Source: Siphonodentalium dalli
Lineage: Eukaryota > Mollusca > Scaphopoda > Gadilida > Siphonodentaliidae
Assembly: GCA_032622095.1 (NCBI GenBank)
Contig: CP136066.1
Location: 93,765,319-93,829,318, forward strand
Direction: 5' to 3'
DNA: 64,000 bases
Shown here: positions 1 to 64,000 of the stretch, one piece after another
How positions within the stretch are numbered: position 1 is the first letter of the stretch
How the letters are laid out: every line of letters starts with the position of its first letter
Translations under genes and position numbers: made by a program
The notes under the pieces: model-generated
Database searches by the model: none
Seen by the model: the letters and a program-made list of their open reading frames with translations, nothing else
What the model was told of the DNA's origin: nothing

Positions 1-588
1 CGGACCGATTTCCGATAACTGGACGCACAATCGACCGATTTCCGATTCCGATTCCGATGTTTATATATATTGTGCGTTTGTTCCCATACTGGACCTATAT
101 ACACCCAATGCACTCCCAACCCCTCATAGTTTCAAAGCCAAATACATCAAAGAAATATATACACATGTCGTGACAGTATTTCCGCCGACGTCGGTCGTGT
201 GCTGCCTTTGATGTATACCGGTAGTTGTTTTGACAAAGAGATCAAAGGTGCCGACTCAAAGTCACGTTACGACCGCATTTGGAACATCTGCACGCGGTGT
301 AAAAGTCTTGATTGAATACTTGTAAGTTGCGACGATGTATGGAAATGGTGACTTTTATGGTCAATGACTCAATGGAATGGTGATGATTATTAACTAAATT
401 TAAACTGATGGATAATAATTGGTGTGACAGCTGTCAGATTTGTCTGAGATTTCCCAAATTCCGATTGGTCACATCGCTTGTCTTTTAATAACTGGGAAGC
501 CTTTATAGTTCCGCCTAGTGAATTTTTTTTTTCCCCTCCAAATTCAACGTGGAACTAAGCATTTCATTAATCACTAAGTTTTATAACA
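1..588 (+). mobile_element. 5' non-coding part of a decayed hAT element
   Basis: No gene is visible here. The stretch lies directly upstream of a broken hAT transposase and carries repeated CCGATTCCGATTCCGAT-type motifs near position 30-57. The same motif recurs near the opposite end of the element (about 3164-3181), as expected for subterminal repeats of a hAT transposon. The left terminus, which should begin TAGTGATGTGCCGAT to match the right end, is not in the window, so the element extends upstream. A target duplication cannot be tested from this window. Confidence 0.6.
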
Positions 589-2493
589 ATGGCGAATCGA
601 GGAGCTAAGAAAACAAGTACTATTTGGGAATATTTCTCTATATTGTCCCCATCGGACGAAAAGGCTAAATGTGATGTCTGCGAAGTTTTAATTTCCCGGG
701 GAGGGAAAAAAACAAAATTGTACACAACCACCAACCTGCGGCACCACTTAATGGCATGCCATCCGACCCAGTACAAACTGATGGAAACAAAACAGACGGA
801 ACACGAAGAAGGAAAAAAAAGGAAGCGATCAATTAGAAGGTGAAACGCCATCTACAACATCAGAACTCAAGAGGGTTCACCAAATGAAGTTAACTGATGT
901 TGTAAACAAAATGACCCCATGGCCGCCTACAGATAGCCGGACAGTACGCATGAACCAGAAGCTTGCCGAAATGATCGCGATAGACTTCGAACCTTTCTAC
1001 ATCACTGAACATGTTGGTTTCCAAAGATTCGTGGCAGCACTTGAGCCAAGATATAAGCTTCCTACACGACAGCACATAAGTTATAACATTATTCCAGACA
1101 TGTATAATAAAATCAAAGAGAGGATTAAAGTAGAGTTGGTTGAAATGAGTCACATCAGCGTCACGACTGATATCTGGTCTAGTGGTTCCACTTCTTTGAT
1201 GAGTCTCACGGGTCACTGGGTTGACAAACAATTCAACAGGAAGCGGTGTGTGCTCAATGCGTCGTCCTTTCCAGGAAGCCACACAGGAGAGGCAATATCT
1301 GACGAAATTGGCAGGATGTTATCTGAGTGGGATAAAGTGCTGGTTATTCTGAGAGACAACGCTGCGAACGCAGTTTCTGGTTGTCAATTGACCGGGATCT
1401 ATCATTTGGGATGTTTTACCCACACACTGCAGCTCGTAATTCATGATGCTATAAATGTACAATGATCTGTTATCGATATGTTGGCAATTAGTCGAAAGAT
1501 TGCGGGACATTTTAGTCGGTCGCCTCTGGCTAACTTTCACAAGAAACACGAGTTACCCGAGCACCATATAATACAGGACGTTTCTACTAGATGGAATAGC
1601 ACATATTATATGTTGGATCGCATTGTTGAGCAGCGACTTGCCTTGGTTGAGTATTCAAGCGATCATGATATACCAGTGATGACATCAAATCAATGGAATA
1701 TCGCACAAACGCTGCTAAAGACCCTGCGCAGATTTGAGCAGATGACTCAGGGAAATGTCAGAGGCAAGGGCGTCTTGCTCGTCCATCATTCCATCTACTT
1801 CACTTCTAATTAGTGTGCTCTCCTGTCACGATGATGACAGGGGAATCCAGACATTAACTGATTCGTTAAAGGCTTCATTGTTAAAGCGGACTGCTGATAT
1901 TGAAAACAACAAACTTTTGGTTCTCGCTACATTCGCAGATCCCAGATATAAAGCTGTTTTCTTTGCGGACAAAGATGGCTCAACAAACGATCAGTTAAAA
2001 AAATGGATTCAAGAAGGAGACATTACCGTGTGCACTGAGGAGCCTAGTAAAACTACGGGCAATACAGACTCTCAGAGCAATCCAGTGAATGCGGAAGACA
2101 CAACTCACGCAAGCACCAGTTTCGGAAAGAAAGCGGCAAAATGCTTACTCGATGATGACTACACTCGCCTACTTTCGGCAAAGGGGGCCACAACATGTCA
2201 TTCTAAGATCAGAACATTAGAGGACGAAGTCGCTGCATACAATTCCGAACCTTTGGTCGGCCGTGACGAGGACCCCCCTAGAGTGGTGGCGTATTAATAG
2301 AGTGAGATACCCCAGGCTAAGTAAATTTGCCAGCAAATACCTGGGTGCACCTCCTTCGAGCGTCGCAAGTGAACGTTTGTTCAGTGAAGCGGGGGACATT
2401 TACGAGGCTAAGCGTAATCGTCTCAATCCAGAGAAATGTGAAATGCTTTTGGTAATTAGGGGGAACTTGCCTCTATTAAACTTGGAGTACTGA
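589..2493 (+). pseudogene. Decayed hAT-family transposase (BED finger, ZBED-like)
   Basis: The first segment (589-843) encodes a BED zinc finger: CDVC supplies two cysteines and LRHHLMACH two histidines, so all four ligands are present. The next segments (884-1465 and 1478-1813) are in one frame and hold the hAT core, with TTDIWSS, LRDNAANAV, HLGCFTHTLQL and STRWNSTYYML. Later pieces (1755-2297, 2263-2493) carry the C-terminal dimerisation region, including PPSSVASERLFSEAG. Frame changes lie near 843-884, 1755 and 2265, and an in-frame TGA sits at 1463-1465, so no full transposase can be made. The TGA could derive from CGA by CpG decay. hAT transposases cut and paste elements with short inverted ends and 8-bp target duplications. 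Confidence in the family is high; the exact subfamily is not resolved. Confidence 0.88.
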
Positions 2494-3195
2494 GTGCGGG
2501 AGTTTTTGGTGTCCTTCAGTTGAATCTGTGACATTCTGTGTTGATTCATCTATAGGCTTATGTTCCTATGTTTTTGGACAGTGGACTGAAGTATATTCCT
2601 TTAAAGTTTAAAATTTGTGTTGACAGTGTCGGATGATATACTGCCATGTGTTTATTGTTTAATGTTTATAAATATAAACATATTTCCTAAATCGCCCTCT
2701 TTTGATATATTATGCAATGCCCCTCCTCATGTTGGTCGTTAGTGAAGAGTTCTGATCGCGACTGTACTCATCATTCAAGTTATTTCCATAGCATGATTGT
2801 GATGTCACATTGCACGCGCTCAACGGGGAACTCTCATCTAACGAGGTCAGCTTTTAAAGCTTCCTTTGAATCTATCTCTTGTCCACACGATTGACCCAAT
2901 ATCTTCATATAACACGGGACATGTCGGGCATGTGTATTGCCATGCTTATATATAATCATATCAGACTGTTTGGACGATCCAATAGCTTCCATTGAGCCTA
3001 TTACAACTGCGTTTTACATTCAATATTACGGTTGTATTACGTACTTTTGATAAAGCGTGCATATTGCGCTTAGACACTATAACGTTTTTATTTGTTTTGA
3101 CAATCGGTAAAAGCCGATGTTCAACTGCGAGGTACGATTAATATCCGATGGGCTATTATCGGCCGATTCCGATTCCGATTATCGGCACATCACTA
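2494..3195 (+). mobile_element. 3' non-coding part and right terminus of the decayed hAT element
   Basis: This stretch has no convincing ORF. It ends in GATTATCGGCACATCACTA at about 3177-3195. Read on the other strand this begins TAGTGATGTGCCGATAATC, a typical hAT terminal sequence. The CCGATTCCGATTCCGAT motif just inside the end also appears near the start of the window. The matching left end lies outside the window, so the pairing is inferred. Confidence 0.65.
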
Positions 3196-3261
3196 AAACA
3201 GTTGATTAAAATTCATCATTGTGTGGCCATTTTGGGACATAATTCAACAAACCTCATTCTG

Positions 3262-4345
3262 TTTAGGCCTTATCTTCTCTGGAATATTTCTTTATTATCG
3301 AATTTCTATAGACACTTCTTCACATAGATACTATTTCTTTTTGTCCCCCGACGTTTCCGTCGGAGGACTATAGAAATGACCCTCGTGCGTCCGTGCGTCC
3401 GTGCGTCCGTGTGTCCGTGCGTCCGAGATTGGGTACCTTCATGGTGTAATCAACTCCTCCTACAGTTTTAAACGTAGAGATTTGAAACTCTGGGATATTG
3501 TTCCTAACATGTTGGTGATTTGCAACATCTATAAAGCTAATCAAAAATATAATTTTTTCCATATTTTTGGGGGGGTTTTCGACTTAGAAAATTTGGAACA
3601 TTTTTGCCTTTTGGATGAGATTGGGTACCTTCATGGTGTAATCAACTCCTCCTACAGTTTTAAATGTAGAGATTTGAAACTCTGGGATATTGTTCCTAAC
3701 ATGTTGGTGATTTGCAACATCTATATAGCTAATCAAAAATATCATTTTTTCCATATTTTTGGGGGGTTTTCGACTTAGAAAATTTTGAACATTTTTGCCT
3801 TTTGGATGAGATTGGGTACCTTCATGGTGTAATCAACTCCTCCTACAGTTTTAAATGTAGAGATTTGAAACTCTGGGATATTGTTCCTAACATGTTGGTG
3901 ATTTGCAACATCTATATAGCTAATACAAAAATATCATTTTTTTCGTGTTTGCATGCATTTGTTCATCGGGTTGTTTTGTCCAAGAAATTTTGCGGTGGTT
4001 TGCAACATCTATATACTGTATAACATTGTTGCAAATAGTATCCTACAAACAAATCCAATCATGAAGTTTACCACTCGAGTCGGGGGACATGTGGTCTGCG
4101 ACCTTTTATTTAGTTTAGTTTCTCAATATCCCAAATTGGCAGACGACACATTGCATAATTGAGGTTTCCAATGGGTATACATCACAATATTCACCATTTT
4201 GGAACTTCAATTTTAGTCTATGTCTCCCATAGCAGATGAGGCCATGCAGAATGAGGTCCACAGAGGGTGAATTTGGTGATGCTAGCCCTCTGTGTGGGAT
4301 AGCATCACAAAATTCACCCTCTGGGGACCTCATTCTGCAAATGAC
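3262..4345 (+). mobile_element. Palindromic MITE (family 2) interrupted by a tandem-repeat insertion
   Basis: The outer element is the family seen uninterrupted at 58885-59305. Left fragment: AGGCCTTATCTTCTCTGGAA and following, to about 3340. Right fragment: from about 4105 (TTTAGTTTAGTTTCTC) through a hairpin at 4240-4345 whose arms read AGAATGAGGTCC and GGACCTCATTCTG. Between them sits about 760 bp bounded by GTCCCCCGAC and GTCGGGGGACA, absent from the uninterrupted copies, which I read as a second element inserted in the first. No coding gene is supported; short ORFs here are repeat sequence. Confidence 0.7.
3425..3945 (+). repeat. Tandem repeat, about 192-bp unit, 2.7 copies
   Basis: Units start at 3425, 3617 and 3808 with GAGATTGGGTACCTTCATGG. 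The first two are about 192 and 191 bp long, and the third breaks off near 3945. All units are highly similar and stay open in one frame, so they produce short repetitive ORFs with the peptide IGYLHGVINSSYSFK. These are not genes. A short GTCCGTGC-type array (about 3389-3424) precedes the first unit. Confidence 0.9.
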
Positions 4346-4565
4346 AGGCTTGTGGTTATGGGACCCTTTAGCACTTGTATTATGTGTTTGTTTGACTATC
4401 ATCTGCTTATATTTCCTGAACATCCCTCCAGATGAAATTGGGCAGGGAAATAAGCAATGCCATGGCAACATGTGGAATTTTAACCTTCCACAGCATTAAG
4501 TTTGTTGTGGGCCATTTTGTAATTTTGAGGGTTGTTTTAGAGTCTACAATAACTTATTTTTTCAG

Positions 4566-5114
4566 AGAGGGAACTGGAGGCCACAAGGCAGAGGTCAACC
4601 AAGGCCACCCTTAGATCTTCGGAATGAATCGCGTCCACCGATGCATGCACCAGTACCACTTATGGCTCAGGTGGATCAGGCAGAGAGAAACGCCATTGCT
4701 GAGAGAAACGCCCAGCAGCTGAATGCGCAGATGCAAATGATGAATCACCTGAATCAGAATGTGATGCAACTGCAGAATCAGAAGGCTTCTAATAATCAAC
4801 TCCATCAAAATCCCAACATGCTACTCAACCAAGGCTTACCCTCGAATCCAAATATTCCACTCAACCAAAGTGTACCTCTAAATCAGAATCCGCCACTTGG
4901 CCAAGGTGGACAGCTAAATAAGAACATGCTTCTTAACCAAGGTTTACCGCCGAATCAGAACATTCCACTCAACCAAGGTGTACATCCAAATCCAAATATG
5001 CCACCAAACCTAAGCGTACCACCTCCAAATGTAAACATGCCGCCCAATCAAGGTGGACCTACAAATCGAAACATGGAAATACAACAGATACAGCCCCAGA
5101 TTCCTCCACAGCAA
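4566..5114 (+). CDS. RBM33-like gene, first visible coding exon (Asn/Gln/Pro-rich)
   Basis: The exon encodes 183 residues and keeps phase 0 at both ends. The acceptor is TTTTTTCAG ending at 4565, and the donor is CAA|GTGAGT at 5114/5115. The protein opens RGNWRPQGRGQPRPP, then a helical Gln/Glu/Met stretch (LMAQVDQAERNAIAERNAQQ), then about ten degenerate repeats of the type NQGLPPNQNIPLNQG. It is a low-complexity segment, likely disordered. It must be internal, because coding sequence opens right at the acceptor with no natural start, so the N-terminus is encoded upstream of the window. Low-complexity Pro/Gln-rich regions before a terminal RRM fit RBM33. The exon structure is better supported than the gene name. 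Confidence 0.8.
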
Positions 5115-6849
5115 GTGAGTTCTGATGTTTTTTTCGAAGAGAAATACTGGATTGACTTTGTCAGTCTGTCCAGTCATCCATCCAGGCATATATCTCATCC
5201 ATGGGTTATTTGATCTGAATGCACTTGTTTGTCATGCTGGGAGGTTACACTGCGTCACAACAAAATAATGTTAATCAGTTCACACACTTGTGTTGTTTTA
5301 TCTATGTGCTTGTTTTCGTAGAACTGTAATTCAAGGCGGAGTGTTATTGGTTACTGTTGGTTCAGTGAGTACAGGGACCAGTCAAGAGGTTTCAAATTGG
5401 GAGAAGTAATTTCTCCCTGATTGGTTGTTAGGTAGAAATGGACTATTATCAGGGAGAAGTAACAATGACTGATGTTCAATTTACAATCTCACATCACCCT
5501 TCTATGGTCCAATAAGTGTTATGCAACACAAGAGCCCATTTATAAACCATTATAGTGAGTAAGAACACCATTATAATCAGTATATATACTTTAAATATGC
5601 TATTGGGACATATGCATACTGGTATATGAGAGAGGTCACTTCTCCCTGTGACAAAAATAGAGGGAAGTGTCACATTTTAAGGAGAAGTAGTCTCCTAAGT
5701 CGCCCTCTAAGCTGGTCCCTGTGCGAGCGACAACACCCAGTCACTGGAAATTATTTTATGAAGTTATAACGATAAAGGCATGTATATTTGAACATATACA
5801 GTAATGCCTGAAGTATATGACCTTTTAACCACAGCAGAATTATGGGAAAACTTTCAGGATTTAGTCGAAAATATGGCTTGTTGCCATTTATCGGAAAGCT
5901 CTCATCAAGGTTTTCAGGTCAATTATTTAGGAAATTACTGTATGCATCACCAGTGACAACTGAAGGTATTATGGGACAAATAGCTGATTGAAAAAAATCT
6001 TACTACTCGTTTGAGCAAAATTAGAATGTTCATCTCTGGATTGTTCAAAGTCTATACCCGTTTCCTGGACAACTGGATAAATTTGGCATAGAAATAGAGC
6101 TTATCGTTCCACCGATACGAGGAGAGCAACTTTCAGTGATTATTTTTCTGGTGTTTGTTAGAAAATTACATAATTCTACTTGCCGATCTGACTTATTTTC
6201 TCTTTCTGCTCCTCGAATTACAGTACAACGAAAACATGTACATATATTTACTTCTGTTCGCCAACAATTAATCACTAACTAGTGGAGCATGCACACATGC
6301 TGTGCCCCGAATTTGCTATTCATCGATCGGCTACATAACACTAAGAATAATTTATGTAACGGCAAGCAATGGCTCCGGTGGAGTATTTAGTATTATCATG
6401 GATTGTGCAATCTTGTCTGGATTCTGGCCCACATAGCCAACATGACGTCAATGACGTCATGATCCATGCCATGATTCTTCTCTGATTTTCATTAAGCTAA
6501 CTAACAAAATTGGTCTAAATGAAACTAATATGCCTAAATCACATGGGAACTCTTCTTGACAATTTATTTTCATCTCGTTGGTCCACTGCCGATTCCGCAA
6601 TTTTACAATCTCCAGACAGTTACTAACCAGAAGTCAGTTGTCATTTCACAAAAAAATGTACACGCCACCGGAATTTGGCTCATCGCTATAGAAAATATAG
6701 AAACAATTATATGACATCATCATTCACCTGCGCCTAAGGTATAAGCACCAATGCGCGCTTCGCACACTTATGGTTGCTATTATAGTGAAAAACACTTGAA
6801 TGTAGCGCGACTCTTTCTATCAACTTGCAATGTATTATTCTTTCAACAG
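5115..6849 (+). other. Intron 1 of the RBM33-like gene (visible numbering)
   Basis: There is no gene. The first bases carry a dispersed fragment (about 5144-5260, TACTGGATTGACTTTGTCAG) that recurs at about 16985-17070. 5390-5720 has several GGAGAAGT blocks that reappear near 19640-19720. 5799-5930 is a half copy of the TA-flanked palindromic MITE family 3. The remainder, about 5930-6849, shows no recognisable structure. The intron ends in TTCTTTCAACAG. Confidence 0.7.
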
Positions 6850-7489
6850 TTGCAACAACAAAGCGACCAGAAATTCAATTTGATGGAGCCTGAACATGGC
6901 CAACCGTTTGGTGACTTTGCCAACAGAAATGTTGGTATTAATCAAAGGACAAACCTTCCACCGAATCAGAATATTCAGCAAGCGGCAAGCAATCAGAATG
7001 CACCAATGAAAACACAAGAAAACCTTCAGCTGATGGCTCAGGGTCAGCCACGTTTTCCGAATTCGGAACATCAGCGACAACATGACCAACGTTTACCTAA
7101 TAACCAGCAGCAGCAACCTCAGCACCAACTTACCAACCGAGGGTTTAACACGCAGGAGCAGGAAAGGGGGAACTATTATGGAGAATCAAATGTCAGAAGC
7201 GTGTTTGGTCAAAGAGATACCTATGGTGATGATCAGCATCCAGTTCATGACACAAAAATGGGTCCGGAAAGGAAACAGATGGGACGCCAACAGCATGGAC
7301 CAGATATGAGCCGCCGTCCGCCAATGATTGGAGATAATTTCGATAGAGGGGACTGGAAATATACAGATGCGCAGACTAATAATCAGCATCATGACATTAA
7401 GCCTCTGATCGGCAGTCAGTCGAGACAGGGTCAGAACATGCCCCCATTCACGGAGACTGAGGATAAAGGTGGTGATCCTCATCGGCAAG
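6850..7489 (+). CDS. RBM33-like gene, visible exon 2 (Gln-rich, charged)
   Basis: 640 nt; enters in phase 0 after TTCAACAG and leaves one base over at CAAG|GTGATA. It opens LQQQSDQKFNLMEPEHGQPF and continues as Gln/Asn/His-rich sequence, with PNNQQQQPQHQL, then an Arg/Gly/Asp-rich part (QERGNYYGE, MSRRPPMIGDNFDRGDWKY). No folded domain is visible. The leftover base joins the next exon to make a Glu codon, which supports the junction. Reading through the donor meets a stop at 7498, as expected for an intron. Confidence 0.8.
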
Positions 7490-7530
7490 GTGATATATAA
7501 AATATAAATATTTGATTAATATGTTGTTTG

Positions 7531-7801
7531 TTGACCCTTTCATGATGGGAGCAGCACTGGTGCAGCATTAAAGATCCTGTGCCAGTGCATTCTCTTATAT
7601 ATGAAGTCTCCCATATGGAGCATCGCAATGCTCACATATATAAGAGACTGCACTGGCTTACAAGGTCAAGGTAAATACTGTTAGGCCAATGTATTCTCTT
7701 AAATATGCGAGGCTACCAATGGGAGACTCGCATATATAAGAGAATGCATTGGCACAGAGTTTTCACAAAATTTCAGGAAGCTCCAGTCATGGAAGGGTTA
7801 A
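7531..7801. mobile_element. TTAA-flanked double-hairpin MITE (family 1), complete copy
   Basis: It starts TTGACCCTTTCATGATGGGA and ends TCATGGAAGGGTTAA, so the ends are inverted and the borders are TTGA/TTAA. Inside are two hairpins built from GCATTCTCTTATATATG and its complement, each with a short loop carrying CCCAT/ATGGG-like sequence. TTAA borders with ends starting CCC fit a piggyBac-related non-autonomous element (inference from family knowledge). Confidence 0.75.
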
Positions 7802-8445
7802 AGATATGGATGGCCTTCGCGATGGGTATTGTTGTTAAAAATGTCACATCCTTTAAAACTGCCATTAACAGACAGAATATTAAAATATAGACAGATTGTG
7901 TTTTTATACCAATCATAAATATCACAAACATAACATGTTATTGTCAAGATCGTGTGCCTTGTTAGTAAAAAAAAGTTATATTATGACACAGTAGTGTGTA
8001 AAGAGTGTGCGATACGCAAAACACTCAACACCGGAGAAACCCCACTATGGAACTTTGGTTAAAATTGACACCATATTGTTTACAACTTACCAATATAGTG
8101 CACGCTAATCCTTGCACACTCAAGATTTCAGTGTTGAATGGGTCACCGTTTCATGTTTGATGATTGCACAATTTTCTATAAACTGAACACCTCTCTAAAC
8201 CTAACAAAATGTCAGTCAGAAGGGTGCTCGGCATGGAGAGGTTTTACTGTATATGGAATTTTGAATTTGTGACCTTCCATGAGATAAAGGTGCAAGTTTG
8301 TCTGACTTTTTGTATGTAAAATGTTACAAACAAAATGTCGACCAACATGATTTAATGGTTTAATGGTAAATTCTGTTTTCCATGAAAGCCATCACATCCA
8401 AAAATTAATGAATTTTCTTCCATCCATGCTTTCTCCCAGAGTTAA

Positions 8446-8577
8446 TAGCTCAAGAATGCTGTGCTTGTGCAGCATTAAGGACCATGTTCCAGTGCATTTT
8501 CTTATATATGTGAGTCTCTCTGCATTGGCGCAGGGTTTTTGCAAAATTTCAGGAATCTCCAGTCATGGAAGGGTTAA
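8446..8577. mobile_element. Truncated family 1 MITE
   Basis: It contains the same CAGCATTAAGGACC, CCAGTGCATTTTCTTATATATG and TCATGGAAGGGTTAA segments as the complete copy, but most of both hairpins is deleted. Confidence 0.65.
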
Positions 8578-8660
8578 TGGCCCTCTCTCTAACGAACCAT
8601 GTATCAGACGTTAAATTTTTTGAACAATTATCCATTGTGTTTATGTATTTTATTTTGCAG

Positions 8661-9813
8661 AGCAACAAAAGCAAAATTTCAAACAGCATGATCCACGGTT
8701 ACATGGGAATAGAGGTATGCACCACCAAAATGGTCCGAACATCAGTAGAAATACAAATAAGAAAAGTCTCCTAGGTGAGATTCCACCTCAATTAAAATCG
8801 ACATATCAGAACAACCGAGGTCGAGGTCAACCCCGTGGTCGAGCGAAATATCCTCACAACCAACAGTGGAATAGCCGACAAAATGAACAGCCATACGATT
8901 CTCAGGAATTTCATTCGCCACCTCATGACACTCACTTTCAGAATGATGTGCATAAAGAGAGATTTGTTAAACACGAAGAAAGGGTCGCGCAAAGTTATTC
9001 AAAACCAAATCAGGATAGAAATGTGCAAATTACACAGAAAACTGAAGGTAGACAGGTTCATGTTTATAAGCTGCCTGATGAGAATGTGAACCAGTTTAAC
9101 CAGAATCCGAGAGAAAGTCAGCAATATACAAATAGGACTCAAGGAGACAAATTCAATAAAAATAGTGGTTATCAGGTAGAGAACACACAAGATCATCGAC
9201 AGTTTAACCAAGGTGATAATCAGTTTAGTGCTAATCCTAATCCTGGAGTTAATAATTCCCATTTCAATAAGAACCAGAGGAATATTGGAGAGAATCAAGG
9301 ATTTGGTGATGTTCAAAATCAAGAATTTAGTCCTAATCAGAACAGACAGCCTAAAAAGTTTAACCAAGGCTGGCAGCAAAGAGATGAATCTGGTGAAAAT
9401 ATGCAGCCCTCAGATTCAGGGCCTCATCAGTTTAATCCACAAGAGATGCAGCAGCAGAACCACCAGAATTGGCAACAACAGGACAGGCCTCAAAAGAGGC
9501 AAAATGTACAACGTGGCAGAGGCGCTAGGAATGTTCAAAACCGAGGGAGAAATCAACAAAAGCAATTTGTAAACCAGAGGCAGCAAAATGTTCACAATTT
9601 CCAACAAAACGCACCTGATTTCCAGCAAAATGTCAACAATGTGCAACAAATTGAGCAGTTTGAGTTCCCATCACCTTCTGTTCCACGTCACAGTACACCA
9701 GAGGCAAAGCAGCAGCCAAATTTATATAGTATTGATCCCAATGATGATATTTATGAGCAGGATGAGACAGAACATGTTCCTACTGCAGAAGTTAACCAGC
9801 CAACCATAGACAG
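8661..9813 (+). CDS. RBM33-like gene, visible exon 3 (RG patch, long Asn/Gln-rich tract)
   Basis: 1153 nt. It enters with two bases that complete the split Glu codon and leaves AG over at ACAG|GTAAGT. Near its start is an RG-rich patch, NRGRGQPRGRAKYPHNQ. A long Asn/Gln-rich tract follows, with repeats such as FNQNPRESQQY and NFQQNAPDFQQNVNNVQQ and a second basic patch, VQRGRGARNVQNRGRN. The C-terminal end is acidic (DPNDDIYEQDETEHVPTAEV). RG patches usually bind RNA and are methylated on Arg. The composition is unlike the flanking intron DNA and the frame is open throughout, which supports coding. Confidence 0.85.
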
Positions 9814-9992
9814 GTAAGTTGTTACCCAAACAATGTAATTCTTGGTATCAAAAATGTTGTTTGATATGTATAGGTCTGTCCAGAGTTAAATATATGTCAG
9901 GCAATTGATTTGAGTCCACCCTTGGGTTTCTGTCAATTTTCTGTTTAAAACTGTGTGATAAATCTCTGCCAGTATTTAAAGATCTATTCAGG

Positions 9993-10232
9993 TTAAATTT
10001 TTACGAAAAAACCCTGTGCCAATGCATACTCTTATATATGCGAGTCGCCCATAGGGCGCCTGACATATATAAGAGAATGCATTGGCCTAATAATAATTAT
10101 GTTGACCTTCTAAGCCAGTGCATTCTCTAATATATGCGAGGCTCCCCATGGGATATTTGCATATATAAGAGAATGCACTGGCACAGGGTCTTTAATGCTG
10201 CATCAGTGCAGCTCCCGTCATGAAAGGGTTAA
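9993..10232. mobile_element. Family 1 double-hairpin MITE
   Basis: It has two successive hairpins (about 10017-10087 and 10113-10193), each with arms GCATTCTCTTATATATGCG and its complement. The right end is CCCGTCATGAAAGGGTTAA. The left border is a degenerate TTAA. It lies near the start of intron 3. Confidence 0.75.
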
Positions 10233-10537
10233 ACAGTTGAAGGGTTCTGGCAATGTTTTATATATCATGTGTGCGATGTAAAATAAGAGATTAATTGGGA
10301 AATGTTTGGAACAAGAAGTGCTGCACGAAGGACAATATTTTATTTGATATTGAATTTTCGATGTATTTATTTCATATCGTTTGATGTTTAGATTGATAAC
10401 AAATATTATTTCCTTAATTTTTCAATAACAGTGATATTCTATAGTATTTATAGTTTAGTTTATGTGTCATATTTAATTTTCAATATTTCAACAAAACAAA
10501 GAATAGAACTAAGTTCAAGCCTTGAAATAGTGTGTCT

Positions 10538-10926
10538 GTCATTTGCAAATGAGGTCCCCAGAAGGTGAATTTAGTGACTCTATCCCACACAGCAGGTTAG
10601 AATCACTAAATTCACCCTCTGCTTAGGCCTCATCTTCTGGGAAGAGTCTACAGTCTCAAATTAACATTGTTTTTAGCTACTTTTTCCCTTCTGTTGAGTT
10701 TCTATATCCCCAAATTTGCAGAAGATAAAATGTATAATTGAGCTGACTAATGTGTGAACATCACCAGCTTCAACTTGGGAACTTCAATCTGATCCTAGGT
10801 CTCCCATAGCAGTTGAATCCTCAACAGAAAGAGGTTCCCAGAGAGTAAATTTGGTGATGCTAGCCCTCCATGCGAGATAGCCTCCATAAATTCACCCTCT
10901 GGGGACCTCATTCTGCAAATGACAGA
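10538..10926. mobile_element. Palindromic MITE (family 2), paired hairpins
   Basis: Two hairpins (about 10545-10635 and 10830-10922) use arms of the type GAGGTCCCCAGAGGGTGAATT and its complement. Between them is the spacer with TTGAGTTTCTATATCCCCAAA that is shared with copies at 4110, 55350, 59065 and 63720. The outer ends read CTGTCATTTGCAAATGAGG and its complement. Confidence 0.75.
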
Positions 10927-11271
10927 CACACTGTTTCAAGGGTTGACTAAGTTAAATAAGATTTTTATGTTGTTGTAGCTGGATGTCTGGAATACATCTT
11001 TAACAGGAAATATTGACATATTTTAAAGTTATCCTACAAGCACTAAATATCCTGGGCGTTGAATGTCTGATTATTCTTTTTCGGAGCTGATCTGGCTACT
11101 GCTATCAACCGTTATCATAAGAAAGTATGCATGAAGGGAACGTGGTCTAATGTTCACTGAAGCATTTTAAACCACTATTTGTTGATAAAATGTCTCAAGG
11201 GAAATTCTACTTGTTTAATCTGTGACTGTAAATCATAGCAGGAGTATCAGAATCCACGCTGGCCAAAATTA

Positions 11272-11484
11272 CAGTTATGCCCGAAGTATATAACCCTTTA
11301 ACCACAGCAGAATTACGGGAAATTTTTCAGGATTTAGTTGGAAATATGGCTTTTTGCCATTCATCGGAAAGCTCTCACCGACAGCTTTCCGATGAATGGC
11401 AGCAAGCCATATTTCCGACTAAATCCTGAAAAATTTCCCATAATTCTGCTGTGGTTTAGGGGTCGACTATTTGGGACATTACTA
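11272..11484. mobile_element. Foldback MITE (family 3), near-perfect palindrome
   Basis: The left arm carries CCACAGCAGAATTACGGG and AATATGGCTTTTTGCCATTC. The right arm repeats these in inverted order. The centre is AAGCTCTCACCGACAGCTTTC. The family's ends (CAGTAATGCCCTAAATAATC) and TA borders are clearest at 61455-61635. Confidence 0.8.
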
Positions 11485-12138
11485 TATTTATTTTGCCCAT
11501 TTCTGAAATGTCCATTGTTCAGAATTTTTAACCAGATTGAGAAATGATGCCATAATAGCCAATCATCAATGTTTTAATAAGTAAGCATGTGACCGTCTGA
11601 TAAATTGTTATCTAAACATACATGGGCAAGCAACTGCTGATTAACCATTAATAAGTGTTATGGGTTTTAGATATCTGGTGATATTATGAGAATGTGAATT
11701 CTGGCATCTAGTAGAGCTGGGCGGTTTTTTTTTTCAGGCTCGGTTTTCAATTTCGGTTTTTTACTAAGAAAAACCTCGGTTCGGTTTCGATTTCGGTATT
11801 TTTCCTCACTAGGCTTGAACAAATGGGAATTGATAACTGTTTTCATAAAATAATTAAATTTATTCCAAATCATGTAAAAATAAAGCAAACAGAACTAAAA
11901 ATATGATTCTGTAATAACAACAAAAAATAAACTTAAACTTAAAACAAATTAAAATATATTGTAACACTGTTTAACTGCAGTTCATTAACTTAAAGTCTTA
12001 AACTAAATCAACTTAACTAAATGAATATTTTCATTTGGGTCGCATAATTCACATTGATATCATGATGAATGATGATTCAAGTTCATTCAACAAATTGACA
12101 ACAATAGCAGCTTGAAGGCTTGAAGCCTATTGAGTATT

Positions 12139-12243
12139 GAAGCCTATTGATGCAGAAATGCTTGTATTCCAATTTCCAAATGGAATCAACATTATCTCAA
12201 ATTATGATTTAGGAATACAAGCATTTCTGCGTGAATAGGCTTC
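12139..12243. repeat. Inverted duplication of the transposase 3' coding end
   Basis: 12139-12170 is an inverted copy (two mismatches over 32 bp) of 12212-12243, which encodes the last helix of the transposase (KPIHAEMLVF). The arms flank the stop codon with a loop of about 41 bases, so the mRNA 3' end can fold into a strong hairpin. Confidence 0.85.
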
Positions 12244-14153
12244 AAGCTGCATCTTCTGTCTGACAGAACTAAGCCTGATTTACTAAAAATCCTTTCACTG
12301 GGAACAGATGTTCCAGGAATGAACAACAGAGACCTGGCAAAGTCTGCAAGATGTTTGTATTGTCTTTTATTGTTCTGCCACCAAATGAACGGGCAATCTG
12401 TCGGTTCAATGGTATCTTCTTCAAGGTAATGGTCAGTTTCAAACTGTAGCACTGCTCTAAGTTCATCTTCATCTCCTTTCGTTGGCTCCTTTTTCTTCGC
12501 CACTTTTTTTTTTAACGTAGCCCAGAAATCATGCTTAGGAACTGTCTCCTCTTTACCCTTTTCTGATACTGAGACTGTGGAGGAAGTAGATGGAGTAGCA
12601 TGAGTTATTTGAACTTCCTCAACAGAGTCAACATTTTCCTCTGATTCTGAACATGTCTCTTTATCTTTGGTCACAAGTTTGGTGTCTTTGTTACAGTGTG
12701 AAAACAGTTGGTCTAACAACATTTGTCTGGCAGTACATTTCAGATTGTCACATGAAAAGGCATGTAGTTTAAATCTGGGATCAATACATGTTGAAACAGC
12801 ATATAGTGCATTTTTCTCATAGTCAGGCCACCTGCTATTGATGTTACTTGTAACAGTTTTGCCAAAGTCATTCAATACAGAACAGGACAGTTCATCTACG
12901 ACAGTGTTCAGAACTGGTATGATCATGGATGTGGTGGCAAACTTTGCAGACGAGAGCATTGTTGTTGCATTTTCCAGAGGTTTCAATGCCTTGACATATT
13001 CAGCTGCCGTTTTCCATTCAAATGCTGAAAGATTTGGCAATTTAGCGATGGATGCAATTACTGCAGACAGAGGTTCTTTTTCTTGTACTAATCTTTCCAT
13101 CATATAGTACGTCGAGTTCCATCGGGTTTCGCACTCTGTTTTTAGCTTATGCTCCTTCAAACCCATTTTTCTTTGCATTTCTTTGAGTTTATGTGTGGCT
13201 TGAGAACTATGATGATAATATGTCACAATAGTTTTACACTTCGCTATTATTTTCTGAGTGGCAGGAAACTTTTTAAGACTGTCTTTAATTACAAGTTGGA
13301 GGGTATGTGCGAAACAGCGCAGAGCTGTGAAATGAGATGGCAATAATTTTGCAGCAGCGACCATATTGGAAGCATTATCCGAAACCACATACACTTTGCA
13401 TTTTTTCCCTTTGTCCCTTATCCAGTTTTCAACACAATTTGTTAAATCCGTCGATATATTAACAGCTGTATGTGAGTCTGGGGTATGAGTAATAGCGAGA
13501 CAATAATCCTTCAGTTCAAAATCAGAATTGAGAAAATTGCATGTTATGGCCATATATGCGTCATTCGCTCTGGAAGTCCAATGGTCAGTAGTTAATCCAA
13601 AGAATTCTGCTTGCTTTAGCTCCTCGAGAATTTCTGCTTTTTTTGTTTGGTACATTCCTGGGATGAGAACTGATCGCAATTCACGTCTTGTTGGTGGCTT
13701 ATAACACGGCTGAAGATAATTTATAAGCTTGAGGAATCCTTCATCTTCTACGATTGACATAGGTTGATAATCTAGACAAATCATTTGTACTATGAGATTG
13801 TCTGATTGCAATCTTCTGGCATCTTTCTTATCCCAAATACCATGTGATCCCAAATATCCTGTTATTCTTCGTTGTTTCGTTTCTCTACTATCAGTTACAA
13901 CAGATTCAGATTTCCGTTTTCTACATATAAGCCCAGAAGAAGTGGCGGTCTTTTCAACTTGAAGCTGACTCTCGCTTTCAATTTCAGTTTGTATTTCAAG
14001 GAATTCTTTTTTGTGTTTTCTTTGGATATTTGACCGCAAGTTTGACGTGTTTCCGTGCTCCGCCGATATTTCTTTGATACATAATTTACAAGATGAAAGT
14101 TTATTATTTTTTTTATTGAAAAATCGTAGCCATTTGCTTTTCGTACTCGACAT
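12192..14153 (-). CDS. hAT transposase, 653 aa (ZBED/BED-type)
   Basis: The ORF starts with ATG at 14153-14151 and runs uninterrupted to TAA at 12192. Domains: a BED-type finger at about residues 8-50 (C22, C25, H47), a hAT catalytic core with TTDHW (D190) and VSDNASNM (D259), the insertion-domain motif RCFAHTLQL (C280, H283), ETRWNSTYYM (W345), and a C-terminal dimerisation region at about 565-653 with TSVPSERIFSKSG. The length is normal for the family. The product would bind the element's ends and cut and paste it in the nucleus. One oddity: where BED fingers usually have a histidine (LRRHLQRKH type), this copy reads LRSNIQRKH, so one zinc ligand is Asn42. The finger may be weakened, or His33 may substitute; the sequence cannot decide. 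Confidence 0.93.
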   Translation of the reverse strand: MSSTKSKWLRFFNKKNNKLSSCKLCIKEISAEHGNTSNLRSNIQRKHKKEFLEIQTEIESESQLQVEKTATSSGLICRKRKSESVVTDSRETKQRRITGYLGSHGIWDKKDARRLQSDNLIVQMICLDYQPMSIVEDEGFLKLINYLQPCYKPPTRRELRSVLIPGMYQTKKAEILEELKQAEFFGLTTDHWTSRANDAYMAITCNFLNSDFELKDYCLAITHTPDSHTAVNISTDLTNCVENWIRDKGKKCKVYVVSDNASNMVAAAKLLPSHFTALRCFAHTLQLVIKDSLKKFPATQKIIAKCKTIVTYYHHSSQATHKLKEMQRKMGLKEHKLKTECETRWNSTYYMMERLVQEKEPLSAVIASIAKLPNLSAFEWKTAAEYVKALKPLENATTMLSSAKFATTSMIIPVLNTVVDELSCSVLNDFGKTVTSNINSRWPDYEKNALYAVSTCIDPRFKLHAFSCDNLKCTARQMLLDQLFSHCNKDTKLVTKDKETCSESEENVDSVEEVQITHATPSTSSTVSVSEKGKEETVPKHDFWATLKKKVAKKKEPTKGDEDELRAVLQFETDHYLEEDTIEPTDCPFIWWQNNKRQYKHLADFARSLLFIPGTSVPSERIFSKSGLVLSDRRCSLKPIHAEMLVFLNHNLR

Positions 14154-14935
14154 TATGAGAATTATGACATCGTTGTCGAGACGAGTTGATTTTTTTGAGT
14201 CACCTATCTCGCTTGGAAACGGAAGTCGATTAATAACTTCCGGCGAGTATAATTTCCGACCGTCCCGCTGACCGGTGAAATACGGTCAGTAGTCAACCAA
14301 GAAAGATCGCCGATGACGGTTTTCTTCTAAATGTTCGGTTCGGTTTTTAGTGGTGGAGGAAACACCGAACTTACGGTAAAAACCGCAAAACCGCCCAGCT
14401 CTAGCATCTAGAAGTTTGAACCTTTATATTGGCCAAAAAGTTTGGGCAAATTTGATTTTCTTTGGCCATCTCTGAAATAATCTGATCATTGGCCAATATG
14501 CCACCGACATCACGAACCCTGAGGAGTGTACTCATGAATATTGAGCACAGGGTCCTCCATGTGAACGATTGAGGATCTAGAACTCGCCATACAAAAGCAG
14601 TTAGCTGAAGAAACTTTGCACATCTAATATTGTATTTGAAATATGTTTGAAATATCCATGGTACTTTTTGTACAATCTAATTTTGCATAAGATTTGGAAA
14701 TGATGAATTAAAACCTGGTAAATATCTACCTTTTCTTATTAATCAAAAGAGGCTATATTTAGACTAGTACTGTGATTTTTACACTGGGTACCTTGGATCT
14801 AGGAAGGATAGCAGTTTCTATCTTGCAGCAATTCTCACTGTACCTAGTTAACTCTGGTAGGCCATTTGTTTAACTTAATTTCAGAACATTTCCTTGAGGG
14901 AACTACTCGTCGGTGAGTATCTTGTAAAGATAGTG

Positions 14936-15190
14936 TTAACCCTTTGAGTGCCAGTTCGATTTTTGTATCAACCCATATACCCTGTGCCAATGCATTCTCT
15001 TATATATGCGAGTCGACCATAGGTCGCCTCGCATAATAAGAGAATGCATTGGCCTAACATTTTTATTTATTTTTTTTATTTTTTTTTTACAATTTTTTAC
15101 AATGTTAATAATTTATTCTTATATTCTTTAACAGACTTATTTTGTAGGTTTAGGGCCGATGAGATCGGCCCCTGGCACTCATAGTGTTAA
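14936..15190. mobile_element. TTAA-flanked palindrome containing a family 1 hairpin
   Basis: The borders are TTAACCCTTTGAGTGCCAG on the left and CTGGCACTCATAGTGTTAA on the right. Inside at about 14985-15052 is one GCATTCTCTTATATATGCG hairpin identical in type to family 1, although the outer ends are those of the palindrome at 51827-52027. Confidence 0.75.
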
Positions 15191-15224
15191 ACAGTTGATA
15201 AACTTTTGTATCTTTTCATTCCAG

Positions 15225-15399
15225 GTTGGCTAATAAAAAAACCTATGAGCCACCAAAGCGAGTATTACCTACAATTGAGCCAGATTTTGATGAAGCAGAA
15301 AATATGGTGGCCAGGCTGAAGCGACGATCTACTGAAGATGGAATGAATGTTCCAACCAAGCAGTCAAAAACGGTGACCAGTCCACTTGTTGGGAATGAG
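15225..15399 (+). CDS. RBM33-like gene, visible exon 4
   Basis: 175 nt. Enters after TTCATTCCAG, with its first base completing an Arg codon, and leaves in phase 0 at GAATGAG|GTTTGT. The encoded segment is LANKKTYEPPKRVLPTIEP, then DFDEAENMVARLKRRSTEDG and a Lys/Thr/Ser-rich end. Its mixed charge and lack of low complexity contrast with the exons before it. No known motif is recognised. It is accepted mainly because both junction phases agree with their neighbours. Confidence 0.78.
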
Positions 15400-15654
15400 G
15401 TTTGTATAGATTTTTTATCTGTGACCCAACAGCCTCTCTTTTTATAGGCCAAGGAAATAAATATATTATTGGTTGGCATTCTGCTACTGACCCTATTTTA
15501 TACCTCCTACCCTAGTTTTTGTCCCCAGTAAAAATATTTGGGATTTTTACTGGAGTTATGACCTTTGTTGACTTAGAATTTGCTGATTATTTTGGTTTCC
15601 GGATGATATGTTTAGATTTTGTTACAAGATTGTTTTCAAAATTGGTATAATTTT

Positions 15655-16430
15655 AGCTCAACTTTACTTTGTAAAGTTTGAGTTACTGCGGTGCTCATCA
15701 GATCATCACCAAACTTCATATGGATCTTCGGGTGACCTCCAGATGGGAGCCATAAATTTTTTCCAGCCATTTTGAATTTCAGATTTGAATCCATCTGCGC
15801 AGCCCGCAATTATCAGAGAAATGTTTTGAAAATTTACATGCATGTTTAGGATCACCTAGGCAACCATCTTGGATTTTACTCATGGCATGACTAAATCCTT
15901 TGGCTCACCCTACAGACCACATCCCTCATCCGATCATCACCAAAATGGTTCTTCATGGTGACTTATAAATTGGAGCTATAAATTTTTGTTTTTCAAAATT
16001 TGTTGAAAAACATGGTTGCTAGCGGCCATTTTTTATTTTACTCTTTGCATGACTAAATCTTTCGGCACACCCTACAGGCTACATCCCTCATCCGATCGTT
16101 ACCAATCTTCATCTGGATCTTCGGGTTGACCTCTAGATTGGAGCCATCGATTATTCCCATAATTTGTTAAAAAACATGGCTGCCAGCTGCCATCTTTAAT
16201 TTTACTCTTTGCCTGATTAAATCCTTTGGCACACCCTACCGGGCCACATCCCGCATCCAATCATCACCAAACTTCATATGGATCGTCGGGGTGTCCTCTA
16301 GATTGGAGCCATCGATTATTTCCGAAATTCCTTATAAAACATGGCTGCCAGCAGCCATCATGGATTTCAAATTTGAATCCATCTGCATACCTGCAGCCCA
16401 CATTTATTGGTGAAATGTTTCAGAATAATA
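15655..16430 (+). repeat. Pearl-like element with a degenerate tandem core
   Basis: It starts TTTTAGCTCAACTTTACTTT followed by an inverted match, the same head as the large copy at 40699. Four to five diverged units follow, each with TCATCACCAAACTTCATATGG and CATGGCTGCCAGCAGCCAT. The 3' hairpin seen in the other copies is missing. It lies in intron 4. Confidence 0.75.
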
Positions 16431-18110
16431 TTTTTCATTTCTAAAAATGCCACCGTCAAATAAAGCCACCTTATGTTCATGGTTTTCAAGAGAATCTCTT
16501 AACATTTTTGAATAATTTTATGTGAAAAAGAACAAATAACACTTTCACCTACTCAGAATATCCTGTTTTCTCAGTCTTTTCTCTTTTTTTTTTAAAACCT
16601 GCAATCCCTTTCAAATGACTTGTAACCCCAAACAAGATATATTATTTTCTTTGATCTCAGCTCAAGCCAATAGTCAGAATGAGCTATGATCATCGTTCAC
16701 CATTCATTGTCTGTAGGTTTATCTGCAAATATCAATTTGTTTGTTAGGGTGGCAGATATCTAGGCCATAAGATACCAGATGATACAGATCTCATGTAAAT
16801 TTGGTATGTGTGTGTGTGGCACCATGAGGGCTTTGGAAATCTGGGGCTTTGTGGTTTCAAAATAAGACGTAGGCAAATCAGTGATCATTTATGTTACAGA
16901 CCAGACCTATTTCAGTCTTTGCAGTTCCAATCCCTGCACATCTACATTGTCACTTTTGTCCAACTCAAAATTTATCATATATGGCAGGTATACTGGATTG
17001 ACTGCTCTTCTGTCTGTGTGTCCGTCAGATCATCAGTCTGTCCAGCCATATATCTCAGCTGTGGGTTATCATTTCTGAATGAAATTTGTTTGGTATGAAT
17101 GTTTGCTATATTGACTGTTTTCAAAAGAGGGGCAAATGACTTAAAAAAGTCTTTTTTCACAATTTTCCGTTATAGAGTTATCCTTCTTTCATCTGGAAAT
17201 CTGGGGTTTTTGTCCTGGGGAGAAGTCACTTCTTCATTTCCCAGCATGTATATCACCAAACCTGATACAAAACAGTACCGGTCCCGGAACTGACAGTACT
17301 TAGGCAATTTTCAGGGTGCCGCTACTGAGTGTTGAGTACAGCCATACTCATTTCTAGGCGGTACTCAAATTAATATATATCTGCAACGAGCACATTTTTA
17401 TGTCCCGAAGTTGGTTAATTTAAATCATGCACATTATCTGCATATCCATAAAGTGTCACTGTCAGTGTCAACACAAAGTGGTCAGTTGGCGACGCTTCTT
17501 TGAAGACTGAGCAACACATCATTAATGTGGCACTGACTGATGTCTAGTTCAATTGAAGGCTTGTTTCCTTTCTTCAAAGGAATTAAACGATCAATTGCCG
17601 ACTGACATTAGTGTTGAAACGATTAATCGATTAGTCGAAATCGACGCGATTATTAAATTAGTCGATCCCGAAATATGCTAGTCGACTAGTCGAGAAAAAG
17701 CACTACCTAAGTGCTATCATGACCGCAGTGCCATTGCATGGTAATATTATCACGTAATCTGTAACAGTTATACATATTAACTTCTTAGAGCTTATTGCAT
17801 TGTTCCTTTAACGATGCCACTGCCAGTCATGCACGAGCGGTGAACTCCATGACTTGAACTGAACCCAATGTATGCACATGTACCGGTATGCACGGTTTCT
17901 TTTATGTTGATCATCAAAGACACGAAGTGTCGCTGCCGACCGAACACTGTCTAGTTCAATGGGACGCAATTGATCAGTGATAACTTCTAGAGTAATGATG
18001 CAACAAAATGGCTTCAATGATATACAAAACATAATTCGCGACATGTCAAGCTGGTAAAGTCAACAAAGTAACTGAATAGATCCTAGATCATTCTAATACC
18101 CATACCATTC
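16431..18110. other. Intron 4 sequence with scattered repeat fragments
   Basis: There is no gene. 16985-17070 repeats the fragment seen at 5144-5260. 17613-17700 (TGTTGAAACGATTAATCGAT, CTAGTCGACTAGTCG) looks like one end of a hAT-type element whose partner end I cannot find. The rest shows nothing I can name. Confidence 0.5.
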
Positions 18111-18144
18111 TTTGTTAGAAATGATTGTTTTGTGGGTTTTTGTG

Positions 18145-19340
18145 TTTACCCATACCATAGTATGGTAAACATAATGTCGTTGTCCGGATTGACCACTCGT
18201 CGTTCATCCGTCTGTCTGTCCATCCGTCCGTCTGTCTGTCCGTAGACACTTTACGAGTAATGCGATAACTCAAACATTTTCTATCCAATTTTGTATATGG
18301 GTTTCTCAGCCCAAAATACAAATCGAGTTCGAATATGGGTTTGATCTGATTTATTTTAAAGGAGTTATGACCCTTTTTCGAGAAAAAAATTTGATTTTTT
18401 TTTTTAGATTTATTTTTTAACTTTTATAATAATAATAAAACAAATTGTCATTGACTCTTTCATTTAGATATTGATGATTATGATACAATTTGATAAAAAG
18501 GTTCCCAATGTGTCCCTTTAAATATTTAGTAATGAACCCATAAATTAATAGTGTTAAGGTGCCATTACACAACCCAGCCATTTTTGCATACAGCACGGAT
18601 CCCCCATTAATGTCAAGTAGTAGTTAAATAACAGAATTCCTTCTGATATCTGATAAAAAACACATGTGTAGATCACAATATTGGAGTGTACTATATAGAC
18701 TGCCACTGGTTAATAGAATGTTATTTATTTGGTGATAGACTGTATCCCACAGACCAGTTAATTATGATGTACAGTCTGTGAAAGATTTCCTGATAAAACC
18801 GTGCTTTTAAAATTTGCTGGATGCTGCATTGCACAGCTGAATATATAACTCTACAGATGGTCTGAGGTCATTATAAATGTTATTGTATTAATAGAGATGC
18901 CAGTATCAATATAAACAATGTCTGTGATTTGTTGACAGCTCTGCTATATAATTGATATTAATGGATCAGCAGTGAGGTGTCATTATATTGATGGGTGACT
19001 TTTGGGTGATGTTGGTAGAATTTGAGATATTATCATTGTAAACTTAAATTGGAATCTCTTAACCCAAGTATTCCATATCCAGGTCACCTTTTTCACATTT
19101 AACCCAAGGATGTGGTGGTGCAGCATTACAGATCCTGTACCAGTGCATTCTCTTATATAAATGCGAGTGACCCATCAATTCCAATAATTTGTTGTATGTA
19201 CATTTGTCTATAATAGTACATAACAGTATACTCTATAATTCAACATCAAAACTCTCATTTATGATTCTGAATATTTACTATCGCCAAGGGATGGGTTAAC
19301 ATCTGCCTATCGTGATCGGCCTCTCGTTTTCTTTTATTTT
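18145..19340 (+). repeat. Dispersed repeat with TCTG/TCCG head, full-length copy
   Basis: It opens with the palindrome GTTTACCCATACCATAGTAT with GGTAAAC, then TTGACCACTCGTCGTTC and a short TCTG/TCCG array (about 18207-18241). AT-rich sequence follows, and it closes with CTATCGCCAAGGGATGGGTT and GATCGGCCTCTCGTT. Related copies are at 21920, 32455/43642 and 35925. At 19020-19050 it preserves the uninterrupted site (TTATCATTGTAAAC) at which a 10.9-kb element is inserted in the 32455/43642 copy. Confidence 0.8.
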
Positions 19341-19803
19341 GAAATAAATTAAATGGTTTGTCATTGTCAACAGCTTCAGGTTTACAGCATTGTGTTTTTT
19401 TTCTAGTTAAATCAGAATGCCATAGACGTAATTTTAATAGTGAGTGAATCTGTTTTCATGAATAGAAGATGTTTTTAATAATATTCGATTGTTTCAGAAG
19501 CTTTTTCACCCGAACCATCCAGGTATCAATAGATCTTGAACTTTTGATACTTTGACACGCCTGCACCAAACACTATATTTGAACTGTATTTACTGCTTAT
19601 ACTGGTGTAGATGTGCATAACACATACTGGTAATGGATCATAACAGATAAGGAGAAGTGGCTTCTCCCAATTTGGGAGATGTTTCTTCTCCCAATTTGAA
19701 ACCTCTAGGCTGGTCTCCTATGTCTTCTTCTATGCTGGTTACTAGGTAAAATAAACCACCAATAATACAGTTTTGTGCATTATCTTCTTGAAATTTACTT
19801 CAG

Positions 19804-19924
19804 TTTGAGGATGAGGAAGATGAGCCTGTTGATATTGGCGAAGATGACTTGAGAAAGAAATTGGAAGTTCAAAGAAAAATGGTTATCAGGAAGAAAGAAC
19901 TGAGTAGACAAAAGCGTGCACAAG
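19804..19924 (+). CDS. RBM33-like gene, visible exon 5 (acidic stretch and basic helix)
   Basis: 121 nt. Enters in phase 0 after TTTACTTCAG and leaves one base at CAAG|GTGAGG. It encodes an acidic run (FEDEEDEPVDIGEDD) followed by a strongly charged predicted helix (LRKKLEVQRKMVIRKKELSR). A short helix of the pattern LRxKLExQ...RKKExxRQ also occurs in the middle of RBM33 proteins; this is one of the better reasons for the RBM33 call, made from memory and not from an alignment. Confidence 0.8.
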
Positions 19925-19962
19925 GTGAGGTTTATTGTCAGAATACATTAGTTGTCTATGAT

Positions 19963-20395
19963 TTAACCCTTCCGTGACTGGAGCTTCCTGAAAACCCTGT
20001 GCCAATGCATTCTCTTATATATGCAAGGGTCCCATAGGGAGCCTTGCATATATAAGAGAATGCATTGGCCTAACACTATTTACCTTGACCTTGTAAGCCA
20101 GAACATTCTCGTATATATGCAAGACCTCCTATGGGAGAATAGCATATAAAAGAGAGTGCACTGTCAAAAGATCTTTAATGCTGCACCAGCGCAGCACCCG
20201 TCATGAAATGGTTAATGCTGTACCAGTGGAGTTTCCATCATGAAAGGGTTAAACTAGATTTGATAATGGAAGGGGTGAGAGAGAGAGGTGGCAGATCCAC
20301 TCTTTCTGAGGCACTATTTTCGCATATATAAGAGAATGTACTGGTACAGGGTATTTAATGCTGCAGCAGCGCAGCTCCCATCATGAAAGGGTTAA
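19963..20395. mobile_element. Family 1 MITE plus two partial copies
   Basis: 19963-20215 is a full double-hairpin copy, from TTAACCCTTCCGTGACTGG to CCCGTCATGAAATGGTTAA. Two further right ends (CATCATGAAAGGGTTAA) follow at about 20235-20251 and 20375-20395. They suggest repeated insertion at, or duplication of, the same site in intron 5. Confidence 0.75.
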
Positions 20396-21091
20396 AGACT
20401 CTTTTTTACTATTGGTGCTACCAAGGCCTATTAAGTAAAAATAATATGTTCTCAGGTACCTCCCTCATCATTCAAAGAGAGCTTCATCAAACATTTTTGT
20501 TTGCTAATTTTGTGTCCGTTTGAACTTTTCACTTGTAACTTGGGTGTGGATTATCGGATTTTGTTTGTGCTTTGGTATTGTGATGGCCCGGTTTGGATGA
20601 AAGTATACCAACATAAATGGGGTTTGTCCTTTCATTTTAACCGAGTTACATACTTTGCCCGATTTTCAGCACAGTCATTTTGCATTGTAATTCCAATATC
20701 TATGATCAGAATTGAATGCTAGCAGGTTTATTTATAGACCAAAATTGATGGAAGGATACACGCATTCAATGGGCTTCATCCATAGATATTTGTCGAGTCA
20801 TTGGACATGGAAGGAGAAGCTATTTTCCACTTATTTGGCATTGTTACTCTACCAACGGTTTGATTTTAATATCTTTTTGTATGAAAAGTTACACTCATAC
20901 GATGGGTTTTATAATTTATTTTCACCTGAGTTATGGACGTTCTCAGACGTAGAAAACAGCACAATTTTTCCTCAATACAAGCATTTAGCATTGACACCCC
21001 CTGAACTGAGTGTTTGGAGCAAATGCCACTATTGGTGTTGCTTTTGTATAAAAGAGTTCTAGCTTTTAAAAAAAAATGGAAATCTTTTCAG
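20396..21091. other. End of intron 5, decayed dispersed repeat
   Basis: There is no gene. 20510-20960 has phrases such as TTTCACTTGTAACTTGGGTG also found in the tandem repeat at 52390-53300, so it is probably a diverged copy. The short ORFs here are repeat sequence. The intron ends AATCTTTTCAG. Confidence 0.6.
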
Positions 21092-21876
21092 AAATTGTTC
21101 AGCAACAAGAGCAGTCAGTTCAAGTTCAATTTAATCAAGTGCAGAATCAAGTTCCCAGTCAACAAGGTGGACAACCAAGAAGAATAAAAATCAAAGTTAA
21201 GCGAGATCCGCAGGGCAATCTGATCCCTCAGAAAGGGAAACCAATCCCAGTGGTGAAAAGAAAACAACCATTTCAGAAAAAATGGCAGGATACTGGCATT
21301 GCACAAAGAGGTCGGGGTCAAGCTCAGAGAGGACGGGGCACTGTTAAAAGTCAACCTGGCAGAAAAAATGTTCATAATTTGAGTATTATCCAGAACGAGG
21401 AGCTCGCTGAAATTAGCCTTTATGCTGAAGACGCCGATTGTTTTAATGCATCAAAGCAAAGCGATAGTCACCTCGGAGAAGCAGATGATTCTGGAATTAG
21501 TGACCACATACCATTTACAAGGCAACGAGCCCAGACAATGAAGAAACAGGTCATAAAGTTGAAACGAAATGTGGTGGAAGAGGTGGTTATGGAAGAAGAT
21601 GAGACGGATATATATGAAAACTTTACTATTGTTAAGAAATCTGCAAGTGCTTCCACAACTGGAATGAGCATTGGTGCATTAGACTTTCCTGGGAGAACAA
21701 TGAAGAAGATTTTTGCTCCCGAACAATCTCAGAGACTAAGTGTTCCAGGTCGGAAAGGCATTGTCAGTGCTAATATCACTTTTGGTTCTGGGTCGCCAAC
21801 CAAAACACCTGGAAGAGGCATAGGATTTGGTAGGACTGGTCCAGGCAGGGTAGTTGAGAGTTCAGCAACACTTACA
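21092..21876 (+). CDS. RBM33-like gene, visible exon 6 (basic and RGRG-rich)
   Basis: 785 nt. The first two bases complete a split Glu codon, and the exon leaves in phase 0 at CTTACA|GTTAGT. In order: a Gln/Val-rich helix (EQSVQVQFNQVQNQVPSQQ), a very basic patch (RRIKIKVKRDPQGN), an RG patch (QRGRGQAQRGRGTVKSQ), an acidic section (AEISLYAEDADCF, VMEEDETDIYENF) and a Gly/Thr/Pro-rich end (SGSPTKTPGRGIGFGRTGPG). The RG patches fit an RNA-binding protein. The next coding exon I can find is 22 kb away and starts in the matching phase; extra phase-0 exons in between cannot be excluded. Confidence 0.83.
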
Positions 21877-21919
21877 GTTAGTATGCTTGCACATTTACCG
21901 ACATATTTTTGTTTTATGT

Positions 21920-23210
21920 TTACCCATAGTATGGTAAACACAGTGTCGTTGTCTGGATTGACCACTCGTCGTTAGTCCGTCCGTCCGTCCGTCTGTCTGT
22001 CTGTCTGTAGACACTTTAGATAACTCAAATATTTTCTATCTGATTGGAACCAAATTTTGTATATGAATTTCTCAGCACAAAAGACAGATCGAGTTCGAAT
22101 ATGGGTTTGATCAGACTATTTTTAACTGAGTTATGGCCAGTGTTCGCGCTGTCGGTAGCCAAATTAGCCAATGGCTAATCTTTTTCGAATTTGGCTAATG
22201 AAAATTTCATTTGGCTAAACTTTTGGCTAAACTTTTTTTTACCCCAAATAGAGACTAAAAGCATGAATTTTTGGCAAGTGGGTTTTTAATTCTGTGATGT
22301 GAACGATCTAGTCCGAAAACATCGTATACGTAAGTGGGAATATATCGCCGACTGTACAAAGGGAAACCCGATCGCGGACAGTACAAAGGGAAACCCGTCA
22401 CTCTGCACGAAACAGCAAAAAGTCATATCATTATTTTACATTTAATCCGCTAATCCCCCATTGTCTGTCTGGTCACTCACGGAGCTCCTGCACAATGCAT
22501 GTTTATGATGACATTGTATTTATGACGGCCAAGGTTAATGAGCACCAAGTGTAAGACAATAGCTTAATCAGCCAAATGTGAATCACGACAGATATTTTGT
22601 GGCTATTTTTCGTCAATACCGATACATTCAAAATAATATGCATGCGTTTATGACAGATTGTAATTTGATAATGGCGTGCGTAACAATATTAAGTTATTAG
22701 TTTCCAGATGTCAATTAGATATTTTCGCAAGGATAATTAATATTTAATGATTTAAAAGAAGAAAGTGGGGAAATGTCCGGTGGGGAAATGTCCGTATACC
22801 CAATCCCGGGTTACCCACCCCCCCCCCCCCCCCCCCCCCCCACCCCTCCAAATCACTCTTTCACATAAAGATTACTAAATTTTTAATAAATGACATACAT
22901 AAAAATATTTCTAGTTCATCAAAATTAGTTAAATTATTGTGTATTTTACCTGTGCCTGTTAGATTTGACGTTTTAGTCATTAATTATGAACCGACCATAA
23001 AACGATGATTTAATTTGGCCATAGTTTTTTTTAATTTGGCCAAAAAATATTTGGCTAAAGTTTTTTTCATTTGGCTAATGAAATTTTCATTTGGCTAAAC
23101 TTTTGGCTAAACTTTTTTTCGGTCCAGCGCGAACACTGGTTATGGCCCTTTTTCGAAAAAATATTCACTCTTAAAAAAAAAAAAAATTTAGATTGAATTC
23201 CTTGCTCAAT
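21920..23210 (+). repeat. Partial dispersed repeat, split by a hAT-like insertion
   Basis: The same head as at 18145: TTTACCCATAGTATGGTAAAC, CTCGTCGTTAGTCCG and a short TCCG/TCTG array (about 21973-22009). The copy is interrupted at 22137 by a 1-kb element and resumes at 23139 with GTTATGGCCCTTTTTCG, fading into A-rich sequence. Confidence 0.8.
22130..23146. mobile_element. hAT-like non-autonomous element with 8-bp target duplication
   Basis: The element is 22138-23138 (1001 bp). Its inverted ends are CAGTGTTCGCGCTG, with one mismatch, and it is flanked by GTTATGGC at 22130-22137 and 23139-23146. Both subterminal regions carry TTTGGCTAAACTTTTGGCTA blocks. A pure C run of about 24 bases lies at 22818-22841. 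There is no transposase ORF. Confidence 0.88.
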
Positions 23211-24180
23211 TTAAAAAAAACAAAATAAACTAGAAATTTTAAACTTCCAATTGGAAGTTTGATACTTCCATATAATTATCATATATATTCCAATCCAAAC
23301 CCCTTCTCAATCATTACCTTTCCCATAACCCAAACCTTAACCATAACCATACCTATCGGCATCCCATACTGTATCTTAAGGCGAAATGTTTTCATAAGCA
23401 TAACCGTGCTCTAGTCGTAACCATAACCACATCTACTATTCTAACTATGTATATAACAATAGCCAACCCTTACCCATCCTTTAGCCCTGACTATACTATT
23501 CACATCCCTGACATAATCCATAACACTAACCATAAAACTAACCCGAACACAAACCCTAAATATTTATCTAACGGTTACCTGGATCAAGTTACCCATGTGT
23601 CGATTTGTACTGAGATAAACCACACATATTCCATGAGACACCTCTGGGAAGCTACCAATTTCTCCATCCATTTATTCGAAGCTAAAGATAAACACTCTTT
23701 ATTGCTAATGATTAGTGCTACTTAAGTCATCTGAGATCCACGGCACCTGCCCCATGGCAATATCATGGTCAAGTTACCCATCTGTAGCAATTTCCCCACA
23801 ATCTTCCAAGCTGATAATAAGCGCTATTTGATGTGTATCTTTGTTGATATCATTTATTTGTCCCACCTCAAGTCATATGATGGCAAAGCACCTAACGGAT
23901 AGCATTTCCCTGGACAATTTAAACATGTGCACTAATTTTCAGCTCCGTGGGTCCGATCATAATAGGTATGTAATTAATTATGTTATTAAATTATTCATGA
24001 ATGCCAATTTAAATCATTTGACGTCAGCTGTACCTATCCGATGACACTCCATTTGAGAATTTACCATGTGTACCAATTTTCTTTTGCCATGATCCAACCG
24101 GTTGGTCGCCAATAGCCGGGCAGACAGACAAACGAACACACACACAATTGGGTTTTATTAGTATAAATACATAAGTGTGT

Positions 24181-24218
<38 letters not shown>

Positions 24219-27200
24219 ATTGGCAACGGGAATAAAGAACACGTGCGGGTTCTTTATACACGCATGTGTTTCTATCTTGTACCTATATTTCAAATAAAAG
24301 ACATGAGATGTTAAAAATTACATCTGCAATTGGATGGTATTTTCTCGTGAAAGATACAGAGAGTTATAGTCTGTCCAACACTGAAGTGCGAAATTTTAAA
24401 TCAATGCCGATCTGTAAATTGCCCGTGTCGGTTTATCAATTTGTCGGGTCAGTTATTTCAACGGCCAGTGGAAACACACCTGCTGGTGACAAATCATTAT
24501 TTAAAGCTAAGTGAGTAAAGGCCGATCCACACCTGGCGCGAGCGCGCGATTATAACGGCCGTGACTGACATCATGTATGCACTTTGTGTATGTATACACC
24601 TAGTTTATGAACTGAAGCGATCACAAACATGCCTGATATATAAAACCTGATGCACGATATAGTTCTCTACTTATAATGTTAATAGTTTTACTCGATCATG
24701 ATGGAGACAGAGTATAATAAAAGCCAAGCACCCTTCTGGTGGTAATATTATTACTTGATTATGACGGTGATAGTATATATAATAAACGTCCGTGTAACAT
24801 TCTATACTCGTTCGCTAAAAAAAACTTAGAATACTACCCTGCACATCCTCTCTTCGGTTTAGTTTTATCTGGATTGGCGAATTTGACCCCCCCCTCTCTA
24901 AGTCTCTGCGGAATTTGCATAAAGTCTGAACCCTCCCGAAGCGAGCTCTTCGTTGGGCAGGTTGCTTTGTGGTCAATCTTGGTGGGCAATCCGACAGTAT
25001 ACCGACGTACATGTCCCTGCATTAAAGATGGATTATCTCTTTAAATAACAAATTTGAAATAGTTGCATGGGTCTAAAATAATAACTATGAATTGAATAAC
25101 CCTGCCCGGAAAGGCTTCTATCAATTACTATCTATTTTATTTCGAATATTTTATTATGAAATGAGATGATTAATTGGGACACTTTATTTGTCTATTTTTA
25201 GAACAGACAATTCAAGCGATATTATATAAAGATAGGTAGCATTAGGTTGTTTTTATAGCTACGTACCGAACATCAAATATCCCAGATTGATTGATTGTAT
25301 TGTTTTGTTCCATAGTTATAAGCGATAAAGAGTATAATTAACGTGTATTTGTGATAAAATTACACAATAACATTTCTGATATATGTTAACAGTAACCACT
25401 ATTGTTCATTAACTAAACAACCACACCTTTTTTTAGCAGAAAATATTCGCAATCAAATCAATATTAATCGAAAGAAGCATTTCTGGACAGGAGTCTTCGA
25501 TTCATTTCTAATATTTTATACCCCGGTAACTATATAATACATGTTTACAAAGAGATAATCCACCTATAACATCCGTCCTTCATTCGCCCATTTTGATTTG
25601 GCAGGAAAAATATCGGATTGTTTTGTCCCAGCCATACATTGGTAATAGCTGGGACAAAACACTTTCAAGTGGAACATTTTCGGTCCGAATCACTCTTCTC
25701 ATCTGGAAAATGCAATAAATATTTGGCTCCTCTATTCGCCATGTTCCTCAATTAGAGAGAGAGAGAGGGGGGTGATTAATTTGTTCAATATTTTTCAACT
25801 GTAACTCAGTCAATTTAAAACCAATTACAAAATGTTCACGGCATCGATATCGGGGTGTCAGGTAGAACATGCATTCCATTAAAGTTTGGTCGCGATTGGA
25901 GAGAATTTGAACATTGAACACCCCTCCCCGTCAATATTATGATAACAGCCACTTTTTTATAAATGAAGATAATTTGTCCCGTTCCGCTACCTCAAAGCAT
26001 TCCGGTGATACTCTACAATAAATTGTCGACACATGTGAGAGGTCGGTTTAAGGGCCATAACTACATAAAGCAAGCAATGACAAATTCACGATGGCTTAAC
26101 ATAATGAATCTGTAACGCGCTCAATTGCCCATCCCCCCTTTGCGCTGCCCATATACACCGCTTCTGTATACGCGCCTGCTTCACGTTAATGGTAGTATAA
26201 TACTGTCCTTATTATACTACCATTAACGCGTAGGCGAGTATATAGAAGCGGCGTATATGGGCAGAGCAAAGGGGTGGGAACGAAGCTGAGCGCGTTACAG
26301 GCCCCTGTGCAATAGATATATACAAAATACTACATATATTCCTTACATCGCAACATGGCGACCACGTTGCTCAGCTTGTTAATGTTATGGCGAACTGGGT
26401 CACATATGTCGTCCAACAAATTACGCGTCTTGTTCTGACTGTAGTTTAGAGAGCGTCCTGCTTTATCCTTCTGCATAACGGGACAGTCCAATAATTCCTC
26501 ACATCTCTATGAAATCATTACATTCACCAGAATGTGATAAAAGCGAATATTTGGATAAATGGAGTTCTACTATACCCAAACTCTCGCATTGTAGAAATAT
26601 CACGGACATGTCACTTACGAATCAGTTAACTAATACTAAAGTTATCAATCAGAAACCATCTCAGACGGACGCACAGACAGACATGTTGATTACTATATTC
26701 CTCCTCCATCTATCGGGGACAATTAGATATATATATTGATGAACGGACGAACAAGCTGATTCATGTAGGCATATACAATTCCCACCCCACCCACAACTGA
26801 TTGCAGGGGTATAATAAGGTAAGAATTATAATATAAATGGTACCTGAACACTCCACATTAATGCACGTATAATCGGAAGATTAATGAGAATGCTTTAATG
26901 TCGTTCTCTTTAGCACTGCACATTTGCAGAATTCCAACATGGAAACACGACTCCAATTTGACGATTTCCCTATGTTGGATGTTACTAACTCCGAAAATAT
27001 CCGTCCCATTCTCACAAGACTTGTCCCACATGGGCAGATAAGTGGTTCAAACAAGCACATAACATGTACCGCGATCAATGAACGTTGAATCCGAAGAATA
27101 AAATGAATTTCACTGTATATTCAACAGTCACGATAAACAACAACACACAAAGCAATCCACATGGGGTATGAACGTAATCGAAAAGAAAAGAGCGTTCTCT

Positions 27201-28404
27201 GTAAGTACATTCCCTATATGGTGGGAATAATGAGCGTTTGTTTCACGTTTGCTTGTTGACAAGACTTATATGACGGCGCACGAACCTATCAGTGGTGTTT
27301 TATTTTGTGAAAGTATAAAGGGAGTCATTTCTAATTTGGCAGACATATACTAACGGAAAGAATTGAATGTCCATTTGCAATATCCTACGGTGTATAACAA
27401 TATACAAATTGTTATTACGAAAATGATGATGTTTGCATTTTTCTATGTGTTTATCGTTGTTATCGCAAATGAAATAATGGGATATACGTCGTCTTTACGT
27501 TAGTATAAGATTACATAGTATAACTAAGCCTTGTTTGATCCCATTAATGTAATTTTTGTATTTTGTTTGGTTGTATATGAGATGCAGTGCGTTGAATATG
27601 CGAAAGAAAATACAAAAGTGAAATGCACGCACGCAGTTAGTTCATGACACACTATACATGATAAAATGATAATTTAGCACACACCATGGGCTACAAAATT
27701 TACGAATCGGTGGGTTTATATTCAAATCCAAGTTATTTGGTTTATAACAGCTCTGATATGTACTCATACCAATATACCACTCTGGAAATGATTGTTGGAA
27801 TTCGATGGGAGTTCTGTCGGTTCCCACGTAGAGGAATGAGTCTGGCCCGCGAGACGGGTGTGTTCGAATCGGAGCTAGGTTCCATCCGCGGGAGGATGGG
27901 GTAGCAGGAGAGAGGGGAGTGACAAATTTTTGGTGTATATATAGAAAATATATATTATATATATAAGCGGAAATTTTGTGAAGAGCTCTTTTCACTTGAC
28001 TGAGGAAAAAATAATTTTCTAAGTCCAAAAGTTTAGGTTGAAATAATGAAGCCTTTTTCAAAAAGTTAAAACAAAATGAACGACTTTTCTGGTACAGGTT
28101 GATTTGGACCCTTTTGGACTCTGGTTTCCCCAAAAGTCGACTCTGTTTCGTGCGTAGCAAAACGAGAAATTTATCAATCAGTATTTGAATAAGACGGGAT
28201 GAAAGGTACAGCCGTGTCTTTGACACGGCTAGTTTGTTGAATGACACGTGAGCATGTACAACATTCGTTCATAGTTCGTGTATTATACTTTGAATAGACA
28301 ATTTCTTTGTTAACAGTTTGTTAACGGGGTTAGGTTTGAGCGGACCTTTGTCAAAATTTCCTGGTTTGGTCTTCTGTCTATGTTTAATACGTTCAGTACA
28401 TAGT
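23211..28404. other. Intron 6 sequence without a recognisable gene
   Basis: 23300-23570 is rich in degenerate CCATAACC-like motifs. 24184-24216 is a TA microsatellite preceded by CAGACAGACAAACGAACACA, resembling the tail of a retroposon. 25610-25670 has an inverted GTTTTGTCCCAGC pair. 26105-26305 is a short copy of the foldback element at 48357, listed separately. The 201-codon minus-strand ORF at 27642-28247 has no recognisable domain and biased AT-driven composition, and I do not call it a gene. The rest shows nothing clear. Confidence 0.5.
26105..26305. mobile_element. Short foldback relative of the 48357-49415 element
   Basis: The left arm is CTGTAACGCGCTCAATTGCC and GCGCTGCCCATATACACCGC. 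The right arm repeats them in inverted order and ends GCGTTACAGGCCCCTGTG. Most of the interior of the long version is missing and the left terminal bases are degraded. Confidence 0.8.
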
Positions 28405-31400
28405 TTTCGAATATCTCTGGCCTCCATCGTCATAATACCGCAAGTACGTAATTGTTTTGAAGTACTAGAAATTCCCCATCGAATGACACCAAACACGTGA
28501 CGATCGGTTGAAGGAATTTAAATTCATAGTGCATTTTCTGTAAACTTGAACAAAAGGAAGGGGCCACAATTTCTACATTTGTCAACTGATTCATAAAATT
28601 CACTCACAATGACACTCAGTACATCATATAGATTCTTCACAACCATTTTGGTTCAAATCGGCGACAAAAAAAAAAAAGACCAATTTTGCCCCTCCCCTAG
28701 CCCAGAAAAATTTGAGCGGACCTTTGTCAAAATTTCCTGGTTTGGTCTTCTGTCTATGTTTAAGCACTTTCTACACATGGACTTTATTAGTACATTTTTC
28801 GATGTGTTATAACTTGGTCATTTCTCACCCGATTTACAAAATTTTGGCTGGGATCAGTGACAAGAAAAAAATTGACAAATTTTGCACCCCTCCCCAGGTC
28901 AACAAATTGTTTTCGGACCTTGGTGAAAATTTCCCCGATTCGGATTCGTACCCTTTCGTTAGTTAACACGATTACGAGTACCAAATTCAGCTGCTTGACT
29001 TCTTATAGGAGAAGATCTGGGCACAAACTTTTTCCAAAATTTTGGTTTAAGGGCCATAACTCTGGTAAGCAAGCTGGGACATAAACCTAAATGTCTCGAG
29101 TCGCTGTAGGTTGGCAAGGTGCATATATCTACCAAATTTCAATATTCTATCTTTTAAACTTTCAGAGATATAAGGGTTACAAAATATATTAAGAAGAAGA
29201 ATAAATAATAGTGAAAAATAAAAAATTGAATAACAATATACTTCCATATTAAAATATGGAAGTATAATAAGGGAATCGCGCGGAATTGATTGGAATGTTG
29301 ATAGTATGGTTTATTGACATTTCTGTGTTCAGTTGGAACGCTCTGGTGTGACCCCCACCCATGCCTCGAAATATGGTGACGCGGGTAGAATAGTCGTCAT
29401 ATATCGGCCAATTTTGTAGATATTGAGCTAATTTTTGCGTCATTGTGTTCGTATTTGTTGCCCCTTTAATATTTACCAGGGTTCTGGTGAGGTATTGTGG
29501 TGATATTTTACTATGTAGGCCAATATGTATGTTGTTCAGTTCATACTTTTCGAATATCTCTGGCCTCTATCGACATAATACGGCAAGTCGGTAATCTTTA
29601 GAAGTACTAGAAATTCCCCATCGAATGACACCAAGCACATGACGATTTATTGAAGGAATTTAAATTCATAGTGCATTTTCTGTAAACTTGGAAAAAGGAA
29701 GGGGCCACAATTTCGACATTTGTCAACCGATTCATAAAATTCACTCACGATGACACTCAGTGCATTTTATAGATACTTCACAACAATTTTGGTTCAAATC
29801 GGCGACAAAAAAAAATTGACAAATTTTGCCCCTCCCCTAGCCCAGAAAAAAATTGAGCAGACCTTTGTCAAAATGTCGTGGTTTGGTCTTCTGTCTATGT
29901 TTAAGACGCTCACATAGAGCAAATCCAGCTGTTGCGCTTCGTCTAAGAGAAGATCTGCGAACAAGCACTTTCTACACATGGACTTTATTAGTACATTTTT
30001 CGATGTGTTATAACTTGTCATTTCTCACCCGATTTACAAAATTCTTTCACGAGTAGCATCAGTACGTCGTATAGATACCCGACAGTAAAAATGGCTGGGA
30101 TCAGTGACAAGAAAAAAATTGACAAATTTTGCACCCCTCCCCAGGTCAACAAATTGTTTTCGGACCTTGGTGAAAATTTCCCCGATTCGTACCCTTTCGT
30201 TAGTTAACACGATTACGAGAACCAAATTCAGCTGCTTGACTCCTTATAGGAGAAGATCTGGGCACAAACTTTTTCCAAAATTTTGGTTTAAGGGCCATAA
30301 CCAGGGCTGGCGATCTAGAAAATCCAGGAGGGCTATTAATAGCCCTCCTAGATATGCCTAGGAGGGCTATAGCCCTCCTCAACTTTTAAAGTTATGATTT
30401 ATTTTATCTGAGTTACTACTGCCGTTAGTTTGTCTATTTTTGATGTTGTATAACTCCATTTAAATTAATTTTCTTCATGTGGAAACAAAGTGTCCACAGA
30501 GTTGTGAATGTCAAAATCCCCCACAGTAATTATGGTATGGTGAATATTTAACTATGTTTTATATGTTGTGATAATCTATATGTACAAGAAACAAAATGTA
30601 AGAGTATTTGTACTCAACAATTTGTCAGTCGGTGTCCAACCCATGCAACGGAATTGGGTGAGTTTGTTCACATTAAAAGCATTCTCCATGAAAGTGTAAT
30701 TTTACGTAAAATACACAATCAAGAACAATATTAAATCCAGTATATTTGCACTTGAATATTGACTGTTTTTTCTCTCAAAGTAATCCATATTCCATTGTCG
30801 ATCGCAGACTGCTGCTTGCAGCGGTCAAGTCGCTATCTATAGATTTACTGGGTGTTTGCAATTGGGGACATAGAAAATAGTTTCTGAACTTTAATAATTG
30901 AATAACAGTGTAAACTAGAATACGTGGATACATTTAGCTAATTATATTAAAATATTGTCAATCGAAGCGATAAAAGACGGCTGCAAGCTAAATACAATTT
31001 TCACTGATAGGAACCGGAAACGGAACGAAAGGTTGAACTTAATTGGGACAGTGACATTTGGTTCTCACTATCCACAAACATGTGCCATTTTATCCAGTGA
31101 AATATATTGTAAGCTCAATCTTATGAAGAGAAATTATTTATTTTGGTCATAAAATGTGTGAGAATCGATCAAAAGATCAGATTTACGAAACAGTTCGTTC
31201 CGGAATTTACTGATTCCGCTATAATTCCCATTTGACATTACCGTCAAGTCACGCATGCGCACAGTCCCCACACTGTACAATATAATTACGATTTCGATGC
31301 AGTATTTTACTCATTAAACACAATAAAATAACTAAATAATAAATGTCCTATCGTAGACGAGGCGGGCTATAAAAAGCCCGCCTTGGAAAATTCTAGGCGG

Positions 31401-32130
31401 GCTGTAGGCGGGCAGCCCGCCAGCCCGCCTTGAGATTTCCAGGCCTGCATAACTCTGGTAAGCAAGCTGGGACATAAACCTAAATTTCCCCGATTCGTAC
31501 CCTTTCGTTAGTTAACACGATTACGAGTACCAAATTCAGTTGCTTGACTTCTTATAGGAGAAGATCTGGGCACAAACTTTTTCCAAAATTTTGGTTTAAG
31601 GGCCATAACTCTGGTAAGCAAGCTGGGACATAAACCTAAATGTCTCGAGTCGCTGTAGGTTGGCAAGGTGCATATATCTACCAAATTTCAATATTCTATC
31701 TTTTAAACTTTCAGAGATATAAGGGTTACAAAATATATTAAGAAGAAGAATAAATAATAGTGAAAAATAAAAAATTGAATAACAATATACTTCCATATTA
31801 AAATATTGAAGTATAATAAGGGAATCGCGCGGAATTTATTGGAATGTCGATAGTATGGTTTATTGACATTTCTGTGTTCAGTTGGAACGCTCTGGTGTGA
31901 CCCCCACCCATGCCTCGAAATATGGTGACGCGGGTAGAATAGTCGTCATATATCGGCCAATTTTGTAGATATTGAGCAAGGTGCATATATCTACCAAATT
32001 TCAATATTCTATCTTTTAAACTTTCAGAGATATAAGGGTTACAAAATATATTAAGAAGAAGAATAAATAATAGTGAAAAATAAAAAATTGGATAACAATA
32101 TACTTCCATATTAAAATATGGAAGTATACT
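28405..32130. repeat. Segmental tandem duplication, about 1.2-kb unit
   Basis: Unit 1 runs from about 28405 (TTCGAATATCTCTGGCCTCC) to 29553, and unit 2 from about 29554 to 31975 including a 1146-bp insertion. A third partial unit runs to 32130. Shared landmarks include GGAAGGGGCCACAATTTC, TCACCCGATTTACAAAATT, AGAAGATCTGGGCACAAAC and CTTCCATATTAAAATAT at unit ends. Unit 2 also repeats about 190 bp around 31450-31640. Short ORFs recur identically because the sequence is duplicated; none looks coding. Confidence 0.85.
30296..31453. mobile_element. Inserted element with CAGGSCTGG ends and 6-bp target duplication
   Basis: The element is 30302-31447 (1146 bp). The left end is CAGGGCTGGCGATCT and the right end (complement) CAGGCCTGGAAATCT. 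CATAAC flanks both sides (30296-30301, 31448-31453), and the uninterrupted site is visible in unit 1 at about 29050 (GGGCCATAACTCTGG). It contains GGAGGGCTATTAATAGCCCTCC-type palindromes at the left and GGCGGGCTG repeats at the right. There is no transposase. Confidence 0.83.
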
Positions 32131-32454
32131 AAAAAAAATTTTTTTTTTAAATAATTAAACAAAAATGTTTGTTAAAGATTACAAATTTTTAAAAACTGAC
32201 ACCATTATAACTCTGCCAAGGGTACCCCAAGTCACCACACCAAATTTGTTTAAATCAGTCCAAAATCTTGTGTTATGTACTGGTAAATTTGTTTGGAGCG
32301 ACATTAAATCCAATTCACCAATTTCATCCCATGCCTTTGGACTACTTAGCTATTAATAAGGCTATATTATTTTCTGATGTCTCTTATGCCAATGTGCAGA
32401 TAATCTGATAAAGAAAGCTATGGTATCTAATTTAAAATAAAGATTCAACAATAC

Positions 32455-32693
32455 ACATCACATGATATTAACAGTAGACTTGAACATCTGCTGCCTTGCA
32501 CAGCTCAAGATATCACTCTACAGATGGTCTGAGGTCATTATAAATGTTATTGGTTTAATAGAGATGCCAGCTTTCAACATAAACAATTCCTGTGATTTGT
32601 TGACAGCTCTGCTATATAATTTATATTAATGGGTCAGCAGTGAGGTGGCTTATCTTGATCTATATTGTTGGTAGAATTTGATACATTATCATT
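32455..32693 (+). repeat. Left half of a dispersed-repeat copy split by the 10.9-kb element
   Basis: This matches about 18810-19036 (CTCTACAGATGGTCTGAGGT, GATTTGTTGACAGCTCTGC) and stops at TTATCATT. The copy resumes at 43642 with GTAAACTTAAATTGG. The stretch before it (32131-32454) shows no structure. Confidence 0.85.
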
Positions 32694-33719
32694 TAGACCG
32701 GCCCCCATATGAGGGTAGTGTCACACGAAAGGGTAGAAATTTTTACGCCAACTCCAATTATCCTTGCCCCATGGGGGTTCCAAAACACTGAGGTATCCAG
32801 GGCGGAGCAGGTGGAAAATATATTTTTTTGACCTTTTTGTTGTTTTTGACCTGCAAATTTCAGTATAATCAGGAAGACCAATAAAATAAGACAAATGTTA
32901 AACAAAATATACTTGGATATCATATACTTATTCCATCTGGGTTGCTTAACATTTATGATGTGCAAAAAGTTATATTATCCAACAATTTTTGTGAAAAATT
33001 CACAAAAATGCCAAAAAAATGCATAAATTGCAGTGCTTTTTCCAAAAAAAAATTCCAGAAGATTTTCTATAAAATTTTCATTTTTGGTATAAAGCTCTCA
33101 GTGGTGCATCACAATTTTCAGCATTATATACCTGATTTATTAATATCAACTTCACCAGCAATGATATCCAACAAGCCGAGATATTTCCAAAAACTGAACC
33201 CACCCCCCTAAAACTGATTTTCTGTCTGAAAATACCTGTCAAGTCAGAATAGCCCGTTTTCGTTCCATTTTGTTAACCAATTCAGAGTCTTATCATATAT
33301 CATGGAATTAAAATGTATCTGAGGAGGTTTATGTTATGTTAGAGTCTATTTTTTGTTTTTGGATTTTTTGTTTTTTGGGGTAAATTAACTAAAATTTTGA
33401 TTATTTTTAAGTGAAATTTTTTGGAAAATTTCCCATGACTTTATCAGTTTTACGGATACAGCCGCACAACATGCAACAAAATGAGCATAAATTGTTTCCC
33501 AATATCAGACATGAAATGCTATAATCATGTACCAGACCAGAATTAAGAAATAAAGTAAAACTTAACCCTACCCCAAAATAGTGTTCTCAATGCTTTCAAT
33601 TTTATGCTATTCTAAACTCGAAAGGTCGTTCATACTAGCTGATATAATTCATATCATAAATTGCAATAGTTCTGTCCACGGATTATGCAATCTCATCTTC
33701 ACTGTCAATTTCATCAAAT

Positions 33720-33965
33720 GTGATGGTAACAGTCAATAGAATTTCTGTGCAACATCTTACAACTCAGGCTGCCTATCAGCCGTCCATCCATGAAGTGCTA
33801 CACCGGGAGTGCTTGATTTGGCAATGGTTGCAAATCTCCACTGTTTTTCTATCATGTTGGCTTGTTTTGATTGTAGAATTAAAGATTCCTCACATGGTGG
33901 AAGTACAGAAAGATCAAGTACCTTCTACTGATTCTCGAACTTCTGCTGGAACATTATCCGCCTAG
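33720..33965 (-). pseudogene. Decayed element-encoded protein, left-arm copy
   Basis: The minus strand here matches the plus strand of about 39720-40020. It encodes traces of a segment around LPPC and HSKRANIIAKQW. The frame is broken and a deletion of about 65 bp relative to the right arm lies at about 34105. It is a relic of the element's own gene. Confidence 0.5.
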
Positions 33966-34299
33966 CTTGATTCACTTTTCTCGAATGTTGAACATAAGGC
34001 ACATGCTAACTCCTCGAGTGTAGTAAGCGTGTCACTGTCCAAAACCCAATTCGTTCCTAAATAAGCCATGACTTCCATATATTTTGATTGTCTTTTCAGC
34101 GAAGGAATGTGAAGGAATGGAACCCAATAAGTACATTCTTCTGTATATTTGAAATCTCGATATCACTGACTTGAATCACCTGCCCATTAGCATCAAAATT
34201 GATGAACTATTATCAGGGGGAAATCATTTAACGTTTCCTCCATTGTGCATAAACGCCATCAAGATAGAGAACTCTCTGACATGACCTCTCTATCGATTA

Positions 34300-35890
34300 A
34301 TATATTGTTGAGTTATTGTGGAAAGCAATAGCAACCCAAGGTACACATGTACAAGCAACCCAGTAACATACAGTCACTCCATATATACACATAAACACCA
34401 TACAAATGTCAAGATAGTCACTCACTCTATACACATCATACATCTGACCCATGACCATATAGTCACTCCCTGTATACCTATTTACCACTTTCCTGATCAT
34501 AAGTCAATCCTTGTATACCAATTCATCTCACCATTGGCAATACGGTCACTCCCCGTATACCTATTCGCCATGGACAAAATAGCCATTCAAGATAAACATA
34601 TACACCCCATCTGTGACCATAGAGTCACTCCATGTATACATATGCATCTCACCATTGGCCATATAGCCACTTGCTTTATATACGTATCCCTCACCCATGA
34701 CCATATATATCCACACTCGTGTATACCTGTACACTCCACACATGCCCATGCAGGCACACTAGGTATACTCATACAACTGACCCATGACCAAATAGCCACC
34801 CCCTGTGTACCTATCCAACACATTCATGATCATACAGTCAATCATTGTATACCTATTCACCTCACCATTGGTCATACATCACTCGTTGTATACATGTTCA
34901 CCAAACCCATGGCAAGATAGCCATGCAAGATATACATATATCCCCCAACCATGACCATAGAATCACTCCAGGTAAACATATGCACCTCACTAATGTTGAT
35001 ATAGCCACTCACTTTATACACATACCTCTCCATAACCATACAGCCACTCTTGTGTATACCTGTATACCCTACACATGACCATACAGCCACACCAGGTATA
35101 CTCCTACACCTGACCCATGACCATATAGTCACTCCCTGTATACCTATTCATCACATTCATGATCATACAGTCACTCCTTGTATACCTGTTCACATCACCA
35201 TTGGCCATACAGTCACTCCCTGAAAACATATTCACCTCACTATTGGCCATAGAGTCACTCACTATACATATTTGCCATGTCAATAGCCATATAGCCACTC
35301 GATATATACATATACACCCACACATGACCATCCACACGCTCGTCAATGACCATTCAGCATATATCAGGTACACATATACACATTATGACTACTGCCATTC
35401 CATGTACACTTATACGCATTACACATAGCTGCACATATATTTATCCATTCACCCCACCGTGATCATACAAACAACACATGTATACATATACACCTACCAG
35501 TGACAACACAGCCACACAAGGTACACCTGTACATCCCACCCATGACCATACAGTCACTCCATATATACATAAAAACACATATGACCATGTAGGTACATGT
35601 ACTCTCGTTATTTACATAAACCACAACAATGTCCATTGAGCCACATCGTGTACACCTGTACTGGGTAGTCATAACCATACAACCATACAGTCACTCCATG
35701 TATACCTATTCACCTCACACATGACCATACACTCACTCCTTGCATACATATACATCTCACCATGGCCACCCCATTCATGACCATATAGCTAACCATGTAC
35801 AGCTATTCGCATCATTCATGACCATACAATAACTCCCATTATACATATTCACCTCACCTATGACCACACGGTAACTTCCTGGTTGCCATG
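34300..35890. repeat. Degenerate minisatellite, about 60-65-bp unit
   Basis: Units carry CCATGACCATATAGTCACTC followed by C-rich TGTATACCTATTCACCTCACC variants, about 25 times. Open reading frames on both strands here are repeat artefacts. It sits between the arms of the foldback element. Confidence 0.85.
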
Positions 35891-35924
35891 TTGACCTCCA
35901 CCCTGTATCATGTTGATCAATTTT

Positions 35925-38895
<2,971 letters not shown>

Positions 38896-39374
38896 ATCCT
38901 AATAGGCCAAAATAGCCACAGATTATGATTCATTTCAGTTCCATTTCCAAGTTCTGCCTATTTATTTAAAAAAATATAGCCAGTATCCAAAAAGAGGTTC
39001 CCAGGGGTGGGGGGATAAGGGAACTTTAAAATTAATTTGTTATGCCCCATAAGGAAATGGGACAACCAGAATAGAACATTTAGTTGTCAGTTGATTAGCT
39101 AACATGTAAAATAACCAAGTGAGTCACAATTTGCTACATTTTCGGTAACGCAGAGAATATTTGTAAAAAATGGTTTATAAACACATTAGTGTGACACATT
39201 TAAGGTAGATCAAAACAATAAACACCTTTCATACCAAACATAGTTACATTTTACTTGAAAATGTTTTGCCATTATTTATATCAAGTTTGTGAGAGAAAAA
39301 TCCGATATTTCTGGTAATGTCAGTGGTGACAATAGTAAAAATTAACTAAGGTGCATCAGACATGTTAGTGTTCA

Positions 39375-39960
39375 ATGTATAGAAGGCATATTAGCCAATT
39401 TTATACATCAACCACAACTTCTAAGCGATTGCGGGACACGCTGGGTCAATATCTACCATTTCCACATTTTGGCAGCCAAATATACAGAAGAATGCAGTTG
39501 TTGGGTTCCATTCCTTCACAGACAATAATTACCTTTCATCGTTGTTCCGAAAAGGAAAAAAAAACACTTCTGGAAGTTGCTGGAAAGACCATCAAGATAT
39601 ATGGAAGTCATGGCTTATTTAGGAACGAATTGGGATTTGGACAGTGACACGCTTAATACAATCAAGGAGTTAACATGTGCCTTATACATGTATGGTCCAA
39701 ATTCGAGAAAAGTGAATTAAGCTAGGTGGGTAAAGTTCCAGTAGAAGTTCGAGAATCAGTAAAAGGTAGTTGATCTTTCTGCACTTCCACCATGTGAGGA
39801 ATCTTTAATTCTACACTCAAAACGTGCCAACATAATAGCAAAACAGTGGAGACTTGCAACCATTGCCAAATCAATCACTCCCGGTGTAGCACTTCATAGA
39901 TGGACGGCCGATAGGCAGCCTGAGTTAAATTGTTTGAACCATTCTTTCCCGTAAGATGTT
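39375..39960 (+). pseudogene. Decayed element-encoded protein, right-arm copy
   Basis: An open part (39375-39647) contains TFHRCSEKEKKTLLEVAGKT and IKIYGSHGLFRNELGF. Other frames continue with TIKELTCALYMYGPNSRKVN, then SALPPCEESLILHSKRANII and AKQWRLATIAKSITPGVALH. Widespread uncharacterised ORFs of invertebrate transposons contain a similar order (TCxxY, then LPPC...H..RANY...W). This comparison is from memory, so the family is a suggestion. Stops and frame changes break it. Confidence 0.5.
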
Positions 39961-40698
39961 GCACAGAAATTCTATTGACTGATACCATCACATTTGATGA
40001 AATTGACAGTGACAGTGAAGACCAGATTACATAATCCGTGGGCAGAACTATTGCAATTTATGATATGAATTCTATCAACTAGTATGAACGACCTTTCGAG
40101 TTTATTATAGCATAAAATTGAAAGCATTGAGAACACTATCTTGGGGTAGGGATAAGTTTTACTTTATTTAATAATTCTGGTCTGGTACATGATTATAGCA
40201 TTTCATGTCTGATATTGGGGAAGAATTTATGCTTATTGTGTTGTATGTTGTGCAGCTGTCTCCATAAAGCTAACAAAGTCATGGGAATTTTTCAAACATT
40301 TTTCACTTAAAAATAATCAAAATTTTAGCCAATTTACCCCCAAAAAATCAAATATTTAAACAAAATAGACTCTACCATAGCATAAACCTCCTCATATACA
40401 TACTAATCCCATGATATATGATAAGACTCTGAATTGGTTAAAAAAAAGTAATGAAAACAGGCTATTCTGACTTAATAGGTATTTTCAGATAGAAAATCAG
40501 TTTTAGGGGGGGTGGGTTAAGTTTTTGGAAATATCTCGGCTTGTTGGATATCATTGCTTGTGTTGTTGATATTAATAAATCAGGTATATAATGCTGAAAA
40601 TTTTGATGCACCAATGAGAGCTTTATACCAAAAAATGAAAATTTTATAGAAAATCTTCTGGAAATATTTTTTGAAAAAGCACTGCAATTTATGCATTT

Positions 40699-43320
40699 TT
40701 AGCTCAACTTTACTTTGTAAAGTTTGAGCTATTGCCATGGCTTTGTCGTCCGTCGCCCGTGTGTGCGTGTGTACGGGCGGCGTCAACAATAGAGGCTACA
40801 GGTCGTACCTTTGATCGGATCATTATGAAATTTGTCATAGCTGTTGACATCAACATTTGTACCGGAATGATTCATTTTGGGGTCATACGGAAAAAAAACA
40901 TGGCCGCCAGTGGCCATCTTAGATTTCAAAATTCAATCCATTAGCACGGGCTACAGGTCGTACTGTTCATCTGATCGTCATGAAATTTGTCATGGATGTT
41001 AATATTGACATGTAGATGGGAACGAGTAATTTTGAGGTCATTCGGCCAAAAAACATGGCCGCCAGCAGCCATCTTCGATTTTACTCTTTGCATGACTAAA
41101 TCCTTTAGCACGGGCTACAGGTCGTACCTTTAGTCAGATCGTCATAAAATTTGTCATGGATGTTAACAATGACATGTAGATGGGAACGAGTCATTTTTGG
41201 CTTATTCGGGCAAAAAACATGGCCGCCAGCAGCCATCTTGGATTTTACTCTTTGTATGACTAAATCCTTTAGCACGGGCTACAGGTCATACCTTTAGTCT
41301 GATAATCATGAAATTTATCATGGCTGTTGAAATTGGAATGTAGATGGGAACGAGTCATTTTGGGGTCATTCGGACAAAAAACATGGCCGTCAGTGGCCAT
41401 CTTTGTTTTCAAAATTCAATCCATTAGCACGGGCCACAGGTCGCACTGTTCGTCTGATCATCATGAAATTTGTCATGGATGTTAATATTGACATGTAGAT
41501 GGGAACGAGTAATTTTGGGGTCATTCGGCCCAAAAACATGGCCGCCAGCAGCCATCTTGGATTTTACTCTTTGTATGACTAAATTCTTTAGCACGGGCTA
41601 CAGGTCGTACCTTTAGTCTGATCATCATAAAATTTGTCATGGATGTTAACAATGACATGTAGATTGGAACGAGTCATTTTGGGGTCAATCGGCCAAAAAA
41701 CATGGCCGCCAGCAGCCGTCTTGGATTTTACTCTTTGCATGACTAAATCCTTTAGCACGGGCTACAGGTCCTACTTTTAGTCTGATCATCATAAAATTTG
41801 TCAAGAATGTTAATAATCACATGTAGATGGGAACGAGTCATTTTGGGGTCATTCGGCCAAAAAACATGGCCGTCAGCAGCCATCTTGGATTTTACTCTTT
41901 GTATGACTAAATCCTTTAGCACGGGCTACAGGTCGTACCTTTAGTCTGATCATTATAAAATTTGTCATGGCTGTTGATATTGGAATGTAGATGAGAACGA
42001 GTCATTTTGGGGTCATTCGGACAAAAAACATGGCCGCCAGCGGCCATCTTGGATTTCAAAATTTAATCCATTAGCACAGGCCACAGGTCGTACTGATTGT
42101 CTGATCATCATGAAATTTGTCATGGATGATAATATTTACATGTAGATGGGAACGAGTAATTTTGGGGTCATTCGGCCAAAAAACATGGCCACCAGCAGCC
42201 ATCTTAGATTTTACTCTTTGTATGACTAAATTCTTTATCACGGGCTGCAGGTCGTACCTTTAGTCTGATCATCATAAAATTTTTCATGAATGTTAATAAT
42301 GACATGTAGATGGGAACGAGTCATTTTGGGGTCATTCGGCCAAAAAAGATGGCCGCCAGCAGCCATCTTGGATTTTACTCTTTGTATGACTAAATCCTTT
42401 AGCACGGGCTACAGGTTGTATCTTTAGTCTGATCATCATAAAATTTTTCATAAATGTTAATAATGACATGTAGATGGGAACGAGTCATTTTGGGGTCATT
42501 CGGCCAAAAAAGATGGCCGCCAGCAGCCATCTTGGATTTTACTCTTTGTATGACTAAATCCTTTAGCACGGGCTACAGGTCGTACCTTTAGTCTGATCAT
42601 CATAAAAATTTTCATGGCTGTTGAAATTGGAATGTAAATGGGAACGAGTCATTTTGGGGTCATTCGGCCAAAAAACATGGCCGCCAGCGGCCATCTTGGA
42701 TTTCAAAATTTAATCCATTAGCACGGGCCACAGGTCGTACTATTCGTCTGATCATCATGAAATTTGTCCTGGATGTTAATGTTGATATGTAGATGGGAAA
42801 CGAGTAATTTTGGGGTCATTTGGCGAAAAAACGTGGCCGCCAGCAGCCATCTTGGATTTTACTCTTTGTATGACTAAATTCTTTAGCACGGGCTACAGGT
42901 CGTACCTTTAGTCTGATCATCATAAAATTTGTCATGGATGTTAACAATGACATGTAGATTGGAACGAGTCATTTTGGGGTCAATCGGCCAAAAAACATGG
43001 CCGCCAGCAGCCATCTTGGATTTTACTCTTTGTATGACTAAATTCTTTAGCATGGGCTACAGGTCGTACCTTTAGTCTGATCGTCATAAAATTTGTCATT
43101 GATGTTAACGATGACATGTAGATGGGAACGACTCATTTTGGGGTCATTCGACCGAAAACATGGCCGCCAGCAGCCATCTTGGATTTTACTTTCCTCTTCA
43201 TGTCTATAAACTAGTATTAGACATTCAACTTTCCACATTCCTAATCGCTCCATTGACTGTAATATATTAAATTATTCCCTTTCCAAGTTGAGCTACAGTG
43301 TCATTGACACTTTCATTTAG
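40699..43320 (+). repeat. Pearl-like element with about 15 units of ~164 bp
   Basis: The head is AGCTCAACTTTACTTTGTAA followed by the inverted match AGTTTGAGCT. The tandem core has units marked GCACGGGCTACAGGTCGTAC and CATGGCCGCCAGCAGCCATC, spaced about 153-166 bp. The tail is GTTGAGCTACAGTGTCATTG with ACACTTTCATTTAG, containing a small hairpin. Bivalve pearl elements have this plan: a ~160-bp tandem core between conserved ends, and similar elements are now linked to non-autonomous Helitrons. The insertion is defined precisely because the left arm of the surrounding element lacks it (about 33018-33024). Confidence 0.85.
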
Positions 43321-43641
43321 CATTTTCGTGAATTTTTCACAAAAATTGTTGGATAATATAACTTTTTGCACATCGTAAATGTTAATCAACCCAGATAGAA
43401 TAAGTATCTGATATTCAAGTATATTTTATTCAACATTTGTCTTATTTTATTGGTTTTCCTGATTATACTGAAATTTGCAGGTCAAAAACACCAAAAAGGT
43501 CAAAAAAATATATTTTCCACCTGCTCCGCCCTGGATACCTCAGTGTTTTTGGAACCCCCATGGGGCAATGATAATTGGAGATAGCGTCAAAATTTCTACC
43601 CTTTCATGTGACACTACCCTCATCTGGGGGCCGGTCTAATT

Positions 43642-43925
43642 GTAAACTTAAATTGGACTTTCTTAACCCAAGTATTCCATGTCCAGGTCACCTTTCACAT
43701 TTAACCCAAGGCTGTGGTGGTGCAGCATTTCAGATCCTGTACCAATGAATTCTCTTGTATAAATGCGAGTGACCCATAAATTACAATAATTTTGTCTATA
43801 ATAGTACATAACAGTATACTATAATTCAACTTCAAAACTCTCATTTATGATTCCGATCATAGTAATTTACTATCGCTAAGGGATGGATTAACATCTGCCG
43901 ATAGTGATCGGCCTCTCGTTTTTAT
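43642..43925 (+). repeat. Right half of the split dispersed-repeat copy
   Basis: Matches about 19037-19340: GTAAACTTAAATTGG, AACCCAAGTATTCCATGTCC, a remnant of the family 1 hairpin, and the end CTATCGCTAAGGGATGG with GATCGGCCTCTCGTT. Confidence 0.85.
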
Positions 43926-44069
43926 ATATGTTCTGCTTTATATCACTATTTGAAATGCAATAGGATTATTAATAACATACTAAGATTTTTAATATATTTA
44001 TATACAATAAAATGTCATTTAAATTTAGCATTTCTCTGTTTTGATTCTCATTTTTTTTTTCTTTTTCAG

Positions 44070-44180
44070 AGAAGAGTATCAAATTCCGGTGTCCAAGTTC
44101 TTGTTTCAAATCTTTCTGCCAACATGAATGAAGACTCGCTCCGAATACTCAATGAAAAAAGGACAAATAGCGATCTTTTG
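44070..44180 (+). CDS. RBM33-like gene, visible exon 7 (start of the RRM-like domain)
   Basis: 111 nt, phase 0 at both ends. The acceptor follows a long T tract (CTTTTTCAG) and the donor is CTTTTG|GTAAGT. It encodes RRVSNSGVQVLVSNLSANMN and then EDSLRILNEKRTNSDLL. VQVLVSNLS matches the first RRM strand (RNP2 type: hydrophobic-x-hydrophobic-x-N-L), followed by a loop and helix 1 (EDSLRIL). This is the best functional signature in the window. Confidence 0.88.
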
Positions 44181-44353
44181 GTAAGTTTAGTAATAATTTA
44201 ATATTTGATAGTTTAAAAGTGTAAAATCCATTGTAAATTGTAAAACAATTTACATTCAATCATAAAATATTAAAACATAAGTAAATGTTGACCTAATAGT
44301 TGTTATCTAAAATGAGTATTTACAAGTGTTTTCAAGAGTTGTTTTTTTTTCAG

Positions 44354-44460
44354 TTAGGAATGTTGGAAGCTGGTTCCATTGAATATGCATTGAATATGAT
44401 GAAAGTAAAAATGAATCTTTACTGGCCATCAAGGTCAAAAGTGATGTCTTAATGTTCTGA
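44354..44460 (+). pseudogene. Degenerate duplicate of RRM exon 8
   Basis: An acceptor-like T tract plus CAG (44341-44353) precedes LGMLEAGS and then a stretch from 44389 that reads IEYDESKNESLLAIKVKSDV and LMF before TGA at 44458. It lines up with IEYDESENKAMLTFKNKNDA and MMF of the functional exon 135 bp downstream. An 11-bp direct duplication (44378-44388 and 44389 onward, ATTGAATATG) shifts the frame between the two parts. Used as an exon it would end the protein inside the RRM. It has no donor site where the real exon has one. Confidence 0.8.
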
Positions 44461-44488
44461 AATATTTATTAGCGGATTCTATTTCCAG

Positions 44489-44577
44489 GGCATTGAATAT
44501 GATGAAAGTGAGAACAAAGCTATGCTGACCTTCAAGAACAAAAATGATGCCATGATGTTCAGGAATATGGTGCACAG
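44489..44577 (+). CDS. RBM33-like gene, visible exon 8 (RRM strands 2-3 and helix 2)
   Basis: 89 nt. Enters in phase 0 after TATTTCCAG and leaves AG at CACAG|GTTAGT. It encodes GIEYDESENKAMLTFKNKND and then AMMFRNMVH. NKAMLTFKN occupies the place of the RNP1 strand; the usual aromatic at the first RNP1 position is missing, but the closing Phe is kept. NDAMMFRNMVH is helix 2. The missing aromatic is a departure from canonical RRMs and may mean weaker RNA binding. Confidence 0.87.
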
Positions 44578-45848
44578 GTTAGTTAGACAATGTCGCAAAT
44601 GATTTATTATTGCATTTAGTCGGTCCATTGTGGAGTCTCAGTTAGAAAGTGAATAGCACATAAGTCCAGGGACCAGCCGAGATGGCGACGTGGGCGAAGA
44701 AGTCTCCCTATTCTTGCTCACTTCGCCCTAATTTTGCAGCCAGGCGAAGTTTAAGTCGCCCTGAAATTTCCAACGAAAATTGGCAAAATATTCATCCTAA
44801 TTTACTGTCAACATTGATTGAAGCCAGTTATCCATTGACAGGGTCTTTTAACACTCCATAAGTCTTATTGACATATGTATTAATCCGATTTGGGAGCATA
44901 TTCACACCTGAGCGATAATTGCAGACAGCTGTGAATACATCGTAAGGTGTCCGTCATTTTGAGATTATCACACCTGAAGATTACAACTTATACACCTTTA
45001 TTACCATGTGTCAGTTCATCAATCTTTGCTAAAGTTTGTAAAGGTCAGAACAACATTGAAAACAAATTCATTTGAGTAACATGTTAATATCTGTACCCAG
45101 CTTAGGAACTTTTAATGAGTGAGAATATTCAAGATTTCGTTTCGTTCATCATTTTTTTTCGTATTCTTAAGCATTGTTTAGTGAAAATCTTGAATTTCAC
45201 ATTTCTTCATCCTCGGTGTATACAGAATCTGAACAGTTATTAAGACCAAAGGAATGGATTTTAATTTTAATACATTTGAGAAGTAGAGCTGCGATGATCA
45301 TCGCGATTCCGATGCATCATGTTTTAAAAAGTTAATAATGCAATGCATCATACTGGGAGGGTGTGATGCGACTCATAAACAATTCATGTCGGAAATATGG
45401 CTTGTTGCCATTTATCGGAAACACAGAGCTTTCCGATGAATGGCAACAAGCCATATTTCCGATTAAATCCTGAAAAATTACCCATAATTCTGCTGTGATT
45501 AATGAGTCGATTATTTAGGGCATTACTGTATAAACAAGATGCCTTCCTCCACCCGAATCCTAATTTCCTTATATATCGGGTTAATCAGAACAGAAAATAT
45601 TTTTCATTCCATAAAAGTATAGTAAATGAGGTTTTAATATCCATCATGTTAATGGTTCTTAAATATTATGTAACAATAATTGCTGATACCAAATTTTAAA
45701 AAGAAATTCCAGACTGATTTTGAAATATCAGGAAGTTTTGTACTAAATACTCATTGATTAATAGTTTTCTCCAATAAATAGGGCTCCTTCTGTACTTGTA
45801 TTATCTGTTGTCTGACTATTTTTTTCTTCTGAAAACTCCTCCTATTTT
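44578..45848. other. Start of intron 8
   Basis: There is no gene. 44665-44770 (GGGACCAGCCGAGATGGCGA, GGCGAAGTTTAAGTCGCC) looks like part of a dispersed element. 45295-45385 begins TAGAGCTGCGATGATCATCG, a hAT-like end sharing TAGAGCTG with the complete element at 11712, but without a partner. 45389-45530 is a MITE family 3 copy, its left end truncated. Confidence 0.6.
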
Positions 45849-48094
45849 CACTGTGAAGGATATGCTCCTTGAAATCTCATTCCGCCCGAGCAAAATTCCG
45901 ATTCCGAGCGTTATAAGTTCCGATTCCGCGAACGTTTTGCTCGATTTTCCACGACCATGTTTACTAATTGGTGTATATCGAGGGAGCAACTCATGTGATG
46001 ACACATTCAAATGTTAGGATTTGTTTCTAAGGTATTCTACTCTTCACTTTCTTATTCTTTAGTCCCATATATAGCACGCTGAACTAAATTACAAGGGTTG
46101 CTCACTAAAATCCACACGCACACAGATGAAAATTATTGTGTACAAATGTGAATTTCGAAGGGAAAAAGATTATGTTTTGTAGAACAAATTGCTTACGTGT
46201 ATCCGCAAACAACCCATCGTTACTTAAAAAATACCGTTGATAAAAATACGCGATTTTGTCATTACATGTTGCCTTAAAAGTAACCCTACCATAAGTTCCG
46301 ATTCTGTTTTCAGAGTGTTCCGATTCACGACACGCACATTTTCAGCGTTCCCATTCCTGACATGGATTAAATGTTTACCGCAATCCAGTTAATTGCTTCA
46401 TTTTGCTGGCTCCACAGCGGTTCTACATGACTGTAAATTGTCCTATAATGATTACCTAAGTAGAACGAATTAGTAACTTATACTACAACAGATCTACAAC
46501 GTCACTGGTGTTGATTTTGATGCGATGTTTTTTAAATTTTCCTATAATATCTTGAGGTACTTTATTAAAAAGACCAAACATACATGTACATGTATATGGG
46601 AAGTCAAATTGACATTTATAAATAATTGAGCTTGAAGGTACTCAATCCGACTCTATGGTCCCCATATCATCAGATTCCAACAACAACAACAATGTTTTTT
46701 AAATGCTGCTCCAGTTATGAGAATCGATTAATTGCCCAAAAATAAACCAGTCAACTATAGTACAAAATTGCCCAAAACTTCTTATAAGGCATATCTTATT
46801 GATCTTATAAGCACAAAAAGGAATCTTCAATAAAAGCGCAATAAGGAATATTATTATTGCGCTTAAGTGCAATAAGAGCTAATTGGGCTTAAGTGGAAGT
46901 CAAAATCTTCCTTAATGCGCTTAAGCACAATTAGCCACATTACATAAACACTAATTCAAATGGTGTAGTCCATAGTGCAATGGGTGGAGTTTATTTATGA
47001 CCTGGTGACTGTCCACGCGTAGGCCAATTCGGATTCTACTATTTGCACAGAGGGGTGATCTCATGATGGAGATATTAATTGCGCTTAAGCGCAATAAGAA
47101 TGAGGAGCCAGATATGTAATTGCGCTTAGGTGAAATAAGAAATGTCTTATTTCGCTTAAACGCAATAAGGAGTCCCCAATCGCGCTTATGCGCAATAAGG
47201 ACAATTCTAATTGAGCTTAAGCACAATAAGAGAAGAAATTATTGCGCTCATAGGATCAATAAGGAATATCTAATTTCGTTTAAGCACAATAGGGAATATT
47301 CTTATGGCACTTAAGTGAAATTCCGTCTACAGTTAATTCGACAAAACAATCGCCTTACAGCAATAATTGTAAATTGAAATCACGAAACCGCATATAATAA
47401 AAAGGAAACCTACTGCTTTTGACTGGATATTATATCATTCGTGGGTAGGTGTACACGCAAATATCGATTTTCCAATCGGTATTTGCTTGTACCCGTTCAT
47501 GATAATTCTCGTTTTCAGTCAAAACTCATAGTTATCCTCTCGTATCTTCGTTGATTATTTGCACTGCTAATCGATATATCGATCGTTCAGCAATTTCAAA
47601 GTAAAATGTGCTACTTCCGGTGCGAAACTGGCGTAGGAAAGTTTTCAACGATGAATACTATTTATATCAGGAAAATGAAGACATTGGTAACATTTGATAA
47701 CATTATCTGAAAATGTACTGCATAAAGAGTCTGAATGCATGCCCCTTTAATACTTTCCTCATCATTTTGAAGACAAAAGCTAAGGGCCGTCCCATGGAGC
47801 CGTTTACCGCTAGAAAACTGGACGTTTCTAGACGAAATCTAAAGAGCATTGCTCGGGCGACAATTGAACTTACTCGGGCGACAACGGAACATACAGGGCG
47901 GGAATCGGAGCGAAAACGTAAATCACCGATTACAGCATTTTGATGGCTTTATAGGCAACAAAATTATAGGACAACATGTCCCGGTTGAAATTTGAAATTT
48001 GCTCGGTCGACAAGCGGAAAAACTCATAACGGTATCGGAATTTGCTCGGGCGGAATGAGATTTCGAGGAGCGGATCCTCCACAGTGCCTATTTT
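45841..48094. mobile_element. hAT-like 2.2-kb element with 8-bp target duplication
   Basis: The element is 45849-48086. It starts CACTGTGAAGGATATGCTCC, and the right end is the complement of CACTGTGGAGGATCCGCTCC. The inverted ends extend about 55 bp through CATTCCGCCCGAGCAAA. The flanks are CCTATTTT at 45841-45848 and 48087-48094. No transposase ORF is found, so it is non-autonomous or gutted. Confidence 0.9.
46790..47310. repeat. Cluster of imperfect TTGCGCTTAAGCGCAA palindromes
   Basis: About twelve copies of ATTGCGCTTAAGCGCAATAAG or variants (for example around 46857, 46914 and 47078), spaced irregularly at about 30-60 bp, within the hAT-like element. Confidence 0.8.
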
Positions 48095-48348
48095 GTAAAG
48101 AAAGCAGTAGAAAGTGTTAAATTTCTATAATTCTGTTCAGTTTCTATTTCCCTTAATTTGCAGAAGATAGAATGCATAATCGAGGTGACTAATGGGTGAA
48201 CACCTACTTCAACGTGGGAACTTCAATCTGATCCACAATAGGCTTGTTGTCTCATCCCATTCCAATCACCCATAATCATCCATTAGCATTTTTGTAAAAT
48301 ATTCATCTTGTTTTGTATTGCAGGGTTCCTGCGGGTCCTTGAAAACCC

Positions 48349-49423
48349 TTGAATACCACAGGGGCCTGTAACGCGCTCCGCTGTCCGCCCCCCTTTTGCG
48401 CTGCCCATATACGCCGCTGCTATATACGCGCCTGCTTCACGCTAATGGTATAATAATAGCACAAGGGTAACTGTAGAAATTCACCTTTTTACCATCACTC
48501 GCCGATCGATCAAATATAGCTCATTCACACCAGTAATGCCACAGATATAACCAAGGATGTATCGGCGAAGAATTCATCTTTCAATCAATACCACAAACTC
48601 CCATCAAAACCATTCATATGCATAGCATTTGATAATTTTTTAACCACCGAATATTGTCTCCGAAGACCGTAAATTTTCATTTTGATCCGGCTCAGAACAA
48701 AATGTCCGAAATCTTCCCATAACTTCACCCCCGCGCGGCTTACTATAATTAAAAATCGGCCAAACGATCAACTAAACGTTTAGCGCTCAGTGATTTCTTG
48801 TCGGCTAATAATTTATTTACTCATACAAATCAACAGATCGTCAGTAAACAATTTCTATAGAGGAGAAATCTGTCGATAATTCCAACTTTAAAAAAAAAAT
48901 TTGTCAAGTCACAAAGTTCCTAATTTTAATATTCATTGTGACCTGACCTTTCCATGACTGACATAGTAGAAACAGCCAATCACCGCTCAGTGTTAGAATC
49001 GAGGTCAGGTCATAATGAATATTAAAATGAGGACCTCGATTCTAACACTGAGCGGTGATTGGCTGTATTGGCTATAGGAACTTTGTGACTTGACAAATTT
49101 TACGGTCTTCGGAGACAATATTCGGTGGTTAAAAAATTATCAAATGCTATGCATATGAATGGTTTTGATGGGAGTTTGTGGTATTGATTGAAAGATGAAT
49201 TCTTCGCCGATACATCCTTGGTTATATCTGTGGCATTACTGGTGTGAATGAGCTATATTTGATCGATCGGCGAGTGATGGTAAAAAGGTGAATTTCTACA
49301 GTTACCCTTGTGCTATTATTATACCATTAGCGTGAAGCAGGCGCGTATATAGAAGCGGCGTATATGGGCAGCGCAAAAGGGGGACGGACAGCGGATCGCG
49401 TTACAGGCCCCTGTGTTGAATAC
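48349..49423. mobile_element. Foldback hAT-like element with 8-bp target duplication
   Basis: The element is 48357-49415 (1059 bp). The ends are CACAGGGGCCTGTAACGCG, followed by arms of about 320 bp almost fully complementary. It is flanked by TTGAATAC at 48349-48356 and 49416-49423. The centre (48900-49080) has a second inverted pair around CCAATCACCGCTCAGTGTTA. The insertion interrupts a dispersed motif CCTTGAAAACCCTTGAATAC. There is no ORF. Confidence 0.92.
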
Positions 49424-49809
49424 CCTTGAATTTAAAAATCATTGTTCAAGGGCCCTTGAAACCCTTGAATTCCAGTACCAGCCCTTGAAAACCCTTGAAT
49501 GTGAACCTAATATATAAACACAAGATAGAAGGTATACACCAGGTTATAACGCACATTGTCAACTTGCATAGAAACATACGGAACACAGTGACCTAATATA
49601 ACGACCTTTGACCAACTGACATAGAATGTAAATAGTGGCTATTACGCGCTATGAATTTCACACTGTTTACAGTAGTAACAATCGATCGAGTAATTATGTA
49701 TTGCTCATTGTGATTGGTCAATGACTATCCCCTCCAGCTATTGACAAATCAAATTGCGTGTAACATATCCGAAGTCGGCTGAAAAAACAGCGTGTTACCA
49801 ATGCTCGAA

Positions 49810-49875
49810 CACAGCGGGATAGCATCACTAAATTCACCCTCTGGGGACCTCATTCTGCAAATGACAGACACACTA
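49810..49875. mobile_element. Half copy of MITE family 2
   Basis: GGGATAGCATCACTAAATTC and CTGGGGACCTCATTCTGCAA, one arm only, about 50 bp before the last intron's acceptor. Confidence 0.7.
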
Positions 49876-49927
49876 TTTCAAGGCTTGATAATTTATATGA
49901 ACACGATGATCTTGTTTATTTTTTCAG

Positions 49928-49970
49928 GCATACTGTAGCTGGATCCATCCTAGATGTGCAGATGCTCTAG
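49928..49970 (+). CDS. RBM33-like gene, terminal coding exon
   Basis: 43 nt. Enters after TTTTTTCAG, its first base completing an Arg codon, and encodes HTVAGSILDVQML before TAG at 49968-49970. AGSILDVQML forms the last RRM strand. The protein ends immediately after the RRM, which is where RBM33 also ends. The phase agrees with exon 8, which supports the junction. Confidence 0.85.
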
Positions 49971-50463
49971 AGTTGAACGGTAACTTATATACGCTTAGTC
50001 GGTCCATATCATGAGTTTCTAGGTGGTTAGTGTTCATATGCAGAATGAAGTAGATGATAGCATAGGATTTCTAACTAAGGATGCTAGAGTTTCAATTTCC
50101 TTGACCAGGTTTTGTCATTTAAAGATGATCTATCTCTTCCGGGCCACAATTACAACAACATAATTTTTATAAAATTTGATTTTGAGACCACAAATGCCTT
50201 TTTTCTGTAAATATAACAAAGATATAAATGAAGATTGGGTAAATTATTTGTTTGTAAAAGCATAATAATAAAGTGGATTATTTGCGCAAAATATCTGAAT
50301 CAAAATGGCATTGTCTTGATGGAGATTTCTAACAAGATAGTGTTCTCCTTCTACCTATGCTCCAAATGCGCCGGAAGTTTCTGTTAAAAAATAGCCAGTA
50401 GAACCTGGTAAAACCGTTCTGAAAGGTTGTATATATTATACCAGAAAAAAAAATCTAAATAAA
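49971..50463 (+). other. Probable 3' untranslated region and polyadenylation signal
   Basis: AT-rich non-coding sequence follows the stop. A canonical AATAAA lies at 50458-50463, with a weaker AATAATAAAG near 50266. Either could direct cleavage; transcript data are needed. No further coding is seen. Confidence 0.5.
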
Positions 50464-50569
50464 ATCAATATTAATTGATAGAAGTGTCTGATTCATATTT
50501 ATTATGTTTTACCCCAGAAAGTATATAAAACTTGTTAAGAATAGATATACTATCTTTAAGAATTTTATT

Positions 50570-51773
50570 TTAACTCTTTAACCCTCAATGACGTGATTTG
50601 ACGTGTAATTTACTAATTAGCAGCGAATTTATTGCGCTCGCTTATTGATAATTTTATTAGACATGTTGTTACCGCGAATTTCTTGAACACCACCGAAAGT
50701 TACATTTCAATGCAAATTGTATCCGTTATTCTACAAATTATTACCAGCTAAATTTTCATTGTGAAAATCACGCCTATACAACGGAACTGGTCGGTCTAAA
50801 TCATGCAGGAATGGATAAAATTTCATTTTTATTTATGCCAAACTTCCTCGGAAAAGTTGAGAAAGTCACCAGAAAAAGTTGAACAGACGGTTCGTTTAGG
50901 GGGAAATCCTTGTGATGAAGGGAATACACATCCCATCTCCGATTATAATTTAAACTTTTGTGGAGAAAACTGGAAAAATCTAGCTTTAATATCGAGTAAA
51001 TCATAACATTTTATGACGTGATTGTTGGTTGCGTCATTTTCAGTTTGATGCTTTCGCAAAACACGTTGTTTATTTATCTGGTGCGATGGTATTACTCGTC
51101 TCTTAAATATGAATAATCCCTACGATTCCCAATATCAATAAAAAATAAAAATAAATCCAACTTCCTTATTTGGGTGAGGCTTGATTCTGCTGTCACTGGA
51201 TTGGTCCGGCTCTTCCATCAATTATACAGGCTCTTCTAATAACCTCCCGATTGATCCACTCTTCCGGTTTGCAACACAACACACACACGTGGTTTTCACT
51301 CGACCGAAGTTGAATTAAGAATTGCAAAGTTGGTTCAAACGATATAATTATTCAGAAAATGGCAACAAGAAATAGATCTTTGGTTTGTTCAGGCGGATTT
51401 GGAAACATTAGAAGACAATTTCAGTACTGATACCAGTATGTTGTAATACCTGGGTACCGGTATGTCATTGAAAATGGAATAATTATTTGCACCCCCAGCC
51501 GGGATTGAAATGGATTATTCCATATTGAACTGCACTTAGCGATATAAACTTCCCGCTACTTGACCATAAATCGACAAGGTGTTGATCTGAACAGTTATGT
51601 CACAGTATTCATATTCAATAAAGCATAAAAAACTGAATATACACCGTTTATATAAACGAAAAACTTGCCATGCAAACCAACACGTCAAATCACGTCATTG
51701 AGGAATAGGTAGCCACGTCAAATCACGTCATTGAGGGTTACGCTAGAAAACTATTTGAGTGTTAAAGAGTTAA
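50570..51773. mobile_element. TTAA-flanked element, about 1.2 kb
   Basis: TTAA at 50570-50573 and 51770-51773. The ends are CTCTTTAACCCTCAATGACG on the left and, as complement, CTCTTTAACACTCAAATAG on the right. Both subterminal regions contain TCAATGACGTGATTTGACGT, doubled on the right. Probably a non-autonomous piggyBac-type element. The 67-codon ORFs inside have no recognisable domain. Confidence 0.65.
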
Positions 51774-51826
51774 AGTGTCTTCATTATGAGAGTTGAAGTG
51801 ATTCAGTGTTTTTCAGACTTAATATT

Positions 51827-52027
51827 TTAACCCTTTCAGTGCCAAGTCGATTTTTGTATCAACCCATATTTCCTTGATCATTTTTCAAATTTATTGATTA
51901 TAATAATGTGATACATATCTTAGAGCTCTTTCCATCAATGTATCACATTATTATAATCAATAAATTTGAAAATTATCAAGGAAATATTGGTTGATACAAA
52001 AATCGGACTTGGCACTGAAAGGGTTAA
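51827..52027. mobile_element. TTAA-flanked near-perfect palindrome
   Basis: TTAACCCTTTCAGTGCCAAG and GATTTTTGTATCAACC on the left, and the complement on the right, ending AGGGTTAA. The stem is about 90 bp with few mismatches. The ends match 14936-15190, but no GCATTCTCTTATATATG hairpin is inside. Confidence 0.85.
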
Positions 52028-52389
52028 TGATTACATATGATGAGTTCCACTGAATGGAGCATGTCCTATGATATGCCTTTTTGTATCTATAGTGAAGGGC
52101 TTGGATCTCTTTCTTGCACTTACACTTTTAACAAAAATTTTAGACATTCATTCACTAATCCTAAATTTATTTGCCATAATCTTTTAAGTCTTACATAGCA
52201 ATAGTTATATCAGACTGGTGTTATTGTGTTTATGTTTAAGTTTTTCAAGTTTTAGGTTATATGTTACATGTTAATGTTTAGATATTTCCACCACAGTTTC
52301 ATTATTCCATAGAAAACTTCAGAAAAAATGGTCTCTGAGTGTGGTATCAAACTGTTTAAAATGATAATGCCAATCAAAGTAGGATTCGG

Positions 52390-53330
52390 GGTGTATATAG
52401 TGGAGACCTCCTTTCGTTAAGCCAACCTTCTTTCTGTATGTCCTTCCATCCTTCTGTCCGTCTGTAACAAACATTTCACAACACAGCTCAAGTTTCGTTA
52501 CTTCCAATTTGGATGTCCTTTGGTATGCCGGTAGACCAGCATTGTGGAAAGGATCTCCCCATAGTGCAGGTTTTGTCCACACTTTTTTCCAGAGTTATGG
52601 CCCTTTGCTGGACTTAGTGTAAAACGTGTCAATGTGTCCATAACAAACATTATTCTGTGGATATCTTTATCATTGGATTTAATTGTCCTTTGGCATGGTG
52701 ATAGCACAGGTTGGGAGAAAGGATATCCACATACTGCGGGTTTCGTCCATTAATTTTTACCACAGTAACGGCTCTTGTTTGACTTGTAAATTTTCAAATT
52801 TTGTGTCCAAAAGAACTTTTCAGCTTGTAACTTGGGTGTTAGTTATTGGAATTTGTTGTCCTTTGGCACATTGATAGTACAGGTTGGGGGGGAAAGGATA
52901 TCCACAAACTGGGTTTCGTCCATTAATTTTTTCCAGAGTTACGGCCCTTGTTTTACTTGCAAATTTGTGAATTTTGTGTCTGAAAGAACATTTCAGCTTG
53001 TAACTCGAGTGATAATTACGGATTTCATTGTCCTTAATAGGCGTTGGCTTGGTGATAGCACAGGTTGGTGGAAAGGATACCCACATACTATTTTCATCCA
53101 TTAAGTTTTACACAGTTACGGCCCTTGTTTGACTTAGAAATTAGTGAATTGAAGAAGGAGACCTTTTTCCGTCCTTCATAATGCAGTTTTTGTCTGCACT
53201 TTTTTCCCAGAGTTATGCCCATTGCCTGAATTATGACCCGGGGTTTGCTTTGTCCACACTTTTTTCAGATTTATGGCCCTTTGCCAGAGTTATGACCTGG
53301 AGTTGAACTGAGGGAAATGCCCCACTATGA
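52390..53330. repeat. Degenerate tandem repeat, about 170-180-bp unit, five copies
   Basis: Units carry GCACAGGTTGGGAGAAAGGATATCC, TTTTCCAGAGTTACGGCCC and TTTCAGCTTGTAACTTGGGTG, near 52560, 52690, 52860 and 53040 and then fading. Short ORFs on both strands are repeat-derived. 53331-53883 shows nothing clear. Confidence 0.8.
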
Positions 53331-53883
53331 CTTCATTTTCTCTCCATGAAATTTCTATTTGAACAATGGAAAAAATGTAATTTTTTTTATTTTCTTTTGT
53401 TGGTATCACCGCAAGAGTTTTTGCTTTGTTTATTGTTGCACAACATTAATCTTGCAAACACGAATCAACATCAAACAAATTAGTAGATTAGTCTAATCTA
53501 CATTACTATTTAAAAAATTCCTGATCATTTGAGAATCATATTTCTGTCTGGACTGCAACTGACATTTATATAAAATATCACATTCACTACGTAACAGTTT
53601 TACTTATCTTTTGAGTATGAATAATCAGGAAACTAATAGTAAGGCAGATGGTCCCGAGAACACCATAACTAGAATGAAATGTGTGTTATCAGTTTATTCT
53701 ATTGGGAAGGTTAACAATCATTTGATTAAATGAAACTTTTTGAACAAATACTTGTAATATCAGTCCAATGAGGAATCAGCTGATCCAATGTGAATTTTGT
53801 TCCTATTTTTAATTCGCTAATCGTGAGATTATGAAACCTCTCTATTTATTTGTATACATGTTTTACTCAGGGTAATTGTTATT

Positions 53884-54355
53884 TTAACCCATTCTATACT
53901 GAATGGCTTCTCCAATTCAGTAATAACAGTATACATTGGAACGGTCTATTATTAATTTTGAGGAGTGTCGAGAAAAAAATGAGCAGACGACAGACATATG
54001 AAAAATTGCAGAAGGATTCGTATTCTCTATTGGGGGAAATGTTCCCATAATAAGTTCAACAAATGGTCAATGTTTGTTGAACTTATTTTATGAATATTTC
54101 CTGAGGGAACTACTTGTCAATGTGTATTTAGTTTAGAAAGGGTAAAAAACTATTTGAAAAATATTTTATCCATTAACCTTTTCTATACTAAACACTCATT
54201 GACAAGTAGTTCCCTTATAAAATATTCATATAAGTTCCACAAACATGTCGTTTGTTTTGAACTTATTATCTGAACATTTCCCACCAATGGATATGAATCC
54301 TTCAGCACTTGTATTATCTGTCCCAGTCTGTCTTCCACTTATATTACCTGAGGAT
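53884..54355. mobile_element. Two MITE family 4 copies in opposite orientation
   Basis: 53884 to about 54145 and 54174-54355 share CATTGACAAGTAGTTCCCTT, ATAATAAGTTCAACAAA and AGCAGACGACAGA. The first begins TTAACCCATTCTATACTGAA. The second is cut at 54355 by another insertion. Confidence 0.7.
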
Positions 54356-55120
54356 CAGGCCTTCGATTATGAGGCGTGCGATCGCGCTCGCGCACCATAG
54401 CACGCCTGAAATTAAATCTTGGCGAGTAATTAATCACACTCCTCGGCGATATTCGGCGCACGATTGAAAAAAGGTTTATAATAACGATCAACCTTGTTTG
54501 CTGGAGAAGACTGACAGACATGCCGTATACGACGGAAGTAATTGTTTTAAGTTTTGCGCATGCGCTAGAACATTATTATAGTCAGGTGCGTTTAGCGATG
54601 TCGTCGCATTCGTATGTAGGTCTGAGTAATTCTCGGCTAGATATTGTTACCAACATGACATATTTAAATTAATCCCACCGTGCACCCCATCACCAATGCA
54701 ACATAATTTTGGTACCATGATTGTGTTGCGTTCTAAATGAAGCCGCCCCGATGGGCGGTGAAGATGAATAGAAATTGAAACTTGAGTTCGGGGCAATCAA
54801 ACATTATTTTAAAAAATATCGATAGAGTTCACACAACAGGAAACTCTCACGTGGTTACATGGTCTCTGACCGCATTTCATAACAACTTACATCCAACGGA
54901 AGCATTACGACGCAATTCGAGAATGGTGTTTTAATTACTTCAATGTGGAGAATACATGTGTACAGATGAATCACAATGGTGATAAAATTGATTTAATTTT
55001 GAGTCTTCGTTTGTCATTTTATACCCCCGAAATATCCACCAAAATCACACGCCTGGGTTTCAGGTTAGGCGAGTGACCAACCACACTCCTGCATTTTACA
55101 GAATCGAAGGCCTGGAGGAT
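54350..55120. mobile_element. Element with CAGGCCTTCGATT ends and 6-bp target duplication
   Basis: The element is 54356-55114 (759 bp). Inverted ends CAGGCCTTCGATT, subterminal GGCGAGT...CACACTCCT pairs, flanked by GAGGAT at 54350-54355 and 55115-55120. No ORF. It has the same 6-bp duplication size as 30302-31447 but different ends. Confidence 0.75.
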
Positions 55121-55149
55121 CCAACCAAACAAGTCTGAGTTTAGTGCGC

Positions 55150-55565
55150 CTGGCATTTGCAGAATGAGGTCTCCAGAGGATGAATTTAGTGACGCTATCC
55201 CGCATAGCATCACCAAATTCACCCTCTGTGACAGTGAACCTCATTCTACATGGCCTTATCCGCTATGGGAGACAGACTGATTGAATTTCCCAAATGGTGA
55301 ATTTTGTGATGTACACCCATTGGGAACCTCGATTATGCAATATGTTGTCTGCCAATTTGAGGATATAGAGAAACTAAACTAAAAAAGAAATAGAATCTAT
55401 GTGAAGAAGTTTCTACAGAAATTTGATAATAAAGAACTTTCCAGCGAAAATGAGGCCTAAGCAGAATGAGGTCCCCAGAGGGTGAATTTAGTTATGCTAG
55501 CCTGCTATTTAGGATAGCATCACTAAATTCACCCTCTGGGGACCTCATTCTGCAAATGACAGGCA
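55150..55565. mobile_element. MITE family 2, paired hairpins
   Basis: Hairpins at about 55155-55250 and 55465-55560 with GCAGAATGAGGTCCCCAGAG-type arms and the shared spacer (55300-55460). Short ORFs here are the hairpin arms. Confidence 0.8.
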
Positions 55566-56620
55566 CACCAAACGCAGGCTTGCCACCAAATGAATATCAG
55601 ACCATTCCTACTAGTTTGTATTCTTTTATAACTGGTTGGGAGATTCTGTTTAGTTAAGAAAGACTAACTGTGATATTGAGAAACCTATTTTATATTATTT
55701 ACCTCTCTTATATCTATTCAAGTGTTTTACTCAGGTTAATTGTTATTTAATAGTTTATATTTGATAAAATCTCATTAATATATTATATTTTCTTCCAGTT
55801 GTCGGAATGCCCGGATGTCTGTTATCACAAGAATTCTATTAAAGTTCAGTAGGAGTTTATTAGTGATTTAGGTATTTAGTGAAGTGATAAATGAACATTT
55901 AGGACTGTTGTGGGGTTAGGTTTTGTGCCGTAAAAATCATTTGCTAACATAATTTGCAAATTGTATAGACACTAAGACATTATAAAATATGGTTAGTAGG
56001 TATTTTATTCCCTTTTATATATAAACTTACTTGCTTTTTTGGGATATTTTTGTTGTAGAATAAATAACCTTCAAATTGAAGAAATCACTGGTATGTAATC
56101 CTTATTTGTTAAATTTTCGACTATTTTTATTTGCCAAATATACAACAATCACACACAAAATATCCAAATCCTAGTTTCGTTGTTAGTTATCGTTTTGATG
56201 AACTCATGAACCTTTGACCCTGATCTGGAAAAAATGAACATTTGGGACAAGTGAACTTGGGCAATCTCATGGAATTGTCTCATTTTAACTTAATTTTTCA
56301 CAGCGCAGGGTGTGCTTTGTTACTATTTATTTTTGTTCACTGTATGATTAATGCCTATATGTTTTGAATAAATCCCATTTACTACTTGATAAATCTACAG
56401 TCTCAAGCAGCATACATGGTATTAGTGGTCATGACTGATGTCAATACTGGTCATTATATAAGTGTCATTATCAATCCCCTTTCAATCCCATTCTTGATCT
56501 TGGGAGTAGTCATATGAGTCAGTTTGTGCAGAGGTTATTCATGGAGACAACTGAGTGCCTGTAGCACAGAGTTATATAGCAGATGGAAAGCCTGAACTGT
56601 TAAGGATCCTGGGATGGCGA
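55566..56620. other. Unassigned sequence
   Basis: No gene and no repeat that I can name. AAUAAA-like signals occur near 56060, but nothing coding leads to them. Confidence 0.4.
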
Positions 56621-56624
56621 ATCA

Positions 56625-57310
56625 GCACAGAATAACTTTTAATTTGGAGTGCCTAAACTGTTGTCATTTGGAGTGCCTGAACTGTGTTGGTATGCTGGAG
56701 CTTAAATCTGCATGAAATGACTTTTAATAGTTTGGAATGCCTGAACTGTTGTCATTTGGAGTGCCTGAACAGTTGTGGTACACTGGAGCTTAAATCGGCA
56801 CAGATTGACTTTTAATTTGAAGTGCCTGAACCGTTGTGGTACACTGAGCTTAAATCTGCATGGAATGACTTTTAGTTTGGAATCCCTGAACTGTTGTGGT
56901 ACAACGAAGCCTAAATCAGCGCAGAATGACTTTTCATTTGGAATTCCTGATCTGTGGTGGTACAACAAAGCTTAAATCAGCACAGAATGACTCTTCATTT
57001 GGAATGCCTGAACTGCTGTGGTACAATGAAGCTTAAATCAGCAAAGAATGACTTTTCATTTGGAATGCCTGAACTGCTGTGGTACACTGATGCTTAACTG
57101 GATAGAATGACTTTTTGTTTGGAGTGGATTAACTGCTGTGGCATGCTGGGCTTGAATCAGTACAGAATGACTTTTCATTTGGAGTGTCTGAACTGTTGTG
57201 GTATGCTGAAGCTAAAATCAGCAGAAGATAAGCACCTCTTTTGGAGTTGGTTAACTCCTGATATGCAGGACTGTGAATTTGCACAGAATGACATTTTGGT
57301 TGAAGAGCTT
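56625..57310. repeat. Minisatellite, about 60-bp unit, roughly eleven copies
   Basis: Units contain TTTGGAGTGCCTGAACTGTTG, GGTACACTGAAGCTTAAATC and GCACAGAATGACTTTTCATT, with substitutions and a few short deletions. The ORFs across it are repetitive artefacts. Confidence 0.9.
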
Positions 57311-57436
57311 TATTTGCCATGGTACCGAGTGGTGTCCGCACAGAATTAAATTCTGTTTGCGTACCTTAACTTTCTCAGTATAGAGCTTGAATCAGCACAG
57401 GATTTCCATTGATGACATTCTGTTACAATGTCCGAA

Positions 57437-57836
57437 TTAACCCTTTACCCAACAGAAGGACCCTGTGCCAATGCATTCTCTTATATATGCGAGTCGACCA
57501 TAGGTCGCCTCGCATATATAAGAGAATGCATTGGCTTAACACATTAAAAATTATAAAATTGTTAAAGAATGTAAGAAAAAATGGTAAAAAGTGTTAAAAA
57601 AAGATTTGTTTTAGGCCAATGCATTCTCTTATATATGCGAGGCGACCTATGGTCGACTCGCATATATAAGAGAATGCATTGGCACAGGGCATAACTGTAA
57701 CTATCACAATGTGGTCAAGGAGCCGGTTCCAATGATATCCATATTTGTATGGTTCTATTGAGACAGACCGAAGATATTTTAGGCTGTTGAAGCTTTATTT
57801 GGCCGGTTTTGGCCAGTTTGTTGGGTAAAGGGTTAA
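57437..57836. mobile_element. TTAA-flanked element enclosing two family 1 hairpins
   Basis: Outer ends TTAACCCTTTACCCAACA and TTGTTGGGTAAAGGGTTAA. Inside are two perfect GCATTCTCTTATATATGCGA hairpins (about 57470-57536 and 57614-57682) bounded by CCCTGTGCC and GGCACAGGG. Confidence 0.85.
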
Positions 57837-58562
57837 CTGAAAAGTCCATGCCTATCTTCACATTATTCATTTGGAATACCTGATCTGTCTTCAAAAGCTT
57901 GAATGTCTGTCAACTTATCAACTGAAAGAATTTATTATTGTGTGGACGCTTGCTTTTTTGAAAGTTACCTTCTCCTTAGATGCACGGTCTGCAGAATCAC
58001 CATATTTCAAGGCTGGAGTTGTCGTGTCTGAACAAAAACTAGTTTCTTAATGAGTTTGCGAACCACTCCCTATCCACTGTCCCTGTTGAATCTAGAACAC
58101 ATTTTATTCCTGTGAGTAAATGCGAGAGACTCGAGATACAGTCTATTTTTTTTTGACAGGAAGTATAGTTGCATTTAAGAAGAACTATTGACAATACAGG
58201 TGATTACTAGTGTATTTGACAGGACTTGTTTGAAATAACTTTAAGAACAGAATTTTGTGTCGGAAACTGAAGTAAGATGATCAGTGATTTTTTTTTAGGA
58301 GAAATCACTTTAAAAGCATACAGAAGATTATTGTTCAGTAATAGCAGGCTAAATCTTCGCTTCTGCTTTGTTTTCTTATTTTTGAAACAAAATCAGCCCA
58401 AATACTGCAGATTTGTCTTGGATATTCCCGAGCTTAGAAATCGTGACTCATACTTCAACTCGAAACGGCCAGTGAGAGAAGTCTTCTTAACCACGGAAGA
58501 GACAAATATCTGGAAATTAAAATCTGTTTAAATTGGACAGACTACAACAAAAACCTCCTTAA
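57837..58562. other. Unassigned sequence
   Basis: Nothing recognisable. The 84-codon ORF at 58277-58531 has no domain I know and no flanking splice or coding context. Confidence 0.4.
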
Positions 58563-58870
58563 TTAACCCTTTCAGCCATGCAACTGAAAGGGTTAACCCT
58601 TTATACTATACTAAATACTCATTGACGAGTAGCCTCCTTAGGAAATGTTCAGATTATAAGTTCAACAAACTACCATTATCATATGTTGTTTGTTGAACTT
58701 ATTATCTGAACATATCCCATCAATTAATAGAAATCCTTCAGAAATCCTATCATTTTGTCTATCTGTCATCTGCTTATATTACCTGAACATCTCTCCAGAT
58801 GCATAATAGACCATTCAAATGTTTACTGTTATAACTGAGTGGGAAAATCCATTTAGTAAAGAAAAGCCTG
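58563..58870. mobile_element. 34-bp TTAA palindrome remnant next to MITE family 4
   Basis: 58563-58595 is TTAACCCTTTCAG...CTGAAAGGGTTAA with almost no interior. Its right TTAA is also the left border of a family 4 copy (58592 to about 58867). Confidence 0.7.
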
Positions 58871-58884
58871 CCTTTAATTTGCCT

Positions 58885-59305
58885 ATCATTTGCAGAATGG
58901 GGTCCCCAGAAGGTGAATTTAGTTATGCTATTCCGCATAGCGGGCTAACATCACTAAATTCACCCTATGGGGACCTCATTCTGCTTAGGCCTCATCTTCT
59001 CTGGAAAGTTTCTTTATTATCAAATTTCTATAGAAACTTCTTCACATAGATTCTATCTCTTTTTTAGTTTAGTTTCTCTACATCCCCAAACTGGCAGACG
59101 ACTCATTGCATAATTGAGGTTTCCAAATGGGTGAACAAAATCAAAATATTCACCATTTGATAACTTCGATCTAAGTCTATGTCTTCCGTAGCAGATGATG
59201 CCATGCAGAATGAGGTCCCCAGAGGGTGAATTTGGTGATGCTAGCCCGATATGCGGGATACCGTCACTAAATTCACCCTCTGGGGACCTCATTCTGCAAA
59301 CGACA
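58885..59305. mobile_element. MITE family 2, complete paired-hairpin copy
   Basis: Hairpins at about 58893-58985 and 59205-59298, joined by the spacer CTCATCTTCTCTGGAAAG...TTTAGTTTAGTTTCTC. This uninterrupted spacer is the reference for recognising the insertion at 3262-4345. Confidence 0.85.
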
Positions 59306-59352
59306 GGCATGCTAAGCACAGGCTTGGTAAAGAAAGATATGCTGTTTGTTTT

Positions 59353-59597
59353 TTAACCCTTTCTTTATTAAGTGGATGCTCAAACTCAGTTATAGAAGTA
59401 TACATGGAAACGGTCAATTATTCATTTGGAGGGATGTTCATGTAATAAAAGCAGACGACAGAAAGGTGAAAAGATGATACAATTGCAGAAGGATTTCTAT
59501 TAATTGATGGGAAATGTTCAGTTAATAATGGTTGTTTTTGAACTTATCATCTGAACATTTCCTAACGTCAATGAGTACTTAGTACAGAAAGGGTTAA
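59353..59597. mobile_element. MITE family 4, TTAA-flanked
   Basis: TTAACCCTTTCTTTATTAAG on the left and CAGAAAGGGTTAA on the right, with AAGCAGACGACAGAAAGG inside. 59598-60462 after it holds no recognisable gene or repeat. Confidence 0.8.
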
Positions 59598-60462
59598 ACA
59601 ATCCCTGGTGGAGGACATATCACTGGAGACAGAAAGATGGTATATTCAAGGATGTTCAGCTCGTCAGCCAGATTCAGCTAAATAGTTGTGGGATGTGTTA
59701 TTCTAAGGATGTGTTCTTCGCAAATGGTTTCTGAAGTGTGTTTTCTCTCATATGACTACTCTCATGCCCAATCGTTCAAGGCATTTAGTTTACTTGAAGA
59801 TTGGTCCCCTTCTCATTGTGAATTCATGTTTTGGGATCTCTTGGATCATCCCAGTTAGCTGGCGTCTGAATATTTCCTTGCTTTTTAATATATCTGATAA
59901 GTGGTTGTTTATATAATTATACATTGTTACATTTTCATGCTGTCAATCCAGGGTCCCCTGACAAAATTTAATACTTGAGTCACTAAAATGTTTGCCACTA
60001 AGTTTGCATTTCTCCTAGATCACTTGTTATCTTTTGGGTGCTGTATACACATCATCATTGCAAATCAAGACACAAAACTCCCAATTCGAAATTTTTGGGC
60101 AGGTCTCGTGCTTTCATGGTATGATATTTAGGTCATATATAGAGACACACGTGTGTTGGGACAGTTTAGCAACTAAAGCTTGAGAGTGTTGTTTTGGGAT
60201 GCTTATGCCAACCACCTGAGTGTGATAAACACAAACCATCTCAGCACGAATGCAGTTCTATATTTATCATATACCCCAAAATGATACTAACCAGATTCAT
60301 TGTGGTTGTCATTGTTTTTGCAACAATTTACGAACTTCAGCAGTGCCTGTCAATTGTGTCATGTTTTTGTGAAGATCATCCTAGATCAATCCGTTGAAAG
60401 TTATCACACAGTCTGGAGTCTTGAGGTGTATAATAGAAAAGGACTTATTTCTTCGTGGTTTT

Positions 60463-61036
60463 TAGCTTAACTTTGAGATATTGCCATGGGTTGGTCGTCC
60501 ATGCGTGTGTGTGAATTCATCAACAATTTCCTTTGGCACACCCAAATAGGCCACATCCGATTGTCACCAAATTTCATATGGATCCTCGGAGAGACCTCCA
60601 GATGATAGCTTGCCATTTTTTTCTGAGTTTCGTTAAAAATCATGGCCTCCCGCAGTCATCTTGGATTTCTAGTTTGTATCCATCGGCACATCACGAAGCC
60701 CACATTTATTGGAGAAATGTTTTGAAAATTTAACGGCATGTTTAGGATCATTTCTAGATATGGGGCTATCAAATTTAAACAAATTTTTATGTTAAAAAAT
60801 GGATGCTGTCAGCCATCTTGGATTTTACTCTTTACATGACTAAATACTTAAGCACACCCTACAGCCAGCATTTTTCATACAATTGATCTCAAACTTCATA
60901 TGACTCCTCAGGTTGACCACTACTATTGCCTAAACAATTAAACTTTCCGCATTCCTTATCGCTCCATTGACTGTAATGTGTGACTTGATTCCCTCTCAAA
61001 GTTGAGCTACAGTGTCATTGACACTTTCAGTTAGAA
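60463..61036 (+). repeat. Short pearl-like element
   Basis: Head TTTTTAGCTTAACTTTGAG, three degenerate units (CACCAAATTTCATATGGATC, CATCTTGGATTTTACTC) and the tail AGTTGAGCTACAGTGTCATT with ACACTTTCAGTTAG. Same family as 40699-43320. Confidence 0.8.
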
Positions 61037-61076
61037 ATGTTGGTGACAGGAGGAGAGAAATGTTCAGTGTTTATCT

Positions 61077-61335
61077 TTAACCCTTTCTATACTAAAGCAT
61101 TATTGCTGAGTAGTTATCCCTTAGAAAATGTTCAGATAATAAGTTCAACAAAGGTTGTTTTGTCGAACTTATTATCTAAACATTTCCATCAATAAATGGG
61201 AATCCTTCTGTAATTTTAGTTATCTGTCGTCTGCCTAATACCTGAACATCCCTGGCAAATAAATAATTGACCATTCCGATGTATACTTTTTGACTGACTA
61301 GGATAATCCATTTAGTATAGAAAGGGTAAAAAATA
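61077..61335. mobile_element. MITE family 4
   Basis: TTAACCCTTTCTATACTAAA to TAGTATAGAAAGGGTAA, with the AATAAGTTCAACAAAGG hairpin. Confidence 0.8.
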
Positions 61336-61452
61336 AATATTCATCATTCAGATGCCAAAACAAAGGGGACCCTGATTATACAGCTTCCATTGTCACCCAC
61401 TGTGAGAGAGAAAGAGCACTATGTTGTTGATTGTACAGGCAATGTCGGATTA

Positions 61453-61637
61453 TACAGTAATGCCCTAAATAATCGACCCCTTAACCAGTCGAAAATATGG
61501 CTTGTTGCCATTCATCGGAAAGCTCTGAGTGAGAGCTTTCCGATGAATGGCAACAAGCCATATTTCCGACTAATTCCTGAAAAATTACCCATAATTCTGC
61601 TGTGGTTAAGGAGTCGATTATTTAGGGCATTACTGTA
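61453..61637. mobile_element. MITE family 3, complete TA-flanked palindrome
   Basis: 61455-61635, ends CAGTAATGCCCTAAATAATC and complement, TA on both sides, loop near GCTCTGAGTGAGAGC. TA borders suggest a Tc1/mariner-type duplication. Confidence 0.85.
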
Positions 61638-61645
61638 GCTGCAAT

Positions 61646-61905
61646 TTAACCCTTTCATGACGGAAGCTGCATTGGTACAGCTTTAAATGTCCTGTGCCGG
61701 TGCATTCTCTTATAAATGCGAGTATCCCATAGGGAGCCTCGCATATATAAGAGAATGCACTGGCTTACATGGTCAAGGGAAATATTGTTAGGCCAATCTA
61801 TTCTCTTATATATGTGAGTCTCCCTAGATTCACATATATATAAGAGAATGCATTGGCACAGTGTTTTTGAAAAATTTCAGGAAGCTCCAGTCATGGAAAG
61901 GTTAA
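61646..61905. mobile_element. MITE family 1, complete copy
   Basis: TTAACCCTTTCATGACGGAA to CCAGTCATGGAAAGGTTAA with two GCATTCTCTTATATATG hairpins (about 61700-61764 and 61795-61858). Confidence 0.85.
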
Positions 61906-62309
61906 GTAAAGTCCATTCCAATTGGAATCCAGGGACGATCATGATAAATGGGTTGAGTAAATGAACACTCTTTTTATGGCTTTCGGGCACCTGTCCTTTA
62001 TCAACATAGTGAAAATTTACAATCACATCCTTACTTCAAGAACATTATATGGCTTATGAAACGAGTCATGATATGTTGTTGAATTAAAGTGTGATTATAA
62101 ATTTCCACTACAGAAAGAGTGTTTATTTAGTGAACCAATGTCAGATCAGTCTGTGTAACTCCATATCTATTATTTTTCAAAACGATATATTGATACAAGT
62201 TTTGTGTTCTCTATTTATTTAATATCTCAAAGAAAGGTAACCCCATTGGTCTTGAGTTTGAAAGTTCTCAGAATTCTTGGTAAGAGACAAGGAGAAGGCT
62301 CGATATATC

Positions 62310-62415
62310 CGTAATGCCCTAAATAATCGACTCCTTAACCACAGCAGAATTATGGGTAATTTTTCTGGATTTAGTCAGAAATATGGCTTGTTGCCATTCA
62401 TCGGAAAGCTCTCAG
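62310..62415. mobile_element. Half copy of MITE family 3
   Basis: GTAATGCCCTAAATAATCGA through CCATTCATCGGAAAGCTCTC, left arm only. Confidence 0.75.
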
Positions 62416-63483
62416 TGATATCTAGTGAAGTAACGATGCTATACCAGTAAAGTTTGACATTTTACACTGACTTTCCTGATATTGCAAACTAAAAACTGAA
62501 CTTTTTTGTCTCTGTTAGATTATTGAGTTGGAATTTTTTTTCATGTTCTTCTTACTGTTATTTGAACATAACCAAGTGTCACAAAGGGATTATTTTTTAT
62601 TGGTCATGGAATGAAGAAACCGTTCTTGTTGTTGGTATTCAATGTACTTCACAGCAAAGATGGAATTTCACGATATAGAACAAGGTCACTGATAAAGTCA
62701 CCATTATATTTGCATCTGATTGTGTGAATTTTTAAAGGTGGGGTAGCAATGTGATAGAGAATGATTAATAACACAGAACACAACTTTTTATCTCAATGTA
62801 ACTACATTTAACCGAATGATAATTTTATACATGTGTGTGTCCATGTCTGCTAATAGATATAAGGGAGATTTAGATTGGAAAACTTAACTTCTCACATCAA
62901 GATACGATAGACTATAACTATGTGTGGCATGAACCTTTGCCCAATGAGCTGTGGAGTATAATCTGTTTTATAAGCTCTGTAAAACACTGAGGGAGTGAGG
63001 GTGAACTGTTATGCACTTACAGACTAGTAACCACCTCATATAACACAGACCATACTCTGTTACGTCTCATGCCCACTGTCAGTTAATGTTGCCAACAAAG
63101 ATTGTTACATGGACTCTAATTCGAATAGAACATAGCTGTCTCAAAACTTGATGGGCGAGTTTGAAGATTTCCAATCTAAACCTTCCTATTATGTGGTTAA
63201 ATATTCTGCACTGTATTCATTTGTTCCTATTATATTTGGCACTTTTGGAAATTACAAATTGCGTTTTGCGCAGTTTTGCAATGAGGTTTGTGATGAGCTA
63301 CATCATCTGCACTTTACTTTGCTTCTCAAGTTCATTTTGTAAATGCAAATTGTACAGCCATTAATTGTCATCACAGAGTGTGCAGTAGTCTCAGAACAAA
63401 GCATGAGTTTTGTCATATCCATGCATTTAAACTCTAAAAACTTCCATATTTTTTTTTATTTTGATGTCTGTAGTTTGTATGTA
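62416..63483. other. Unassigned sequence
   Basis: No gene, RNA or repeat structure that I can support. Confidence 0.4.
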
Positions 63484-63667
63484 CAAGTTGAGTGTAAATA
63501 TAAGAAATGGATGTTGATTTTGTTGCGTTCCGTGGGGTATGGATGCAAGTTGGTCTGACATTTGTGGAACCCGTATAACACATAAAAATGTCAGACCAAC
63601 TTGCTTCCATTCTCCATGGAACGCAACAAAATCAACATCCATTTCTTATATTTACACTCAACTTGCA
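63484..63667. repeat. Near-perfect inverted repeat, about 80-bp arms
   Basis: CAAGTTGAGTGTAAATATAA...CAAGTTGGTCTGACA and its complement, with a loop of about 27 bases (63563-63590). Not related to the MITE families above. Confidence 0.9.
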
Positions 63668-63699
63668 GATAAAAAAGAGCTTTTAGTGCCCATTTTGAA

Positions 63700-63965
63700 C
63701 GATATTATGTTATCACATTTAGTTTCTCTATATCCCCAAATTCACAGATGACAAAATACACAATCGTTGTGCCCAACGGATGCACATCACCATCTTCACC
63801 ATCTGGGAACTTAAAATCTGAGTCTAGGTCTTCCATAGCAGATGAGGCCATGTAGAATGAGGTCCCCAGAGGGCGAATTTGGTGACTCATGCTCACTGCA
63901 AGGTAGCATCACCAAGTTCACCCTTTGGGGACCTCATTCTGCAAAGCTCATTCTGTATGGCTCCA
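63700..63965. mobile_element. MITE family 2, single-hairpin copy
   Basis: Spacer TTTAGTTTCTCTATATCCCC and a hairpin at about 63855-63945 with GAATGAGGTCCCCAGAGGG arms. Confidence 0.75.
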
Positions 63966-64000
63966 TATTTTCAGGCCTGGACGTTTGTGTATGGAGAGTG

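Follow-up and report, generated by a model that had tools for sequence, protein, structure and literature searches.

A stretch of 64,000 nucleotides from the scaphopod Siphonodentalium dalli (contig CP136066.1; hereafter the window) carries a fold-back element of 10,945 bp at 32694-43638, with an empty copy of its target site preserved elsewhere in the window. On balance, we favor the view that it is a non-autonomous fold-back derivative of an autonomous transposon whose transposase would have been fused to a nuclease-like domain and would have ended in a Cys-rich tail, and that would most likely have been of the AcademX kind; this is a proposal about descent and not a proof of membership. The element looks old, decayed and later invaded by non-autonomous Helentrons (HINEs), and seems to be a well-preserved case of a known restructuring route.

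Ends, target duplication and empty site of the element

The element has inverted tips, TAGACCGGCCCCCA, with ATT on either side. Without mismatch, TAGACCGGCCCCC occurs exactly twice in the window, at 32694-32706 (+) and 43626-43638 (-), as expected from the preliminary description of a foldback element with inverted tips. When up to three mismatches were allowed, four matches were found against 3.54 expected, and the other two are at chance level. The element has the architecture of a fold-back, with a long inverted arm at each end and a duplication outside the arms (Table 1).

The flanks were aligned separately and also after being joined. The left flank (32489-32693) matched 18822-19037 at 85.3% over 217 columns, and the right flank (43639-43922) matched 19035-19330 at 86.8% over 302 columns; the overlap of the two alignments is exactly the ATT at 19035-19037. 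Thus the ATT on both sides, the preserved empty site near 19.03 kb with its single ATT, and the match of the outside flanks to one uninterrupted repeat, all proposed earlier, are borne out. Nine boundary parses reproduce the empty site, and the tips are symmetric in two of them, TAGACC... with a 3-bp ATT and TTAGACC... with a 1-bp T. The 3-bp parse is preferred here, though it is not the sole possible one.

Table 1. Features of the fold-back element and of its empty site (positions in the window).
Feature	Positions	Strand	Basis and remarks
Target-site duplication ATT, left copy	32691-32693		3-bp parse
Left inverted arm, 1456 bp	32694-34149		Tip TAGACCGGCCCCCA at 32694; alignments
Decayed coding remnant, left arm, read from core to outside	33660-34149	-	C-terminal part of P0001; limits approximate
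Minisatellite, about 42-bp units	34327-35867		Part of the core
Second HINE-like insertion	35928-37770	+	5' hairpin; right boundary approximate
Core sequence without recognised origin	37771-39464		Transposase similarity not found (one search: single frame)
Right inverted arm, inner part	39465-40699		Alignments
Decayed coding remnant, right arm	39465-40034	+	P0001 residues 1256-1386; limits approximate
Nested non-autonomous Helentron (HINE)	40700-43320	+	Ends placed to within a few T bases
Right inverted arm, outer part	43321-43638		Tip at 43638; alignments
Target-site duplication ATT, right copy	43639-43641		3-bp parse
Paralogous empty site; recipient repeat without interruption	18822-19330	+	Single ATT at 19035-19037

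Inverted arms and the nested Helentron

With the nested insert excluded, the arms are about 1.46 kb long. Of 1446 aligned columns 93.1% agree, and the arms differ by 100 substitutions and 16 indels. The outer parts (32690-33015 against 43642-43316) are identical at 94.2% of 327 positions, and the stretch 33015-34100 agrees with 40700-39579 at 88.3% of 1126 when gaps are included. On the inner side the two arms share their end point (about 34149 on the left and 39465 on the right). The earlier estimate of an arm match of about 1.5 kb was right in length; however, the right arm is not continuous, because an unrelated insert of about 2.6 kb (about 40700-43320) splits it at a site that is uninterrupted in the left arm. 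The right arm therefore seems longer only because of the 2.6-kb HINE inside it.

The insert begins with a hairpin and a subterminal repeat (40700-40731), has in its center a tandem array of 14.8 units of 164 bp (40794-43190), and ends with a subterminal repeat and a palindrome (43290-43315). The 5' hairpin was more stable than its shuffled versions (z -5.8, 0/200), and the 3' palindrome was not (z -1.1, 37/200). The palindrome recurs in the window at 61013-61029 (exact) and at 18446-18462 (one mismatch). It can be seen that a subterminal repeat with an inverted partner, a palindrome, tandem repeats and a duplication-free insertion into T-rich DNA are all present. The 5' hairpin with subterminal repeat, the central tandem repeats and the 3' palindrome are shared with Cg_HINE and other HINEs, which insert into T-rich DNA without duplication (PMC7492417, PMC4067079). 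As far as seen, the insert is an ordinary member of the HINEs.

A decayed protein in both arms

Each arm represents one terminal segment, consisting of the tip, about 0.95 kb of non-coding DNA and the end of an ORF, and the segment is present in two inverted copies. The decayed protein of both arms is similar, in outward orientation, to the C-terminal part of P0001, a protein of 1466 residues on the public contig L016. P0001 is transposase-like in its middle, carries nuclease-like motifs and ends in a Cys-rich tail. By tblastn, the left arm (33903-33775) matched P0001 with E=0.005 and the right arm (39497-39601 plus 39601-39912) with E=1.2e-6, and the next-best match in the window had E=0.74. 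In BLASTP, two pieces of the right arm were 33% identical to P0001 over 105 residues (E=3e-9) and 34% over 35 residues (E=8e-5), each E value holding for that one comparison. Frameshift-aware alignment to P0001 gave a score of 134 for the right arm and 79 for the left; in 300 dinucleotide shuffles of each arm the scores were at most 52 and 55 respectively, so that 0/300 reached the observed value in either case. Among 346 pieces outside the element the top score was 53. The decayed protein of uncertain family that had been noticed in the arms is thus present in both of them, and its family can now be placed in part, as P0001-like. The Cys-rich tail of P0001 was not recognisable in either arm.

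The nature of P0001 itself was examined with several models. Its motifs EEADTR, DTDV, GCDS and GKGK are presumably reminiscent of FEN/XPG nucleases; the Pfam XPG nuclease model gave no match. The middle of the protein matched DUF6589 weakly (E=0.003, under the Pfam cut-off), and a literature search for DUF6589 returned no paper. For the nuclease-like piece, TcA_TcB_BD was the best Pfam match (E=0.0074, sub-threshold) and was taken as chance. Comparison of P0001 with solved structures gave only one match (E=1.6), which is unrelated, and fold prediction for two parts of P0001 had low mean pLDDT (33 and 39). With the decayed protein as query, Pfam, PHROGs, NCBIfam and solved structures gave nothing credible; the one PHROG matched (E=0.13) has no assigned function. 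A comparison with Rfam at gathering thresholds gave no match either.

Relatives were also sought in other collections. No relative was found in viral contigs, searched with the tip pattern, the window protein, P0001 and four motif patterns, or in phages by tblastn; thirteen viral loci (L001-L013) were rejected by eye after translation around the motif, and a longer tip pattern had 0 matches in the viral contigs. In genome contigs, the first pattern found nothing and the second found eight loci, of which one, L016, is a real relative and the remaining seven were rejected by eye. L016 does not share the tip of the element (at best 4 mismatches in 13), and its DNA matched the window at nothing better than E=0.35, simple C-rich sequence aside.

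The core between the arms

The core proved to be repeat-filled, as first described, with the 42-bp minisatellite, a GTCT/GTCC array and repeats of about 150 bp. This character stems in part from HINE-type insertions, to which belong the 164-bp array of the right arm and, in the core, the (GTCT/GTCC)n array (35990-37056) and the repeats of about 150 bp (37081-37762). These last two lie behind a 5' hairpin (35928-35954) whose 27 bases are identical to 18144-18170. No 3' palindrome for this second insertion was found in the core at up to two mismatches.

P0001 residues 1-1110 did not match the core stretches tested, and tblastn over the window gave no such match below E=0.74. By eye and in a lenient alignment (38948-40027), the right half appeared to be the native 3' end with its ORF continuing into the core; this candidate did not beat shuffles. 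For P0001-like coding inward of the right arm boundary, the observed score was reached by 45, 64 and 148 of 200 shuffles under three frameshift penalties, and for the control on the left side by 41, 18 and 64 of 200. Since inward coding is not significant, neither half is established as the native end.

Origin of the element and alternative explanations

On the favored reading, an autonomous element had its other end replaced by a copy of its 3' end, for example if the template was switched while an excision gap was being repaired. An element with two equivalent ends would then have moved by cut-and-paste, with a transposase supplied in trans from another locus, and would have decayed by now. 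As the element itself yielded no transposase, we infer this mobiliser indirectly. A wider proposal, which we put forward as doubtful, is that nuclease-bearing Academ elements include a fold-back lineage with the ORF-bearing 3' end duplicated at either side. A single kind of end would then be enough for transposition, and any DNA between two such ends could move as a block.

Alternatively, the element might be a composite (macro-)transposon, in which two truncated copies of one transposon, inverted to each other, enclosed a piece of ordinary genomic DNA and the block was moved by its outer ends. A core that is rich in repeats and does not resemble the transposase part of P0001 is consistent with this, as are the ATT and empty site that enclose the entire block. 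However, the shared inner end of the arms (about 34149 and 39465) would require two identically truncated copies, where one inverted duplication is simpler, and P0001 is only a distant relative, so that the decayed remains of a transposase may have escaped detection in the core. We therefore consider the composite unlikely. Nor does it seem probable that the element is a fold-back from a different TIR superfamily that makes 3-bp duplications, such as PIF/Harbinger, CACTA or Zator, and that it merely captured a piece of a transposase-nuclease gene. Duplication length alone is not decisive, as 3 bp also fits Zator (PMC10045372) and PIF/Harbinger (PMC2213677). Nevertheless, a transposase-nuclease C-terminus is the only protein trace found in the arms, and it is present in both. 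CACTA elements have CACTA-like tips and the Harbinger duplication is TWA, whereas the tips here are TAGACC and the duplication is ATT. Finally, inverted repeats are a known cause of assembly errors, and the arms might be an artefact, or two unrelated insertions close by. The divergence of the arms (93.1% identity, 100 substitutions and 16 indels) makes an artefact unlikely, and with the nested element in one arm only and the base-exact agreement of tips, ATT and empty site, this explanation is very improbable.

If the fold-back derivation from an Academ element is right, Academ joins Galileo and other fold-backs as a group that undergoes such restructuring, here with an exact before/after site and with a nested insertion that gives the order of events. 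The tip pair TAGACCGGCCCCC...GGGGGCCGGTCTA is a handle for finding the autonomous partner. A literature search for 'Academ' with 'foldback', with most subscription journals and Repbase outside its scope, returned no paper.

Comparison with known systems

AcademX nucleases are of the XPG type; a literature search for 'Academ' together with 'XPG' returned no paper. Given the 3-bp duplication, AcademX appears to be the nearest published kind, the comparison being with its published description only. According to that description, AcademX elements make duplications of 3-4 bp and encode a nuclease (PMC10045372). The ATT with its empty site falls in this range, with the 1-bp parse also possible. The element resembles AcademX in its 3-bp duplication (preferred parse) and probably in arms that carry the end of a transposase-nuclease type gene; it differs in its long mirror-image arms, in that no transposase was found, and in having no Cys-rich tail in the arms. 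Because P0001 is not proved to be Academ, the search for an Academ DDE transposase in the element, which was negative, was a test by proxy with P0001 residues 1-1110. Although the absence of a transposase is expected of a non-autonomous element, membership in AcademX is on that account not claimed. The view that no superfamily could be named should accordingly be relaxed but not abandoned: a P0001-like decayed protein and a 3-bp duplication fit nuclease-bearing Academ as published (PMC10045372), although the Academ label is only a likely one. Bivalve genomes are rich in Academ, and the curated consensus elements there are autonomous and 5565 bp on average (PMC10294476).

Among Drosophila fold-backs, Tetris and others are alike in being apparently non-autonomous and in being associated with satellite-like repeats (PMC4079207). 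In contrast, the 164-bp array here is part of the nested HINE and not of the arms themselves. In one copy of Galileo (P superfamily, Drosophila), both inverted repeats have taken up the end of the ORF (PMC4168063). Galileo differs in its transposase, which is of another kind, and in its duplications of 7-8 bp in D. willistoni, against 3 bp (or 1 bp) here; it has in common with the present element very long inverted repeats, a recruited ORF end, and tandem repeats and other transposons within (PMC4168063).

Ends and inverted arms of the fold-back element

The fold-back element at 32694-43638 is real and largely explained. It had been described from the sequence as having an inverted tip at both ends and flanks matching an uninterrupted repeat copy near 19.03 kb, and both points held. 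The tip TAGACCGGCCCCC has two mismatch-free occurrences in the 64-kb window, in inverted orientation, at 32694 and 43638. When the window was compared with itself by BLAST, the left flank (32489-32693) aligned with 18822-19037 (85.3% of 217 positions) and the right flank (43639-43922) with 19035-19330 (86.8% of 302). These alignments share exactly three bases, the ATT at 19035-19037, and the joined flanks run straight across the empty site with one ATT. Nine boundary parses reproduce the empty site, two of them with symmetric tips: TAGACC tips with a 3-bp ATT duplication, which we adopted, and TTAGACC tips with a 1-bp T.

The left arm pairs with a right arm in two pieces (see the table), with 93.1% identity over 1446 aligned columns when the nested insert was left out (script limits 43317 and 40703). 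The substitutions are 51 transitions and 49 transversions; there are 16 indels besides, and in 12 of these the left arm is the shorter one. Because the arms diverge and have private indels, an assembly or library artefact is disfavoured.

Coordinates of the features in the window
Feature	Position	Remarks
Left arm	32694-34149	pairs with both right-arm pieces
Right arm, outer piece	about 43638-43321	
Right arm, inner piece	about 40699-39465	
Nested HINE, right arm	40700-43320	2.6 kb, between the two right-arm pieces
164-bp tandem array in nested HINE	40794-43190	14.8 units
Further HINE-like copies or fragments	15651-16440, 60460-61034, 18141-18462, 21912-22146	
Second, smaller fold-back element	48357-49415	321-bp inverted arms, 98.75% identical
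Arm-like sequences of the smaller element	26110-26309	
hAT transposase frame	12195-14285 (-)	uninterrupted, 697 codons
Direct repeats	28927-29428, 31482-31977, 31976-32132	end about 560 bases upstream of the element

The decayed arm protein and its relative

In both arms a broken C-terminus is read outward from the core (e.g. YMEVMAYLGTNW..., LPPCEESLI, and an end near DEIDSDSED). It gave no credible match against Pfam, PHROGs, NCBIfam or solved structures. Since its motifs resemble those of an animal protein family, genome contigs were scanned for GCD[TSA]...F.GKGK; one of the eight loci found is a relative, and the other seven were rejected by eye. The relative lies on L016 (JAJRVU010000273.1), a 6512-bp contig whose record is titled as a Planctomycetota MAG but which is probably eukaryotic contamination of the bin; its long intact ORF of transposase-nuclease type is of a kind known from animals.

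The 1466-residue product of this ORF, P0001, is open at its N-terminus. Its middle part contains VVLDEAIY..LRLGAFH..DMAIEQ and has a weak DUF6589 match, below Pfam's cut-off both when the whole protein was searched (E=0.003) and with the region alone (E=0.0003). EEADTR (1182), DTDV (1208), GCDS (1264) and GKGK (1273) follow, an arrangement reminiscent of FEN/XPG nucleases with their acidic residues and helix-hairpin motif; the XPG models of Pfam gave no match to P0001. The Cys-rich tail matches CXC weakly (E=1.1 in a search with all of P0001, 0.055 with the piece alone), and it is not recognisable in either arm. Sub-threshold matches to TcA_TcB_BD (E=0.079 and 0.0074), RbcX, Autophagy_act_C and preSET_CXC were taken as chance, and two single-sequence fold predictions of parts of P0001 (mean pLDDT 33 and 39) were set aside.

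By tblastn against the window, P0001 matched both arms: the right one at 39497-39601 and 39601-39912 (E=1.2e-6), the left one at 33903-33775 (E=0.005), the next-best match having E=0.74. With frameshift-tolerant alignment the right arm reached a score of 134, where 300 dinucleotide shuffles gave no more than 52, and the left arm reached 79, where its own 300 shuffles gave no more than 55; the right arm read on its other strand was at chance level (46/300), and the top score among 346 pieces outside the element was 53. In a more lenient alignment, with 60 protein shuffles per stretch, 37760-40703 scored 197 (at most 134 in shuffles) and the left arm 117 (at most 111), while three core stretches gave chance values. 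Nothing was found for residues 1-1110, the transposase part, on either strand of the core at 34150-35920 and 37760-38960 (score reached by 5 to 17 of 20 shuffles). A seeming extension of coding similarity inward of the right arm (38900-39464) did no better than shuffles: 45, 64 and 148 of 200 reached its score under three penalties, and the control on the left side gave 41, 18 and 64 of 200. On these results neither half stands out as the original end.

HINE and HINE-like insertions

The insert in the right arm has a 5' hairpin, TAGCTCAACTTTAC..GTAAAGTTTGAGCTA (DNA fold z -5.8; 0 of 200 shuffles equally stable), and on its 3' side a subterminal repeat, GAGCTACAGTG, and after it the palindrome AGTGTCATTGACACT, whose stability is no better than that of shuffles (37 of 200 as good). 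Its 3' end recurs exactly at 61004-61028, its palindrome at 18446-18462 and its 5' end at 15651-15683, the latter two with one mismatch each. The target is T-rich and uninterrupted in the left arm, and no target-site duplication was seen. The features of the nested insert are those published for HINEs, non-autonomous Helentrons, which are described with satellite-like arrays in oyster (PMC7492417) and as favouring TT or T-rich sites in flies, mites and mosquitoes (PMC4067079). In the core, a second HINE-like 5' end (27 bases identical to 18144-18170) stands ahead of a GTCT/GTCC microsatellite, and several oyster HINEs are described with GTCY microsatellites in the left module (PMC7492417). A 3' end of this core insertion was looked for and not found. 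The further HINE-like sequences in the table have 5' hairpins, 3' palindromes or repeats in common with the element's two insertions.

Other features of the window

The smaller fold-back element has the tips CACAGGGGCCTGTAACGCG and is flanked directly on both sides by TTGAATAC, an 8-bp duplication, the size known for hAT. Among eight frames scanned with Pfam, only the hAT frame gave a match, with a dimerisation domain (E=5e-17) and DUF659 and BED finger matches below Pfam's cut-offs; it is a possible transposase source for the smaller element. The near-identity of the direct repeats (98-99%) suggests a recent local duplication.

Proposed origin and comparison with known systems

Both ends of the large element are copies of one terminal segment with the last part of a transposase-nuclease type ORF. 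One in-ORF stop codon (TAG/TAA) is common to both arms in the alignment; because both have the same stop, the arms probably arose from a gene that was already defective, or else the stop spread by conversion. In the likeliest history, one end of a transposase-nuclease element would have been replaced by an inverted duplication, and the resulting fold-back element inserted into a repeat copy by transposase supplied in trans, duplicating ATT; later insertions would have been a HINE in the right arm and, probably, another in the core.

The Academ label proposed for the element is based on a single distant relative, on motif resemblance and on the length of the target-site duplication. For AcademX, the nuclease-bearing lineage of Academ, duplications of 3 or 4 bp are described and tied to the encoded nuclease (PMC10045372), and Academ is described as expanded in bivalves (PMC10294476). 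The HINE types and the repeats suggest a bivalve as host here. In the account of Galileo, the last 69 bp of the ORF lie in the 3' repeat of one copy and once more, inverted, in its 5' repeat, and the repeats enlarge via tandem repeats and insertions of other transposons (PMC4168063). On that account Galileo is the closest mechanistic precedent, the end of an ORF being present in both inverted repeats, as in the arms of the element.
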